DNA from: Nocardiopsis ansamitocini | GTDB lineage: Bacteria; Actinomycetota; Actinomycetes; Streptosporangiales; Streptosporangiaceae | NCBI RefSeq assembly: GCF_030268225.1 | Contig: NZ_BSQG01000005.1 | Location: forward strand, 248,001-312,000 | Direction: 5' to 3' | DNA length: 64,000 bases | In this document: in pieces, positions 1-64,000 of the stretch | Position numbering within the stretch: the first letter of the stretch is position 1 | How the letters are laid out: each line of letters starts with the position of its first letter | The notes under the pieces: generated by a model | What the model was told of the DNA's origin: nothing | Database searches by the model: none | What the model saw: the letters and a program-made list of their open reading frames with translations, nothing else | Program-made: the position numbers and the translations under genes

Positions 1-2
1 AC

Positions 3-104
3 CAGTTCGAGGCAGAGGTCGAAGAGCTGACCGAGGTCACCTCGCGGGACATCACCGCAGGCGGCGACAGCGACGGCACTGACAGCAGTTCCGACTTCAT
101 CTAG
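3..104 (+). CDS. C-terminal fragment of a Ser/Asp/Thr-rich peptide
   Basis: Only the last 33 codons lie in the window; the frame is open from base 3 to a TAG at 102-104. The visible tail is acidic at first, then rich in Gly, Ser, Asp and Thr, and ends in DSSSDFI. It has no cysteine. I do not recognise the family. A strong terminator follows at once, and the next gene on the same strand is a JmjC-type oxygenase, so the peptide could be a substrate, for example a RiPP precursor, of a hydroxylating enzyme. That link is speculation from position only; it could equally be the unstructured tail of a larger protein. Confidence 0.5.
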   Translation, partial: QFEAEVEELTEVTSRDITAGGDSDGTDSSSDFI

Positions 105-111
105 CACGCTC

Positions 112-156
112 GGGCGGTCGCCGAAGGGGCCTTTTCGGCGGCCGCCCCCTCTTTTT
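112..156 (+). terminator. Rho-independent terminator
   Basis: The arms GGGCGG-t-CGCCGAA and TTCGGCG-g-CCGCCC form a 13-bp stem interrupted by a single mismatch (112-125 with 134-147). A run of five T follows at 152-156. It probably ends or attenuates transcription of the upstream peptide gene before the oxygenase gene. Confidence 0.8.
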
Positions 157-228
157 CCGCTCCCCCGCGTTTTCCGGGCGGTGTCCGCGCACGCCCAGCC
201 CCCCTGTGATTGTGGAGGACCACCGCTC

Positions 229-1407
229 GTGACCGATCGCCTGTTCACCGAGACGCTGCGCACCGCCGTCGGCGAGGACCTGCTCCAGTCCCGGTTGTCG
301 AACGAGTTCGTGTTCGCCGACCTGGGTGAGGAGACCGTGCGCGAACTACTGACCTTCGATGCCCTCAGCGACATCCTCGGCTCCCACCAGTTGGAGCCGC
401 CCCGGCTTCGGCTGCACCGGTTGGGAAAGCCGGTTCCCCTCAGCGACTACACCGAGCTGGGTGACTCCTCCGGGGGCGAACGGCGCGTGGTGCGCCCCGA
501 GGCGCTGTACCAGCGGTTGCGCGAGGGGGCGAGCCTGGTCCTGGACGGCGTGGACCGGCTGCATCCGCCGGTCCGTGCGGCCACCGACGACCTGATGCGG
601 CTCGTCCGTGAACGCGCCCAAGTGAACCTGTATCTGATCTGGGGCGACTCCCACGGTTTCGACACCCACTGGGACGACCACGACACCTTCATCGTGCAAC
701 TGGCGGGGAGCAAGTCCTGGCAGGTGCACGGCCAGGGCAGCCGCCCGCACCCGATGAAGGTGGATGCCGACCACGCGCACACCCCACCCGGGACGACCGT
801 GTGGGAAGGGATCCTGCGCCCCGGCCAGGTACTGCACGTTCCGCGCGGCTGGTGGCACACCGTCAAGGGCAACGGGGACGTCAGTATGCACCTGACGTTC
901 GGGTTCACTCGCGCCACCGGGATCGATTGGGCACAGTCGCTGCTGAAGCGGCTGCACGAGGCGGAGTTCCTGCGCACCGACCTTCCCCGGTTCGCCTCTG
1001 CCGAGGAACGCCGCAAGCACCAGCACGAGCTGGTCCGGCGGCTGACCGATCTGGCGGAAGAACACGACCTGGACGGATTCTTTGCCGAACGCGACGCCCG
1101 ATTCCCGCGCCGGCAGTCCTTCGCCCTTCCCTGGGCGGTGGACGCTACGGTGCCGGATGCCGACACCGTCGTGGAGTTCACCCCGATCCTGCCCCCCGCC
1201 CTGGAGCGGGAAGACGACCGGGTTGCCCTGGCGGTGTCGGGGCGGCGCTACCGGTTCCCGGTGGCGGCCGAGCCGATGCTGGCCGAACTGGCCCGCGCGC
1301 GGACCCTGACACTGGGCGAACTGGCCACGAGCACCGGAACCGACGTGGCGACGGCCGCGGAACTGGCCCGGGTCCTGGTTCGCCACCAGCTGGTGCTGTT
1401 GCGGTAG
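229..1407 (+). CDS. JmjC/cupin-type Fe(II)/2-oxoglutarate oxygenase (YcfD-like)
   Basis: This 392-residue protein matches bacterial JmjC-like oxygenases of the ribosomal-oxygenase (YcfD) type. These hydroxylate amino-acid side chains in proteins or peptides using Fe(II) and 2-oxoglutarate. The iron triad is visible as His147-x-Asp149 in THWDDHD and His210 in the segment VPRGWWHTV. A C-terminal winged-helix-like part follows, as in that family. I chose the GTG at 229 because GGAGG at 214-218 lies 10 bases upstream; an in-frame GTG at 181 has no ribosome site. The substrate is unknown. The short Ser-rich peptide gene just upstream is a candidate partner, though a terminator separates them. Confidence 0.75.
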   Translation: MTDRLFTETLRTAVGEDLLQSRLSNEFVFADLGEETVRELLTFDALSDILGSHQLEPPRLRLHRLGKPVPLSDYTELGDSSGGERRVVRPEALYQRLREGASLVLDGVDRLHPPVRAATDDLMRLVRERAQVNLYLIWGDSHGFDTHWDDHDTFIVQLAGSKSWQVHGQGSRPHPMKVDADHAHTPPGTTVWEGILRPGQVLHVPRGWWHTVKGNGDVSMHLTFGFTRATGIDWAQSLLKRLHEAEFLRTDLPRFASAEERRKHQHELVRRLTDLAEEHDLDGFFAERDARFPRRQSFALPWAVDATVPDADTVVEFTPILPPALEREDDRVALAVSGRRYRFPVAAEPMLAELARARTLTLGELATSTGTDVATAAELARVLVRHQLVLLR

Positions 1408-1410
1408 AAC

Positions 1411-1506
1411 CGGCGAAAGCCGCAGATGACACGCAGGTGACGATGGCGTTCCGGACCCCCGGTGCGCCATCGTTGCGTATAACCTTCCCCTTCTGCGGCT
1501 TTGCCG
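1411..1506. repeat. Nested inverted repeats between oxygenase and FhuF-like genes
   Basis: Outer arms 1411-1426 and 1492-1506 pair with a single one-base bulge (CGGCGAAAGCCGCAGA against its complement). Inside them ACGATGGCG at 1440-1448 pairs with CGCCATCGT at 1465-1473, and ACGCA at 1431-1435 pairs with TGCGT at 1474-1478. Almost the whole 96-base stretch can therefore fold into one long hairpin. There is no T run, so it may be a factor-assisted terminator, a bidirectional barrier, or a small-element remnant. Confidence 0.7.
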
Positions 1507-1554
1507 CGGAAGGGCAGGACACACCAAACCGATCCGCGTTAATTGCCAAAGTCA

Positions 1555-1573
1555 ATAGGTGAGGCTACCCTCA
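1555..1573 (+). promoter_or_regulatory. Iron box (IdeR/DmdR-type)
   Basis: ATAGGTGAGGCTACCCTCA matches the actinobacterial iron-box palindrome TTAGGTTAGGCTAACCTAA at most positions. It lies about 115 bases before the chosen start of the FhuF-like gene, so iron-dependent repression of that gene is expected. Confidence 0.8.
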
Positions 1574-1685
1574 CTTGTATACAGGAGGTGACTGCCGCGC
1601 CGTCGGGAAGACCGACGCTGCCGCGCAGGCCACCGGGGCATTGATCGCGTCGGGCGCACTCGCGTCCGCAGGAAGGCTTTTCGCC

Positions 1686-2552
1686 ATGGCTCACTCGCGC
1701 CACCCGCTCTCCACGGTGGTAGACGCCTGTGCGCCGTTGAAGTTCTCGCCGCTGCCGCAGATCCGGACCGCCGAGGTCCTGACTGCGACGGAAGAACCGG
1801 AGACCGAGCACTGGTACCGGGCCGACCTCCTCTCGGCCAAGGGTGCGCTGGGCCCCGTCTACGACCGCTTCATGGCCGCGCACGGCCCCGGACACCCTCT
1901 TCCGTCGGCGACACACCTGTTGCGCCGGCTCTTGCGCGAGCCCATCTTCATGGTGGCAGCGGGGATCTATCTCACCGGGCGGGCACCGCTGCTGCGGGCC
2001 CATCACCTGTGGTTCCCCACCGGTTACAACGCCGATTTCGGTACCCCGATGCTGACCGGCTCGCGTGTTGCGGTCCTGCGCGGCGACGCATTCGCCGACC
2101 ACCCCGACGCGGTGGTGGCCGCCGACGCCGACGAACTGGACCGCCTGGCTGCCCAGGGGATGTTCGACGCCTTCTCCCCGCTGGTCACCGCCGTGCAGGC
2201 CCATACCCGGGTAGGGCTGCGCACTCTGTGGGGCTGGATCATGGACACCATGCACTTCTACATGCTCAACCCGGCCAGGTTCCTGGGCCGTGACGCGGGG
2301 GCGGCATGGAGTCGTGCCGACCGACTGGCCGACGCCCTGGTCGAGGCCGGGGCCGTCACCCGGGCCCGCCCCCGGCTCTTTCCCTTCTGCGAGGAGGACC
2401 CGCGGGGCACGTGGGCCGTACGCGGTACCTGCTGCTTCGACTACAAGGGCGATCCCGCGCACGGATACTGCACCACGTGTCCACTCAAGAACGACACCCA
2501 GCGGCGCGACGAGTTGCAGGAGTGGATCCGCAACCCCGCACTTGCCCCTTAG
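1686..2552 (+). CDS. FhuF-like 2Fe-2S ferric-siderophore reductase
   Basis: The 288-residue protein ends with the FhuF-type cysteine pattern: Cys251-Cys252, then Cys264 and Cys267 (CC-x11-C-x2-C, in CCFDYK...GYCTTC). In this family these residues hold a 2Fe-2S cluster, and the protein reduces iron in imported ferric siderophores at the inner face of the membrane. The start at ATG 1686 has AGGAAGG nine bases upstream. The frame stays open back to a TTG at 1575, just after the iron box, so a longer form cannot be excluded. The iron box and the neighbouring siderophore genes fit the role. FhuF is best known for hydroxamate siderophores, which fits the predicted hydroxyornithine group. Confidence 0.85.
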   Translation: MAHSRHPLSTVVDACAPLKFSPLPQIRTAEVLTATEEPETEHWYRADLLSAKGALGPVYDRFMAAHGPGHPLPSATHLLRRLLREPIFMVAAGIYLTGRAPLLRAHHLWFPTGYNADFGTPMLTGSRVAVLRGDAFADHPDAVVAADADELDRLAAQGMFDAFSPLVTAVQAHTRVGLRTLWGWIMDTMHFYMLNPARFLGRDAGAAWSRADRLADALVEAGAVTRARPRLFPFCEEDPRGTWAVRGTCCFDYKGDPAHGYCTTCPLKNDTQRRDELQEWIRNPALAP

Positions 2553-2853
2553 ACGTCATCTCGTTCGGATCGCCGGCCTGTCGGTCGTGGTTTCGATCGT
2601 GCGGCGGGTGATGCCCGAGGCACCTTCGCGACCACAGGGCGGCGGTCGGCGTCGGCATGGCGGTCGGGAGGTTCCGGCCGCGATCGTGTGCACAGCGACT
2701 TCCGGATGCACGTGGCAGCGGCTTCCCTGCCCGACCGGCTCGAAACGCGTTCCGGTCGGGTACCACGAGCGATGCCGGGAATCCGGGGCGGCGGCACCGG
2801 CCGGGAGCACCACCGCTCAGCGCTGCGGTTCGGCAGGGCCTCGACGTCCCGGT
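2553..2853. other. Intergenic stretch with one hairpin, no gene seen
   Basis: This is a 300-base gap between two convergent genes. The only clear element is CCCGACCGG (2730-2738) with CCGGTCGGG (2752-2760), a 9-bp hairpin without a T run that could act as a shared terminator. The short open frames here lack ribosome sites. Confidence 0.5.
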
Positions 2854-3708
2854 CTACTGGGCACGGCAGGTTCTGAGGTAGCTGAGGAACGATGCCTGTA
2901 GCCCGGTCACGTGCGTTTCGTGCATGAGTGCGCTGGTGACGGATCCGCTGCGCGGGGTGAGGTGGTGAAGGAACGTGGCCGCGTTCTTCGCGAGGTTCTG
3001 GTAGACCGCCAGGTCTCCGAGGAGCTCGCGGTCGTTGAAGGTCACGTGAAGCTTCGTGGCGGGCAGGGTGTCGTCCATTGCTTGAAGACGAGCGAACACC
3101 TGGCTCTCCGCGTTGACGATGCCGGGGCTGCCCGCGCCGATGCTCTCGAAGAAGGTGCTGTTGGTGAGCCAGGCGTAGAGACTGAAGAGTCCGCCGTAGG
3201 AATAGCCGAAGAGGCCGTGACCGCCCGGGGCCGTGCCGTAGTCGCGTTCGATCCGCGGGTGCAGCTCGTCGGTAAGGAAGTTCAGGAACACATCTCCGCG
3301 GCTGTCGCTCAGTTCAGCGAGGTAGGCGTCGGCTTGTTCGCGAGTCATCGTGCCCGTTTCGATCCCCATCTCCACCGCATCGATGTACTCCTTCGCGATG
3401 GGTTCGCCGGGGGGCACGAGGTCGCGGTTGCGCAACCGCTCCCACTGCTCTGCTTCCTTGCCCGCGTACCCCACGCTGACTTGGACGTAGGGCTGAATCG
3501 ACTGCATGGGGTCCAGTTGCGTGACGATGAGTGGGGCGGTCAAGCCCACGGCCCAGTTGCCGTCGAGGACGTACACGACAGGCGCTTGCGCCGCGGCAGG
3601 GTCGTAGCGCGGTGGCGTGGTGACCCAGACCCCGTAGTCGTGCCCACCGCTGGAGCGCATCTCGAAGTAGTCGGTATGGGGGAGGCAGCCCTGCCACATG
3701 GTGCTCAT
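2854..3708 (-). CDS. Alpha/beta hydrolase, esterase D/IroE-like
   Basis: This 284-residue protein is a COG2819-type alpha/beta hydrolase (the esterase D/IroE/Fes-like group). The nucleophile elbow is GYSYGG with Ser170, and a likely catalytic His lies in HETHV near residues 263-266. No signal peptide is evident, so it is probably cytoplasmic. The ATG (3706-3708) overlaps the TGA of the upstream amidohydrolase remnant as ATGA, with AAGGA just before it, so the two were translationally coupled. It could cleave an ester siderophore, given the iron genes around it. However, no iron box precedes it, and the TetR gene opposite suggests small-molecule control. Substrate unknown. Confidence 0.75.
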   Translation of the reverse strand: MSTMWQGCLPHTDYFEMRSSGGHDYGVWVTTPPRYDPAAAQAPVVYVLDGNWAVGLTAPLIVTQLDPMQSIQPYVQVSVGYAGKEAEQWERLRNRDLVPPGEPIAKEYIDAVEMGIETGTMTREQADAYLAELSDSRGDVFLNFLTDELHPRIERDYGTAPGGHGLFGYSYGGLFSLYAWLTNSTFFESIGAGSPGIVNAESQVFARLQAMDDTLPATKLHVTFNDRELLGDLAVYQNLAKNAATFLHHLTPRSGSVTSALMHETHVTGLQASFLSYLRTCRAQ

Positions 3709-4040
3709 CTGAGGTCCTTCACGATTTGGCCGGCCTTGGATGACGAGGACGGCGTCGGTGGGATCGGGGAACGGTTCTGGGCCGTCGAGCGGGTTGCCGT
3801 TCCGAAGAACGGGGTCTGCCCGGGCTCGGGGAGCGACGACACCCACCCGGCCGGACAGGTCGAGGACCTCGGCGTCGGTCCGGGTCGTCGCCCCGAGCGC
3901 TTCCATCGGCGTCTCGCGGGCCGCGCGCAGGCCGAGTTCCTTGCCGCGACGGCCCTGGGCCGGACCGACGAGGTCAACACCCGGCCCGATCCGTACTCCT
4001 GCGTGCTCGGCGACGGCGAGCGCTTTCGCCGTCTGCTCGC
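3705..4040 (-). pseudogene. Frameshifted C-terminal remnant of an amidohydrolase
   Basis: One minus-strand frame reads a degraded metal-dependent amidohydrolase C-terminus: KALAVAEHAGVRIG, then GRRGKELGL, TPMEALGATTRTDAEVLDL, GRVGVVAP and NGNPLD. These parallel the family's GRxGEELxLL, TPMEALRAAT, RIGxLEPGKxADL and DGDPLxD blocks. The ending jumps to another frame, giving KAGQIVKDLR and a stop at 3705-3707, the usual family terminus. The N-terminal two thirds, including metal ligands, are not recognisable. The expected metal-binding Asp region is altered (GPGVDLVGPAQGRRG). It is therefore a dead fragment, still coupled by ATGA to the intact esterase gene. Confidence 0.7.
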
Positions 4041-4259
4041 ACGTGCCCCTGGCCCGGTCGCGGGTCGACTCGGCGGGACCGGCTCCGGCGGTGCGGCCGT
4101 TCCCGACAGGGATGCCGAGATTGCCGGGATCGCGCCGCGATCCGTCGATGCCCGCCGCGCCGACCACATGTTCGGGCCCCATAGTCGGTCCTCCGCCGTT
4201 GCGAGCTGACTGCGATCATGTGCGAAGCGACACGGAACCGCCGATTTTTCTTTTCCAAT

Positions 4260-4281
4260 GGATAAACTATGGGAGTGATCC
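4260..4281. promoter_or_regulatory. Candidate TetR operator overlapping the start codon
   Basis: GGATAAACT (4260-4268) and AGTGATCC (4274-4281) form an imperfect dyad across the ATG of the TetR gene, in the space shared with the divergent esterase operon. Autoregulation by the neighbouring TetR protein is inferred. Confidence 0.35.
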
Positions 4282-4871
4282 TGTCAATTTCGGAACGCGC
4301 GGGCAGCGCGCGCGAGCGACTCCTGGCACGGCTTCTCGACGCCTTCGGCGCGGCCCTTCCCCCGCCGGAGATGTCGCTCCGTGAGGTCGCCGCCCGGATC
4401 GGGACCAGCCACGCCCTGTTGCGATACCACTTCGGTTCGCTCTCGGGTGTCTTGGCCGCCATGCTCAAGGCGCAGCGATCCCGTGACAACAAGGCACTTC
4501 TGGAAGCCGCCCGGCAGAGCACCTTCGACGATTTCGTCGTGGCGATCTGGCGTACCTACACCCGGCCGGAACAGCTGTCGCGAGTCCGTGGCTTCTTCTA
4601 CGTCGTCGGACTGGCCACGTACGACTCCGAGGGCTTCCGTGAGTTCATAGAGTCGATCGACGACCTGACCGTGATGCTGTCCTCGCTCGCGGAACGCGAA
4701 GGGCTCGGCACGAAGGAAGCGCGGGATGCGGCCACCGTCACCGTTGCCGCGATTCGCGGCCTCCTCCTGCAGGAAGTCCTGACTCCCGGAACCCGCCCGG
4801 AGGACGCGGTCGCCTTGATCCTGCGCATACGAAAGGACCGATCCGTTCCACGATCACGTCCGGAGCGTTAA
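4269..4871 (+). CDS. TetR-family transcriptional regulator
   Basis: This 200-residue protein has a TetR-type N-terminal helix-turn-helix (about residues 35-65, MSLREVAARIGTSHALLRYHFGS) followed by an all-helical ligand domain. It is divergent from the amidohydrolase remnant/esterase pair and most likely controls it. The ligand cannot be told. The start is uncertain, because no good ribosome site precedes ATG 4269; a GTG at 4275 is an alternative and the message may be nearly leaderless. Confidence 0.85.
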   Translation: MGVILSISERAGSARERLLARLLDAFGAALPPPEMSLREVAARIGTSHALLRYHFGSLSGVLAAMLKAQRSRDNKALLEAARQSTFDDFVVAIWRTYTRPEQLSRVRGFFYVVGLATYDSEGFREFIESIDDLTVMLSSLAEREGLGTKEARDAATVTVAAIRGLLLQEVLTPGTRPEDAVALILRIRKDRSVPRSRPER

Positions 4872-5091
4872 CAGGCTCCCGGCCTTTAGCGCCGCCTCAC
4901 CCGGTCCCTCGACCCCTGCCTGCGGACGCGCCGACAAGCAGCCTCGACCATTGGTTGCTCCGCCTTTCCACGGCCAACCGAGTGTTCGGTCTGCACGAAG
5001 GGAGGGCTGCTCGTCCTGGCTGCGGGGGCAGTATGTGCGACGAGGACCCGTGAGACGCGCGCGGGGCAGGGGCACACCGACGGGGCGGCCC

Positions 5092-5400
5092 CTACGCGGG
5101 TTCGACCGAGGCCGGCTCGACCTGGACCGAGCGCCGGCGCCCGTAGCGCCACTGGAGAAAACCGCGCTCGCGCTCCACCCGGCGCATCTCCGAGTAGAGC
5201 TCGGTGGGATCGAGCGCGGAGACCGCCTCGCCGCCTTCGGGCAGCGGCCAGCAGGCGAAGGCCCAGAACCTGCGGGTATAGGGGCCCCAGAGCACGACCC
5301 AGGCCCCCTGTTTCTGCCACTCGATGTAGGTGGCGATCCGGTCCCGGTCGGGGTCGTAGCGTTCTCCCTCAGCGCGCCCCGTCCCCGCCCCCTTACGCAC
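5092..5400 (-). CDS. Conserved hypothetical protein, Trp/Tyr-rich
   Basis: This 102-residue soluble protein has a charged N-terminus and a core rich in aromatic residues (YIEWQKQGAWVVLWGPYTRR, then FWAFACWPLPEGG). The composition looks like a real folded domain and not a shadow frame. The GTG start at 5400 has AGGAGAG about six bases upstream. I do not recognise a function. It is a single gene, running toward the TetR gene and away from the siderophore-binding protein gene. The 220 bases between it and the TetR gene show nothing else. Confidence 0.6.
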   Translation of the reverse strand: MRKGAGTGRAEGERYDPDRDRIATYIEWQKQGAWVVLWGPYTRRFWAFACWPLPEGGEAVSALDPTELYSEMRRVERERGFLQWRYGRRRSVQVEPASVEPA

Positions 5401-5575
5401 CCGCGGCTCTCCTCTTCACCCGCCCGAGCGTGTCCCGGTGTCCCCCAAGGCTCACATGCGGGCCGCTTTCCGGGGAAGAGCAATACCGTTACGGATCGGG
5501 CCGGATCCGGTCACCCACGGCCGGAGCCGGCCTCTACGGATCGACCAGGAACCCCCCTCCCCAACCACTAGTCTC

Positions 5576-5608
5576 ACAGGCTAGCCTTACCTAAGTTAGG
5601 CATGGCTA
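5576..5608 (+). promoter_or_regulatory. Overlapping double iron box
   Basis: A 19-bp iron box at 5576-5594 overlaps a larger dyad at 5582-5608, TAGCCTTACCTAA-G-TTAGGCATGGCTA (11 of 13 positions paired). The arrangement is typical of two DtxR-family dimers on opposite faces. It sits 40 bases before the siderophore-binding lipoprotein gene. Confidence 0.85.
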
Positions 5609-5648
5609 TGGAGGGGACGTCCCCTCTGCCCCAAGTGTTGGAGGACGA

Positions 5649-6656
5649 ATGAACCGTCTGTCGAACCGCGGCTCCGCGGTCGAGCGCGCCCGGGACCGCA
5701 CACCCGCGGCGTGGCGGGTGCTGGTCGCCGGTGTCGGGGCGTTGACCCTGCTGGGCGCCAGTGCTTGCGGCGGCTCAGGCGCCCAGGAGCCGGCGGCTCC
5801 CGACGCCGCGGAGATCCGGGACTACACCAACCCCGACGGCACGACGGTGCAGATCCCCGTTGCGCCCCAACGCGTAATCACCCTGGGTCAGGCCACCCCC
5901 TCCGCACTGGAGCTGGGCATCCCGCTGGTGGGGGTGAGCGAGGCCGACACCACGTTGATCGCCCCCGACGCGCTGACGAGCTACGAGGAACTGCCCAAGG
6001 TCGGGCAGCGCACCGAGATCAACATCGAGGAGATCGCCACCCTCGCACCGGACCTGATCATCTCCGGCATCCCATCGAAGATGGAGTTCGACTACACCGC
6101 CCTGACCGAGATCGCCCCGGTCGTCGTGGCCGAACCGGGCAACCCCGGCGAGTGGCGCACCACCAACGAGACCATCGCCGACGCCGCCGGCGTACAGGAC
6201 ACGGTCGCGCGGATGGCGCAGGACTACGATGCCCGTACGGCGGAGCTGAACGAAACCTACGGCGAGAAGCTGGAGGGCGTCTCCGCAGCCTCGATCGCCG
6301 CCGGGTTCGAGAAGAACCAGTGGCAGTTCGACTACCAGGACTCCTGGTCGACCAGTGTCATCCAGGACGCGGGGCTGCGTTTCGACCAGGCGGCCGAGGA
6401 CGGCGGTTTCTTCGAGACGCTGTCCTTCGAGGAGTTGGACCGGCTCGACGACTACGACCTGGTCGTCATTCCCGGCGACGGGACGGGGGAACCCACCGAA
6501 CTCATCCGGCCTGTGCTGGAGCAGTCGGTCTGGCAGGAACTGGAGCCGGTCGAGGCGGGCCGGGTCTACACCGTGGCCTGGCCCGAGGCACTGACCTACA
6601 CGACCGCCATGCTGCGCCTGGACGCGCTGGAGAAGGATCTACTCAGCAAGCTGTAG
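5649..6656 (+). CDS. Ferric-siderophore ABC transporter binding lipoprotein
   Basis: A 335-residue FecB/FepB/FhuD-type substrate-binding protein. It has a basic N-terminus, a hydrophobic stretch (residues 24-39) and a lipobox ending ASAC with Cys40, so it is a membrane-anchored lipoprotein outside the cytoplasmic membrane. The body has the family's opening PQRVITLGQATPSALELGIPLVG and a single long-helix class III fold pattern. GGAGGACGA precedes the ATG. No permease or ATPase genes are next to it, so it must use a transport complex encoded elsewhere. The double iron box upstream predicts strong iron repression. Confidence 0.9.
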   Translation: MNRLSNRGSAVERARDRTPAAWRVLVAGVGALTLLGASACGGSGAQEPAAPDAAEIRDYTNPDGTTVQIPVAPQRVITLGQATPSALELGIPLVGVSEADTTLIAPDALTSYEELPKVGQRTEINIEEIATLAPDLIISGIPSKMEFDYTALTEIAPVVVAEPGNPGEWRTTNETIADAAGVQDTVARMAQDYDARTAELNETYGEKLEGVSAASIAAGFEKNQWQFDYQDSWSTSVIQDAGLRFDQAAEDGGFFETLSFEELDRLDDYDLVVIPGDGTGEPTELIRPVLEQSVWQELEPVEAGRVYTVAWPEALTYTTAMLRLDALEKDLLSKL

Positions 6657-6707
6657 CCACCAGGGGGAAGAGCCGCGCGGGCAACCGCCTTCTTCCCCCG
6701 CTGCGCT

Positions 6708-6795
6708 GAAGCGCCCCCAACGATGTGGGCGCTTCGGGTCACCGCGCAGGCCCGTGGGCAACTGCCAGGGGCCTGCGCGGTGCAACCGGATTTTT
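6708..6795 (+). terminator. Tandem hairpin terminator
   Basis: GAAGCGCCC (6708-6716) pairs perfectly with GGGCGCTTC (6727-6735). A second, 14-bp perfect stem pairs CACCGCGCAGGCCC (6740-6753) with GGGCCTGCGCGGTG (6769-6782), followed by a T run at 6791-6795. It ends the binding-protein transcript. Confidence 0.85.
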
Positions 6796-6923
6796 GCACC
6801 GCACAAAGACTGCTCGATTGATGACTGCTGGCTCCCCAAGGTCGCCAGCGACCGACCGTCGCAATGGGTGCCCGGAAGTCACACCCATACGCCGCTGTCC
6901 GTACGACCAATTACTCTCATGAG

Positions 6924-7901
6924 ATGGCTGAAGCAGGCATCGAACCGGGACAGATTACAACCCGCGCCGAAATGAAGGACCTCTTCGGGGGCGGCCCACA
7001 GGGGGGAATCGTTCCCTCCACCACGACGGACACCATCCTCATCTACTCCGACCATTCCACCGGACACCGCTACGGGTACTACGACGGCTGGCTGGCCGAA
7101 GAAGACGAGCACGGACCAATCTTCGAATACACCGGGGCCGGCACCGTTGGCGATCAAACCTTTCAAGGACAAAAGGGAAGCGGCAACAAAGCGATTCTGC
7201 ATCATGATGCTGACGATCGTGTTCTCCGCGTTTTCATTGCGGCCGGCAAAGTTCCGGGGTCGGGAACAAAATTTCAGCGCTACGTCGGCCAGTTCGCATT
7301 AGATCTGCAACAACCGTACGTCCTCCGGCAGGCTCCCGATGACACCGATACCTTGAGAACCGTCATCGTTTTTCGGTTGCGCCCGACTAGTGACGTCAAA
7401 CGCAACGAAAAAGACGCTATCCCGCCGGCTCCAGCCACACAGGTGAACTTGGTTCCCGCCGAGGTCACCACCAGTTCCATGGTGGAACCAGAAAACAACA
7501 AGAAGATCAAGGGCATACGCTCTGCTCAGCCCAGCACCCCGACCGAGCGCCGCGAAGCAGCATTATCCAATGCCTATCAGAAGCACCTCGCAACTAACGG
7601 CCATGAGGTCAAGCGGGTCCAGATCAGACCAGAGGGACTCACCTCAACGCTGATGACTGATCTTTACGATGTGACCGACCATGTGTTGTACGAAGCCAAG
7701 GGGACGAGCACCCGCAAGGACATACGCATGGCCATCGGCCAGCTTCTTGACTACCGACGCCACGTCACTCCCCCAAATCCGAGGCTTGCCGTCCTGGTGC
7801 CGAGCGAGCCGGATCAGGATCTCCAAAAGCTTCTCATTGCGGAAAACATTGCCCTGGTCTACCAGGACGACGTCAGTTTTATCGGCGAGATTGTCCCCTA
7901 G
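6924..7901 (+). CDS. Type IV restriction enzyme: SRA-like reader plus PD-(D/E)xK nuclease
   Basis: A 325-residue protein. The N-terminal half (about 1-150) resembles the SRA-like modified-DNA reader of ScoMcrA-type enzymes: FGGGPQGGIVPS, GYYDGW, YTGAGTVGDQ, GSGTKFQRYVGQF, RTVIVFRLRP. The C-terminal part (about 205-325) is a PD-(D/E)xK nuclease: Asp246/Asp249, then Glu257-Ala-Lys259 in LYEAKG, and AIGQLLDYRRH. It would cut DNA carrying foreign base or backbone modification. The ATG at 6924 fits the domain start; an in-frame ATG at 6864 is possible. Base composition falls to about 52-58% G+C in places, well below the neighbours, and it stands alone between siderophore genes, so recent acquisition is likely. 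Confidence 0.75.
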   Translation: MAEAGIEPGQITTRAEMKDLFGGGPQGGIVPSTTTDTILIYSDHSTGHRYGYYDGWLAEEDEHGPIFEYTGAGTVGDQTFQGQKGSGNKAILHHDADDRVLRVFIAAGKVPGSGTKFQRYVGQFALDLQQPYVLRQAPDDTDTLRTVIVFRLRPTSDVKRNEKDAIPPAPATQVNLVPAEVTTSSMVEPENNKKIKGIRSAQPSTPTERREAALSNAYQKHLATNGHEVKRVQIRPEGLTSTLMTDLYDVTDHVLYEAKGTSTRKDIRMAIGQLLDYRRHVTPPNPRLAVLVPSEPDQDLQKLLIAENIALVYQDDVSFIGEIVP

Positions 7902-7961
7902 CAGCACCACGATGATCGGGCGGGACGGCACCAGAATACGGCGGCCACCCCGCCCGACGGG

Positions 7962-8768
7962 TCAGGCGTGGTGGTCGAGGTTGACGGCTCCTCGGCGCCA
8001 GTAGCCGTCGGTCTCGGCCGACTCCCCGCGGACGAAGCCGTACTCCTTGAGCAACCCGCGGATCGGTTTGAGGCTGTCGGCCTCACCGGCGGCCCAGGCG
8101 AATCCGCTCCCCTCCGGGGGCCGCCACGCGCGCAGTGCGCGCTCCAGCACGTCGGTCGTGCCCGGCTCCGCGTCCCCTCGGTGCACCCAGGTGATGCGCG
8201 CGCCCCGGGGTGCGGCGACCTCCTGCTCCTCAGCGGCATCGACGACTTCGAGGAAGGCGTGTACGACCGCGTCGGGCGCCAGCCCTTCGATCAGGCGCAG
8301 TGCCGCCGGCAGCGCGGTCTCGTCCGCGGCGACCAAGTGGTAGTCGAATCCGGTGGGCGGGAACCGGGTTCCGCGCGGCCCCAGTACGCCAAGGACCTGG
8401 CCGGGCCGGGCCTGCGCCGCCCAGCGGCCGGCCGGCCCGTGCTCGTGGGCGACGAAGTCCACGACGAGCTCACCGGCCCGCGCGTCGTAGCGCCGGACGG
8501 TGTAGTCGCGAAAGACGATCCCCTCTGCGCGGATGTTCCAGCGCTCGTCCTCGACCATCACCGGCATGACGTGGCGGCCGGTGCCCTCTTCGGGAAAGAA
8601 CAGCTTGACGTGGTCGGCGTGGTTGTCGGTGCGAAAACCCGCCAGGTCGTCGCCGACCAGAACCACCTGGATCATCCGCGGGGTGATGCGGCGTACCGCG
8701 GCCACCTCAAGGGCCCGGGGTTTGAGCGGATAGAACTCGACGCGGCCGGCGGATCGGGTCGCGGTCAT
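7962..8768 (-). CDS. Siderophore-interacting protein (FAD ferric-siderophore reductase)
   Basis: A 268-residue member of the SIP/ViuB family: an N-terminal FAD-binding barrel (about 20-130, with VVLVGDDLAGF and RDYTVRRYD, where RxYTxR binds FAD) and a C-terminal NAD(P)H-binding domain (about 140-268, with HLVAADETALPA and FAWAAGEA). It releases iron from imported siderophores in the cytoplasm. GAGGTG precedes the ATG. It lies 92 bases after the exporter gene on the same strand and probably shares its iron-box promoter. Confidence 0.9.
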   Translation of the reverse strand: MTATRSAGRVEFYPLKPRALEVAAVRRITPRMIQVVLVGDDLAGFRTDNHADHVKLFFPEEGTGRHVMPVMVEDERWNIRAEGIVFRDYTVRRYDARAGELVVDFVAHEHGPAGRWAAQARPGQVLGVLGPRGTRFPPTGFDYHLVAADETALPAALRLIEGLAPDAVVHAFLEVVDAAEEQEVAAPRGARITWVHRGDAEPGTTDVLERALRAWRPPEGSGFAWAAGEADSLKPIRGLLKEYGFVRGESAETDGYWRRGAVNLDHHA

Positions 8769-8860
8769 GGGCGGCACCTCTACACTCGTGCGACGAACCC
8801 GGTCCGGAGCCGGTCGTCGTCGGGGTCGGGGTCGGGGCGGGACCGCACGGCCCCACCGTC

Positions 8861-10168
8861 TCAGGTCGGTTGTGGGGCGCTGTCGGCCTCGTCGGCCGGG
8901 TCCGCCATACGGGCGGCGCGCAGCGACGGGAAGGCCGCCAGGACGGCGCCCCCCAACGCGATGGTCAGCACGCCCCCCGCCATGACGGCCGCAGCAGGGC
9001 CGACAAAAGGCGCTATCGCCCCCAGGGTCAACGCTCCGGCGGAGGCCCCGAGAGTGGATTGGGCGGTCCAGACGCTGTTGACCCGGCCGCGCAGCGCGTC
9101 CGGGGTCTGGGACTGGAGGAGCGAATACCGCAGGATCTCCTCGACGACCTCGGCCAGACCGAGAAGGACGAGGGCCCCGCACGCCGGCAGCAGGGTGGGG
9201 CTGGCCCCCAGGCACAGGACGGCGCCACCGCACATCAGGACGGCACCGCCCACCACAGCCCCCGCACGGTCCACTCTTCCGGTCCAGCCACTGGTCAGCG
9301 AGCCGAGCAGCGCGCCCACAGCGGGTGCCGTGTAGAGCAGTGCCGCGGTCGTGGCGTCACCGTCGAGGACCTTGTCGGTGAACTCCGGGATGAGGACCTG
9401 CGGAGCGGCGAACAGCAGTTGGACGAACCCCAGGAGCAGCAACGGGCCCACGACACGGTGGCGAACGGCGAAGCCCAGCCCTTCGCCGATCGCCGCGACC
9501 ACCGACTGCCGCGCGACCGCGCCCTGCGGGTGCAGTGCCGGCAACCGCAGTACGAGCAGAGTGGTCAGTGCGGACGCGACGGCCGTCACCGTGTAGTTCG
9601 CGGTGAAACCCCAGGCCGCGATGATGATCCCGCCCAGCGCCGGGGCAGCCACCATTCCCACTTCGCTGCTGAGCGCGATCAGGGCACCGGCCGCGGGGAG
9701 TTTGTCCCTGCCCACCAGCGCGGGAGCCGATGCCTGTAGGCCCACTGCGCTGAACGTCCCGACCACACCGTTGAGGACCGCACAGGCGTAGATCGCCGCG
9801 AGGGCGGGCTGGTCGGGCAGGGCGGAGTTGAGGGCGAGGCCGGCGAACGCCAGGGTCGCCGCGGCCCTGCCGGTGATGATCAACCGGCGACGGTCCACCC
9901 GATCGGCCAGCAACCCCCCGATGAGCGTGCCCGCCAGAACCGAGGCCCCGGCCGTGGCGGAGACGGTGGCCACCAGGAGGGACGACCGGGTCGCGTCATA
10001 GACCTGGAGCGGCAGCGCCACCATGGTGAAGCCGATCCCGAACAAGGAGACGACCCGGGCGGTGAACACTGCCCGAAAGGCGGGACTGGAACGCAGCGGG
10101 CTGAGGTCGATGACGAAATCGGCGAGTTTCACGGGACTCCAGTTTGCGCGGCTCGGCACCCGCCCCAC
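8861..10168 (-). CDS. MFS exporter, EntS-like (siderophore export)
   Basis: A major-facilitator protein of about 435 residues with 12 predicted membrane helices. The N-terminal block (LSPLRSSPAFRAVFTARVVS) closely follows the enterobactin exporter EntS, and the DRVDRRR loop after helix 2 is the MFS signature. It would export the siderophore made by the adjacent operon. The start is uncertain. GTG 10168 sits nine bases after the iron box and would need a nearly leaderless message; GTG 10132 (KLADFVID) has GGAG close by. An iron box directly upstream gives it its own regulated promoter, separate from the NRPS operon. Confidence 0.85.
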   Translation of the reverse strand: MGRVPSRANWSPVKLADFVIDLSPLRSSPAFRAVFTARVVSLFGIGFTMVALPLQVYDATRSSLLVATVSATAGASVLAGTLIGGLLADRVDRRRLIITGRAAATLAFAGLALNSALPDQPALAAIYACAVLNGVVGTFSAVGLQASAPALVGRDKLPAAGALIALSSEVGMVAAPALGGIIIAAWGFTANYTVTAVASALTTLLVLRLPALHPQGAVARQSVVAAIGEGLGFAVRHRVVGPLLLLGFVQLLFAAPQVLIPEFTDKVLDGDATTAALLYTAPAVGALLGSLTSGWTGRVDRAGAVVGGAVLMCGGAVLCLGASPTLLPACGALVLLGLAEVVEEILRYSLLQSQTPDALRGRVNSVWTAQSTLGASAGALTLGAIAPFVGPAAAVMAGGVLTIALGGAVLAAFPSLRAARMADPADEADSAPQPT

Positions 10169-10177
10169 AACATAATA

Positions 10178-10196
10178 TTAGGCAAGGCTCACCTTA
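10178..10196 (-). promoter_or_regulatory. Iron box before the exporter gene
   Basis: TTAGGCAAGGCTCACCTTA matches the iron-box palindrome closely. It sits between the NRPS operon's terminal hairpin and the EntS-like gene, so exporter and SIP genes can respond to iron independently of the biosynthetic operon. Confidence 0.85.
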
Positions 10197-10246
10197 TCAG
10201 GGTGGGTCGACCGGTTCGGCTGTCCTCGGGACGACGGTGACACGCC

Positions 10247-10292
10247 CTCCGGGTCGGCGGGCGGCGCTTTACGCCCGCGTACCGACCCGGAG
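10247..10292 (-). terminator. Hairpin after the NRPS operon
   Basis: CTCCGGGTCGG (10247-10257) pairs perfectly with CCGACCCGGAG (10282-10292), with further pairing inside. It lies just after the MbtH stop codon. There is no T run. Confidence 0.6.
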
Positions 10293-10299
10293 GCCCGGC

Positions 10300-10512
10300 C
10301 TAGGACTCCCCCATGGCCACGCGCAGACTGCGCGGGCGCAGGTCCCCCCAATTGGCGTTGACGTAGTCCAGCGCCTCCTCCCGGCTGCCCGGGCCGTGCA
10401 CGATCCGCCAGCCCGCAGGGACTTCGGCGAACTCGGGCCACAGGGAGTGCTGGTCCTCGTCGTTGACCAGGACCAGGAACACGCCTTCGGTGTCGTCGAA
10501 CGGGTTGCTCAT
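10300..10512 (-). CDS. MbtH-like NRPS accessory protein
   Basis: A 70-residue MbtH-family protein with the invariant pattern NPFDD...[15 protein letters not shown]...PAGW...[12 protein letters not shown]. Such proteins bind A domains and are needed for their solubility or activity. It is the last gene of the siderophore operon, 42 bases after the thioesterase-containing NRPS, and GGAGG precedes its ATG. Confidence 0.95.
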
Positions 10513-10554
10513 CGGTATTCCTCCATCAATGCTCGGGGACGGGAAAACAGGGGC

Positions 10555-13500
10555 CTAGCGGCCCTGGGGTTCGGCGTTCTCGACGCCCTCGGCGACAACC
10601 GGGCCGATCACGGCCATCACCGCGGGGGTGGCGAAATCGTCGTGGTCGCAGTTGACGTCGTGGTTGACGACCGTTCCGGCGACCTTGGGGCCCCAGTGCC
10701 GGTGGTCGCGATACTGGGCACCGGGGCTGACGTTGGCCTTGGCGGTGAAGACCACGAGATCACCGTCGTAGGGGCGGTACTCGGTGAAGGGCATCAGGCG
10801 CCCGATGTGGATCCAGGACTCCAGGATCCAGGTCAGGGTGGCGTCGTCCTGGGCGGCCAGGAGCGGGTGGTCACTGGCGCGCAGAACCGGGAACACCTGT
10901 TCGCGCACCAAGGGCGGCCCTCCCGCGTCCTGGACGGTGGCGCGGGCGTAGGCGAGCATGTCCGACAGTGCCGTCTGCTCCAGTTCGACCGGGTCGGTCA
11001 CCGTCGACATCTCCTCCAGCGGGGGAACCGGGAAGGTGTCCAGCAGGGCCAGTAGTCCGACCCGCTCCCCGGCTTCGCGCAGCAGGGTGGCCGCCGTGTA
11101 GGCGACCTGCCCGCCGTAGGACCAGCCCACCAGGTGGTAGGGCCCTTCGGGCTGGACCGCGCGGATGCGCTCCAGGTAGTAGTGCGCCATCTCCTCGGTA
11201 CTGGCCGGCATCCGGGAGACGTCGCCCGAGGAGGGCGGTTGGAGTCCGTAGACGGCCCGCCCCTCCTCGATGTAGGGGGCCAGTCCGGCGAATCCCCAGG
11301 AGACGCCATGCCCGGGGCTGAAGCAGAAGACGGCCTTCTTGCGGCGTCCCTCGCGCAGAGGCAGCAGGGAGGACCGGGCATGTTCGGAGGCCGCACCGGT
11401 GTCGGCCACGTGCGCGGCCAGCCGGGCGACCGTGGGGGCGAGAACCAGGGTGCTGGCGGTGAGCCGGACCCCCATGGCCTTGCGGATGCGGCCCACCGCA
11501 CGCATCGCCAGCAGTGAGTGGCCGCCCAGGACGAAGAAATCGTCGTCCACGGTGACCTCGGGCAGACCCAGCACCTCCGCGAAGATCGCGCACAGCGCCG
11601 TTTCGCGCTCGTCGCGCGGGGGCCGCCCGACGCTCGGGCGCGGTTCGGGGGCCGGCAGCGCGCGCTGGTCGAGCTTGCCGTTGACCGTCAGCGGAAGCGC
11701 GTCGAGCTCGACGAGAGCTGCGGGGACCATGGCTGCGGGCAGCCGCCGCGCCAGATCCGCACGCACCTCCTCCAGATCGGCACCGCCCCTGGCGGGGACG
11801 ACGTAACCGATCAACCGTTTCGCCCCGGGGACGTCCTCACGCACCGCGATGGCGGCCTGGGCCACACCCGCACACGCGGCCAGCTCCGACTCCACCTCCC
11901 CGGGCTCGATACGAAAGCCCCGGATCTTGACCTGGTCGTCGGTGCGGCCCAGGAAGTCCAGCCGTCCGTCGGCGCGCCAGCGCACGAGGTCGCCGGTGCG
12001 GTAGACGAGGCTGCCCGCCGCACCGGCGGGGTTGGCCACGAACCGTTCCGCGGTGAGGTCGGGGCGGCCGGCGTATCCGCGTGCAAGCCCCACACCGTCC
12101 AGGTAGAGCTCTCCGGGGACCCCCACCGCAACGGGGCGCAGGGCGGTGTCCAGCACCAGGGCCCTGGTGTTGGCGATGGGGCCGCCGACGGTGGGGGTGG
12201 CGCTCTCGTGGGTGCCACCGCCCAGCGCGTTGATGGTGTACTCGGTGGGGCCGTAGAGGTTGTAGCCCAGTACGCCCTCGGCCTCGGCAAGGCGCTCCCA
12301 GACCGCTTCCGAGACCGCCTCTCCCCCGAGCAGCACCAGGCACGGCCGATGCCGCGAGGCGTCGAGCAGACCGTCGTCGACGAGTTGGGCGCAGTAGGAG
12401 GGCGTGACGTTGATGACGTCGATGGCGTGCTTCGCACAGTAGGAAGTGAGGGTCAGGGAGTCGCGGCGCATCTCCTCGTCCATGAGGTGGACTTCGTGCC
12501 CTTGGACGAGCCACAGCAGTTCCTCCCACGACATGTCGAAGGAGAACGAAACCGTGTGGGCGATGCGCAGCACCCGGTTGCCGGCATCGGCCACGACCGG
12601 GTCGAAGATGGCGGCGCGGTGGTTGAGCAGCATGTTGGTCAGGCCGCGGTAGGGCACCGCCACGCCTTTGGGTTCGCCGGTGGAGCCGGAGGTGTAGATG
12701 GTGTAGGCGATGGCGTCGGGCGAGGCGGGAGCGGTGCGTTCGGCGTCGGTGATATCGGCGGCGCCGGTCACGTCCAGCAGGTCGAGCGTCTCCGGGGCGT
12801 CCAGGACCAGGCGCTCCAGGCCGGGCACCCCGGGAACCCGGTCGTGGGAGGAACGGCTGACGAGGACCATGGCCGGGGCAGAGCGGACGAGCATACCCGC
12901 CAGGCGTTCGGCCGGATGGTCGAGTTCGAGGGGGACGTAACCCGCCCCCGCCTTGAGGACCGCGAACAGGGCCACCACGGAGTCCACCGAGCGCGGCACC
13001 CCGATGGCCACCAGCGTCTCCGGGCCGACCCCGCGGTCGATGAGCACGCGGGCCAGGCGGTTGATCCTCGCGTTGAGTTCGGCGAAGGAGAGTTCGATGT
13101 CGCCGAAGACCAACGCGGTGCGTTCGGGCCAGCGCTGGGCGCCCTCCTCGAAAAGCGTGGCGATGGAGGTCGCGGGCAGGTCCAGGGCCGTGTCGTTGAA
13201 CGCCTCGATCGGGGCCAGGTCGGTGTCGGCGAAGAGCCGCAGGCGGCCCACTTGTTGTTCGGGACGGGCCGCCATCAGGCGCACCGCCCGAAGTGCGGAG
13301 TCGAGGGTGCGGCGGGCCAGCGCGTCGTCCACCTTGTCGGGCCGATAGGCCAACTGGATCTCGTAACCGTTCTCATCGGGGCGGATGACGAAGGTCAACG
13401 GGTAGTGCGTCTGGTCGGAGTCGCTGATCTCGCTGAGGCCGGTCTCGCGCACCAGTTCTTCGAAGGCGGCGTCACGGCGGGGCATGTTCTGCAACACGTA

Positions 13501-14541
13501 GAGGGTGTCGAAGAGCTGCCCGGCGCCGGTGGCGTGCTGGATCTGGGCCAAGCCCGTGTAGTGGTGGGGCAGCAGCGCGGTCTGCTCGGCCTGCACTCTG
13601 CGGAGCAGGTCCAGGACGCGCTCGCCGGGACGCAGCACGACCCGCACCGGCAGGGTGTTGAGGAACAGCCCGATCATCGATTCCACCCCGGCCAACTCGG
13701 GCGGACGTCCCGAGACCGTGCTGCCGAAAACCACGTCGTCCCGGCCCACCAGTGCACCGAGCGCCATTGCCCACGCCGTGCTGAAGACGGTGTTGGCGGT
13801 GACCCGCGCCGTGCGGGTGAGCGCGGTGACGGCATCGGCTTCGGCACCGGACAGGTGCTCGGTGAGCGGGACCGAGACCACGTTGCGGCCGTCGGGATCG
13901 GGGCGGGCCACGAGCGTGGGTTCGGTGAACCCCGACAGCGCCTCCTGCCAGGCGGCCAAGTCGGCGGCCTGATCACGGTCGCGCAGCCAGGCGAGGTAAT
14001 CGCGGAAGGGACGGACCTCGGGCAGGGCTGCGGGTTCGGTGCCGCGGTAGAGCTCCAGCAGCTCGCGTTTGAACAGACCGAGCGACCAGCCGTCGGCGAG
14101 GATGTGGTGGCTGGTGGACAACAACGCGGAGTGCTCGTCGTCCAGGCGCACGAACACGTAACGGAACAGGGGTGGTTTGGCGAGGTTGAACCGGCGGTGG
14201 CGCTCGTCCTGCCAGACCCGTTCCAGCGCGGCCTCGCGTTCGGCGGGCGCGGTGGCGCCGAGGTCGACCTCGCGCCAAGGGGCGACGGCCGTGCGCACAA
14301 TGAACTGGACCGGTTGTTTGACGCCCTCGTGCAGGAACCCGGCGCGAAGATTGGGATGACGCTCGAACACGGTCTCGCAGGCGGCGGTGCGCAACGCGGT
14401 GGTGTCCACCGGCCCGGTGAAGCGGAACAGCGTCTGCACGGTGTAGACGTCGATGTCATCGGCGGTGTAGACGGCGTGGTAGAGCAGCCCCTCCTGGAGC
14501 GGGGTGAGCGGGAGCACGTCTTCGAGTGCGGGCTTGGGCAC
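10555..14541 (-). CDS. NRPS, C-A-T-TE, predicted N5-hydroxyornithine module
   Basis: About 1328 residues. The C domain (about 5-440) has HHILADG near 144. The A domain (about 475-970) has TSGSTGEPKG near 615. The carrier has GGHSLLAM near 1005, and the thioesterase (about 1070-1328) has GWSYGG near 1137. Reading the A-domain pocket by eye against GrsA gives D-M-E-N-L-G-L-I-N-K (FDMSWEE, INVTPS, LLGGEA, NLYGPTEYTIN). I recall this as the code of the coelichelin N5-hydroxyornithine module. The ornithine hydroxylase gene in the operon supports that. I chose the GTG at 14541 because GAGGAGG lies five bases upstream; upstream open frame overlaps the previous gene. The TE would release, cyclise or dimerise the product. 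Confidence 0.9.
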   Translation of the reverse strand: MPKPALEDVLPLTPLQEGLLYHAVYTADDIDVYTVQTLFRFTGPVDTTALRTAACETVFERHPNLRAGFLHEGVKQPVQFIVRTAVAPWREVDLGATAPAEREAALERVWQDERHRRFNLAKPPLFRYVFVRLDDEHSALLSTSHHILADGWSLGLFKRELLELYRGTEPAALPEVRPFRDYLAWLRDRDQAADLAAWQEALSGFTEPTLVARPDPDGRNVVSVPLTEHLSGAEADAVTALTRTARVTANTVFSTAWAMALGALVGRDDVVFGSTVSGRPPELAGVESMIGLFLNTLPVRVVLRPGERVLDLLRRVQAEQTALLPHHYTGLAQIQHATGAGQLFDTLYVLQNMPRRDAAFEELVRETGLSEISDSDQTHYPLTFVIRPDENGYEIQLAYRPDKVDDALARRTLDSALRAVRLMAARPEQQVGRLRLFADTDLAPIEAFNDTALDLPATSIATLFEEGAQRWPERTALVFGDIELSFAELNARINRLARVLIDRGVGPETLVAIGVPRSVDSVVALFAVLKAGAGYVPLELDHPAERLAGMLVRSAPAMVLVSRSSHDRVPGVPGLERLVLDAPETLDLLDVTGAADITDAERTAPASPDAIAYTIYTSGSTGEPKGVAVPYRGLTNMLLNHRAAIFDPVVADAGNRVLRIAHTVSFSFDMSWEELLWLVQGHEVHLMDEEMRRDSLTLTSYCAKHAIDVINVTPSYCAQLVDDGLLDASRHRPCLVLLGGEAVSEAVWERLAEAEGVLGYNLYGPTEYTINALGGGTHESATPTVGGPIANTRALVLDTALRPVAVGVPGELYLDGVGLARGYAGRPDLTAERFVANPAGAAGSLVYRTGDLVRWRADGRLDFLGRTDDQVKIRGFRIEPGEVESELAACAGVAQAAIAVREDVPGAKRLIGYVVPARGGADLEEVRADLARRLPAAMVPAALVELDALPLTVNGKLDQRALPAPEPRPSVGRPPRDERETALCAIFAEVLGLPEVTVDDDFFVLGGHSLLAMRAVGRIRKAMGVRLTASTLVLAPTVARLAAHVADTGAASEHARSSLLPLREGRRKKAVFCFSPGHGVSWGFAGLAPYIEEGRAVYGLQPPSSGDVSRMPASTEEMAHYYLERIRAVQPEGPYHLVGWSYGGQVAYTAATLLREAGERVGLLALLDTFPVPPLEEMSTVTDPVELEQTALSDMLAYARATVQDAGGPPLVREQVFPVLRASDHPLLAAQDDATLTWILESWIHIGRLMPFTEYRPYDGDLVVFTAKANVSPGAQYRDHRHWGPKVAGTVVNHDVNCDHDDFATPAVMAVIGPVVAEGVENAEPQGR

Positions 14542-14587
14542 CGCTGCCTCCTCATACTTGGTTCGTTGTCGGTGGACTGCCCGGGCG

Positions 14588-17500
14588 TCACTGCTCATCG
14601 CGCAGTAGTGCCTCCAACGCGCCGAGGTCGTCGTCCTCCAGCGACACCAGGGACATGGCGGCGGGCCCGGCCGGGGTATCCGCCGGTTCCTCTGCGAGCG
14701 GACGTGCGGCGCGGGCCAGCGCGTCCGGGGTCTTGTGGGCGAACACGTCCTGGACGGTGATGGCCAGACCGCGGGCGCGCAGCCGGTTGCCGAGCTGGAT
14801 GGCCAGGATGCTGTCGCCGCCCAGGGCGAAGAAGTCGGTGTCGACGCCGGCGTCGGGCAGTCCCAGGACGTCGGCGAAGGCGGCACACAGCGTCGTCTCC
14901 ACGGCGGTGCGGGGGCGGTGCCGTCCGCTGAACACGGCCAGGTCGGGTTCGGGCAGTGCCGCGCGGTCGACCTTGCGGTTGGCCGTGAGCGGGAACCGGT
15001 CGAGGAGCGTGATCGCTGCGGGCACCATGTATTCCGGCAGTGTCCGTGCCAGGTCCTGGCGCAGTCGGACCGGGTCGGGGGCTGTGCCGGTGTGCGCTAC
15101 TGCGTAGCCCAGCAGCCGGGGGCGTCCGGTCGCGTCCTCCCGGGCCACGACGACGGCCTGGGCGACGTCGGGATGTTCGGTGAGGGCCGCCTCGATCTCG
15201 CCCAACTCGATCCGGAAACCGCGGATCTTGACCTGGTGATCGCTGCGCCCCAGAAAGTCCAGTGACCCGTCGGCCCGCCAGCTCGCCAGGTCACCGGTGC
15301 GATACATCCGCTCCCCCGGCCCCCCGTACGGATCGGCGACGAACCGCTCGGCCGACAGATCGGGACGACCGACATATCCCCTGGCCAGTCCGATCCCCGC
15401 GATGTAGAGGTCGCCGGGGGTGCCCTCCCCCACCGGGTGCAGGGCACCGTCGAGCACGTAGACCCGGGTGTTGGCGATGGGCCGCCCGATACCCACCCGG
15501 CGTCCCGTCACACGGTCGGCGGTGGACCACACCGTGGTCTCGGTCGGACCGTAGAGGTTCACCGCGCCGCGTGTTCCATGCGCGAGGTCCTCGGCCAGGT
15601 CGGGGGGAAGCGCCTCGCCCCCCACGAGGGCGCGCAGCCCGCTCGCCGCCGTCGGGGCGTGGGCCAGCAGCGCCCGCCACAGGGTGGGGGTGGCCTGCAT
15701 GACGGTGGCCCCGCTGGAGGCGCACAGGGCCGCCAACGCCGCGGGGTCGCGCACCGTCTCCTTGCCGGCCAGCACCAGGGTTGCTCCGGCCATGAGCGGC
15801 AGGTAGAGCTCCAGGGCGAAGATGTCGAAGCCCACCGTGGTGACCGCCAGCATCCGGTCCTCGGGCGTGAGCGGGAACCGGGCGGCCATGTCGGCGAGGA
15901 AGTTGGCCAGGGCGTCGTCGGGCACCGCCACCCCCTTGGGGCGTCCGGTGGAACCGGAGGTGTAGAGCAGGTAGGCCAGTTCGTCGGCGCGGCGGGGACC
16001 GACACGCTCCTCGGAAGCGAGGGGGGTGTCGGGGAGTGCGGCGAGGGCGGTCAGGGTGTCGGGCGCGTCCAGGACCACCCGTTCGGCCGTGTCGGGGAGG
16101 GCGGGGGCGAGGTCGGTGGTGGTCACCAGGAGGACCGCGCCGGAGTCGGCGAGCATGTGGGCGAGCCGGTCCGCGGGGAAACCGGGGTCGAGGGGCAGGT
16201 AGGCGGCCCCGGTCTTGCGCACCGCCAGGAGGGCGGCGACGAGGTCGACGCTGCGCTCCAGCGCCACTGCCACGACGCGTTCGGGGGCCGCACCGCGCCG
16301 CAGGAGAAGCCGCGCCAAGCGGTCGGCGCGCGCGTCGAGGTCGCGGTAGGAACATTTCCCCTTGTCGCTGACAACGGCGACGTGGTCGGGAGCATTGCGT
16401 GCGGCGACCTCCATGCGGTGAAACGAGGAGGGTCCGACCGGACCGCTGACCGCGGGCGCACCGAAGGATTGCACGGTCGCACGGCGTGTTGGGGGCAGCA
16501 GGTACGGCCGGCCCACCGGCCGGTCGGCCGAGGGAGGGGTGGGCGCGGTGAATCCGGTGAGGAACTCGGTGAGCTCTGCGGCGCGCTCGGCGAGGTCGGC
16601 TTCGGGGTAGCGTGCGGCGTTGGCGTTGGCGTGGACCTGGAGGGTGTCGCCGGTTCGGCGCACTGACAGCGAGAGGTCGTCGACCGGCCCCTCCGAAAGC
16701 GTGTGCGTGAGTGCCCCCGCCCCGGCAAAGGACAACGCATAGTCGAACGCCTTGATATTGACCATCGGACCGTACAGACCCGTCGCACGACCCACCAGCC
16801 CCAGATCACGCCGCACCTCCTCCGCCCGGTACCGCTGATGCCCACGCACCCCCCGCAGGCCGTCCCGGGTCGCGGCGACCAGGGCGTGAACGCCGGTGGC
16901 CGGACCGATGTCCAATCGCAGGGGCAGGATGTTGACGACCATGGCGGGGGTGCGCAGCGCCACCGACCCCAGACGCCCCATCACCGGCACCCCCACCACC
17001 ACGTCACGACGCCCCGTACGACGATGGGTGTAGGCGGCGACACCGGCGACCACGGCCTCGGCCCAGGTCGCCCCGCTGCGCCCGCCCAGCGCGTCGAGTG
17101 CGCCGGCCATGCCCTCCGGCAGGTCGAGGACGTGTCTTCGGCAGCCCCGTGCGGGTGCGGGAGGGGCGGTGCTGAGCAGTGCGGGTTCGGGCCGGTCGGC
17201 CAGGGTCTTCGTCCAGAACGCACGGTCGGCGAGGTACTGGGGGCCGGCGCGGTAGGCGGTCTCGGCCCCGACGACGTCGGCCAGGGTCCCGAAGCGGCGG
17301 GGCGGCACACGTCCGGCCGCCAGTGCGGTGTGCACCTCGGCGACGCGGCGGGCCAGGGTGGTGATCCCGTAGGCGTCGAGAATGATGTGGTGGGCCCGCT
17401 GGTACCACAGGTGCTGGTCGTCGGCGAGGCGGTAGACGGTGTAGTCGAACAGCGGTCCGCTCAGCGGGTCGACGGCGGTGGCCATGTCGCGATGCATGAG

Positions 17501-17806
17501 CCCGTATGCGACGGTGCGGGGGTCGGTGTGGCCGCGCAGGTCCACCACCGGCAGCGACCAGTCCAGTCGGGGCCGGATGATCTGGTGGGGGACGTCGCCC
17601 TCGACGCCCAGACCGGTGCGCAGCGCATCGGTCTCGTCGATGACCGCACGCACGGCCTCTTCGAAGACGGCGAGATCCAGGGGGCCGGTGATCCGGGCGT
17701 ACTGGCCGACGTTGTAGGCGGCCGTCCCCGGATCGACGCGCAGCGCGTACCACACGCCCAGTTGGGCGCCGGTCAGTGCCAGGCGGACACTGTCGGGGGA
17801 GTTCAT
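14588..17806 (-). CDS. NRPS, single C-A-T module with EntF-like C domain
   Basis: About 1072 residues. The C domain (about 1-430) matches the N-terminal C domain of EntF, which joins DHB to an amino acid: [12 protein letters not shown] at the start, [26 protein letters not shown]. Its active site reads HHIILDA, with Ala in place of the usual Gly. The A domain (about 455-960) gives a by-eye pocket of D-I-L-Q-L-G-L-V-W-K, the glycine-type code. The carrier has GGDSILAIQ near 995. A tail ending [20 protein letters not shown] resembles the tail of the preceding NRPS. It lies 40 bases after that gene. Long blocks are identical in DNA to module 1 of that NRPS. It may start a second DHB-Gly arm. Confidence 0.9.
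15134..17033. repeat. Mosaic duplicate of the module 1 C-A region (copy in the one-module NRPS)
   Basis: Blocks identical in DNA to the trimodular NRPS: 15134-15352 equals 26094-26312 (219 bp), 15399-15490 equals 26359-26450, 16048-16217 equals 27008-27177, 16689-16858 equals 27643-27812, and 16931-17033 equals 27885-27987. The spacing is constant at about 10.95-10.96 kb. Diverged DNA separates the blocks, the pattern expected of gene conversion. Confidence 0.9.
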
Positions 17807-17846
17807 GGTCTCCTGCTCTCGGTGGGTGGGGCGCTGACGAAGGGGA

Positions 17847-20800
17847 TCACAGGTCACGCAACAGGGCTTCGATGTCGTCGATCTCGTCCTGGTCCAGGGA
17901 GACCAGTGACAGGTCCGAGGGGGTGGCCCCGCCCGCACCGGTGCCGGCCGCGTGGGCGGCGATACCGCGCAATGCCGCGAACCATCCTTCGGCCAGGTCG
18001 TCGACCTGCTGTTCACTGACCAGCCGGGGCGCCCACCGCCAGGATGCCACCAGGCGCACGGCGCCGTCCTCCTCGTGGACGACCGCGTTGACCTCGACGG
18101 GGTGGCTGAGCGGCTGGTCCGGGTCGGCGGTGTCGGGCAGTTCGGCCGCTTCGGGGACGCGCTGCCATGGAGCGTCCGTGCCCACCGGGAAGCGGCCCAG
18201 GTAGTTGAACAGCAGACCGGGGGTGTCCAGGCGGGCGAGCTCGGCCGCGGTGTCGGGGGCGAGGTGGCGCAGCAGGCCGAACCCGATTCCGTGGTCGGGG
18301 ACGCGGCGCAGTGCCTCTTTGACGCGTTTGACGGCGACGCCCGCGGCCGGGCCGCCCGCGACGGCGTCCTCGGCGTCCAGACCGCCCAGGTCCAGTGCCA
18401 CGGGGTAGACGGTGGTGAACCAGCCGACCGTGCGCGACAGCTCGGCACCGCCGATGACGTCCTCGCGACCGTGGCCCTCGATGTCTACCCGCCAGGCCCC
18501 TGCGGGGACGCCCGGGGCGCGCCATCGGGCGAGTGCCAGCGCGAGGGCGCTCAGGAGCACGTCGTCGGCGCCCGCTCCGAAGGCGGGTGCGACGACGCTC
18601 AGAACGGTGTCGGTGAGGTCGGCGGACAGGGTGTAGGTGCGGGTGGCCGCGGTGGCGACCGTATCGCCGGCGGGGTCCAGGCGTGCGGTGAACGGTGCGG
18701 GCGCGGCCAGGGTCGCACGCCACAGGTCGAGTTCACCGGCGCGGTGGGCGCCGCGGGCGTGCTCGACGAGGTCTTCGGCCCAACGGCGCAGGGGGGTCCC
18801 CGTGGGTTGGGGGGCGGGGTCCCGCCCGGCCAGCGCCGCCGTATAGGCCCGGCCCAGGTCGGGCAGCAGGATGCGCCAGGAGACGCCGTCAACGGCGAGG
18901 TGGTGCACGACCAGCAGGAGCCGGCCGGGTCGGTCGGGGCCCGCGTCCAAGCGTACGGCGGCCACGACCCGACCCGCGGCGGGGTCGAGGCGGTCGGCCG
19001 CGGCGTGGGCCTCGTGGGCGGTTCGGTGCCGGAGGGCGTCGCCGTCCAGACCGGACAGGTCCGCCTCGCGCAGGACCTCCTCCGCGCGTACCGTGCCGGG
19101 GGGCGGGACCAGTGCGCCGACGTCGGGGTCGGCCGGGTCGACGATCAGGCGAAGCGCGTCGTGGTGGTCCAACAACGCCTGGAGGGCCGTGGAGAGCGCC
19201 CTGTGGTCGGTGGGGGCCGGCAGGCGCACCAACTGGGTCTGGTTGTACCGGCGCACCGGACCGCCGCGCTCGAACAGGTCGCGCATGATCGGGGTCCACG
19301 GCAGGCGGCCCAGGCCGGCCTCGGGATCTGCCGCCCGGGGGGATTCGGTGTCGTCGAGGGGGACCGCGACGCCGGCGAGTCCGGCGACCGTCGGATGCTC
19401 GAAGACGTCGCGGGTGGAGAGGGCCAGTCCCAATCCGCGCACACGACCCACCAATTGGATGGAGACGATGCTGTCACCGCCGAGGGCGAAGAAGTCGTCG
19501 TCGACGGTCACCTCGGGGAGGCCGAGCACCTCGGCGAACGCGGCGGCCAACGCTGCTTCGACGGTGTCGGCTGCCCCCCGCCCCGTCCCCCTGCCCGGGG
19601 TCTGGGGCGCGGGCAGCGCGGACACGTCGAGCTTGCCGCTGACCATCAGCGGCAGGTCGTCCATGACGACCAGGGCCGAGGGGACGAGGTGCGTTGGCAG
19701 GACCCGGGCGAGTTCGGCGCCGAGCGCATCGGGGTCGAGGGCGGTGTCGGGGCCGGGGACGGCGTAGCCGACCAGGCGCGGCCCCGCGGGACCGTCCGAA
19801 CGTGCCACGACCGCGCACCGTGCGACCCCCCGCAGTTCCGCCAGTGCGGCCTCGACCTCTCCGGGTTCCACGCGCAGGCCGCGGATCTTGACCTGGCCGT
19901 CGGCGCGGCCCAGGATCTCGACCCGGCCGTCGGCGCGCAGCCGGGCGCGGTCGCCGGTGCGGTACATGCGTGCTCCCGGTGCGGCGAAGGGGTCGGCGAC
20001 GAATCGCTCGGCGGTTCCGCCGGGGCGGTTGAGGTACCCCAGTGCCAGGTGGGCTCCGGAGAGGTAGAGCTCGCCGGCCACACCTGGCGGTACCGGTCGC
20101 AGCCAGGCGTCGAGCACGTAGCGGGCGGTGCCGGGCAGTGGATGCCCCGCAGTGGGCGCGGGAGTGTCGGCGACGTCCCCGACGAGGGCGTCCACGGTGC
20201 TCTCGGTGGGGCCGTAGAGATTGAGCACCCGGGTGTCGGGCAGGGCCCGCATCCGCGTCCACAGCGATGCGGGGAACGCCTCACCCCCCACCACCGCGAT
20301 CCGCGGCATGGTGAAGTCGTGGCCCGCGTCCAGGAGCCGCTGCCAGAACGTCGGGGTGAAGTCCAGGTAGTCGATGGCGTGTTCGGTGACGTAGCGGGCC
20401 AGGCGCGGCGGGTCAAGGTAGTGGTCCTGGTCCAGCAGGTGGAGTTCGTGTCCCAGGAACAGCGCCAGGAAGGCGTCCCAGGAGGCGTCGAAGGTGAAGG
20501 ACACGGTGTGGGCGACGCGCAGCGGCTCCCGCGCGGAGCCGAACAAACCGGTGCGGTGGTGGTCGAGCAGGTTGGCCAGGGCCCGGCGCGGCACGACCAC
20601 GCCCTTGGGGGTTCCGGTGGAGCCCGAGGTGGAGACGAGGTAGGCGGGGGCGTCGGGCGTCCGGGGAGGATCGGCCGGGGGTGGGCCGGGAGCATCGACG
20701 CGGTCGGAGGCGTCGAGGTCGATGACCGGGCTCTTCTCCGGCAACTCGGTGTCGAAGCCGGCGGCGCGCAGGACGGCGACGGGTGCGAGGTCGGCGAGGA

Positions 20801-23800
20801 GCGTCGCCAGTCGCGCGGGCGGGTGGTCGGCGTCGAGGACCAGGTAGGCGGCGCCGACCTTGAGGGCGGCCAGGATCGCCACGGGCAGGCGGACCGAGCG
20901 GGGCACCGCCAGCGCGATCCGGTCGCCCGGCGCCACTCCACGGGTGCGCAGCAGGCGGGCCAGGCGCTCGGCGGCCGCGTCGAGCTCGGCGAAGGTGAGC
21001 ACGCCGGCGGGGTGGACCAGTGCGCGACGGTCCGGCCACCGGGCGACGGTGTCCGCGAAGACGTCGGCCGCGTCCCGGGGGGCGGTGGCGAGCGGGGCGG
21101 GCGCAAGCGTCGTTCTTTCGGCGCCGGTGACCAGGGCGAGGCGGTTCACCGGCTGGTCGGGGTCGGCCGCGATCTGTTCCAGCAGGCCGGCGATCCGGTC
21201 GACCAGTTCGCGGGCCGTCGCCTCGGGGAGCACGCCGATGCGGTGGTCCAGGTGCAGCAGCAGGCGCCGGCGAGGGTAGGCGGTAAGGGTGAGGGGGTAG
21301 TGGGTGGCGTCGTCGAAGGACACCGCGCTCAGCACCGCACCGGCGAAGTCCCGACCGCGCAGCTCCTGGTCGTCGGGGTGGTTCTCCACGACCAGGAGCG
21401 TGTCGAAGAGGGTGCCCAGGCCCGCAGCGCGCTGCACCTGTGGGAGCCCGGCGTGCTGGTGGTCCAGCAGCGCGGCGTGCTCGGCGTGGACCCGACGCAG
21501 CAGTGCGGCTGCGCTCTCCCCCGGGTTCAGTCGGACCCGTGCCGGCACGGTGTTGACGAACAGTCCGACCATCTCCTCGACACCGGGCAGCGCGGCCGGG
21601 CGCCCCGACACGGTCTCGCCGAAGACCACGTCGGTGCGGTCGGCGAGCGTGCCCAGCACCAGGGCCCACACGGCGCGCAGCAGCGTGCCCGTGGTGATCT
21701 CCAGTCGGCGCACCAGGTCGGCGAGGCGCCCGGTGAGTTCCGGGGAGAGCTCCAGGCGGGCGCGCACGGCCGGCCCGGTGTCGGCGTCACCGTTGGGGGC
21801 GACCAGGGTGGGGCCGTCGAGCCCGCTCAGGGCGCTGCGCCAGGCGTCCTCCGCGACGGAGGGGTCCTGGTCGGCCAGCCAGGCGAGGTGGTCGCGGTAG
21901 GCCGGTGCCGGGTCGAGGGGGTACCCGGCGTACTGGGCGAGCAGGTCGCGCAGGAGCAGGGGCATCGACCATCCGTCCAGGACGGCGTGGTGGTGGGTCA
22001 GGACCAACCGGGAGGCGTGCGCGGACATCCGCACCAGAGCCATGCGCAGCAGCGGCGGTCGCGCCAGGTCGAAGCCGGCCGCGCGTTCGGCGCGGGCGAC
22101 GCCGGCCACCAACGCCTCGGGGTCACCGGCCGGGTCCGCGGTGTCGGACCGCCAGGGCAGCCGCGCGCCCTCGACGACGAACTGCACCGGTTCGTCAAGG
22201 CCCTCGTGGGCGAACCCGGCGCGCAGGTTGGGGTAGCGCTGTAGCAGAGCGTCGGCGGCCCGGTGCAGCCGCTCGGGGTCGATGTCACCGGCCAGTTCAA
22301 GAACGGCCTGGTAGACGTAGGTGTCGTCGGCTCCGCCGTGCAGGGCGTGGAAGACGAAACCCGCCTGTAGTGGGGTGGTGGGCCAGATCTGGTCGACGCC
22401 GGCCGGGCCGGCCGCGGTCGTCACGGCGCGCCGCTGGGCGTCGGTGAGGGGCACGTCGAGGACGGTGGCCGAAGGGGCGGTTGCGGCCGTGCGGGCCGCG
22501 CGGGCCAGTGCGGCGACCGTGCGCAGCTCGAACACCTCGCGCACGGTGAGTTCCAGCCCTGCCGACCGGGCCCGGCCCACCAGTTTCATGGCGGTGATGC
22601 TGTCGCCGCCCAAGGCGAAGAAGTCGTCGTCCGTCCCGGGTTCGGTACCGGCCAGCAGTCGCCCGACGGCGGTTGCGAGGACCTGCTCGGCCCGGTTGCG
22701 GGGGGCCGTGCGCTGGACGGGGGCGGCGGCGTCGGGCGCGGGAAGCGCCGCGCGGTCGACCTTGTTGCTCGAGGTCAGCGGTAGCGCGTCGAGGAACACC
22801 AACGCTGAGGGGACCATGTAGTCGGGAAGCAGCCGGGCCAGTGCCCCCAGCAGTACGGCGGGATCGGGGCGTTCACCGGTGCCCACCACGGCATAACCGG
22901 TCAACTGGGTGACGCCGGCCGCGCTGGCGTGCGCGGCGGCTGCCGCAGCGGTCACCCCCGGCTGGCGGGCCAGGACCGACTCGATCTCGCCGAGTTCGAT
23001 GCGGTGCCCGCGAATCTTGACCTGGTGGTCGGTGCGGCCCAGGAAGTCGGTGCGGCCGTCGGCGCGCACCCGGGCACGGTCCCCGGTCCGGTAGAGCCGG
23101 GTGCCGGGCGGACCGAAGGGGTCGGCGACGAAGGCCGCGCTGGTGAGGTCGGGGCGCCCGGCGTAACCGCGGGCGGTGAACGGGCCGCCGATGAAGAGGT
23201 CGCCCACCGTTCCCGGCGGCACGGGGCGCAGTGCGTGGTCGAGTACGTGGAACCGGTAGCCGGGAAGGGGACGGCCGATGGTGGGATCGGCGGGGTCGGT
23301 GACCTGCTCGGCCGATGCCCAGACGGTGGCTTCGGTGGGGCCGTAGAGGTTGGTCACCCGGGCACCCGCCGCGGCGAGGCCGGTGGCCAGATCGGCGGGC
23401 AGGCTCTCGCCGCCGGTGAGCAGCCTCAGCCCGGGGAGGATCTGTGGTGCCTCGCTCAACAGCGCTCGCCACAGCGTGGGGGTGCCCTGCATGACGTCGG
23501 CGCCGCTAAAGGCGCGCAGGGCCGCCAACGCCGCGGGGTCCAGCACCGTGTCGCGGTCGGCGAGAACCACGGTCGCGCCGTGCAGCAGGGGCAGGAACAG
23601 TTCCAGGACGGAGATGTCGAAGACGAGCGTGGTCACGGCCAGCATCCGCTCGCCCCGCCCCAATGGCACCGCTTCCCCGACGGAGGCCAGGAAGGCGTCC
23701 ATCGCGCCGCGGGACACCACCACGCCCTTGGGCCGACCGGTTGAGCCCGAGGTGAAGATGGCGTAGGCGGTCGCGGCCGGGTCGCGCAGGGCCTGTTCGC

Positions 23801-26800
23801 CGCCAGTCAGCGGCTTCGGGGAGAGCGAGCGCAGTTCAGCGGCGGTTTCGGGGGCGTCCAGGATGATCGTCGCGACGTCGTCGGGCAAGGCGGCAGCGAG
23901 CTCGGTGGTGGTGACGAGTAGGCGCGCCCGGGCGTCGGACAGCATCCCGGTGATGCGCCCGGCGGGTTGTGCGGGGTCGAGCGGCAGGTAGGCGCCTCCG
24001 GCACGCAGTATCCCCAGCAGGGTCGGCACCAGCACCGAGGAACGGGGCAGGGCCACGCCCGTGACCGATTCGGGCCCCGCACCCCGGGCGGCGAGCAGGC
24101 GCGCGGTCCGGTTGGCGGCGGCGTCGAGTTCGGCGTAGTCCAGGACGGCGTCGGCGGCGACGACGGCGGGAGCGCCCGGGTCGAGCCGGGCGTACTCGGC
24201 GACGCGGTCGGTGAGGTCGACGGTTTCGGGGGCGGGGGCCGCGGGCGGGTGCGCGCGCTCGTGGGGGGAGCGCGGGTCGATGTCGCGGACCCGGACCCCG
24301 GGATCGGTCGCGACTTGGGTGAGGACCGCCGCGAGGCGGTCGAGGATCAGGGCGGCCTCCCGCGCGTCGAAGGCGTCGGTGCGGTGAACCAGCCGCAGCC
24401 CGAGGCGTGCGCCGGGGAACACGCTCAGCGCCAACGGGTAGTGGGTGGCGTCGGTGACGGTGGTGTCGGTGACGGTCAGCCCGCCGTGCTCCCCGTCCGC
24501 CACGCGTGCACGCAAGGGGAAGTTCTCGAAGACCAGGAGGGTGTCGAAGAGGGGGCCCAGACCTGCGGCGCGTTGAATGTCGGCCAGGCCGCGGTGCTGG
24601 TGCTCCAACAGCGCGGTCTGGCGGGCGCGCAGGTCGCCGAGCACGTCGCTCACGCGGTCGCCCGGGCGGGCCTGCACGCGGACGGCGATGGTGTTGATGA
24701 ACATCCCGATCGCGGTCTCGGCGTCGGCGACGTCGGCGGATCGTCCGGCGACGGTGGCACCGAACACGACGTCGGGACTGTCGGTGAGGGCGCCGAGCAG
24801 CAGCCCCCACCCTGCCTGGACGAGCGTGTTGGGGGTGGTGCCGAGGCGTCGGGCGGTGGCGTCGAGGGCGTCGGTGGTCGCGCCCGGCAGTTCCAGTAGG
24901 GCGGTTGCGGTCGGCCCCGGGACTGCGGTCGGTGCTTCGGGCGCCACGAGGGTCGGGGCGGACAGTCCGCGCAGTTCCGCGGCCCATGCCTCATCGGCCG
25001 ACCGGTTGTCGCGCCCGGCGAGCCACTCCAGGTGGGCACGTATCGGGCCAGGCCCGGCCGGCGCGGTTCCCGACGCGCCGGTGGCGTAGAGGTGGAGGAG
25101 ATCGCGCAGGTAGAGAGGGATGGACCAGCCGTCGAGCAGGATGTGGTGGTGGGTGACGGCGATGCGCTGGTGTCCCGGTCCCAGCCGGATCAGCGTGACG
25201 CGCCACAACGGGGGCCTGGTCAGGTCGAAGGGCTCGGCGAGATCGTGCTCGGCGAGATCGGTGAGGGCACGTGCGCGCTCGTCGTCGGACAGCTCACCCA
25301 GGTCGACCTCGGTGAGCGGCGCGTGGATGCCGACGGCCGCGAACTGAACGGGCGAGGCGTCACCGTCCTGCCAGAAGCCCGTGCGCAGGGCGGGGTGGCG
25401 GTTGGCCAGTGCGGCCAGCGCAGCGCGCAACCGCGCGGTATCCAGTTCACCGTCCAGGTCCACTTGGGTGCGTACGACGTAGGGATCGTGTCCGGCAAAG
25501 TAGCGGCTCTGGAAGAACAACCCCTCCTGGAGGGGGGTGAGGGGCAGGACGTGGTCGATGCCGGTCGGGCCATCGGGGTCGAGCCCGGCCCGGTCCGCCC
25601 GGATCAGACGCTCGATGTCGGCGTCGGGTCGGAGGGACACCGCCGATACGGGGGCCGGGGCGGCCGTGGCGACGCGCGCGAGGGCCGCAACGGTCCGGTG
25701 CTCGAAGACCTGCGCCATGGTCAGGGCGATTCCGGCGGTGCGCGCCCGGTTCACGGCCTGGATGGCCAGGATGCTGTCGCCGCCCAGCGCGAAGAAGTCG
25801 TCGTCGACACCTACGGCGTCGCCGCCGAGAAGGTCACCGAAGACAGCGAGCAGCGTCCGCTCCCCCGCGCCGCGCGGTGCACGTCCGCTGGGACCGGCGA
25901 CGGGCCCGGGTTCGGGCAGTGCGGCACGGTCGATCTTGCGGTTGGCGGTCAGTGGCAGGGCGTCCAACGTCACCAGCGCTGCGGGAAGCATGGAGTCGGG
26001 CAGCCGACCGGCCAGGTGGGTGCGCAGTTCCGCCGGGTCGGGCTCCCGTCCGACAGGGACCAGGTACCCGACGAGGACGGTACGCCCCGGGGTGTCCTCC
26101 CGGGCCACGACGACGGCCTGGGCGACGTCGGGATGTTCGGTGAGGGCCGCCTCGATCTCGCCCAACTCGATCCGGAAACCGCGGATCTTGACCTGGTGAT
26201 CGCTGCGCCCCAGAAAGTCCAGTGACCCGTCGGCCCGCCAGCTCGCCAGGTCACCGGTGCGATACATCCGCTCCCCCGGCCCCCCGTACGGATCGGCGAC
26301 GAACCGCTCGGCGGTGAGGGAGAACCGGCCCAGGTAGCCGTGGGCGAGACCGGCTCCGGCGATGTAGAGGTCGCCGGGGGTGCCCTCCCCCACCGGGTGC
26401 AGGGCACCGTCGAGCACGTAGACCCGGGTGTTGGCGATGGGCCGCCCGATGCTCACCTCCCCGCTCTCCACGGCTGCTGCCGTGGACCACACCGTGGTCT
26501 CGGTCGGACCGTAGAGGTTGGTGGTGGGACCGTGGGCGGCCAGTCGGCGGGCCAGGGCGGGGGGCAGTGCTTCGCCGCCCACCAGGATGCGCAGCCCTCT
26601 CAGGACATCGGCGTTCTCGTCGGCCAGGGCCTGCCACAGGGTGGGGGTGGCCTGCATGACGGTGGCCCCGCTGGAGGCGCACAGGGCCGCCAACGCCGCG
26701 GGGTCGCGCACCGTGTCACGGGTGGCCAGGACCACGGCCGCGCCGTGCAACAGCGGCAGGTATAGCTCCAGGGCGAAGATGTCGAAGCCCACCGTGGTGA

Positions 26801-28763
26801 CCGCCAGCATCCGGTCCTCGGGTGCGAGCGGGAACCGGGCGGCCATGTCGACGAGGAAGTTGACGAGGCCGCGGTGGGAGACGACCACCCCCTTGGGGCG
26901 GCCGGTGGAACCGGAGGTGTAGAGGACGTAGGCGGCGCTGTCGATGGCCGACGTGCCCGAGCCGGCCCCGGCTCGGTCGAAGGGGCGCCCCGGGGCCGCG
27001 GCCACCGCGGTCAGGGTGTCGGGCGCGTCCAGGACCACCCGTTCGGCCGTGTCGGGGAGGGCGGGGGCGAGGTCGGTGGTGGTCACCAGGAGGACCGCGC
27101 CGGAGTCGGCGAGCATGTGGGCGAGCCGGTCCGCGGGGAAACCGGGGTCGAGGGGCAGGTAGGCGGCCCCGGTCTTGAGCACGGCAAGGAGGGTGGCGAC
27201 GAGGTCGGCGGTGCGCTCCAGCGCCACTGCCACGACCCGGCCGGGAGCCGCACCGTGCTGGTGGAGGACGTGGGCCAGCCGGTCGGCGCGGGCGTCGAGT
27301 CGCCTGTGGGTGACAACGGCGTCTGCGGTGATCAGAGCGGGGGCGTCGGGAGTACGTGCGGCGGCCTCCGCCAACAGATCGGGCAGTGGCCGGTCGGGCA
27401 CGGCACGGTCGGTGGCGTTGAGGCCGGTCAGGAGCCGGTGGCGCTCGCCGTCGGTGAGGAGGCCCAGGCGGGCCACGGGATCGGTGGTGCGTGCCCGGGA
27501 CAGGTCGGTGAGCAGTCGGACGAATTCGGCCAGGCGCTGTGCGGCGTCGGCCGCACAGTAGCGTGCGGCGTTGGCGTTGAGTTCGAAGCGCAGGGCACCG
27601 TCGGTGCCGCGGTAGACCGACAGCGAGAGGTCGTCGACCGGGCCCTCCGAAAGCGTGTGCGTGAGTGCCCCCGCCCCGGCAAAGGACAACGCATAGTCGA
27701 ACGCCTTGATATTGACCATCGGACCGTACAGACCCGTCGCACGACCCACCAGCCCCAGATCACGCCGCACCTCCTCCGCCCGGTACCGCTGATGCCCACG
27801 CACCCCCCGCAGCCGGTCGAGGGTGTGGGCCAGGGCCTCGCCGATAGCGGTGGCGGGGGCGAGGTCCAGGCACAGTGGCAACACGTTGACGACCATGGCG
27901 GGGGTGCGCAGCGCCACCGACCCCAGACGCCCCATCACCGGCACCCCCACCACCACGTCACGACGCCCCGTACGACGATGGGTGTAGAGACCGAAGGCCG
28001 CGATGACCGTCTCGGCCCACGTCCCTCCGGTCTCGGCGGCGAGTCGGTCGATCCCGGCGAGGGCATCGGGGCCGAGCCCGCCGTCGGCGCGGACGGTGGT
28101 GCGGGGCGGCGCGGGCGGGGCATCGCTGAGCAGGGCGGGTTCGGCCCGACCGGACAGCAGCTCCCCCCAGTAGGTACGGTCCGCGGCGGCAGCGGCGGAA
28201 CCGGTGTACGCGTGCTCGGCGGCGATGACGTCGGCCAGTGCTCCGGTGCGCGCTGCCCGGGGCTCGCTTCCCTCGGCCAGGGCGGTGTAGACCTCCGCGA
28301 CCCGGCGGGCGACCTGCGTGACGGTGAAGGCGTCGGCGACGACGTGGTGGTAGCGCTGGTACCACAGGCAGCGGTGCTCGCTTAGGAGGAGCAGGGCGTG
28401 GGCGTGCGGCGGCCCCGCCGCGAGATCGGCGGGCACCGCCATGTCCTGGCGCATCCATTCCAGTGCCGTGGCCTCGGGGTCGGCCTGCGTCCGCAGGTCG
28501 CGCACGTCCAACAGGGGGTCCCAGTCGTCGAGGACCTCTTGCAGGGGATGGCCGTCCGCGTCGGCGAAGCGGGTTCTCAGCGCCTCGGCCTCGGCGACCG
28601 CCTTACGCAGGGCGGCCGCCAGCAGCCGGGGATCGAGGGCCGCCGGGATGTCGACGTACTGCCCGACGTTGTAGACGGGGTTGGTGACGTCGACCTGCTG
28701 GGCGTACCAGACGCCGGCCTGGGCCGCGGTGAGCGGGAGGCGGGATGCGGAGTGGTCGGCCAT
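17847..28763 (-). CDS. Trimodular NRPS, C-A-T-C-A-T-C-A-T-E
   Basis: About 3638 residues. Module 1: EntF-like C (HHVVADA near 138), A1 ([10 protein letters not shown] near 614), T1 (GGDSILAIQ near 996). Module 2: C2 (HHHILLDG near 1204), A2 near 1669, T2 near 2051. Module 3: C3 (HHHAVLDG near 2254), A3 near 2709, T3 near 3095. A terminal epimerisation domain has [10 protein letters not shown] near 3287. By-eye pockets are D-I-L-Q-L-G-L-V-W for A1 and A2 (Gly-type) and D-A-D-D-V-G-L-V-D for A3, whose acidic residues suggest a basic side chain such as Arg. Expected product: DHB-Gly-Gly-D-(basic residue). ATG 28763 has GAGGAG ten bases upstream. Confidence 0.9.
26094..27987. repeat. Mosaic duplicate of the module 1 C-A region (copy in the trimodular NRPS)
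   Basis: Partner of the 15134-17033 stretch, with the same five perfectly matching blocks. Shared blocks fall mainly over the late C-domain motifs, the adenylation core and its C-terminal subdomain. Confidence 0.9.
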
Positions 28764-28836
28764 CGGCAGGGGGCTCCTCGGTTGCGGGGTGGGACGAACG
28801 GCTGGCGGGGCCGCCGCGGTGGGTGGCGGCCGTTGC

Positions 28837-29085
28837 TCAGCTGCGGGACAACAGCGCCGACCAGGCGTCCAGGGTCGGCTCCTCGGCCAGGGTGATGAAG
28901 TCGGTCTCCACCCCTGCCGCACGCCAGGTCTCGACCAGGCTCATCAGCCGGATGGAATCCATGCCGTGGTCGAGGAGGTCCTCGTCGCCGGCGAGGCCGG
29001 CGCTGTCGGGTCCGAGGACCCGTTCGACGTCGGCGCGGACCTGTCGGGCGGTGAGTCCGGGGGTGGTGCCGGTCGGTTCGGACAT
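28837..29085 (-). CDS. Stand-alone aryl carrier protein (ArCP)
   Basis: An 82-residue carrier domain with the phosphopantetheine site HGMDSIRLM (Ser44). It is placed between the ornithine hydroxylase and the trimodular NRPS. DHB-AMP ligase would load DHB onto it for delivery to the EntF-like C domains. In EntB and DhbB this domain is fused to isochorismatase; here it is separate. The short length, a single carrier motif and lack of other domains support the call. The ATG at 29085 follows GGAGAGCGAGCACC. Confidence 0.9.
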
Positions 29086-29111
29086 GGTGCTCGCTCTCCT
29101 GGAGGGGGTGG

Positions 29112-30416
29112 TCAGCCGCGCGCGGAAGCGCCGCTTCTGGTCTGGATGGAGTCGAGGATCTCGGCAACTCTGGTGGCCACGTTGGACAACAGGGAGGAGG
29201 AGACCCCGTGGGTGTGCTCGGTACCGCCCTGGAGGTAGATACCGCAGGTGATGTCGTCGCTGGTGACCAGCCGGTAGTCCCGTTGGACGGCCGGTCGCCC
29301 CTCGGGTGTGGTGGCGCAGTGCGCGGCCAGGTCGCCCAGGAGGGGGCGGGGGTCGGCGGGGTGGTAGCCGGTGGCGTAGACGACGTAGTCCGCGATCAGA
29401 GGCGTCTGCTTGCCGGTGGGCAGGTGCTCGACGGTCAGGGTGACGTTGTCGGGCCCTTCGACGAGGCCCGCGACCCGCGAGGTGTTGTGCATCCGCAGGC
29501 GTTGGACGCCGTGGACCTTTTCGGCGTAGACCCGGCGGTAGAGCGTGTCGATGAGGTCGGGGTCGACCACCGAGTAGTTGGTGTTGCGGTGGTAGCCCAT
29601 CAGTTCGGCCTTGACCTCGGTGGGGGCCTCGAAGAAGGCGTCCACGGCCTCGGGGTCGAAGATCCGGTTGGCAAAGGGGCTGTCGTCGGAGGGGCTGTAG
29701 CCGTAGCGGGAGAACACCGCGTTGACCTCGGCCGCGGGGAAACGCTGGTGCAGGTGGTCCACGACCTCGGCGGCGCTCTGGCCTGCACCCACGACCGCGA
29801 ACGACCGAGGGGCGGCGTCCTCGGGCAGCGCGGCGAGTTCGTGCAGCAGGTACTCGTTGTGCCATACCCGCGTGGACGGGGTGACGCCCGTGGGCAGGCG
29901 GGGGGTCAGGCCGGGGCCGAAGACGACGTTTCGGGTCCGCAGCGTGCTCTCCCGGCCCGCCTGGTCCCGGGCGATGACGTCGAGGCAGGTGACCCTGCCC
30001 TCGGAGCGCACCGGCCGCAGGCCGGTCACCTCGTGGCCGTAACGGACCTGGCCGGCGACCCTGGCAGCTGCCCAGGCGAGGTAGTCGTGGAACTCGGCGC
30101 GCAGCGGGAACAGGGTCTTGTGGTTGATGAAGTCGTGCAGGCGGTCGGCCTGGTGCAAAAACGCCAGGAAACTGAAGTCGCTGGCGGGGTTGCGGGTGGT
30201 GACCAGGTCCTTGAGGAAGGAGACCTGCATGGTGGCGTCGTCCAGCAGCATTCCCCGATGCCATCCGAAGGCGGCCTGACGCTCCAGGAATACTCCGCTG
30301 AGCGATCGTTCCTGCGTGGCGCGCTCGTCCAGTGCGATGGCCAGGCCGAGGTTGGAGGGGCCGAACCCGACCCCGACCAGGTCGTGGACCACGGTCTCCT
30401 GCTCAAGCGTTGACAT
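29112..30416 (-). CDS. L-ornithine N5-monooxygenase
   Basis: A 434-residue flavin N-hydroxylase of the SidA/PvdA/IucD family. FAD site GVGFGPSNLGLA (about 15-26), NADPH site AVVGAGQSAAEV (about 205-216) and the C-terminal ATGYHP motif are all present. It makes N5-hydroxyornithine, the hydroxamate precursor matching the code of the terminal NRPS module. No formyl- or acetyltransferase gene is in the operon. The hydroxylamine may thus be acylated inside the peptide or cyclised, as in fuscachelin-type compounds. It starts 40 bases after the isochorismatase stop. Confidence 0.9.
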   Translation of the reverse strand: MSTLEQETVVHDLVGVGFGPSNLGLAIALDERATQERSLSGVFLERQAAFGWHRGMLLDDATMQVSFLKDLVTTRNPASDFSFLAFLHQADRLHDFINHKTLFPLRAEFHDYLAWAAARVAGQVRYGHEVTGLRPVRSEGRVTCLDVIARDQAGRESTLRTRNVVFGPGLTPRLPTGVTPSTRVWHNEYLLHELAALPEDAAPRSFAVVGAGQSAAEVVDHLHQRFPAAEVNAVFSRYGYSPSDDSPFANRIFDPEAVDAFFEAPTEVKAELMGYHRNTNYSVVDPDLIDTLYRRVYAEKVHGVQRLRMHNTSRVAGLVEGPDNVTLTVEHLPTGKQTPLIADYVVYATGYHPADPRPLLGDLAAHCATTPEGRPAVQRDYRLVTSDDITCGIYLQGGTEHTHGVSSSLLSNVATRVAEILDSIQTRSGASARG

Positions 30417-30456
30417 GTCGTTGCCCTTCACTAGTGGTGTGGCGCGAGTGGGCCGG

Positions 30457-31119
30457 TCAGGCTCTGGCCGGGGTGCTGGCCAGGTCGGCGCCCAGTGCGG
30501 TGCGTGCCTGGTCGGCGAGCACCGCGACGGCGCAACGGCGGGCCGCGTAGCCGACCGCGAATCGGTGGTCCTCTGCGGTGAAGTCCGCCATCGCATCGGC
30601 GACGAAGAACACCTGGATGTCGCGCATGAACGCGTCGGCAGCCGTCAACAGGCAGCCGATGTGGGCGTAGACGCCGGTCAGGATGATCTGGTCGCGTCCG
30701 GCCTGTTCCATGCGCTGGGCAAGGTCGGTCTGCACGAACGCGCTGTAGCGCCATTTGGTGAGCAGTACGTCCTGCGGCTCGCGGGCAAGACGCTCGTCGA
30801 TGTCGGTGTGCTCGGCGACCGCCCTCATCCCGGCCCCCCAGAAGTGCTGCTCCAGCCCGCGCTCGCCCGCACTCATGCCGCCGGGTTTTGCGGTGTAGAC
30901 GACCGGGACCCCGGCGGCGCGGCAGTCCGCGCTCAGCGCACGGATGTTGGCCAGGGCGCCGTGGAGCGGCTGGGCCTCGGGGTAGGGGCGCAGGAAGTAA
31001 CGCTGCATGTCGTGCACGACGAGCAGTGCGCGCCGCGGGTCGAGGGTCCATCCGGCCCGGTTTTCGGGCAGGTCCCCCGCGCCGGGGAGCGGGTAGGGCT
31101 CGATCGTGGGCAGTGCCAT
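30457..31119 (-). CDS. Isochorismatase (EntB N-domain type)
   Basis: A 220-residue isochorismatase that follows the EntB N-terminal domain closely: ALPTIEPYPLP at the start, VVHDMQRYFL with the catalytic Asp, KWRYSAFVQT, ITGVYAHIGC-like LTGVYAHIGC, and DAFMRDIQVFFVADAMADF. It converts isochorismate to 2,3-dihydro-2,3-dihydroxybenzoate plus pyruvate. The usual C-terminal aryl carrier domain is missing and is encoded separately. ATG 31119 fits the family start; a TTG 12 bases upstream is less likely. Confidence 0.92.
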   Translation of the reverse strand: MALPTIEPYPLPGAGDLPENRAGWTLDPRRALLVVHDMQRYFLRPYPEAQPLHGALANIRALSADCRAAGVPVVYTAKPGGMSAGERGLEQHFWGAGMRAVAEHTDIDERLAREPQDVLLTKWRYSAFVQTDLAQRMEQAGRDQIILTGVYAHIGCLLTAADAFMRDIQVFFVADAMADFTAEDHRFAVGYAARRCAVAVLADQARTALGADLASTPARA

Positions 31120-31155
31120 CAGGTGGTCCAATCGCTGGGTGGAAACGAAGCGGTC

Positions 31156-32796
31156 TCAGGACTGGGCCTGGGCGGCGCGTAGACCGGCCGTGATCGCCCG
31201 GCGGAGTTCGCGCTTGGAGATCTTTCCGACGCCCGTGGCGGGGAAGCGCTCCACGAACTCGACGCGGTCGGGGATCTTGTAGGCGGCCAGCCCGCGTCCG
31301 CGCAGGAAGCGCAGCAGGACGCTCTTCGCAGGGGCCTGGGCGCGGGGAATGACGTAGGCGCACACTCGTTCGCCCAGGAAGGGGTCGGGCATCGCGACGA
31401 CGGCCGCGTCGTGCACGTCGGGGTGGGCCAGGATGTGGTTCTCGATCTCCTCGGCCGCGACCTTCTCTCCCCCGCGGTTGATCTGGTCCTTGGCCCGGCC
31501 CTCGACGACGAGGGAGCCGGCGGGGTCGCGGCGCACGATATCGCCGGTGCGGTAGAAGCCGTCGGCGGTGAAGGCAGTGGCGTTGTGCGCGTCGGCCCGG
31601 TAGTAGCCGCGGATGGTGTAGGGCCCTCGGGTGAGCAGGTGGCCGGGGGTGCCGTCGGGCACCGGGCGGTCCTGGTCGTCGACGACCAGGATCTCGTCGT
31701 CGACGCTGATCGGTCGGCCCTGCGTCCCCGTCACCACGTCCTCCGCGTCGTCGAGTCGGGTGTAGTTGACCAGGCCCTCCGCCATGCCGAAGACCTGTTG
31801 GAGCGTGCAGCCCAGAAGCGGACGCACCCGCCGGGCGGCTTCCCGGCTGAATTTGGCCCCGCCGACCTGGAGTACCTGCAACGAGGAAAGGTCGCGGTCG
31901 GACTGGGCTCCGCTCTGGACGGCGTCCAGCCACAGCAGCGCGACCGGCGGAACGACGGCGGTGATGGTGACGCGTTCGGCCTCGATGAGCGCCAGCGCCG
32001 TGGCGGGGCTGGGATCGGGCGCCAGGACGATGGTGCCCCCGGTGTGCAGGACGCCCAGAAAACCGGGCGAACTCATGGGGAAGTTGTGGGTGAGGGGCAG
32101 AGCCCCCAGGTAGACGGTTTCGGGGCCCAGGCCGCAGATGTCGGCGCTGGCGCGCACCGAATACAGGTAGTCGTCGTGGGTGCGCGGAATGAGCTTGGGA
32201 AGCCCGGTGGTGCCACCCGAAAGCTGGAAGAACGCGACGTCACCGGGGTCCGCGTCGATGAACGCGACTGCGTCGGGCTCTGCTGCGCGCACGTCGTCCA
32301 GCGCGGTGAACGCGTCGGTGTCACCGGCGACGAGGACGTGGCGCAGCGCGGGACTGGTGTCGGCGATGCCGGCCGCCATGGCCGCGTAGTCGAATCCCCC
32401 GTGGCGTCCGGGCACCGCGAGCGCGACGGCTCCGGTGGCCGTGCACAGGTGCTCGATCTCGCTGCGGCGGTGCGCGGGCAGCGCGTACACCGGCAGTGCG
32501 CCCAGCCGAAACAGCGCGAAGACCAGTTCGATGAGTTCGGGGATGTTGGGGAGTTGCACGACGACCCGGTCGCCGCGGTCCAGTCCGAGCCGGGAGAGGC
32601 CGGTGGCCAGCCGGTCGACGCGGGCGTCGAGATCGGCGTAGGTCCAGCGGCGGCCGTCTCCGACGACTGCGGGGCGGTCGGCGAAACGTTCGGCGCGTTC
32701 GCGTAGGAACGCGCCGAGGGTCTCGCCCGTCCAGTACCCGGCGGCGCGGTACCGGGCGGCGTCCGCCTCGGGCCAGGGGGTGCATCCGGCGAGCAT
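31156..32796 (-). CDS. dhbE: 2,3-dihydroxybenzoate-AMP ligase
   Basis: A 546-residue aryl-acid adenylation enzyme of the EntE/DhbE family. It has the phosphate loop [15 protein letters not shown], the substrate loop [11 protein letters not shown] and the C-terminal [13 protein letters not shown] and GKISK motifs. In that family His-Asn in HNF contacts the aryl acid. A Ser at the position equivalent to DhbE 240 (HNFPMSS) favours DHB over salicylate, which usually goes with Cys. It activates DHB and loads the ArCP. ATG 32796 gives the family's normal N-terminus. Confidence 0.95.
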
Positions 32797-32835
32797 GGTC
32801 GAACCGGCCTTTCGTAGGGGCGTCGGGCGAGAGGG

Positions 32836-34017
32836 TCAGAGGGACTGGTTGATACCGAGGGCGAGCAGCAGGGTGCGCAGCTTGGCGGAGGTTTCCGCGA
32901 GCTCGGCCTCGGGGTCGGATTCGGGCACGATGCCGCCGCCGGCGAAGAGTTCGAGGTCGCGGCCCTCGGTGTCGGCGCAGCGGATGGTGACGACCCACTC
33001 GCCGTCTCCGGCGGCATCGGTGTAACCCACCGCTCCGGTGTAGAAGCCGCGGTCGAAGGGTTCGATGCCGGTGATGGCGCGATGCGCCGCGGCCGTCGGG
33101 GTGCCGCACACGGCGGGTGTCGGGTGCAGTGCCTTGACCAGGGTGTGGGAGGGCGTGGTCGGGTCGCGCAGTTCCCCGGAGACCCGCGTGGACAGGTGCC
33201 ACATCGTGGCGGTCCCGATGAGTTCGGGCTCGGCTGGGACGTCCAGTCCTCGACAGTGGGGACGCAGCGCCTCGACGACCGCATCGACCACCACGGCGTG
33301 CTCGTAGCGGTCCTTGGCCGAGGTGAGCAGGGCGACTGCCCGCTGCTGGTCGAGGGTGGGATCGGCACTGCGCGGCGCCGATCCGGCCAAGGGGTTGGAG
33401 GTCACCGAACGGCCGCGTTTGGCCACGAGCAGTTCGGGACTGGCCCCGATCAGGGTGCGGGTCCCGGCTGCCCGTTCGGGCAGGTTCATGGCGAAGGTGA
33501 AACCGGAGCGGTCGCGCCGGGCCAGGTTGGCGAGGACCTGGGCGACGTCCACGGGCTCGCTGCCTCTCACCCTCAGGCAGCGGGCAAGGACGACCTTGCG
33601 CAGGCCCTCGCCGGAGGCGCCGGCCAGCAGTTTGAGGGCCTGCTCCACTGCGGCCACGTGTTCGGCGGGCGGGGGCACGGGGGTGATGCTCCAGGTCCCC
33701 GCGAGCGGGCGGCGCGCAACGGGTGCGGCGGCGTGGGCGGCCAACGGAGGCGCCCAGCACACGGTGCTCGGGACAACGAGGTGGGCGGGTTCGGCCGGGT
33801 CGAAAGGCAGCGCACCCATGGCGATCGGCGGTTGGGAGTCGTCGGTGTCGATGCCGCTGAGAACGGTGGGGAGGTCGTCGATCCTGGTCGCGGTGGCGAG
33901 GACTCCCTCCCCGCGGACCGCACGCGCGGCCGAGGAGAAGAAGGAATCGCCGGGCCGGTAGTGGTCGAGAAGGTCGCCGGCCGTAGAGGCGCTGGTGACG
34001 ACACGCTGTTGGGGCAC
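32836..34017 (-). CDS. dhbC: Isochorismate synthase
   Basis: A 393-residue chorismate-using enzyme of the EntC/DhbC/MenF family. Motifs include KVVLARCLRV, LIGASPELLV, NPLAGSAPR, LHPTPAVCGTP, FDRGFYTGAVGY and the C-terminal AGGGIVPESDPEAEL that carries metal-binding Glu residues. It makes isochorismate, the first committed step to DHB. The start is GTG 34017. It lies 115 bases after the DHB dehydrogenase, the widest gap in the operon. Confidence 0.95.
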   Translation of the reverse strand: MPQQRVVTSASTAGDLLDHYRPGDSFFSSAARAVRGEGVLATATRIDDLPTVLSGIDTDDSQPPIAMGALPFDPAEPAHLVVPSTVCWAPPLAAHAAAPVARRPLAGTWSITPVPPPAEHVAAVEQALKLLAGASGEGLRKVVLARCLRVRGSEPVDVAQVLANLARRDRSGFTFAMNLPERAAGTRTLIGASPELLVAKRGRSVTSNPLAGSAPRSADPTLDQQRAVALLTSAKDRYEHAVVVDAVVEALRPHCRGLDVPAEPELIGTATMWHLSTRVSGELRDPTTPSHTLVKALHPTPAVCGTPTAAAHRAITGIEPFDRGFYTGAVGYTDAAGDGEWVVTIRCADTEGRDLELFAGGGIVPESDPEAELAETSAKLRTLLLALGINQSL

Positions 34018-34132
34018 CGATTGGCCTTTCTGTGTCGGGACATGCCGGGCACCGCCGTAAGGGTGGTGGTGGGCCGGGCAGCCTGGTCCCCGCTGTGCAG
34101 CGGGGTGCTGGAGGGTCGCGTGGTGCGCGGGG

Positions 34133-34912
34133 TCAGCGCAGGGCGGCTCCGCCGTCGACGTAGAGGTCGTGCATGGTGATGTGTCGGGCTGCGTCGGAGG
34201 CCAGGAAGCAGACGGCCGCGGCGATGTCGCCCGGGTCGGCGATCCTGCCCAACGGGATGCCGACCTTGTAGGAGGCGGGGTCGCCGGCGACGACGTCGGG
34301 GGTGCCCGTGGCGCCGTTCATGCCGTGCAGCATCGGGGTGTCGGTCGATCCGGGGGAGACCACGTTGCAGCGGATCCCGTGTGGGGCCAGCTCCAGGCCC
34401 AGCGATTTGGTGAAGGCGACCGCTGCGGCTTTGGACGCGGCGTAGGCGGCCATGTTCGCGCGGGGCACGCCCGCGGCGTTGGAGGCGACGGTGATGATCT
34501 GTCCCCTGCGGCGCGGCCGCATCAACCGGGCCGCTGCCCTGGAAACGGTGAAGACGCCGGTCGCGTTGACGGCGAGCATCGCGGCCCAGTCGGCGTCGGT
34601 GCACTCGGTGACCGGACCGGTGCGCAGGATCCCGGCGACGTTGACGGCCAGGTCGACGGCGCCGAGGTCGCGTTCGATGCGCTCCAGGAGGGAGTCGACC
34701 TGCCGAGGATCGGTGACGTCGGCGGGGTAGGCGCAGATGGTGGCCTCGGCGCCGGTCCGGTCGGCACCGGACGCCTCGATCCGGTGGGGATCGATGTCGA
34801 CCGCGGCAACGGTGGCACCCTCGTCGGCGAGTGCTGCGGCGACCGCTCTGCCGATCCCCTGCCCCGCACCGGTGACCAGGGCGATCGACCCATCGATCCC
34901 GTTCCGGCCCAC
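34133..34912 (-). CDS. dhbA: 2,3-dihydro-2,3-dihydroxybenzoate dehydrogenase
   Basis: A 259-residue short-chain dehydrogenase of the EntA/DhbA type: TGAGQGIGRAV for NAD binding (about 15-25), NVAGI, the Ser and Y-x3-K active site (VASNAAG; YAASKAA), and RCNVVSPGSTDTPM. It forms DHB from the isochorismatase product. It is the first gene of the siderophore operon. It starts at GTG 34912 with GGGGGAGA immediately upstream, just downstream of the double iron box. Confidence 0.93.
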   Translation of the reverse strand: MGRNGIDGSIALVTGAGQGIGRAVAAALADEGATVAAVDIDPHRIEASGADRTGAEATICAYPADVTDPRQVDSLLERIERDLGAVDLAVNVAGILRTGPVTECTDADWAAMLAVNATGVFTVSRAAARLMRPRRRGQIITVASNAAGVPRANMAAYAASKAAAVAFTKSLGLELAPHGIRCNVVSPGSTDTPMLHGMNGATGTPDVVAGDPASYKVGIPLGRIADPGDIAAAVCFLASDAARHITMHDLYVDGGAALR

Positions 34913-34951
34913 ATCTCCCCCTATGGTTTTTGCGCAGCATTTTGCACAGCC

Positions 34952-34979
34952 TTGCCTTACTAAGGCAATGCTTACCTAA
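34952..34979 (-). promoter_or_regulatory. Overlapping double iron box of the siderophore operon
   Basis: TTGCCTTA-C-TAAGGCAA (34952-34968) is a perfect dyad. It overlaps TAAGGCAATGCTTACCTAA (34961-34979), which matches the iron-box consensus at 14 of 19 positions. It sits 40 bases before the first gene of the 24.6-kb operon. The remaining intergenic bases up to 35158 show nothing further. Confidence 0.88.
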
Positions 34980-35158
34980 GCAACTGTGTGCAAGTGTCGA
35001 TTGACGGAGCGCGCGGTGTCAAGACGAGAAAGGTTCGCAAAAGTGACGATCAGCCATAAAAAGTGCACAGGACAGTGTCTGAGAAATCACGTTTGAAACC
35101 ACCGTGCAACATGCTCGTCACACGGGCGGTCGTCGACAGCGGGCCGGGAAAACCCTGT

Positions 35159-36334
35159 TCAGCGCTCTTCCAGGCGGGGAAAAACCACTTTCTTGAGCAA
35201 CAGGGTGACCGCGGCGGCGGTGGGGATCGCGATCAGTGCGCCCACCAGACCGAGCAGCGCACCGCCCAGCAACGCGGCGGTGATGGTCACGGTGGGCGCG
35301 ACGTCCACCGAGCGCTGCATCACCCGGGGCGCGATCACATAACTCTCGATCTGTTGGTACACCAGGAAAAAGGCCAGGGTGAGCAACCCGAGCCGCAGGT
35401 CGCCGATCCCCACCACGAGCGAGGCCGCCAGCGCGCCGAGGGTGGTGCCGATCAGCGGGATGAGCGCGGTGACTCCGACGACGAGGGCCAGGGTGAGTGC
35501 GTAGTCGGAGCCGATGAGCATCAAGAAGACGAAGGCGACCAGCCCACTGATCAGCGCGATCAGCAGCTGTCCGCCGATGTAGCTGCCGATGCGCTCCAGG
35601 ATCTCGTCCCCCAGTTCGCGCACCCTTTCGCGGCGCGACCGCGGCACCAACCGGTAGGCGACCTCGGTGATGCCGGGGAGCGAGGACATGAAGAACAGCG
35701 TCAGGATGAGCACGGTGAAGGTGGCCACCAGCGAGTTGACCACTACCTGGCCGACCCCGACGAGCCCGCCGAAGAGCTGCTGCCCGAAGTCGGGACTGAC
35801 GACCGCCTTCTGGAGATGACTGAGGATCTTGAATCGCTCGTCGAGGTCGGCGACGAACTTGTTGTCCTGTAGCTCCTGGATGTAGCGGGGCGCGTCCGCA
35901 GCGATACCGGCGACCTGCTGGGTGAGCGGCGGGACGATCGCCCAGACGAATCCGCCGGCCAGGACCACCAGACCCACGCACACAGCCACGATCGCCGCCC
36001 AGCGCGGGAGCAGACGACGCCTCAAAAATTCGATCATCGGATTGAGGCCGACCGCCAGGAAGAGCGCGACCAGAATGTAGATGAGGATGGCGCGCGCCTG
36101 GACCAGCGCTTGAGCGAGCAGCCACGCCGTCAGCACGCCCAGCGCACCGGTGAAGCCGATGGCGAAGTAATTGTTGCGGCGCCGGGGTTCGGGACGGTCG
36201 GCGGGGCCGGGCGGCCCGACGGGTGCGACCGGACCACCGGGGGCGGCCGGGCGCCCCGCAGTACTTCCACCGACGGCGGCCGGGGGCACGGAAGGCGTGG
36301 CTCCCACGGTCTCTTGTCCGCTGTCCGCCGCCAT
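35159..36334 (-). CDS. AI-2E family (UPF0118) membrane protein
   Basis: A 391-residue AI-2E/TqsA-family integral membrane protein. It has a Pro/Gly-rich cytoplasmic N-terminus (residues 1-55) and about eight membrane segments with the central extracytoplasmic region (about 130-210). The C-terminal part carries the family's [17 protein letters not shown] and YVIAPRVM segments. The family exports small molecules or ions (autoinducer-2, Na+); the substrate here is not known. GGAG precedes the ATG by nine bases. A second paralogue lies at 52084-53367. Confidence 0.85.
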
Positions 36335-36442
36335 GAGCCGCCCTCTCCAGCACCGGGATCGACTCACAACCTAACCGAGCCGGCCCCCGACCCGCCGGAA
36401 GGCCGAGCGGCGATTCTTCTCGGAGTCGCCCCTCTTCCAATT

Positions 36443-36459
36443 ATGAAAATGGTTTTCAT
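36443..36459 (+). promoter_or_regulatory. Zur box before rpmB-rpsN
   Basis: ATGAAAA-TGG-TTTTCAT is a near-perfect match to the Zur palindrome TGAAAATGATTTTCA. It sits about 50 bases before the L28 gene, so expression under zinc starvation is expected. Confidence 0.88.
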
Positions 36460-36509
36460 TTTAGTAAGCTGGGGCTTCCCACCCCCGTTCCCCCGAGAGG
36501 AGCAATCCG

Positions 36510-36746
36510 ATGTCCCAGGTCTGCCAGGTGACGGGCAAAGCGCCCGCGTTCGGCAACAACGTCTCCCACTCGAACCGGCGCACCAAGCGCCGTTTCGACC
36601 CGAACATCCAGGTCAAGCGGTACTGGCTACCCAGCGAACAGCGCTACATCCGGCTGCGCCTGAGCACCAAGGGCATTCGTGTCATCGACGCACAAGGCAT
36701 CGAACGCGTGGTGGCGGGCATGCGCGCCCGTGGCACAAAGATCTAG
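36510..36746 (+). CDS. rpmB: Ribosomal protein L28, zinc-free paralogue
   Basis: A 78-residue L28 (CQVTGKAP...[14 protein letters not shown]...[12 protein letters not shown]). It has a single Cys and lacks the paired Cys motifs of the zinc-binding form, so it is the 'C-minus' alternative. Under zinc limitation such proteins replace the zinc-bearing copies in the large subunit and free zinc. AGGAG precedes the ATG. A Zur box is upstream and the S14 gene follows after eight bases. Confidence 0.92.
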
Positions 36747-36754
36747 GAGCCACC

Positions 36755-37060
36755 GTGGCGAAGAAAAGCACGATCGCCCGCAACGACCGGCGCTCCCTCG
36801 TCGTGGCGCGCCATGCCGGGCGTCGCGCCGAACTGAAGCGGATCATCAAGGCCCCCGACACCGATCCGCGGACACGGGCCGAAGCCGTTCTGGCACTGGG
36901 CCGCCAACCGCGCGACGCCAGCACGACCCGACTGCGCAACCGCGACTCCGTAGACGGCCGCCCGCGCGGGCACCTGCGCAGATTCGGGCTGTCGCGCATC
37001 CGCTTCCGCGAGATGGCCCATCGCGGCGAGCTGCCCGGAGTCACCAAGTCCAGCTGGTAG
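36755..37060 (+). CDS. rpsN: Ribosomal protein S14, zinc-free paralogue
   Basis: A 101-residue S14 of the long, cysteine-free type ([12 protein letters not shown]...[12 protein letters not shown]...[33 protein letters not shown]). The zinc-binding S14 is about 61 residues with CxxC pairs, so this is the alternative form. It starts at GTG 36755 with AGGAG overlapping the L28 stop, so the two genes are coupled under one Zur box. Confidence 0.93.
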
Positions 37061-37083
37061 TGCCCTTTGACAGCGCCGGATCT

Positions 37084-37119
37084 CCGGATGACCCACCACG
37101 ATCGCGGCGGGCCATCCGG
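37084..37119. terminator. Bidirectional hairpin between rpsN and rpsR
   Basis: CCGGATG (37084-37090) pairs with CATCCGG (37113-37119), with additional CCC/GGG pairing inside. It separates two convergent Zur-linked operons. Confidence 0.7.
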
Positions 37120-37123
37120 CTTC

Positions 37124-37378
37124 TCAGCGACGGGCAGCAGACGTACCGTCGGTATTGGGATAGGGCAGCAGGGCCATCTCACGGGCGTTCTTGACCGCTG
37201 CCGCTAGCAGCCGCTGCTGGCAGGCGGTCAGCCGGGTGACCCTGCGACTGCGGATCTTGCCGCGGTCGGAGATGAACGTACGCAGCAGGGCGACGTCCTT
37301 GTAGTCGATGGAGGTCACACCGTGCAGCGGATTGGCGAAACGGTGCGGTGCGCGCTGGGGACGTGGACGGGGAGTCAT
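37124..37378 (-). CDS. rpsR: Ribosomal protein S18, zinc-free paralogue
   Basis: An 84-residue S18 ([58 protein letters not shown], abridged by motif) with only one Cys, in the ACQQR helix, and none of the CxxC pairs of the zinc form. It lies 56 bases after the Mrf-like gene on the same strand and should share its Zur box. Together with L28 and S14 it makes up part of the 'C-minus' ribosome set. I saw no L31 or L33 paralogue in the window. Confidence 0.9.
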
Positions 37379-37434
37379 ACGGCCTTCTCTTTCCTCTTTG
37401 CAGGTCACGGGAGAATCGGTCCGGAGCACGGTTC

Positions 37435-38616
37435 TCAGGAGACCGCGTCGAGTACTTCGGCGAAGGGGTCCTCGGCAGCGGGCCACTCGCGCGCCGCCTC
37501 CTCCAGCTCGGCCTCGGTGAGCAAGCAGGAGTCCAACAGCTCGACCAGCCGCCCGGCATCCAGACCGATCCCGGTGAAGGACAGGCACTGGCAGCGGTCC
37601 CCGGCGGTGGGATGCCAGTCCAGCCGCGCGGCGATACGACGCTGCTCGGGTACCAGGTCCCAGGCGGCGTCGGGCAGCGCCGCCAACCACGGGCCGGCGG
37701 TCTCCATGGCCAGCGAGGTCCCGCTCGCATCCCAGACCAGCAGCGTGTCGGGACGACTGGCCAGCCAGAACCGCCCCCGACTGCGCAACCCCGCACCCAC
37801 CACGTCGTCGAGCGCGGCGTGCAGCCTGCCGGGGTGCAAAGGACGCGAACGCCGCCAGGTGACGGTACGCACCTGACCCGTCTCGCAGAAGTCCAGGGGC
37901 TGGACGCATGCCGGGTCCAACCGTGCAGCAGCGGCGACGGCGTCGAAGCGACCGCCCGCGAGCGCGGCGAGCCGGCCCCGGTCGGGGGCGATGATCGCTG
38001 CGGCGGGGTTGAGCTGGCTGAGCACTGCCGTGCACTGCTCGGTCAGTTCCGGAGCGCGCTCGCCTCCGTGCAGTACCAACGCGGTGGGGTATTCCACCTG
38101 CCGGCTGAGCACCTCGGCGACCGTACGGTCGTCCTGGAGAGCGATGTCCAGACCGCGATCGCACATGTCGTCGCCGGAGGTCAGATCGGCGACCAACAGT
38201 TCGGCGTCCACGACGGTGACCGCGGCTTCCACCGTCAACCAGTCGGCGATGGGGCTCCGGTTGACCTCGGCCATCGTCAACGCCTCGACGATGGCGCGGG
38301 GCTCGACACCGTCCCACGCCTCCACGACATAGAGAGCGGCCTCCCCCTGCGCCGCGAGCTTCAGGAGGAGGGGGACGAGGTCCTCGCGCAGAGTGCAGGA
38401 GACGCAGGCGTGCACCAGGTCGACGCGCTGACGGTCGCGCTCGCCCCAACGGTCGCGCACCACCCGGTGGACGACCCCCTCCGTGATACCGGTGAGATCG
38501 TGGTGCACCGCAACTGCGTCGGGCATCCCGTACAGGAACTCGTCCACCGCGTACGAGCGCGCCGCGCGGTGCAACCCCGCGACGACAACCACTCGGGCGG
38601 CCGTGGCCTGTGGCAT
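37435..38616 (-). CDS. mrf: Mrf-like protein (Rv0106 family, COG0523-related without P-loop)
   Basis: A 393-residue protein. It shares with mycobacterial Rv0106/Mrf the blocks [16 protein letters not shown] and [12 protein letters not shown], then [12 protein letters not shown] and AGPWLAALP. Mrf is the recruitment factor that brings the hibernation protein Mpy to zinc-free ribosomes in mycobacteria. The protein derives from COG0523 GTPases, but the expected GxxGxGKT loop is [16 protein letters not shown] here, so nucleotide binding by a P-loop looks lost. I chose ATG 38616 (GAAGG five bases upstream) because the longer frame to 38670 runs through the Zur box. No Mpy gene is in the window. 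Confidence 0.78.
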
Positions 38617-38639
38617 CAGGACCTTCACTCCCCTTCGAT

Positions 38640-38654
38640 TGAAAACGATTATCA
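38640..38654 (-). promoter_or_regulatory. Zur box before the Mrf-like gene
   Basis: TGAAAACGATTATCA matches the Zur palindrome TGAAAATGATTTTCA at 13 of 15 positions. It lies 24 bases upstream of the Mrf-like ATG and could also affect the divergent protease-inhibitor gene. Confidence 0.82.
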
Positions 38655-38792
38655 TTATCTTACTGGACATCTACCCCCTCCGCGCAATGGGGCGGATTTC
38701 CAAAAAAGCGTGCGCGCTACTTTAAGTGACTGTTAAATAACACTTAGTTGTCCTTGCCGGTAGGGCGACCCATCATGACTCCGGGAGAGCTC

Positions 38793-39206
38793 GTGCGCAC
38801 GTTTTTGACCATCGCGACCGCCCTGACCGCCACCGCAGCAGCCCTGGTGACGGCATCCCCCGCGGCAGCCGCCGAGCCAGCTCTGCGATCGGCACTGGTG
38901 CTGACCACGGCAAAGGGCTCCCAGGCCGCCGACGGCCCCTTGACCGACCACCGCCGGGTGACTCTGGCCTGCCACCCCGCCGCAGTCGGCAGCCACCCCA
39001 ATTCCCGGGGGGCGTGTGCGGCGCTCAAGGCGACCAACGGTGACTTCGAGTCGCTGCCGCATCGTGGGGGCTTCTGCACCATGCAGTACGAGCCGGTGAC
39101 CGTCACCGCCCGCGGTTACTGGCTGGGTCAAGAAGTGAACTACGGCAGGGAGTTCGGCAACCCCTGCATGGCCGCCCAGGCGGCCGCCGGGGTCTTCGCC
39201 TTCTAA
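38793..39206 (+). CDS. Secreted subtilisin inhibitor-like (SSI) protein
   Basis: A 137-residue SSI-family protease inhibitor. GTG 38793 (GGGAG five bases upstream) gives a clean signal peptide, with RTFLTIATALTATAAALVTA, cleaved after SPAAAA. The mature part has the family pattern LACHPAAVGSHPNSRGACAAL, GDFESL, CTMQYEPVTVTARGYW and NPCM...GVFAF, with four Cys for two disulfides. By alignment with SSI (CPMVY), the reactive site is Met-Gln in CTMQY. That points to subtilisin- or chymotrypsin-like targets. An upstream in-frame ATG at 38775 is less likely. Confidence 0.9.
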   Translation: MRTFLTIATALTATAAALVTASPAAAAEPALRSALVLTTAKGSQAADGPLTDHRRVTLACHPAAVGSHPNSRGACAALKATNGDFESLPHRGGFCTMQYEPVTVTARGYWLGQEVNYGREFGNPCMAAQAAAGVFAF

Positions 39207-39223
39207 AACCACACCCGGGCGCG

Positions 39224-39259
39224 GACGCGGGGCGCGAGAACGTTCTCGCGCCCCGCGTC
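39224..39259 (+). terminator. Perfect 36-bp palindrome after the SSI gene
   Basis: The arms 39224-39241 and 39242-39259 are exact reverse complements with no loop (GACGCGGGGCGCGAGAAC and its complement). It lies 17 bases after the stop codon and probably terminates transcription. The lack of a T run and the zero-length centre make a protein-binding or cruciform role possible. Confidence 0.7.
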
Positions 39260-39365
39260 ATGTCACGCCCAGGCCCGGATCTGGTCGCAAGACGGCCACG
39301 ACACCTTGCGTAACCCCAGCTCCAGGAATCGAAATCCATCTGAGCACTGCATAGGTACTCAGCGA

Positions 39366-39380
39366 TTGTGCAATGCACAA
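39366..39380 (+). promoter_or_regulatory. Candidate operator of the ABC sugar operon
   Basis: TTGTGCA-A-TGCACAA is a perfect 15-bp palindrome about 140 bases before the binding-protein gene. The operon ends with an IclR-family regulator, the obvious candidate to bind it. The rest of 39260-39522 shows no gene. Confidence 0.55.
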
Positions 39381-39522
39381 CTTTGCGCGCGGGCTCTTCA
39401 AAGACTCGTCGACGGATCTATAGCTTGCCGAGCTAGAGAAAGACAGGCCGCCTCCGGGCCCCATCCCGGCCACGGCCCGTTCTCGCCACCGTCACGAACG
39501 ATCCCCGCGCCAAGGAGCTTCG

Positions 39523-40809
39523 ATGCGACTGATCCGCACCCTGGGAGTGGCCTGCACGGCCGCACTACTGGCTTCGTGCGCCCCCGCACAGTCGACCAAC
39601 TCCGCCTCCGACGCCGACCTCGACACCGGTACCCTGCGCGTCTGGTTGTTCTCCGAAGTCAACCAAGGCCCCAAAGAGGAAGTCGTGGACGAGGCGATCG
39701 CGGCCTTCGAGGCAGCCCACGACGACGTCACCGTAGACGTGCAGTACATCCCGGTGGACACCCGCGCCGAGCGGTTCCGCGCGGCCTTCAACGATCCCGC
39801 CAGTGCCCCCGATGTCGCGGAGTTCGGCAACACCGACCTCGCGGGGTACGTGGAGGCAGGCGGCTTCGCCGACATCAGCGCCGACATCGACGCCTGGGAC
39901 GAGGCCGCCGACATCGATGCCGAACTCGCCCGGACGACCCAGGTCGACGGCAGCACCTACGGTGTCCCTTGGTACGTGGGCATCCGCGCCCTCTTCTACC
40001 GGACCGACGTCTTCGCCGACCACGACCTGGACGTGCCCGCGACGCTGGGCGAGCTCGCCACGACCGCGCGCACGATCCGTGCGAAGGAGCCCGACCTGCT
40101 CGGCATCTCCACCGGCGGCGCCTACACCTACGGTTTCATGCCCTTCATCTGGGCGCACGGCGGTGACATCGCCATCCCCTCCGGCGGTTCCTTCACCTCC
40201 GCCATCGACTCGGCCGAGTCCCGCGCCGGTGTCGAACAGTACGCCGAGCTGCTCTCCGACGACATCTGCCCGCCCCAGACCTGTTCGGAGATGGGCGGCA
40301 ACGACAGCGTCCAGAACTTCGTCGCGGGCAAAGCCGGAATGACCATCGGCGGCAACTTCAGCCTCAACGCCGTCCAGGAGAGCGCGATCGGTGAGGACTT
40401 CGCCGTCGTCCCGCTGCCCGGGGTGGAGGAGGGCTCGGTGGCCCCCGCGTTCGCCGGCGGCAACAACCTGGGGATCCTGGCAGGGACCGAACGCCGCACC
40501 CTCGCCCTGGAATTCACCCAGTTGCTGGGCGGCAAGGAGTACCAGCGCAAGATGTTCGACGCCATGGGCAACCTGCCGGCGTTCACCGACGTCCAAGCCG
40601 ACATCACCGCGGAACACCCCGAGATGGACCCGTTCGTCACCACCCTGGATGCGGGCACCCGGTTCGTACCGGCCACCGGCGCCTGGGCCACGATCGACGC
40701 CCAGACCGTGCTGCCCTCGATGATGCAGCAGATCGCCGGCGACCGCGCGTCGGTCGACGAGGCCACCGACGATGCGGCCGGCCAGATGAACGACGCGTTC
40801 GGTCAGTGA
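39523..40809 (+). CDS. ABC sugar transporter binding lipoprotein
   Basis: A 428-residue family 1 extracellular solute-binding protein. Signal and lipobox end LLASC with Cys19. The segments TLRVWLFSEVNQG, APDVAEFGNTDLAGYVEAG and VDGSTYGVPWYVGIRALFYRTDVF are typical of maltose/chitobiose-type binding proteins. It captures an oligosaccharide outside the membrane for the two permeases that follow. Sugar identity cannot be read from the sequence. AAGGAG precedes the ATG. The ATPase is missing, as is usual for actinobacterial importers that share a general MsiK-type ATPase. Confidence 0.88.
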   Translation: MRLIRTLGVACTAALLASCAPAQSTNSASDADLDTGTLRVWLFSEVNQGPKEEVVDEAIAAFEAAHDDVTVDVQYIPVDTRAERFRAAFNDPASAPDVAEFGNTDLAGYVEAGGFADISADIDAWDEAADIDAELARTTQVDGSTYGVPWYVGIRALFYRTDVFADHDLDVPATLGELATTARTIRAKEPDLLGISTGGAYTYGFMPFIWAHGGDIAIPSGGSFTSAIDSAESRAGVEQYAELLSDDICPPQTCSEMGGNDSVQNFVAGKAGMTIGGNFSLNAVQESAIGEDFAVVPLPGVEEGSVAPAFAGGNNLGILAGTERRTLALEFTQLLGGKEYQRKMFDAMGNLPAFTDVQADITAEHPEMDPFVTTLDAGTRFVPATGAWATIDAQTVLPSMMQQIAGDRASVDEATDDAAGQMNDAFGQ

Positions 40810-40813
40810 ACCG

Positions 40814-41764
40814 ATGACAACACCCGTTCTGCCCGTGCGGCAGGCCGGGGGCCGCAAAGCCCCCGGCCGCCGACGCGGCGGCCACGAACCATGGGTCTAT
40901 CTCGCGCCCGCGCTGGTGATCCTCGCCGTCATGCTGGTCTACCCCCTGTACCAGCTCGGCCTCGTCTCGCTGTTCGACTACCGCCAGGCACAGGTCAGCG
41001 GAACCGAGCCGCTGCGTTTCATCGGGCTGGACAACTACACGGCCCTACTGGGCAGCGAGCGGTTCTGGACGGTTCTCGCCAACACGACGGTCTTCGCCGG
41101 GGCCTGTGTCCTGGGCACGCTGCTGGTCGGCGGTTCCCTGGCGGTGCTGGCCACGCGGCTGCGTCCCTGGGTGCGCACCGCACTGTTCCTGACAGCGCTG
41201 GCTGCCTGGGCGACCCCCGCGGTGACCGGGAGTGCGGTGTGGCTGTTCCTCTTCGATCCCACCCTGGGGCTGGTCAACCAGACCTTGGCGGGGATCGGGT
41301 TCGACGGGTTCGCCGGACATTCCTGGACCTACGACAAGTGGTCGGCCTTCGGCCTGGTCGGCGCGCAGGTGGTGTGGTGCTCGTTCCCCTTCGTCATGGT
41401 GACGCTGTACGCGGGGATCCAGTCGATTCCCGAGGAGATCGTGGAGGCAGCCAGGCTGGACGGCGCCACAACCCCCCGCATCGCCTGGAGCATCATGCTG
41501 CCGATGCTGCGCCCGGTGATGATGATCGTGACGATCCAGTCGATCATCTGGGACTTCAAGATCTTCACGCAGATCTACATCATGACCAACGGCGGTGGTG
41601 TCTCGGGCCAGAACCTGGTCCTCAACGTCTACGGCTACCAGCAGGCGTTCGCCGCCAGCGAGTACGGGCTCGGCTCGGCCATCGGCGTGGTCACCACCCT
41701 GCTGCTCCTGGCCATCACACTGGTCTACCTGCGCGTCCTGCGCCGCAACGGGGAGGTCTTGTGA
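40814..41764 (+). CDS. ABC sugar permease, MalF-like
   Basis: A 316-residue inner-membrane permease with six membrane segments after a basic N-terminus. The EAA loop that contacts the ATPase reads EAARLDGATTPRIAWSIMLP (about 218-237). It starts four bases after the binding-protein stop. Its stop overlaps the next gene's GTG (GTGA at 41761-41764), so the pair is translationally coupled. Confidence 0.92.
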   Translation: MTTPVLPVRQAGGRKAPGRRRGGHEPWVYLAPALVILAVMLVYPLYQLGLVSLFDYRQAQVSGTEPLRFIGLDNYTALLGSERFWTVLANTTVFAGACVLGTLLVGGSLAVLATRLRPWVRTALFLTALAAWATPAVTGSAVWLFLFDPTLGLVNQTLAGIGFDGFAGHSWTYDKWSAFGLVGAQVVWCSFPFVMVTLYAGIQSIPEEIVEAARLDGATTPRIAWSIMLPMLRPVMMIVTIQSIIWDFKIFTQIYIMTNGGGVSGQNLVLNVYGYQQAFAASEYGLGSAIGVVTTLLLLAITLVYLRVLRRNGEVL

Positions 41765-42624
41765 GTACTTCGACCACCGGTCGCACCCGACGGCGGTTCC
41801 CGCTGGCCGACCTGGCAGCACTGGCGGTGGCAGCGGTCGTTGCGTTCCCGCTGTACTGGATGCTGCTGTCGGCGCTGCGACCACGCACCGAACTGGAGGC
41901 CGGAGACGCCACCCCGTTCACCCTCGCCCCCACCCTGGAGTCGTTTCGCCGGGTGATCCTGGTGGACGGATTCGGCCAGTACCTGTTCAACAGCCTGTTG
42001 ATCGCCGCCGCGGTGGTGGTGCTGTCCACGGTGTGCGCGTTCCTCGCCGCTGTCGCCCTGACCCGCTACCGGTTCCGCAGCCGCACGACCCTGCTGGTCA
42101 TGGTGCTGGTCGCCCAGATGGTTCCGGTGGAGGCACTGACCATCCCGCTGTTCTTCCTCATGCGCAACATCGGCGGAACCGTTCCGGCGCTCGGCCTCAA
42201 CCATCTCGGTTCCCTCGTCCTGGTGCACCTCGCCTTCTCGATCCCCTTCGCGATCTGGATGCTGCGAGGGTTCGTCGCGGCGGTCCCGCGCGAAGTGGAA
42301 GAGGCCGCCCGGCTGGACGGGGCCGGCAGCTTCACCTTCGTGCGACGCATCCTGTTCCCGCTCGTGGCGCCGGGGGTGGTCGCGTGCAGCATCTTCTCCT
42401 TCATCGCCACTTGGAACGACTTCCTCTTCGCCAGGACTTTCATCATCTCGGCGCAGGAGAACCAGACGCTGCCCATCGCGCTCCTGACCTTCTTCAAACC
42501 CGACGAGAACGACTGGGGTGGCATCATGGCGGGATCGGTGCTGATGACCATCCCCGTCCTGGTGTTCTTCATCCTGGTCCAGCGCCACCTCGTCTCCGGG
42601 CTGGGAGGGGCGGTGAAGGGATGA
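41761..42624 (+). CDS. ABC sugar permease, MalG-like
   Basis: A 287-residue permease partner with six membrane segments and the EAA loop EEAARLDGAGSFTFVRRILF (about 180-199). The GTG start overlaps the upstream stop. Its own TGA overlaps the ATG of the IclR gene (ATGA at 42621-42624), showing one coupled operon from binding protein to regulator. Confidence 0.92.
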   Translation: MSTSTTGRTRRRFPLADLAALAVAAVVAFPLYWMLLSALRPRTELEAGDATPFTLAPTLESFRRVILVDGFGQYLFNSLLIAAAVVVLSTVCAFLAAVALTRYRFRSRTTLLVMVLVAQMVPVEALTIPLFFLMRNIGGTVPALGLNHLGSLVLVHLAFSIPFAIWMLRGFVAAVPREVEEAARLDGAGSFTFVRRILFPLVAPGVVACSIFSFIATWNDFLFARTFIISAQENQTLPIALLTFFKPDENDWGGIMAGSVLMTIPVLVFFILVQRHLVSGLGGAVKG

Positions 42625-43421
42625 CGGCCGACACCCCGGGGACGCGGCCCGCACGCAACTCCTCGGCGTCGCTGCGCCGCGCACTGGCCATCCTGGAACA
42701 GGTGCGTTTCCAGCCGGCAGGCAGTCGAGGGGTGAGCCTCACCCACCTGGCCGAGGCCCTGGAACTGAACAAAAGCACCGTCCTGCGGCTGGCCACCCCG
42801 CTCCTGGAGGCCCGGCTGCTGACCCGGGACCGCGAGACCGGCCGGTTCCGCCTGGGCGCCGCCGCGCTCTCACTCGGACAGGCCTACCTCGACCAGCTGG
42901 ACCTGCGCTCGGTGGCGTCCAAGCACCTGCGGGAGCTGATGCGGCGCACCGGGCACACCTGCCACCTGGTGGTGCTGGAGGGACTGGACGTCGTCTACGC
43001 GGACAAGGTCGAGGACACCGCCACGGTGCGCATGGCCTCACGGATCGGGGCGCGCATGCCCGCCTACCGCACCGCGGTGGGCAAGGCCATCCTGTCCCAC
43101 GGTCCGCCCGACCTGGTCGACGACGTGGTCGCCGCAGGGCTGCCCCCGGTGACGGGGAAGACCATCACCGATCCCGATGCCTTCCGGCGCGAACTGGTGC
43201 GCGTGCGCGAACGCGGTTACGCCATCGACGACCGGGAGAACGAGCCGGAGGTCCGGTGCGTGGCCGCCGCGGTGTTCGACCACAACGACGAGGCCACCGC
43301 CGCGATCAGCGTCTCCTCCCTGGCCAGCCGGCTCACCGCCGCCCAGGTCCGCGAGCTGGGGCCCGATGTGGTCGGCACGGCCGCACGCATATCCGGTGAG
43401 CTGGGCGCCCGCCGGATCTGA
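42621..43421 (+). CDS. IclR-family transcriptional regulator
   Basis: A 266-residue regulator. It has an N-terminal winged helix (about 15-75: SLRRALAILEQV...LNKSTVLRLATPLLEARLL) and a C-terminal IclR ligand domain (AYRTAVGKAILSHGP, RERGYAIDDRENEPEVRCVAAAVFD, AISVSSLASRL). As the last, coupled gene of the sugar importer it probably controls that operon, perhaps through the palindrome at 39366-39380. IclR control of an ABC sugar operon is less common than LacI or GntR control. Confidence 0.9.
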   Translation: MTADTPGTRPARNSSASLRRALAILEQVRFQPAGSRGVSLTHLAEALELNKSTVLRLATPLLEARLLTRDRETGRFRLGAAALSLGQAYLDQLDLRSVASKHLRELMRRTGHTCHLVVLEGLDVVYADKVEDTATVRMASRIGARMPAYRTAVGKAILSHGPPDLVDDVVAAGLPPVTGKTITDPDAFRRELVRVRERGYAIDDRENEPEVRCVAAAVFDHNDEATAAISVSSLASRLTAAQVRELGPDVVGTAARISGELGARRI

Positions 43422-43460
43422 CCCGCCCTCGCGTACTCGCCCCTCGACGTGGGGCTCCGA

Positions 43461-44216
43461 CTACTCGTAGGGATCCGGGGGGTTGTCCACCGCGGTCATC
43501 TCGCCGACGGTGAACCGGTGGTCCCGGATCTCCTGAAGGTCGCCCTCGGGCTCCGCCCAGGTCCCGGTGACCGTCCACCACGAGTCCTTGGGTGGCTCCG
43601 GCTCGTTCTCGACCAGGACACGGTTGACGATGGCGTCCGCCGCGCAACAGGCCATCTGCAACCGCGCCAGATACCAGCCCTCCCCCTCGGGGTTGGGTAC
43701 CGCGAACCCGGTGAGCTCGATCTCGCGCCCGGCCATTTGCCGGTCCGCGTCGGTCCAGGCACGCATGACGAACGCCTGGAGCTCCATGGGCACGGGCTCA
43801 CCGGCCGGGACATCGGCGCCGAACTCGTCCAGGGAACCGGCCTCGACGTCGGAGGGCGCCGGCGGGTTGGCCGCCGAGGCCGTATAAGCGCCCAGTGCCG
43901 GCGGCGCGACCACGAACACCGCGATGACCGGCATGAGCAGCAGCCAGGCCACTCCGGGACCCCGCGCATGGGAGTGTCCGTGGTGGTCGTCATCGCCGCC
44001 CCCGGACTCCGGGTTCTCGTCCGCGCCGCGCGCCGCGGCCAGCAGGTCACTGGCCACGGCGACAACGCCGAGGACGACCAATACGACGCCGGCGGCGACC
44101 AGGAACGGTTTGAAGGCCGCCTGCACATAGTTCAGGTAGAGGCCTGAAGCGAGCGTGACACTCAGCGCGGAGGCCCCCAGCAGGACGAGGACCATTCCTT
44201 GGGCGATCCGGTTCAC
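43461..44216 (-). CDS. TIGR03943/YcgQ-type membrane protein
   Basis: A 251-residue protein with membrane helices near both ends of the N-terminal half. A His/Asp-rich loop (GGGDDDHHGHSHARG, about 75-90) suggests metal contact. A C-terminal extracytoplasmic domain contains RLQMACCAADAIVNRVLVEN. It is the regular partner of the COG0701 permease encoded just upstream, and its GTG overlaps that gene's TGA (GTGA). The pair's substrate is not established; a Zur-like box ahead of the operon points to a role in zinc limitation. Confidence 0.8.
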   Translation of the reverse strand: MNRIAQGMVLVLLGASALSVTLASGLYLNYVQAAFKPFLVAAGVVLVVLGVVAVASDLLAAARGADENPESGGGDDDHHGHSHARGPGVAWLLLMPVIAVFVVAPPALGAYTASAANPPAPSDVEAGSLDEFGADVPAGEPVPMELQAFVMRAWTDADRQMAGREIELTGFAVPNPEGEGWYLARLQMACCAADAIVNRVLVENEPEPPKDSWWTVTGTWAEPEGDLQEIRDHRFTVGEMTAVDNPPDPYE

Positions 44217-45280
44217 AGCAGCCACCAGCCGATTCCGAAGGTGAAGATCAGGGTCATTGCCAGCGTGAGCGGCACGAACCGGTAGACGAAGGACCAACCG
44301 AAGGTACCGGCCTGCAACGCGATGAGCTTGAGGTCGACCATGGGACCGACCACCAGGAAGGCGAGCTTGGCGGTGGGCGAGAACGCGGTCAGGCTCGCCG
44401 CGACGAACGCGTCGGCCTCCGAGCAGATCGACAGCAGGATGGCCAGCAGCGCAAGAACCAGGACCGACAGCACCGGCCGGTCGGCGACGGCCGTGATCCA
44501 GTCCCGGGGGACGAGCACGTTGAGCGTGGCTGCGGCCAGGCCGCCCACGACCAGGAAGCCTCCCGCGTGCATGAGGTCGTGCTGCATGGACTCCCGGAAG
44601 ACCAGCCACTTGGAGGCGTCGGGATCGTGGTGGCGGCGCGGCGGCCGCAGCCAGTCGGTGCGACCGAACCGTGCCCACACCCAGCCGACCACCACGGCCG
44701 CGCCGAGCGACGCCAGGAACCGCGCGGCCACCATCTCGGGCTGGTTCGGGAAGGCCACCGCGGTGGCCACCAAGACGATGGGGTTGATGGCCGGGGCGGC
44801 CAGCAGGAAGGTCAGCGCGGCAGCCGGGGCGACCCCCTGGCGCATCAGTCCGCTGGCCACGGGCACCGAGGCGCACTCGCAGCCGGGCAGGACGGCACCG
44901 GAGAGGCCCGCCACCGGTACCGCCAGGGCAGGTCTGCGCGGGATGACGCGCTGCCAGAACGACGCCGGGACGAACGCGCTCAGCGCCGCCGACAATGCGA
45001 CGCCGAACACCAGGAACGGCAGCGCCTGGAGGCTGATGGCGGTGAAGATCGTCGCCCAGGCGAGGAACGCCTCACTGGTCAGTGTGTCGGACAGCCACGC
45101 GTTTCCAACGGCCAGTGCGATGATGAACAGCGCGAAGAGCCAGATGGTTGCGGTACGCCGCGGCCCAGTGGGGCGCCCCCAGTCCGCGGGCGGCAGGTTC
45201 TGGCCGTCGGGGTCGTCCCACCCGTGGGCCAGGGAGTCGCCCAGGGCAGGAGGAGCCCCAGGGGATGGTCGTTCCGGCAC
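44213..45280 (-). CDS. COG0701/UPF0718 permease
   Basis: A 355-residue membrane protein with about eight helices and the family's cysteine motif LPGCECASVPVASGLMRQG (Cys pair about 135-137), plus APAINPIVLVATA and SEADAFVAASLTAF. The GTG at 45280 has GAGG seven bases upstream. It is translationally coupled to the YcgQ-type gene. Family members are predicted transporters of unproven substrate. A Zur-like box lies about 50 bases before the start. Confidence 0.85.
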   Translation of the reverse strand: MPERPSPGAPPALGDSLAHGWDDPDGQNLPPADWGRPTGPRRTATIWLFALFIIALAVGNAWLSDTLTSEAFLAWATIFTAISLQALPFLVFGVALSAALSAFVPASFWQRVIPRRPALAVPVAGLSGAVLPGCECASVPVASGLMRQGVAPAAALTFLLAAPAINPIVLVATAVAFPNQPEMVAARFLASLGAAVVVGWVWARFGRTDWLRPPRRHHDPDASKWLVFRESMQHDLMHAGGFLVVGGLAAATLNVLVPRDWITAVADRPVLSVLVLALLAILLSICSEADAFVAASLTAFSPTAKLAFLVVGPMVDLKLIALQAGTFGWSFVYRFVPLTLAMTLIFTFGIGWWLL

Positions 45281-45330
45281 GCCGGATCCTCACTCGTCGG
45301 TCGAAGTCAGGGATTCCGTCGCATGGTAGC

Positions 45331-45345
45331 CGATAACCGTTTTCA
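45331..45345 (-). promoter_or_regulatory. Zur-like box before the permease pair
   Basis: Minus strand TGAAAACGGTTATCG matches the Zur palindrome TGAAAATGATTTTCA at about 11 of 15 positions and resembles the box before the Mrf-like gene. Confidence 0.65.
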
Positions 45346-45379
45346 CTGTGCGCCGCCGTGCTGTGCCCTCCCGGGGCGG

Positions 45380-46393
45380 TTACTGTCCGAGGCGCACGAT
45401 CATCTTCCCGGTGTTGGCGCCACGCAGCATGTCGATGAACGCCCGGGGGGCATTCTCCAGTCCGTCCACGATGGTCTCTCGGAAGGTGATGGCGCCCTCG
45501 GCCACGGCAGGGGCCACATCGCGGTAGAACGATCCCACGAGTTCGGGGTTGTCACCGACGATGAAACCACGCAGGGTGAGCCGCTTGGCGACGATCTGGA
45601 AGAGGTTGCGCGGAGCCTGGGGCGGCTCGGTGGCGTTGTAGCCGGAGATCGCTCCGCACAGCGCGAAACGGGCGAAATCGTTGGCCACCGCTATGGCTGC
45701 CTCCAGGTGCTCGCCACCGACGTTGTCGAAGTAGACGTCGATTCCGTCGGGGGCCGCCTCGACGAGTTGGTCGCGCACCGGCCCGTCCTTGTAGTTGAAG
45801 GCGGCGTCGAACCCGAGGTCCTCGACGAGGTGGCGCACCTTCTCCGACGATCCCGCACTGCCGATGACCCGCTTGGCACCGTTGCGTTTGGCCAGTTGTC
45901 CCACGACGCTGCCCACCGCGCCGGCCGCGCCCGAGACGAACACGGTGTCGCCCTCACGCATCTCCGCCTTGTGGAAGAGGCCGATGTAGGCGGTCTGGCC
46001 GGGCATCCCGAGGACCCCGAGGTAAGCGCTGGCGGGCAGGTCCCCTGTCACGTTGACCGGACGCACCGAGGAGACGGGCAGCAGGGCGTGGGAACGCCAG
46101 CCCTGGCCGTGCAGGACGGTGGTGCCGACGGGATAGGAGGGGTCCCCGCTCGCCTCGACGACACCGACGGCGGCGCCGTCCATGGGTTCGCCGATCTCGT
46201 AGGGGTCGGTGTAGCTGCGGACACCGGTCATCTTGCCCCGCATGTAGGGATCCACCGAGAGCGCGAGGTTGCGCACCAGCAACTCGCCCTGCCCGGGATC
46301 GGGTAGCACGCGCTCGGCCAGGGTGAAGTTGGTGGGCGTGGGCTCACCCTTGGGGTAGGCGGCGAGGTGGATCTCACGGGCGGTGACCGACAT
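45380..46393 (-). CDS. NADP-dependent medium-chain oxidoreductase (LTB4DH/CurA-like)
   Basis: A 337-residue zinc-free medium-chain reductase. Motifs: DPYMRGKM near 50, LGMPGQTAYIGLF, the nucleotide site VSGAAGAVGSVVGQLAK (about 148-164), IDVYFDNVGGEHLEAAI, and LRGFIVGD. The family reduces alpha,beta-unsaturated ketones and aldehydes with NADPH in the cytoplasm. ATG 46393 gives the standard length; the frame extends upstream without a ribosome site. It is a single gene. Confidence 0.9.
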   Translation of the reverse strand: MSVTAREIHLAAYPKGEPTPTNFTLAERVLPDPGQGELLVRNLALSVDPYMRGKMTGVRSYTDPYEIGEPMDGAAVGVVEASGDPSYPVGTTVLHGQGWRSHALLPVSSVRPVNVTGDLPASAYLGVLGMPGQTAYIGLFHKAEMREGDTVFVSGAAGAVGSVVGQLAKRNGAKRVIGSAGSSEKVRHLVEDLGFDAAFNYKDGPVRDQLVEAAPDGIDVYFDNVGGEHLEAAIAVANDFARFALCGAISGYNATEPPQAPRNLFQIVAKRLTLRGFIVGDNPELVGSFYRDVAPAVAEGAITFRETIVDGLENAPRAFIDMLRGANTGKMIVRLGQ

Positions 46394-46541
46394 GACGGCA
46401 CTCGGCTTTCCTGGATCTGCGGGACTGGTCACCCCATTGGCTTCCCACAACGCGCCGTCTCACACCGGCAGTATGCCGTCCGCCTCCGTGGTGTTTGGCG
46501 TCGAGCGGCCACGGGCAGTTGTCCTGGTCAGGGGGATTGAC

Positions 46542-46850
46542 ATGAACGACCGGCAGGGGCACTTCGGCGACGCACCGGACATCGACGGGGCCGGTCTGCA
46601 CCGCTCGCACAAGGGGCGGGCCTCGTCATGGGCGATGGTTCTGGTCATGGTCGTCGGCTTCATCACGGCAGGGGTCGGCCTGACGCAGGGGCCGTCCTGG
46701 CTCGTGGTCGGGATCGGCGTCGTGGTGTTCGCGTTCGGCGGCCTGGTCGCTTTGGCGATCGGCATTTTCAAGGACACCGGGGTGGTGCAGGAGAAGCGGC
46801 CGCCACGCTCGGCGCGAAAGCGCGGTGGGAGCGAGGGGAACCCTCCGTAG
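46542..46850 (+). CDS. Small two-helix membrane protein (DUF6704-like)
   Basis: A 102-residue protein with a soluble N-terminus (LHRSHKGRASSWAM), two membrane segments (about 31-52 and 54-76) and a basic C-terminal tail. This resembles the small 'HGxTPAAW' membrane proteins common near actinobacterial respiratory or biosynthetic genes. No function is known. The ATG at 46542 is preceded by GGGGG. A very strong terminator follows. Confidence 0.7.
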   Translation: MNDRQGHFGDAPDIDGAGLHRSHKGRASSWAMVLVMVVGFITAGVGLTQGPSWLVVGIGVVVFAFGGLVALAIGIFKDTGVVQEKRPPRSARKRGGSEGNPP

Positions 46851-46875
46851 AACGAGCGCCGCCCGAACAGCCCGT

Positions 46876-46924
46876 GAAACGCCGGTGGCCGCGCTCCCGA
46901 GGGGAGCGCGGCCACCGGCGTTTC
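46876..46924. terminator. Long perfect-stem terminator
   Basis: Two 23-base arms (46876-46898 and 46902-46924) are exact complements around a 3-base loop. The stem begins GAAAC and ends GTTTC, so it can end transcription from both the small membrane protein gene and the helicase gene. Confidence 0.85.
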
Positions 46925-46932
46925 AGGCGGGG

Positions 46933-48627
46933 TCAGGCGCGCGGAGCGCCCTGACGGCGGTCGTCACCACCACGGAAGGCAGGCGTGCGTGCTCCGCCGC
47001 CCCGGCGGTCGTCACTGCGGAAGGCGGGACGGCCCTCGCGGTCGCCGAAGTCGCGACGCGGACGGCCCTCGCGGTCGCCGAAGTCGCGGCGCGGACGGCC
47101 CTCGCGGTCGCCGAAGTCGCGGCGCGGACGGTCGTCGCGGTCACCGAACGAACGGCGCTCGCCCTGTGGGCGGTCCGCGGAGTCGCGGCGCGGACGGTCG
47201 TCGCGGTCACCGAACGAACGGCGCTCGCCGCCCTGGGAACGCTCACCGAAGTCGCGACGCGGACGGCTGTCGCGGTCACCGAAGTCGCGACGCGGACGGC
47301 CGCCCCCACCTCCGTACCCACCGCGGCGGGGACCGCCGCGGCCACGGCCGCGACGCTCGGGCTCGGGCGGCTCGATCCAGGGCTCCCACGAGGGCTCGCG
47401 GGCGCCGGTGACCTCGGTCAGCAGCTCGTCACCGGGGTTGACCAGGTGCTGCTTGGCGTCCACCCCGGCGTCGATGAGCAGACGGCGGGCCTGACGGCGC
47501 TGGTTGGGTGCCACGATGGAGACGACCCGACCGGACTCGCCCGCACGGGCGGTACGGCCGCCGCGGTGCAGGTAGTCCTTGTGCCCGGTGGGCAGGTCGA
47601 CGTTGAGCACGAGGTCGATGCCGTCGACGTGGATACCGCGGGCCGCGACGTCGGTGGCGACCAGGGTCTGGATCTTGCCCTCGCGGAACTTGGCCAGCGT
47701 CTTGGTGCGTACGCTCTGGGTCTTGCCGCCGTGCAGCGAGGCGGCCGGAACGCCGGCGTTGACCAGTTGCTCGCTGATGCTGTCAGCGCGGTGCTTGCTG
47801 CGCACGAACAGGATGGTGCGACCGTCGCGGGCGGCAATCTCGGTGATGATGCGGCTCTTGTCGCGCGGAAGCACCTTGAGCAGGTGGTGCTCCATCGTGC
47901 TGACCTGGGAGACCGGCGGGTCGACCGAGTGGGTCTGCGGGTCGTTCATGTAGCGGCGGACCAGTTTGTCGACGTCGCCGTCCAGGGTCGCGGAGAACAG
48001 CAGCGTCTGCCCCTTGGGGCGCACCTGGTCGAGCAGCTCGCTGACCTGGGGCATGAAACCCATGTCGCACATCTGGTCGGCCTCGTCCAGCACGGACAGC
48101 TCGACGTCGCGCAGGTCGCAGGCGCCCTGGTCGATCAGGTCGCTGAGGCGGCCGGGCGTGGCGACCAGGATCTCGATACCGCGACGCAGTTCGCTGATCT
48201 GGCGGGTGTAGGAGCTGCCCCCGACGACGTCGCCGACGCGGACGCCGAGCACGTGGGCGTAGGGAAGCAGGGCGTCGCGGACCTGGTGGGCGAGTTCGCG
48301 GGTGGGCACCAGCACGAGGCCGCGGGGGCGGCGGGACTCCGCACGTGCCTGGGCCGCGCGAACCAGCATCGGCAGGCCGAAGGCCAGGGTCTTGCCGGAT
48401 CCGGTGCGCCCGCAGCCGAGCACGTCGCGACCGGCGATGGCGTCCGGAATGGTCGCTGCCTGAATCGGGAACGGGGTGGTCACACCGTTCTGCGCCAGCT
48501 TTTCGACGATCGCCTCGGGGAGACCGAGATCACCGAATTGCGGGCATGCGGCATTGTCCGTCAAGTGACGTAAACCTTCCTCATCGTTGGGCTGCGTTTC
48601 GAGGAAGGCTCCGAGGTTGGTCAACAT
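46933..48627 (-). CDS. DEAD-box RNA helicase with RG-rich repeat tail
   Basis: A 564-residue helicase. Motifs: FPIQAATIP (Q motif), GRTGSGKT (motif I), PTRELAHQV (Ia), TPGR, LDEADQM (motif II), FSATL (III), and in domain 2 ATDVAARGIHV and HRGGRTARAGESG. The last 130 residues are low-complexity repeats of the type GRPRRDFGDRE, likely to bind RNA non-specifically. It unwinds short RNA duplexes, in ribosome assembly or mRNA decay. Start at ATG 48627; the 5' leader of over 250 bases may allow temperature or growth control. Confidence 0.93.
   Translation of the reverse strand: MLTNLGAFLETQPNDEEGLRHLTDNAACPQFGDLGLPEAIVEKLAQNGVTTPFPIQAATIPDAIAGRDVLGCGRTGSGKTLAFGLPMLVRAAQARAESRRPRGLVLVPTRELAHQVRDALLPYAHVLGVRVGDVVGGSSYTRQISELRRGIEILVATPGRLSDLIDQGACDLRDVELSVLDEADQMCDMGFMPQVSELLDQVRPKGQTLLFSATLDGDVDKLVRRYMNDPQTHSVDPPVSQVSTMEHHLLKVLPRDKSRIITEIAARDGRTILFVRSKHRADSISEQLVNAGVPAASLHGGKTQSVRTKTLAKFREGKIQTLVATDVAARGIHVDGIDLVLNVDLPTGHKDYLHRGGRTARAGESGRVVSIVAPNQRRQARRLLIDAGVDAKQHLVNPGDELLTEVTGAREPSWEPWIEPPEPERRGRGRGGPRRGGYGGGGGRPRRDFGDRDSRPRRDFGERSQGGERRSFGDRDDRPRRDSADRPQGERRSFGDRDDRPRRDFGDREGRPRRDFGDREGRPRRDFGDREGRPAFRSDDRRGGGARTPAFRGGDDRRQGAPRA
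47028..47306 (-). repeat. 33-bp tandem repeats coding the helicase tail
   Basis: Three consecutive near-identical 33-bp units (about 47028-47130) encode DFGDREGRPRR. Variant units of the same kind (RSFGDRDDRPRR) continue to about 47306. Copy number could vary by slippage or recombination without breaking the frame. Confidence 0.85.
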
Positions 48628-48961
48628 GGAACCGCGAAGAAATCACACAAACGCGCCGGGTAAACGCGACACGGGGGGTATGGACTTCCCCCGGCGCCAG
48701 GCGGCCCGGCGCGCCGGATGCGCGCAGCACTAATTGACCGCCTCGAACAACATACTAGACAACTCTTACGAACCGGTAAGCGGGTCTGGACGTTCTCGTT
48801 GCGGCACAAAGCCGCCTGGGACCAAAAGCCGCACGAACAGCGGTGGGATTGCGCGCTCCCCGGTCGACGGCCGGCGCGATCAATACTGAAGGGAAGACGC
48901 CCCGGGGCGATCGGGCAGGACCGTCTTGCGCCCGGGGCGGGCGCACCACGCGCGGCACCCG
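48628..48961. other. Helicase leader region and terminator of the hydratase gene
   Basis: No gene seen. The part next to the helicase is its promoter and 5' leader. At 48899-48938 GCCCCGGG pairs with CCCGGGGC, a hairpin placed to end the enoyl-CoA hydratase transcript. Confidence 0.6.
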
Positions 48962-49771
48962 CTAGGCGCCAGCAACCAGCGCGCGCAGGCGGGCGATCTG
49001 CGCGGTGCGCTCTGCCCGTGCCTGAGTGGGGAGGTCGTTGTTCCGGGCCTGAAGCAGCAGTGCTTTGGTGGCCGCCGCGGCCTCGGCCGGCGTGGCCAGT
49101 AGCGCTTCCACCAAATCGGCTACGGCGGCGTCGAGCTGCGGCTCGGGCACCACGCGTTCGGCCAGGCGTAGTTCGTGGGCCTCCTGTGCCGAGACCGTCC
49201 GAGCGGTCAGGCACAACTCGATGGCGCGGTTGACGCCGACCAGGTCCACAAGGGGCTTGGTACCGGTGAGGTCGGGGACGAGACCGAGCGCGGGCTCCTT
49301 CATGCACAACTGGGCGTCGTCGGCCAGAACCCTGATGTCGCAGGCCAGAGCAAGCTGAAAACCGGCACCGATGGCATGGCCCCGCACAGCGGCGATGGAG
49401 ACGATGCCGGGCCGCCGCAACCATAGGTAGCCGTCTTGGTAGGCGGCGATTCCCGCGTCCAGGGCGGCGGTGTCGTCGGGGTCGCTGACGGCCCGGGCGA
49501 ACAGCGACTCCTCACCGGGGACCCCGCCGGGCTCGAACATCGCCAGGTCGATACCGGAGGAGAAGGTGGCCCCCTCCCCCGTGATCACGACGACACGCAC
49601 CGACTCGGAAAGGGACTGCCCGATCCGGGCCAGAGTGGTCCAGGTTCGGCCGGTCATGGCGTTGCGGCGTTCGGGGCGTGCGATGGTGATCCGCACGACG
49701 GCACCGTCGACCGCCATACCCAGCCCCGCCGCGGCCAATTCCTCGGTCGAGGGGATCGTCGCCTGCCCCAT
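48962..49771 (-). CDS. Enoyl-CoA hydratase/isomerase family protein
   Basis: A 269-residue crotonase-fold protein. The oxyanion-hole segments are FSSGIDLAMF (about 70-79) and IAAVRGHAIGAGFQLALACD (about 124-143). The catalytic Glu region reads MKEPALGLVPDLTGT, where family members often have EP..G..P..G. It probably hydrates or isomerises an acyl-CoA. The substrate is not evident and the gene stands alone. GGAGG precedes the ATG by seven bases. Confidence 0.88.
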   Translation of the reverse strand: MGQATIPSTEELAAAGLGMAVDGAVVRITIARPERRNAMTGRTWTTLARIGQSLSESVRVVVITGEGATFSSGIDLAMFEPGGVPGEESLFARAVSDPDDTAALDAGIAAYQDGYLWLRRPGIVSIAAVRGHAIGAGFQLALACDIRVLADDAQLCMKEPALGLVPDLTGTKPLVDLVGVNRAIELCLTARTVSAQEAHELRLAERVVPEPQLDAAVADLVEALLATPAEAAAATKALLLQARNNDLPTQARAERTAQIARLRALVAGA

Positions 49772-49865
49772 ACATGCCTCCGCGCACTCGGACCGCACCC
49801 AGAATCCGGTTCGGTTTACCGTTGTTGGAAGAGACCGTAGCCCGCACGCCCCCGGCGCGCGGGAC

Positions 49866-50078
49866 TCACCCCTGGTTTCTGCGCGTGGCCCCGCCGCGGC
49901 CACGCAACACCACGCCCGCCTCGGTGAGCAACCGGTGCACAAAACCGTAGGAGCGCCCGGTGGCAGCGGCGAGCGAGCGGATACTTTCCCCCTGCTCGTA
50001 GCGTTCCTTCAGGTCAGAGGCAAGATCCGACCGATCGCTTCCCGTCACGCGGGTGCCCTTTCTCAGAGTCTCTGCCAC
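49866..50078 (-). CDS. Small helix-turn-helix protein
   Basis: A 70-residue DNA-binding protein of a type conserved in actinomycetes: AETLRKGTRVTG at the start, ESIRSLAAATGRSYGFVHRLL as the helix-turn-helix (about 31-50), and a basic GRGGATRR end. GTG 50078 is chosen because AGGAGG lies five bases upstream; a longer frame to 50126 has no support. Target unknown. Confidence 0.85.
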   Translation of the reverse strand: MAETLRKGTRVTGSDRSDLASDLKERYEQGESIRSLAAATGRSYGFVHRLLTEAGVVLRGRGGATRRNQG

Positions 50079-50194
50079 GGATGCCTCCTGGTGGGTCAGC
50101 GAGATGGGCGACACATTGCTGCCCATGATCAGCCATGGACCGCCAACTGGCTACCCACCGGAGGGGAAAGAAAGGATGTCGTTGTGATAGCGGT

Positions 50195-50228
50195 GGTTCC
50201 CGGGTACGAAAAACCGTGCCGGGGAACC
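50195..50228 (-). terminator. Hairpin after the ABC-F gene
   Basis: GGTTCCCGG (50195-50203) pairs with CCGGGGAACC (50219-50228) with one bulged base, about 35 bases after the ABC-F stop. Confidence 0.6.
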
Positions 50229-50261
50229 ACCGGCGGGACCCGTCCGGCGCTGCGCAGGAGG

Positions 50262-51860
50262 TCAGGCCAGCGCGATGAGGTCGGCGAACTCGGTGTTCCA
50301 GACGTCCTCGACGCCGTCGGGCAACAGGATGACTCTTTCGGGCTGAAGTGCCTCGACCGCGCCCTCGTCGTGCGTGACCAGAACGATCGCGCCCTTGTAG
50401 TTGCGCAGCGCGCTGAGGATCTCCTCGCGGCTGGCCGGGTCGAGGTTGTTCGTCGGCTCGTCCAGGAGGAGCACATTGGCACTGGAGACGACCAGGGCGG
50501 CCAGCGCCAGCCGGGTCTTCTCTCCACCGGAGAGGACGCTGGCCGGCTTGTCGACGTCGTCGCCGGTGAACAGGAACGATCCCAGCGTGCGACGGGCCTC
50601 GACCTCGGGCAGGTCGGGGGCTGCGCTCATCATGTTGGCCAGCACCGAGCGCTCGGTGTCCAGGGTCTCGTGCTCCTGGGCGTAGTAGCCCAGCCGCAGC
50701 CCGTGCCCCGGGACCACGCCTCCGGTGTCGGGCTTTTCCACCCCGGCAAGGATCCGGAGCAGCGTTGTCTTGCCCGCACCGTTAAGACCGAGGATGACCA
50801 CCCGACTGCCGCGGTCGATGGCGAGGTCGACTCCCGTGAAGATCTCCAACGACCCGTAGGACTTGGAGAGCCCTTCAGCGGCGAGCGGGGTGCGACCGCT
50901 GGGGGCGGGGTCGGGGAACCGCAGTTTGGCGACCCGGTCGGCGACCCGCTGGCCGGCGACCGAGTTGAGCAGGCGGTCCGCACGGTTGAGCATCTGCTGG
51001 GCCGCTTTGGCCTTGCTGGCCTTGGCCCGGAACTTGTCGGCCTGCTTCTGTAGGGCCGACGCCTGCTTCTCGGCGTTGGCCTGCTCGCGTCGACGCCGGC
51101 GCTCGTCGGCCTCGCGCTGGGTCTGGTAGGCCTTCCAACCCATGTTGTAGATGTCGATGACGCAGCGGTTGGCGTCGAGGTAGAAGACCTTGTTGACCAC
51201 GTGTTCGACGAGTTCCACGTCGTGACTGATCACGATGAGCCCGCCCTGGTGGGACTTGAGGAAGTCGCGCAGCCAGACGATGGAGTCACCGTCGAGGTGG
51301 TTGGTGGGCTCGTCCAACAGCAGGGTGTCGGCACCGCTGAAGAGGATGCGCGCCAGCTCGACCCGGCGGCGCTGGCCGCCGGAGAGGGTGTGCAACGGCT
51401 GCTCCAGGATGCGCTGGGGCAACCCCAGGCTGGTGGCGATCGAGGCCGCTTCGGACTCGACCGCGTAACCGCCCAGCACGTGCAACCGCTCCTCGGCCCG
51501 CGCGTAGGCGCGCACCCCTTGGTCGCGGGTCTTGGGAACGTCGCTGGTCATCTTCTGCTCGGCCGCACGCATCGTGCGGAGGACGTCGTCGATGCCACGG
51601 GCGGAGAGGATACGGTCGCGCGCCAGGACTTCGAGGTCGCCGGTGCGCGGGTCCTGGGGCAGGTAACCGATACTCCCCGAGGACGTGACCCCACCACCGA
51701 CCGGCATGCCCTCTCCGGCGAGGACCTTGGTCATCGTCGTTTTCCCGGCTCCGTTGCGGCCGACCAGGCCGATCCGGTCGCCAGGGCCCACCCGGAAGGA
51801 CGTGGGCTCCAGCAGCAGGCGGGCGCCTACACGGAGTTCGAGGTCAGAAGCAATGAGCAT
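50262..51860 (-). CDS. ABC-F family ATPase
   Basis: A 532-residue soluble protein with two ABC domains: Walker A GRNGAGKTT near 35 and GLNGAGKTT near 350, signature LSGGQRRR and LSGGEKTR, Walker B LLLDEPTNHLD and LLLDEPTNNLD. A charged linker (about 250-300, READERRRRREQ) joins them. There are no membrane helices. ABC-F proteins act on ribosomes as translation factors or protect them from antibiotics. The short linker and lack of a resistance context favour a housekeeping role. Confidence 0.9.
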   Translation of the reverse strand: MLIASDLELRVGARLLLEPTSFRVGPGDRIGLVGRNGAGKTTMTKVLAGEGMPVGGGVTSSGSIGYLPQDPRTGDLEVLARDRILSARGIDDVLRTMRAAEQKMTSDVPKTRDQGVRAYARAEERLHVLGGYAVESEAASIATSLGLPQRILEQPLHTLSGGQRRRVELARILFSGADTLLLDEPTNHLDGDSIVWLRDFLKSHQGGLIVISHDVELVEHVVNKVFYLDANRCVIDIYNMGWKAYQTQREADERRRRREQANAEKQASALQKQADKFRAKASKAKAAQQMLNRADRLLNSVAGQRVADRVAKLRFPDPAPSGRTPLAAEGLSKSYGSLEIFTGVDLAIDRGSRVVILGLNGAGKTTLLRILAGVEKPDTGGVVPGHGLRLGYYAQEHETLDTERSVLANMMSAAPDLPEVEARRTLGSFLFTGDDVDKPASVLSGGEKTRLALAALVVSSANVLLLDEPTNNLDPASREEILSALRNYKGAIVLVTHDEGAVEALQPERVILLPDGVEDVWNTEFADLIALA

Positions 51861-52019
51861 GGGTGATGACGACTTTCTCGCTACGGCGCGCGGGGTGCGT
51901 GGAGGGGACGACGGTTCGGCGGCTCAGCCGCTCATGGAGCGGGGACCGCTGTTTGGGGACGTAAGGCTCGTCAGTCCGCAAGACGCACCCCACTACCCTA
52001 ACCGGTCCGGTAAAGCGGC

Positions 52020-52055
52020 CGGGCCACCGATCCGTCCACAGGATTCGGTGGCCCG
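52020..52055 (-). terminator. Terminator of the second AI-2E gene
   Basis: CGGGCCACCGA (52020-52030) pairs perfectly with TCGGTGGCCCG (52045-52055), 30 bases after the stop codon. Confidence 0.75.
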
Positions 52056-52083
52056 ACCGGACGCAACCGGCGGGAGAGGACTG

Positions 52084-53367
52084 CTACCCGTCCGCCGCGG
52101 GGGGTGGGCTGGTGGCCGGACGCGTCGTCGGGGCCGGCGACGCCGCCGGGGCTGCCGGGGCTGCCGGGGCCGCTGTGCCCTGGGGCGACGGGACGGAAGG
52201 AGCGGAGGCGCCGAGCACCTGCGCCTCGGCGATCGCGAAGGGCCGGTTGCGCAGCAGCGCGGCCAGGACCGCTGCCACCGGGGTCGCCAGGAACGCACCG
52301 GTGATGCCACCGATGATCGAACCGATGGCGATCGCCAGGAGCACCACCGCGGAAGGAAGCTCCAGGGCCTTTCCGTAGACACGGGGGGCGAAGACGTGAC
52401 TCTCCAACTGCTGTACGGCAACAGTGCCGGCCAGAATGATCAGCGCCACGATCCAGCCTTCCGCGACGAGGCCCACCAGGACCGAGATCAGCCCGGTCAG
52501 GAAGGCACCGATGACCGGCAGGAAGGCACCGATGAAGGTCAACACGATGAGCGGCCAGGCCAGGGTGGGGTCGAGGCAGAACAGCAGGACGATGCCGATG
52601 CCGATGGCGTCGAACAGACCCACCAGCGCGACCCCGCGCACGTAGCGGCCCATGACGTCGTAACTGACCTCGCCGGCGATCTGGATCGCGCGACGGCTCG
52701 GTTGGGGGAACAGTTCGCGCACCCACTTCATCAGCTCGTCGCCCGAGTGCACGAAGTAGACGGTGAGGACCAGGACCAGGATCACGCCGATCAGGACCTC
52801 GCCGACCCCGACGGCCACCGCCCAGGTCCCGCTGACCAACTGGCTGCTGTTGCGCTGGATCTCGGCCTGGGCGCTGGCCACCCAGTCACTGACCAGGCGG
52901 TCGTTTAATCCCAGCGAGGCGGCGAAGTCCTGCAGCGTGACCACGGCCTGGTTGACGCTGGTGGCGATGCTGTTGAAACCCGAGACCGCCGGCATCACGA
53001 CGATGGTGACGACGCCGCCGAAAGCGATCAGCGCCCCCAACACGGTGATGGCGGTGGCGGTCCCGCGCCCCATCCCCTTTGACCGCAGCCAGTTGGCGAC
53101 CGGCATGAGCAGCGCCGTGGCGAAAATGGCGAGGATGATCGGCAGGACCACGACCCGGATGTAGATCGCCCCCCACAACAGCAGGGCGACCACCACCCCG
53201 ATGACCAAGAGGCGCCAGGCGGCATTGCTGACCGTCTTCAAGAGGTCGTCCTGGTGCACCGGTTCCGGTGTGGGAGCCGGCACCGACTCGGGCGCGGGCA
53301 CAGCCCTGGTCCGCGCCGCACGACGCTTGCGCGCCGCGGACCACCATTTCGATCGCTTGAATTCCAC
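52084..53367 (-). CDS. AI-2E family (UPF0118) membrane protein, paralogue 2
   Basis: A 427-residue AI-2E-type membrane protein. It has a basic N-terminus, about eight membrane segments with the family's FIGAFLPVIGAFLTG and HVFAPRVYGKAL segments, and a C-terminal tail of Ala/Pro/Thr repeats (about 385-427). GTG 53367 has AAGGGG seven bases upstream; the frame extends to 53430 without a site. Substrate unknown. It resembles the gene at 35159-36334 in fold, but their termini differ. Confidence 0.85.
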   Translation of the reverse strand: MEFKRSKWWSAARKRRAARTRAVPAPESVPAPTPEPVHQDDLLKTVSNAAWRLLVIGVVVALLLWGAIYIRVVVLPIILAIFATALLMPVANWLRSKGMGRGTATAITVLGALIAFGGVVTIVVMPAVSGFNSIATSVNQAVVTLQDFAASLGLNDRLVSDWVASAQAEIQRNSSQLVSGTWAVAVGVGEVLIGVILVLVLTVYFVHSGDELMKWVRELFPQPSRRAIQIAGEVSYDVMGRYVRGVALVGLFDAIGIGIVLLFCLDPTLAWPLIVLTFIGAFLPVIGAFLTGLISVLVGLVAEGWIVALIILAGTVAVQQLESHVFAPRVYGKALELPSAVVLLAIAIGSIIGGITGAFLATPVAAVLAALLRNRPFAIAEAQVLGASAPSVPSPQGTAAPAAPAAPAASPAPTTRPATSPPPAADG

Positions 53368-53411
53368 CTTTTTACCCCTTAAGTCCCACTCGGCCCCGTT
53401 TCCCACCGACT

Positions 53412-53444
53412 GGGTACGGGTCCGAAGCACTCGGACCCGTACCC
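53412..53444. terminator. Hairpin between YccF and AI-2E genes
   Basis: GGGTACGGGTCCGA (53412-53425) pairs perfectly with TCGGACCCGTACCC (53431-53444), a 14-bp stem with a 5-base loop after the YccF stop. Confidence 0.8.
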
Positions 53445-53475
53445 CTGACCGCGGTCGCTCAAGGACCTATTCGAA

Positions 53476-53895
53476 TCAGATGCCCCATGTGGATCGGTGG
53501 GAACCGGAGGGAACGACCTCGTTGCCGAACGGCGCGAGGGCCATCGGAATCATCTTGATCGACGCCCAGGCCATGGGGATACCGATGATGGTGATCGCAA
53601 GCGCCGCCGCGGTCGTGATGTGACCGATGGTCAGCCACCAGCCGGCCACGATGATCCAGATGACGTTGCCGACGGTGCTGGCGGTGCCGGCATCATGACG
53701 GCGCACCAGGTCGCGGCCGAAAGGCCAGAGCGCGTAAGCGGCCATCCGGAAGGACGCGACACCGAAGGGGATGGTGATGATGAGGATGCAGCAGATGATC
53801 CCGGCGATGGCGTAACCAATCGCAAGCCAGAGCCCCGCCACGAACAGCCAGATGATGTTAAGGATTAACCGCAGCAGGCCCACGTTGCCCGACAC
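53476..53895 (-). CDS. YccF-domain membrane protein
   Basis: A 139-residue protein made of two YccF repeats. Each has a helix pair and the tail pattern IPFGVASFRMAAYALWPFGR and IPMAWASIKMIPMALAPFGN. About four membrane helices. The function of the family is unknown. GTG 53895 starts just ahead of the first helix; the open frame continues to 53949 but without a better site. Confidence 0.85.
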   Translation of the reverse strand: MSGNVGLLRLILNIIWLFVAGLWLAIGYAIAGIICCILIITIPFGVASFRMAAYALWPFGRDLVRRHDAGTASTVGNVIWIIVAGWWLTIGHITTAAALAITIIGIPMAWASIKMIPMALAPFGNEVVPSGSHRSTWGI

Positions 53896-54121
53896 CTCAT
53901 TCTTCTTTGGTCTTTGCACGGTCGGCCGACAACGGCGGCGACCGCTCAAGGTCTACTACGTCTGACGGGGACGCGGCGCCACCAGTTCCGGCGCCCATCC
54001 CGTACTTCCCCCCTAGGGGAAGCCCTGTTGTCCCGCTTCGTTCCCCTTCCCGGGAAACGCCGGGCCAAAAATCTATTTGCCTCCGGTGTGGCGTCTGTTC
54101 GCCATGGGGAGGCCATGCGTC

Positions 54122-54298
54122 GTGGAGAAGACACGAGAAGCCGAGGTCCTGCTGCCCCTGCCGGCCGATCCGCCGAGGATCTCGACTGCACGCGACTCCG
54201 TTGACGCCTCCGTGATGGATGAGTTGCTGCGCCGGGTGAAGCGGACCGGACGGCAGTTGTCCCAGCGCCGGGTGAATAGCGTCGGAGTCGGCGGGTAG
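54122..54298 (+). CDS. Possible small protein, 58 residues
   Basis: The GTG at 54122 has GGAGG nine bases upstream. The predicted product is charged, with a helical middle (VMDELLRRVKRTGRQLSQRR). I do not recognise it. It lies 47 bases before the metallo-beta-lactamase-fold gene and could be cotranscribed with it. The ATG at 54115 in another frame sits only two bases from the same ribosome site and is less likely. Confidence 0.35.
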   Translation: MEKTREAEVLLPLPADPPRISTARDSVDASVMDELLRRVKRTGRQLSQRRVNSVGVGG

Positions 54299-54345
54299 GC
54301 CACCCGGACCAACGCGGCAGAACGCCGACAGTCAAGGAGGCGGTC

Positions 54346-54987
54346 ATGCGATTGACCAAACTCGGCCACTCGTGCGTGCGTCTGGAGAAAGACGGAGCGA
54401 CGCTGGTGATCGACCCCGGCTCCTTCAGCGAGGAGGAGGCCGCGGTGGGTGCCGACGTCGTCGCCATCACGCACGAGCATCCCGACCACCTCGACACCGA
54501 CCGGTTGCGTGCGGCTGCGGCCGCCAACCCGGGGCTGCGGGTGTACGCGCACCCTTCGCTCGCCCCGCACCTGCTCCCTCTCGGGGTGACCCACCTGGGC
54601 GTGGAGTCGGGCGACCGCTTCGAGGTCGAGGGGTTCGACGTCCAGGTGCACGGGGAGCGGCACGCTGTCATCCACCCCGATATTCCGGTCGTACCCAACA
54701 TCGGGTTTCGGATTGATACCCCTACCGGCGGGGTGTTCCATCCCGGCGACGCCTACACCGTTCCCGACGATCCGGTCGGCACGCTCCTGGTCCCGCTGCA
54801 CGCCCCCTGGATGAAGTCCGCGGAACTCATCGACTACGTCCGCGCGGTCGGGGCCAGACGGAGTGTCGCCATCCACGACGGGCTGCTCAACGAGAACGGG
54901 ATAGCCGTCTACGGACGCAATCTGGCCATGACCGGCAGCGACGCGGGATACGAACGACTGTCGCCCGGAGAGAGCAGTGAGGTGTGA
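54346..54987 (+). CDS. Metal-dependent hydrolase, UlaG-like beta-lactamase fold
   Basis: A 213-residue protein of the MBL fold. It starts MRLTKLGHSCVRLE and has the metal motif THEHPDHLD (about 43-51), a later HPGDAY segment and a C-terminal IHDGLLN. These match the UPF0173/UlaG group of lactonase-like hydrolases. It is cytoplasmic with no signal peptide. The ATG follows AAGGAGGCGGTC. Substrate unknown. Confidence 0.85.
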   Translation: MRLTKLGHSCVRLEKDGATLVIDPGSFSEEEAAVGADVVAITHEHPDHLDTDRLRAAAAANPGLRVYAHPSLAPHLLPLGVTHLGVESGDRFEVEGFDVQVHGERHAVIHPDIPVVPNIGFRIDTPTGGVFHPGDAYTVPDDPVGTLLVPLHAPWMKSAELIDYVRAVGARRSVAIHDGLLNENGIAVYGRNLAMTGSDAGYERLSPGESSEV

Positions 54988-55438
54988 GCGCCATCGGCGA
55001 CAAGGATGTGACCGGCGTATCAACACAGACCTCTGGCCAGAGACCGAAAACCCCCCTAGGATGTTCCTTATCCGTCCCGTCAGGGGTGGATCACGTATTT
55101 CTGCCGTAAACCATGACAGGTACCCGGTTCGTCCAGTGCCCTAATCTAGTTTTCGGTAACGGTTCAGCGAGGAATTTCCCTACCCCCCGTGCGCGATCGG
55201 GAGCGGGGATGGCATGATTACGTACCGGCCCGCAGGGAGAGCGTCTTCCGCCTCCTCGGCCCGTCGCGTGAGCGCCCGCCGATTCGGCGGATCTGCGCCA
55301 GCGTGGTCTCAACCACACGGGGAACACCGAAGCACAGCACGGCGTTAACACCGTGCTGGGCGACTCACGTAGCTTTGCCCAGTTTGATCATCAGCTTGCA
55401 CATAGCTTACTAGCGATTTCAGTAGAGGTGGTTCAACC
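54988..55438. other. Long leader/promoter region of the WhiB-like gene
   Basis: 450 bases without a recognisable gene. At 55335-55358 CAGCACGG..GTTAAC..CCGTGCTG forms a 24-base palindrome broken at one pair. It could be a regulator site or an RNA hairpin. A likely promoter lies closer to the gene (TTGCAC near 55398). Such long upstream regions are common for wbl genes. Confidence 0.5.
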
Positions 55439-55738
55439 ATGTCTCAGGTACGTCGGCAGGCCGCGCTGCGCCCCCGCCCGAGCTGGGGGTGGCAGGATGC
55501 CGCCGCGTGCCGGGGCGAGGACCTTGTGCTCTTCTTCGGCCCGGATGGCGAACGCCAGCCGGAGCGGGAGATTCGCGAGCGCAAGGCCAAGGAGATCTGC
55601 GCTCACTGCCCCGTCCGCACCGAATGTCTCGACTACGCGATCTCGCGTCCCGAGAAGTACGGAACGTGGGGCGGGCTCAACGAAGACGAGCGCGCGTCCG
55701 AGCGCCGGCGTCGTATGCGCCGCGCCAACGCAGCCTGA
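55439..55738 (+). CDS. WhiB-family iron-sulfur transcription factor
   Basis: A 99-residue Wbl protein. It has four Cys: one in AAACRGED, two in CAHC and one in ECLDY. These bind a 4Fe-4S cluster. The turn GTWGGLNEDERA is followed by a basic C-terminus RRRRMRR that binds DNA. Wbl proteins act with the major sigma factor in development and stress. The exact subclass is uncertain; the FFGPDGERQPEREIRER spacer and end do not match WhiB, WhiD, WblA or WblC as I know them. AGAGGTGG precedes the ATG. Confidence 0.92.
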   Translation: MSQVRRQAALRPRPSWGWQDAAACRGEDLVLFFGPDGERQPEREIRERKAKEICAHCPVRTECLDYAISRPEKYGTWGGLNEDERASERRRRMRRANAA

Positions 55739-55874
55739 TCCCGCCTCGCCCCCGGCGAGAATCGCGGCGCTGAGCACCCGCCCCCTTTGGGTGGCTCGGC
55801 AAGGACCGGCAAGGCACGTTCCCTAACGGACCTCCCCCGGCAACAACTCAGTATCCGGCCCGATCGGCCGTTCC

Positions 55875-55913
55875 CCGCGGCGCCCCGACGTTTCCTCGTC
55901 GAGGGCGCCGCGG
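55875..55913. terminator. Bidirectional hairpin
   Basis: CCGCGGCGCCC pairs with GGGCGCCGCGG, with a further GACG/CGTC pairing near the loop, between the WhiB-like gene and the convergent fusion gene. Confidence 0.75.
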
Positions 55914-55938
55914 TGTCGTCCAGCCACCGGTACCCCCG

Positions 55939-57240
55939 TCAGAGAGTGCGCCGGAACCACTCCGCGGCCCGCTCTCCCACCGGGCGCCATTCCTCCGAGT
56001 GGTCGAGCAGCTGTTCGGCGCCCGGAAGTACGACCAGCTCGTAGGGCGCCCCCAACCGGCCCAACGCCCACTCGGCGAGTTCCCGGACGAACGGGTCCGC
56101 CCCCTGCACCATGATCAGCGCCGGGGAGCGGACCTGCGAAAGCGCGTCACCGGCCAGGTCGATCCGGCCACCTCTGAGCACCAGCGCTCCCACGTCGTGC
56201 GGCAGCCGGGCCGCGGCCACCAGAGCCGCCGGCGCCGCGGTGCCGATGCCCAGCAGACCGACCGGGCCGCCGGCCACGGTGGTGGCCCGACGCAACCAGC
56301 TCACCGCGGCCGCCAATCGGTCCCCCAGCACAAGGGGGCCTGCCCCGCTTCCGCCGTTGGCCGCCTCGTTGCGCTCTGCGGGGGTGAGAAGGTCGAGCAG
56401 CAGGGTGGCGTACCCGCTTTGGCGCAGGACCGTGCCGATGGCACGGTTGTAGGGACTGCCCCTGCCGTGCCCGACCCCGCACACGACCGCCCCGCGGATG
56501 GCTGCCGGCAGGGTGAGGTCGCCGTCCAGGTGCCGGTCGTGCACCTGGACACGAACAGCACGCTCGGTCTGCCCCGTGGAGTCGGCGTCGCGCAACTCGG
56601 TCAGCACGGCAGTGACGTGGCCGTCGCCCACCTGGGTGAAATCGCGGTACCACTCCCCCACCGCCCGAAAGTTCTCCGGAACGGCCAGCGCGACAACCTG
56701 GTCGGCCTCCGGTTGCAACAGGGTGAGCGCCCGGGGCGCGATGACCGGGACCGCGAGGAAGAGCCGGGCCGGGCACTGACGACGCACCATGCGCAGTGCG
56801 GTTCGGGCGGTGCCACCGGTGGCCGCACCGTCGTCGACGACGATGACGTCGCGGCCGGTGAGTCTGGGCGCCTGTCTGTCTCCCCGATAGACCTCCAGGC
56901 GGCGTCCGAGTTCGACGCGCTCGGCACCGACCACATCGGCCAACTGCCCACGGGACAGGCGCAGCCTCGACAACGTGCCGTCGTCGTAGCAGACGTGCCC
57001 GTCTTCGGCGAGGGCTCCGACTCCGGCCTCAGGGCGGCCCGGCAGACCGATCTTGCGCACTACCAGGACGTCCAATGGAACGGATAATCGCCTGGCCAGT
57101 TCCGCACCCACCGGCACCCCACCGCGCGGCAGCGCGATCACGACCGGGTCGGTTTCGGCAAGGGCGCCCACCCGTTCGGCGAGCAGTCGTCCGGCCTCTG
57201 CCCGGTCGGCGAACGGCAGTGATACGGGTAGTGGACTCAC
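55939..57240 (-). CDS. Phosphoribosyltransferase fused to a degenerate dienelactone-hydrolase domain
   Basis: A 433-residue fusion. The N-terminal half (about 1-215) is a phosphoribosyltransferase: VIALPRGGVPVGAELA, LVVRKIGLP, and the PRPP loop VIVVDDGAATGGTA (about 135-148). The C-terminal half (about 225-433) is a dienelactone-hydrolase-like alpha/beta fold. Its nucleophile elbow reads LLGIGTAAPAAL where the relatives I recall have GASTGAAAAL, so the Ser is lost. The His region reads GAEQLLDHS where relatives have GATHLF. The second half therefore looks non-catalytic. GTG 57240 is the chosen start. Fusions of this kind occur in actinobacteria; their role is unknown. Confidence 0.85.
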   Translation of the reverse strand: MSPLPVSLPFADRAEAGRLLAERVGALAETDPVVIALPRGGVPVGAELARRLSVPLDVLVVRKIGLPGRPEAGVGALAEDGHVCYDDGTLSRLRLSRGQLADVVGAERVELGRRLEVYRGDRQAPRLTGRDVIVVDDGAATGGTARTALRMVRRQCPARLFLAVPVIAPRALTLLQPEADQVVALAVPENFRAVGEWYRDFTQVGDGHVTAVLTELRDADSTGQTERAVRVQVHDRHLDGDLTLPAAIRGAVVCGVGHGRGSPYNRAIGTVLRQSGYATLLLDLLTPAERNEAANGGSGAGPLVLGDRLAAAVSWLRRATTVAGGPVGLLGIGTAAPAALVAAARLPHDVGALVLRGGRIDLAGDALSQVRSPALIMVQGADPFVRELAEWALGRLGAPYELVVLPGAEQLLDHSEEWRPVGERAAEWFRRTL

Positions 57241-57419
57241 GGCAACCACCGCACAACTCGGCTCTGCACGGAAAACGTGCCTACCGGCATACCCGTTGAA
57301 GTCGCCGGACCAACCACGACGGAGCGGCCGATCCGCCCGGGGAACCATCAGTACGGTTGTCGGCCCTTGCCCCGGCCCGCGACGCGCGTTTTCCGAAGCG
57401 CTACCGGCCGGCCGTCGAA

Positions 57420-58010
57420 TCAGAGGCCCTGACCGGCGACCGCTCGTCCGCCGTCTTTTCGCGGGTCGTCACGCAGGACCGACATCAGCAGTGCGTCGTG
57501 GCGACGGCCTTCCCACAGCAGCGCGTCGCGCATCCGCCCTTCGACGGTGAAACCACAGGAGAGATAGGCGGCGATGGCGCGCATGTTGAACGCATAGACA
57601 CGAAGCCAGACCCGGTGGAGTCCGATCCGGTCGAAGGCGTAGTCGAGCAACAGGCGGGTCGCCTCCTTGCCGAGACCACGACCGGTGAACTCGATCGCCG
57701 AGAGCGCGATGCGGTAGGCCGCGCTCTCGTTGTCGACATCAACGCTCATAAGGGACAGTTCGCCGAAGAACCTGCCGCTGTGCTGCTCGATGATCGCCAG
57801 GTCCAGCCGGTCGGCCTGCGCGTCGCGGGTGGCGCACCAGTCCTCGGCCTCCTTCCGGTCGAGGAACCGATGGGTGCCGGTCAACCTCCGAACCTCGGGG
57901 TCCAACGTCGAGGCGTGAAAGACCTCAGCGTGCTCCTCGGTCAGCGGTACCAGTCGAACGTGCTCGCCGGCCAGTACCGGCTTCTCGCGCAGTGCGGTCA
58001 TGTCGATCAT
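57420..58010 (-). CDS. GNAT acetyltransferase, RimJ/RimL-like
   Basis: A 196-residue GNAT acetyltransferase. It has HVRLVPLTEEHAEVF at the start, the acetyl-CoA site IEFTGRGLGKEATRLLLDYAF (about 110-130, with RGLGKEA), and the C-terminal NMRAIAAYLSCGFTVEGRMRDAL motif typical of the RimJ/RimL/SpeG-like branch. It could acetylate an N-terminus, a polyamine or a drug. ATG 58010 has GGAG ten bases upstream; ATG 58001 is an alternative. Region 58011-58282 shows no further gene. Confidence 0.85.
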   Translation of the reverse strand: MIDMTALREKPVLAGEHVRLVPLTEEHAEVFHASTLDPEVRRLTGTHRFLDRKEAEDWCATRDAQADRLDLAIIEQHSGRFFGELSLMSVDVDNESAAYRIALSAIEFTGRGLGKEATRLLLDYAFDRIGLHRVWLRVYAFNMRAIAAYLSCGFTVEGRMRDALLWEGRRHDALLMSVLRDDPRKDGGRAVAGQGL

Positions 58011-58282
58011 CGGTACGAGGCTCCGGTCGTCCGGGGGGAAGCAGGTCCGGGAGTTCATATTTAGAGGGGGTGAAACCGATTCCGCAACTTCATGTGAAGG
58101 ATTAGGGTCGGAAGGTCGTCAGCAGCTCCGGGCGGTCCGTATCCCATCGGCAGGGGAGCGCTCACAGCCTAAGCGTTTGTACCGAAGCTGCCCCGGTCAT
58201 CGACCCGAGGGGATGAGCGAGTGCCCGCACAGTCCGCCGATGGTGCAATCCAGGCCCCCGCAGGATCCGCCGAGGGAGAACG

Positions 58283-59518
58283 GTGACCGGCGTTCAGCGC
58301 ACAACGGCGCCACCCGATGCCCAGGCGCAGCGGGCCAGGACCTCCGTGCTCGCACTGTTCGCGATCAACGGTTTCACCTACACCAACGTGGTGCCCTGGC
58401 TGCCGATCATCAAGGACCGGTTGGACCTGTCCAACGCCGCACTGGGGACCGCGATCGCGGCGATGCCGTTGGGCGCGGCGTTGACCGGAATGGTGGCGGG
58501 ACCGCTCATCGCACGGTTTGGCAGCGGCCGGGTCGCGGTCGCCTCCGGAATCCTGGCCGCGTGGACGCTGCCGGTCGTGGCGCTCGCTCCGTCCTGGTGG
58601 GTACTGGCCACGGCGCTCTTCGTACTGGGGTGCGGCGACACCTGGGGCGACTCCGCGATGAACGCCCACGGGTTGCGGGTGCAGAGGCGCTATGCGCGCA
58701 CCATCATCAACACCTTCCACGCGGTCTGGAGCATCGCGGCGGTTGCGGGCGGACTCCTGGGCGTCCTCATGGCCGGGCTGGGAATACCCATCGTCGGACA
58801 CTTGACGGGCGTCGCCGTGACGCTGACCCTGGCGTCGTTGGTGGCGGCGCAGTTCCTGCTGGGCGGCGCCGAGCACAGCGAACGGGCCGACGGGGCCACC
58901 ACGGTGCGGGGCCGACGATGGCGACTGCCTTCAGGGGCTCTGGGCCTGCTGATGGCGCTGAGCGTCCTGCTGATGCTCTCGGGCGCGATCGAGGATGCGG
59001 CGGCTTCCTGGGGCGCGGTCTACATGCGTGACGAACTCTCCGCGACCGCTTTCCTGGCCGGACTGCCCTTCGTCGCCTGCCAGGCGATGATGACGCTGGG
59101 CCGCCTGGTGGGCGACCGGCTCACCGACGCGTTCGGAGCGGTGACGGTGGCCCGGAGCGGCCTTCTGCTGTCTGCGGTCGGGCTCGGCATCGCACTGGCC
59201 GGTGGCGGCCAGATGCTGACGATCGTCGGGTTCGGTCTGTGCGGACTGGGGGTGGCTCCCCTCTTTCCGCTCGCGTTGGCCGCGGCCGGTGAGATCCCGG
59301 GCGTGCGCAGCGGTGACGGCGTGACCGTGGTGGCGTGGTTGGCCAGGCTGGGATTCCTGGCCTTCCCGCCCCTGATCGGCGCCATCGGTGACCTGTCGTC
59401 GCTACGCGTGGGCCTGCTGGCGGTTCCGGTGGCCGGCCTGGTCGCTGCGTGCCTGGCCTGGAGTCTGCGTCCACGCACAGCGGTTCCGGGCCGGCTCCCG
59501 GGTGACGGCTCCGGCTAG
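58283..59518 (+). CDS. MFS transporter
   Basis: A 411-residue major-facilitator protein with 12 membrane segments. It has FAINGFTYTNVVPWLPIIKDRLDLSNAALG and an MFS loop after helix 2 (GPLIARFGSGRV). The GDTWGDSAMNAHGLRVQRRY segment resembles YbjJ-like transporters of the fucose permease-related group. Substrate unknown. GTG 58283 follows GGAGAACG. Its TAG shares two bases with the stop of the convergent HNH gene. Confidence 0.85.
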   Translation: MTGVQRTTAPPDAQAQRARTSVLALFAINGFTYTNVVPWLPIIKDRLDLSNAALGTAIAAMPLGAALTGMVAGPLIARFGSGRVAVASGILAAWTLPVVALAPSWWVLATALFVLGCGDTWGDSAMNAHGLRVQRRYARTIINTFHAVWSIAAVAGGLLGVLMAGLGIPIVGHLTGVAVTLTLASLVAAQFLLGGAEHSERADGATTVRGRRWRLPSGALGLLMALSVLLMLSGAIEDAAASWGAVYMRDELSATAFLAGLPFVACQAMMTLGRLVGDRLTDAFGAVTVARSGLLLSAVGLGIALAGGGQMLTIVGFGLCGLGVAPLFPLALAAAGEIPGVRSGDGVTVVAWLARLGFLAFPPLIGAIGDLSSLRVGLLAVPVAGLVAACLAWSLRPRTAVPGRLPGDGSG

Positions 59519-60270
59519 GAGGCGCAGGTGTCGAGCATTTCGGTCAGTCCGTCGTGGTCGGCTGTGGAGACAGGGAGTTCGTAGCGATGGCTCACGTCCA
59601 CGTATGCCACGGCATAGGAGCAGCGGTACCCCTCGTAGGGCTGCCATTCCCCGGGACCGGAGTCGCTCTTCTGCCGGTTGGCGGGACCGTCGGAGGCCAA
59701 CAGGTTGCCGAAGTCGTTGGCGAACTCCACACGCCGGTCGCGATCCCACTGGTCGGCTCCCATACGCCAGGCCAGTGAGAGCGGCACCACGTGATCGATC
59801 TGCACCGCCTGGGGGTCCTGGCTGCTGAACTCGATGCTCTGGCCGGTGTAGGGGTCGTCCAGTGTGCCGCTGTGCACCTTGCAGTCGGGGGCGATATCGG
59901 TGTCGGTGAGGTCGCGGGCGAGCACGTCGTTGCGGGTGGAGCAGCCGTTCTTGTCGGTGTCGATCCAGCCGCTGCCGAACTCGCTGCGTTCGTAGTCGCC
60001 GCGGGGTGCGGGCTCGGTGATCTGGAGGGCGGCCAACTGCTCGCGGGCCTGCTCCGCATCGGCCTCGGTGGCCGGTCCCTGCTGCTCGGTGCTGCCACCG
60101 GAACCGCCCTGGCCCTCCTGGCCGCTGAGGTCGCGGAAGACATCGATGACGTTGTTGCCGGTGAGGAAGGCAACCAGGAGTGCGGCCACCGCCAGCGCAG
60201 CGATGGAGGCGACCAGGCCGGTGATGGTGGACTTCGGGGACTTGGGGGGCTTCTTGGTCGATCGCGCCAT
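59515..60270 (-). CDS. Membrane-anchored or secreted HNH nuclease
   Basis: A 251-residue protein with a basic N-terminus (KKPPKSPKS), one membrane segment (about 17-39), a Gly/Ser/Gln linker, then an HNH domain of the DUF1524/GmrSD-like secreted type. The active-site region reads QIDHVVPLSLAWRMGADQW, then FANDFGNLLASDGPANRQKSD. Four Cys in the outer domain could form disulfides (NGCS, DCK, RCS, TCAS). It probably degrades DNA outside the cell for nutrition or competition. It lies 70 bases after the YihY/BrkB gene. Confidence 0.88.
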   Translation of the reverse strand: MARSTKKPPKSPKSTITGLVASIAALAVAALLVAFLTGNNVIDVFRDLSGQEGQGGSGGSTEQQGPATEADAEQAREQLAALQITEPAPRGDYERSEFGSGWIDTDKNGCSTRNDVLARDLTDTDIAPDCKVHSGTLDDPYTGQSIEFSSQDPQAVQIDHVVPLSLAWRMGADQWDRDRRVEFANDFGNLLASDGPANRQKSDSGPGEWQPYEGYRCSYAVAYVDVSHRYELPVSTADHDGLTEMLDTCAS

Positions 60271-60339
60271 TTTGCTCTCTTCGCCCGCCCGGGTCGGGGC
60301 GGGGTCGTGGGGGGATACTCGTCGGGTCGGGGTCGGGGA

Positions 60340-61554
60340 TCAGTGGTCCTCGGTGGTGCGCGATGCGATGGTCGCACTCTCACCGGCAGGCCGGGCAACA
60401 GGGACGGCGGGCGCGGGACAGGCAGCGACGTCATCGGGGACGGGGCGGTCGGGGGCGTCCTCTCGGCCAACAGCACCGGTGTCCACGGGGGGCGCTCCGT
60501 CGGTCACCGTCTCGCCGGGGGTGTCATCGTTGCCGTTGTTGCCTTTCTTGGCTTCCGTGCTCTCGGCAAGGCTCTGTAGCGCCTCCTCCCGGTAGCGCAC
60601 GTTGCGCACGGCCCAGGCATGCCGGCGGGCAGCGATCTCGGCGCGGGCCTCAGCGGTTGTGGGGGTGGGCCACATCGCGTCGATCTCGGCGTTGAGGGAG
60701 GAGCCGATCAGGATCGCCAGCGCCATGACGTACAGCCAGGCCATGATCGCGATGGGGGCGGCCAAGGAACCGTAGATGCTCACCTGGCCGAACGAGACGT
60801 CCAGGTAGACCCGCAGGCCGACCGAGCCCAGCAGCAGGATCAGCATCGCGAGGATGCCGCCGGGCAGGTGGCGCCATAGCGGGGTGCGCACCGGGACGCT
60901 GACCGTGTAGAGAGTGACGATGCAGACCAGCAGGAGGATGCCGACGGCCGGCCAGTAGGCCAGGCGCAAGGGCTCGTCGAGGAAGGGCAGCAGGCGGCGG
61001 ATGAGGTCGGGACCGGCGACCAGGACCGGCAACACGAGCAGCGCGAACAACAGTCCGCCCAGGTAGGCCAGGAAGGCGAGCCCGCGATGATGGATATAGC
61101 CGCGCACATCGGCCAGTCCGTAGGCGATGGTGATCGACTCGATGAAGACGCTCATGGCCCGCGACCCCGACCACAGCGACACCAGGAAGGTCAGCGAGAT
61201 GATCCCGCCCTGGACACCGCCGAGGAAGTCGTCGACCAGGGGTGCCACCAGGGAGTCCACGGTTTCGCTGGTCAGGACCCGGGCGGCCAGGTCGAGGATC
61301 CAGACCCGGATCTCCAGAACGGTGTCGGCGCCGAGCACCGAGCTGTAGTAGCCGAGGGTGCCCAGCAGTCCAAGCAGGAGGGCCGGCAGCGACAACAGGG
61401 TGAAGAATGCCGATTCGGCGGCGAGCCCCAGGACACGCACCCGAATGACCGACTTGACGGTACGCACGACGAGTGTGCCGGCCGCGCCAGTACGCGGATG
61501 GCGGTCACGCGCGTCCTCCGCGGCCTGGCGGATCCGGTCCGAGATGCGTCGCAC
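60340..61554 (-). CDS. YihY/BrkB family membrane protein
   Basis: A 404-residue membrane protein with six predicted helices in the YihY/virulence-factor BrkB arrangement (LAAESAFFTLLSLPALLLG, RGLAFLAYLGGLLFALLVLP, SFGQVSIYGSLAAPIAIMAWLYVMALAILIG by segments, then ...NAEID). A long hydrophilic tail (about 315-404) is rich in Asp, Pro and Ala. The family is proposed to be a transporter but its function is not settled. The start is GTG 61554. Confidence 0.88.
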   Translation of the reverse strand: MRRISDRIRQAAEDARDRHPRTGAAGTLVVRTVKSVIRVRVLGLAAESAFFTLLSLPALLLGLLGTLGYYSSVLGADTVLEIRVWILDLAARVLTSETVDSLVAPLVDDFLGGVQGGIISLTFLVSLWSGSRAMSVFIESITIAYGLADVRGYIHHRGLAFLAYLGGLLFALLVLPVLVAGPDLIRRLLPFLDEPLRLAYWPAVGILLLVCIVTLYTVSVPVRTPLWRHLPGGILAMLILLLGSVGLRVYLDVSFGQVSIYGSLAAPIAIMAWLYVMALAILIGSSLNAEIDAMWPTPTTAEARAEIAARRHAWAVRNVRYREEALQSLAESTEAKKGNNGNDDTPGETVTDGAPPVDTGAVGREDAPDRPVPDDVAACPAPAVPVARPAGESATIASRTTEDH

Positions 61555-61726
61555 AGGTCAAAGCTACTGTTCGAACCGGCACAGGGCGGGCCCTACACGG
61601 CACAGGCTATGGATTCACACCGTTTCGATGGCGAACCGTGACCACTGCGCCACATATCCCACTCAATCAGTCAGTTAAAGGTAGTTAACGTGACGCGGCT
61701 CACTGTCGAGCCGGGACGCCCATGCC

Positions 61727-61763
61727 TGGACAAAGGTTTCTCCGGCATGTCATTGTCGTTCCT
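61727..61763 (+). promoter_or_regulatory. Candidate promoter of the sulfur-assimilation leader
   Basis: TGGACA (61727-61732) and TCATTG (61750-61755) are separated by 17 bases. The ATG of the leader peptide begins eight bases after the -10-like hexamer, so a leaderless transcript is possible; no Shine-Dalgarno is visible. The -10 match is weak. Confidence 0.4.
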
Positions 61764-61853
61764 ATGACTGCTGCTATCGACCCGATGCTCTGCGTGCGCC
61801 GGCACGTGGACTTCCTTCGGGTCCGCAGCGCCATCTGTCGCAACGTCGGTTGA
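61764..61853 (+). CDS. Cysteine-containing leader peptide (putative attenuator uORF)
   Basis: The 29-codon frame reads MTAAIDPMLCVRRHVDFLRV then RSAICRNVG. It matches the pattern of short actinobacterial leader peptides found before sulfur-assimilation genes (R-x-H-x-D-F-x-R-x-x-S-A-x-C-R). It has two Cys codons, TGC at codon 10 and TGT at codon 25 near the end. Ribosome stalling at low charged tRNA-Cys would keep the mRNA open and let the downstream sulfite reductase genes be expressed, as shown for cysteine-responsive leader ORFs in mycobacteria. Translation is probably leaderless. Confidence 0.85.
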   Translation: MTAAIDPMLCVRRHVDFLRVRSAICRNVG

Positions 61854-62088
61854 TTCCACGCCAGCTTTGTAGCTATTTCCGCCCTATACGGGGCCAGCTC
61901 AGCGCCGACGTTGCTCTCGCTCTCTCGCTTCCTCCCTGCCACGCGCACAATGACGTCCACGGTACGGGAGCCCTGCGGGATGCACGTCTTCTGGGCCGGT
62001 CCACAACCCGCACCGCCGGCCGCGCTCCCGGGTACCAGCCCTCGACCCGCGGCTCGGTCGACACCCAGAGACTTCGGAGGACCCCGCG
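61854..62088 (+). other. Leader RNA between uORF and sulfite reductase gene
   Basis: No gene. A pyrimidine-rich stretch of about 33 bases (61910-61943, repeated CTCTCGCT-like runs) resembles a Rho loading site. No clear intrinsic terminator is visible. This fits Rho-dependent attenuation controlled by translation of the uORF. Confidence 0.45.
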
Positions 62089-63765
62089 ATGCCTCCCGCA
62101 TCAGCAGCGACCGCCCGTCCCCGCCGCGGCGAGGGCCAATGGGCCCTCGGCTACCGTGAACCGCTGAACAAGAACGAGGAGAACAAGAAGAACGACGACG
62201 GACTCAACGTCCGCGATCGGATCATCAACGTCTACTCCAAGCGGGGCTTCGACTCCATCGACCCGGCCGATCTGCGCGGCCGGTTCCGCTGGTTCGGTCT
62301 CTACACCCAGCGCGCACCGGGCATCGACGGCGGCAAGACCGCGGTCCTGGAACCCGAGGAGCTCGACGCCCGCTACTTCATGCTGCGCGTGCGCATCGAC
62401 GGCGGTCAGCTCAGCGTCGCCCAGCTGCGGGCCGTGGCCGAGGTCTCCACCGCCTACGGGCGCGACACGGCCGACATCACCGACCGCCAGAACGTGCAGT
62501 TGCACTGGGTGCGGGTCGAGGACGTGCCTGCCATCTGGGACCGGCTGGAGTCGGTGGGACTGTCCACGATGGAGGCGTGCGGCGACACCCCCCGGGTGAT
62601 CCTGGGCTGTCCACTGGCCGGAATCGCCGAGGACGAGATCATCGACGGTACGCCGCAGATCCAGAAGATCTACGACGACTACATCGGCTCCCCCGAGTTC
62701 TCCAACCTTCCGCGCAAGTTCAAGACCCTCATCAGCGGCAACCCGTTGACCGCCGACACCCGACTGATCAACGACATCTCCTTCATCGGCGTCATCGGCC
62801 CCGACGGCGCCCCGGGGTTCGACCTGTACGTGGGCGGGGGCCTGTCCACGAACCCGATGCTGGCCAAGCGGCTGGGGACCTTCGTACGCCCCGAGCAGGT
62901 GCCCGAGGTCTGGGCCGGAGTCTGCGGCATCTTCCGCGACTACGGCTACCGCAGGCTGCGCCACCGCGCCCGCATCAAGTTCCTGATCAAGGACTGGGGG
63001 GCCGAGAAGTTCCGCGAGGTACTGGAGAAGGAGTACCTCGGCTACGCGCTGGCGGACGGCCCCGACTCCGGTATCGCCGAAGGTTCGCTGCGCGACCACG
63101 TGGGCGTGCACCGCCAGCAGGACGGCCGGTTCTACGTCGGATTCGCCCCGCGGGTGGGGCGGGTCTCGGGAACCCTCCTGGACCGGGTCGCCGATATCGC
63201 CGAGGCACACGGGTCGGACCGCATCCGTACGACCACCGACCAGAAACTGGTCGTCCTCGACATCGACGAGGACCGGGTCGAGTCGATCGTGGCGGCGCTG
63301 GAAGCCGAGGACCTCCAGGTCCGGCCCAGTACCTTCCGCCGTCAGACGATGGCCTGCACGGGCATCGAGTTCTGCAAGCTCGCCATCGTCGAGACCAAGG
63401 GGCGGGCGATGACCTTGATCGAGGAGCTGGAGCGACGGCTCCCGGAGTTCTCCGAGCAGCTGACCATCAACGTCAACGGCTGCCCGAACTCCTGCGCGCG
63501 CATCCAGGTGGCCGACATCGGGCTGAAGGGCCAACTGGTCACCGACTCCGCGGGCAACCAGGTCGAGGGCTACCAGATCCACTTGGGCGGCAGCCTGGGC
63601 CTGGAGACGGCCGGGTTCGGCCGCAAGGTACGCGGGCTCAAGGCCACCGCCGAGGAACTGCCCGACTACGTCGAGCGGGTGTTGCGCCGTTTCCTGGCGC
63701 AGAAGCAGGAGGGCGAGGCGTTCGCGACCTGGGTGACCCGAGCCGAGGAGGCGGACCTCAAGTGA
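62089..63765 (+). CDS. sirA: Ferredoxin-dependent sulfite (nitrite/sulfite) reductase
   Basis: A 558-residue siroheme and 4Fe-4S enzyme with two ferredoxin-like half repeats. It has TADITDRQNVQLHWV and the cluster ligands TMACTGIEFCKLA (about 420-430) and NGCPNSCAR (about 464-472), giving C-x5-C...C-x3-C. This form, close to mycobacterial SirA, reduces sulfite to sulfide for cysteine synthesis; nitrite reduction is the alternative. GGAGG lies about eight bases before the ATG. The cysteine leader peptide and the following zinc-ribbon gene support the assimilatory role. Confidence 0.92.
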   Translation: MPPASAATARPRRGEGQWALGYREPLNKNEENKKNDDGLNVRDRIINVYSKRGFDSIDPADLRGRFRWFGLYTQRAPGIDGGKTAVLEPEELDARYFMLRVRIDGGQLSVAQLRAVAEVSTAYGRDTADITDRQNVQLHWVRVEDVPAIWDRLESVGLSTMEACGDTPRVILGCPLAGIAEDEIIDGTPQIQKIYDDYIGSPEFSNLPRKFKTLISGNPLTADTRLINDISFIGVIGPDGAPGFDLYVGGGLSTNPMLAKRLGTFVRPEQVPEVWAGVCGIFRDYGYRRLRHRARIKFLIKDWGAEKFREVLEKEYLGYALADGPDSGIAEGSLRDHVGVHRQQDGRFYVGFAPRVGRVSGTLLDRVADIAEAHGSDRIRTTTDQKLVVLDIDEDRVESIVAALEAEDLQVRPSTFRRQTMACTGIEFCKLAIVETKGRAMTLIEELERRLPEFSEQLTINVNGCPNSCARIQVADIGLKGQLVTDSAGNQVEGYQIHLGGSLGLETAGFGRKVRGLKATAEELPDYVERVLRRFLAQKQEGEAFATWVTRAEEADLK

Positions 63766-63809
63766 GTACCGGACACCGAACGGACCGCGCGGAGGTGGCC
63801 CGCCGATGA
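63762..63809 (+). CDS. 15-codon ORF linking sirA to the zinc-ribbon gene
   Basis: GTG 63762 overlaps the sirA stop (GTGA at 63762-63765). The frame runs 15 codons and stops with a TGA that overlaps the next ATG (ATGA at 63806-63809). It exactly bridges the two genes and contains the GGAGGTGG site of the next gene. It may simply keep ribosomes moving across the junction. Confidence 0.3.
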   Translation: MSTGHRTDRAEVARR

Positions 63810-64000
63810 GCGAGCGAGCCGCACCCTACTACTGCCCTTACTGCGGTGACGAAGACCTGGAACCGCACGAGGGGGACGGGGAGAAGGGATCAGGCTATGC
63901 CTGGGCCTGCGCCTCGTGCGCCCGCGTGTTCCGGGTCAAGTTCGTGGGCCTTCGTGCCGCTGCCATCGCCGAGGCGGGACGCGCTACACCGACGCTGGAG
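63806..64000 (+). CDS. Zinc-ribbon protein, partial (runs off the window)
   Basis: The first 65 codons are visible. The start is APYYCPYCGDEDLEPHE, followed by WACASCARVFRVKF. The two CxxC pairs form a zinc ribbon. Small proteins of this kind occur regularly after the sulfite reductase gene in actinomycete sulfur-assimilation operons. Their role is not established. GGAGGTGG precedes the ATG. Confidence 0.8.
   Translation, partial: MSERAAPYYCPYCGDEDLEPHEGDGEKGSGYAWACASCARVFRVKFVGLRAAAIAEAGRATPTLE

Follow-up and report, generated by a model that had tools for sequence, protein, structure and literature searches.

Evidence for patchy gene conversion between the starter modules of two NRPS genes in a siderophore cluster of Nocardiopsis ansamitocini

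Concerted evolution of NRPS and PKS domains by internal recombination has been published (PMC4256081) and is discussed also in PMC9205934, and in the microcystin synthetases recombination or conversion of A domains has been described for mcyA2 and for mcyB1/mcyC, the mcyA2 tracts measuring 167-1029 bp (PMC3640908). Among siderophores, fuscachelin is a heterodimer according to PMC13251462, which also describes its synthesis as non-linear; its pathway is treated in PMC13251462 and PMC8097023. The window considered here is a 64,000 nt stretch of Nocardiopsis ansamitocini (contig NZ_BSQG01000005.1, positions 248,001 to 312,000), in which a mono-module NRPS gene (mono) lies next to a trimodular one (tri). 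We think it very probable that these genes carry anciently diverged starter modules of one catecholate-hydroxamate siderophore cluster that have been partly homogenized by recurrent short-tract gene conversion.

The features of fuscachelin-like clusters are present, namely DHB genes, a starter C domain, an N-monooxygenase and a hydroxyornithine-type TE module (Table 1), and the neighbours of the NRPS genes also include an EntS-like exporter and a siderophore-interacting protein. The pockets of mono-A, tri-A1 and tri-A2, as read from the sequence, are all DILQLGLVW, which we take to be a glycine code, just as we take the DMENLGLIN pocket of the terminal protein to be of the N5-hydroxyornithine type, on the pocket positions and codes generally used for A domains. 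The tri-A3 domain matches the leading, E-associated A domain of fuscachelin-like clusters, which there uses Arg, and the fourth Pfam 'Condensation' match in tri is an E domain, as judged by its sequence and its place in fuscachelin-like relatives. The mono C domain falls in the starter clade of a 38-domain tree and reads HHIILDAY at the HHxxxDA position, a motif found in nearly all starters examined. An earlier note had proposed that both modules are DHB-type starters with Gly A domains, and the starter-C clade, the HHxxxDA signature and the DILQLGLVW pocket bear this out. The fuscachelin cluster of Thermobifida fusca (fscG/H/I) likewise has a DHB starter C domain, Gly-Gly modules, an E domain and an N-hydroxyornithine-type TE module; it differs in that its A domain with E comes first, in having a further Ser module, and in being without a second starter module. 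No Ser module forming a cyclic hydroxamate-seryl ester was found among the five A domains of the Nocardiopsis cluster. Elsewhere in the window, a DEAD-box helicase gene (46933-48627, minus strand) contains imperfect tandem direct repeats at 47023-47301 in 33 bp steps (approximately 84-90% alike), and a perfect 36 bp palindrome (39224-39259) and a near-perfect 51 bp palindrome (46875-46925) are possible terminators or operators.

Table 1. Features of the siderophore cluster and of the two starter modules, in window coordinates
Feature	Position	Strand	Basis or remark
Terminal NRPS, C-A-T-TE, upstream start not fixed	10558..14586	-	Pfam; pocket DMENLGLIN from sequence
Mono-module NRPS (mono), C-A-T, 1072 aa, ATG at 17806	14591..17806	-	Pfam; starter-type C, Gly-type A
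Mono C-terminal tail, docking-type, 24 letters	14591..14662	-	Sequence comparison
Converted block, 219 bp	15134..15352 = 26094-26312	-	A domain, motifs A7-A8
Converted block, 92 bp	15399..15490 = 26359-26450	-	Exact match
Short identical block, 38 bp	15522..15559 = 26482-26519	-	Alone not significant
Converted block, 82 bp	15676..15757 = 26633-26714	-	Exact match
Converted block, 59 bp	15807..15865 = 26764-26822	-	Exact match
Converted block, 171 bp	16047..16217 = 27007-27177	-	A domain, N-terminal part
Converted block, 170 bp	16689..16858 = 27643-27812	-	C domain C-lobe; tree
Converted block, 103 bp	16931..17033 = 27885-27987	-	C domain C-lobe
Unconverted N-lobe of mono starter C domain	17036..17791	-	44% aa identity to tri module 1
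Trimodular NRPS (tri), C-A-T-C-A-T-C-A-T-E, 3638 aa; Gly, Gly, probable D-Arg	17850..28763	-	Pfam
Tri C-terminal tail, docking-type, 22 letters	17850..17915	-	Sequence comparison
Tri module 1 (starter C + Gly A), conversion partner, probable donor	25902..28745	-	Blocks, profile, tree
Stand-alone carrier protein, presumed aryl carrier for DHB	28840..29091	-	Pfam PP-binding 2.1e-8
L-lysine/L-ornithine N-monooxygenase family	29115..30596	-	Pfam Lys_Orn_oxgnase 9.8e-110
Isochorismatase, DhbB-like, carrier domain not found	30460..31131	-	
2,3-Dihydroxybenzoate-AMP ligase (DhbE/EntE)	31159..32796	-	TIGR02275 above cutoff
Isochorismate synthase (DhbC)	32839..34017	-	TIGR00543 above cutoff
Short-chain dehydrogenase, presumed DhbA	34136..34912	-	

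The presence of a second starter gene bears on the product that the cluster would make. The C-terminal tails of mono and tri are near-identical, with SLVSL..D.....EALLRD common to both (23 and 22 letters compared), and the Murinocardiopsis tri, which stands ahead of a like terminal protein, has a similar C-terminal end; the DNA of the mono and tri tails is diverged, which places them outside recent conversion. Because the tails are alike, they suggest that mono and tri face, and may dock to, one acceptor, the terminal C-A-T-TE protein. Mono would then be a second entry point, taking DHB from the carrier protein, making DHB-Gly, and passing it through the tri-like tail to the terminal protein to give a branched fuscachelin-like siderophore. 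Such a separate DHB-Gly arm is plausible given that fuscachelin is heterodimeric and made non-linearly, and the starter clade, the HHxxxDA motif, the Gly pocket, the shared tails and the stand-alone carrier protein are all in its favour; we nonetheless put this role forward tentatively. With a similar degree of reserve, the whole could be pictured as a convergent two-entry line, in which the separate tri and mono DHB starters dock, by way of their matching tails, to one terminal hydroxyornithine-TE module to give an unsymmetrical two-armed siderophore, conversion keeping their shared parts alike; if true, two arms would be built without using one arm-making enzyme twice. It is unlikely, in our estimate, that mono is instead an internal module between tri and the terminal protein in a linear five-module line, a reading about function that would leave the case for conversion untouched: the gene order (tri, mono, terminal protein) agrees with it, but the mono C domain belongs to the starter group, with HHxxxDA as in nearly all starters, and its tail resembles that of tri, suggesting one acceptor for both.

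The homogenization itself is visible at the DNA level. Mono and tri module 1 have exact blocks of 219, 171, 170, 103, 92, 82, 59 and 38 bp in common, the two copies lying 10,954-10,960 bp apart, with spacings that differ from one another by whole codons only, and an extra 30 bp identical block lies at 14795 with an offset of 10,963 bp. Blocks of 92-219 bp at nearly constant spacing, with diverged DNA between them, had been reported in the earlier note; both parts of that description hold, the blocks being exact and the profile not uniform, with DNA identity between blocks falling to about 0.4-0.7 and third positions to about 0.5 in a codon-by-codon comparison, so that silent sites there are near-saturated. 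Windows of 100% DNA identity adjoin windows in which about half of the third positions agree, which in this comparison is the background for unrelated codon choice. Over the whole module the two proteins are 64% identical, and outside the tracts the C-domain N-lobes have 44% of their residues in common and are saturated at silent sites. Gene conversion is recognized by tracts of near-zero divergence with sharply higher silent-site divergence at their borders, and this is the pattern found here.

The runs of agreement were evaluated in a ten-sequence alignment with orthologous modules, using 10,000 permutations of the polymorphic sites. Six mono/tri runs (127, 116, 75, 51, 50 and 48 sites) exceed every one of the permutations, in which the maximum is 32. 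Among 646 degenerate codons encoding the same amino acid in both modules, 55% share a codon outside the runs, and inside them up to 71 consecutive degenerate codons agree, the longest run in 10,000 permutations being 65. Since the silent codons agree unbroken inside the runs, protein conservation is unable to give this pattern. Mechanistically, conserved coding motifs would retain the identity needed for RecA-type recombination to start, and its tracts would end in diverged DNA. The blocks are also in-frame direct repeats, and the 10.96 kb deletion envisaged in the earlier note is possible, a crossover between them being predicted to fuse the two genes into a single hybrid C-A-T gene that ends in the mono tail.

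The history of the modules was followed in trees of 38 starter C domains, with N-lobe and C-lobe treated separately. In the N-lobe tree tri module 1 groups with its Murinocardiopsis flavida orthologue (99/97) and mono lies elsewhere, a clade of mono and tri being rejected (AU p=0.007); a clade of mono, tri module 1 and Murinocardiopsis is not rejected (p=0.109), and mono is a long branch there. In the C-lobe tree mono pairs with tri (100/99) and the pair joins Murinocardiopsis (99/95); forcing mono into the non-Nocardiopsidaceae starters, the group near its N-lobe, is rejected (AU p=0.0006). The trees conflict across a breakpoint inside the C domain, a second criterion of gene conversion, and the patchy conversion first suspected from the blocks is supported by the identity profile, the permutation tests and the conflicting trees together. 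The two modules do not stem from a recent duplication. On the best tree their split would predate that of this lineage from Murinocardiopsis, with tracts exchanged later; the deep split rests on the C domain because the A-domain trees outside the tracts do not settle sisterhood (AU p=0.50 for a constraint joining mono-A and tri-A1). Of the proposed sequence of duplication and then conversion, the conversion stands, and the duplication stands only in this deep sense and not as a recent event, given N-lobes that are 44% identical and the rejection of a mono and tri clade. Tri module 1 is the probable donor and mono the recipient, because both C-lobes group with the Murinocardiopsis orthologue of tri module 1 and the mono N-lobe lies elsewhere, although the long mono branch and the unrejected three-member N-lobe clade weaken this inference of direction, and transfer may have run from mono to tri.

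Could a third, foreign source instead have supplied both modules with the same pieces, if only in the C-lobe? Codon choice in the C-lobe differs from that of every relative (third-position identity of 0.42 versus about 0.75 among relatives), and the C-lobe pieces have the lowest codon scores of both genes, but such scores fall in the ordinary tail of the same genome (about 3-4% of windows in 154 background genes), the protein tree places the C-lobe piece with the native orthologue, and the closest DNA in 343 family genomes is 76% identical. We consider a foreign source improbable. A foreign origin of the C-lobe blocks was accordingly rejected as a candidate, the odd codons being within the spread of the genome and the donor search having found none. 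The converted C-lobe pieces (16689-16861 and 16973-17033) and their tri copies are marked by G- and T-ending codons such as CGT, GGG, GTG and CAT.

Related clusters place the mosaic in a wider setting. The family compared comprises Nocardiopsis, Thermobifida, Streptomonospora and Murinocardiopsis (343 family genomes, none of the same genus among those sampled). A like footprint is seen in all 16 within-cluster Gly-module pairs examined in related fuscachelin-like clusters, in which 11-73% of the A domain lies in exact runs of at least 30 bp; the corresponding share is 45% for mono and tri-A1, and 0% for the adjacent pair tri-A1 and tri-A2. Exact between-module blocks occur in most related clusters at full length, including those of single-contig genomes and that of T. 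fusca, whose Gly modules share blocks of 455 and 347 bp. In the related clusters L047, L049, L056 and others, neighbouring modules, modules 3 and 4 among them, share exact blocks of 843, 744 and 625 bp, a greater length that points to more recent or more frequent conversion in those clusters. Modules in this siderophore family thus convert as a rule, and in this genome the mono gene, 11 kb away, has taken the place of the neighbouring module as partner. Selection for keeping the modules alike, which had been offered as a cause, need not be invoked, as every comparable Gly-module pair of the relatives has a like footprint. The tri-A2 domain (tri module 2, 22.5-25.5 kb) sits on a long branch near Streptomyces A domains, apart from the Gly A domains of related clusters; this separate position may explain why it has not been homogenized with tri-A1.

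The closest tri orthologue is in the Murinocardiopsis flavida cluster (G007, L055/L072), which is alike in its arrangement of C-Gly-C-Gly-C-A3-E followed by C-A4-TE and differs in being without a mono-module gene; its Gly pair is weakly homogenized (11% of the A domain). No other cluster has a second strong starter domain among the matches listed in the 343 family genomes, and a search of named genomes by means of the E domain confirmed no close relatives. The block positions in mono and tri match those of the relatives weakly (r=0.27, with 54 of 465 circular shifts as good), and we make no claim of shared hotspots.

The same comparison bears on the possibility that a short-read assembler put one version of a repeat in both places. 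The assembly is a 42-contig draft and the block sizes are close to a read length, but diverged patches of both versions sit between the blocks within one 525 kb contig, and like blocks between modules are found in single-contig relatives (G346 and G023) and in T. fusca; an assembly collapse as the source of the blocks is thus very improbable. Next to no credence can be given to the view that module 1 was duplicated recently and the copies then diverged in the ordinary way, purifying selection preserving the blocks: their collinear order, constant spacing and location in the better conserved parts of the protein would suit it, but silent sites do not differ within the blocks and are saturated beyond them, the trees reject an N-lobe clade of mono and tri, and 71 degenerate codons in a row are not kept identical by selection on protein.

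Gene conversion between anciently diverged starter modules, the reading that we prefer, makes mono and tri a clean case in which modules of separate genes have undergone patchy conversion, and the comparison with relatives indicates that the choice of partner can shift in a family where conversion is the rule. The tract borders mark natural recombination points tolerated inside C and A domains, which is useful for synthetase engineering, and from the second starter gene a branched product can be predicted and tested. The process itself is known and is common among enzymes of this family; mono and tri add an example. As in the concerted evolution described previously (PMC4256081), the module domains of one cluster are homogenized at the DNA level, seen in that study as cluster-specific clades; here, however, conversion joins starter modules of two genes that lie 11 kb from each other, the tracts are partial and patchy, and the adjacent module of the same specificity is not included. 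Short recombination or conversion tracts inside A domains are likewise found in the microcystin synthetases (PMC3640908), where exchange changed substrate specificity, whereas the predicted Gly pocket is the same in mono-A and tri-A1. What is less ordinary at this locus is that the conversion partner is another gene 11 kb away, together with the second DHB-type starter module itself.
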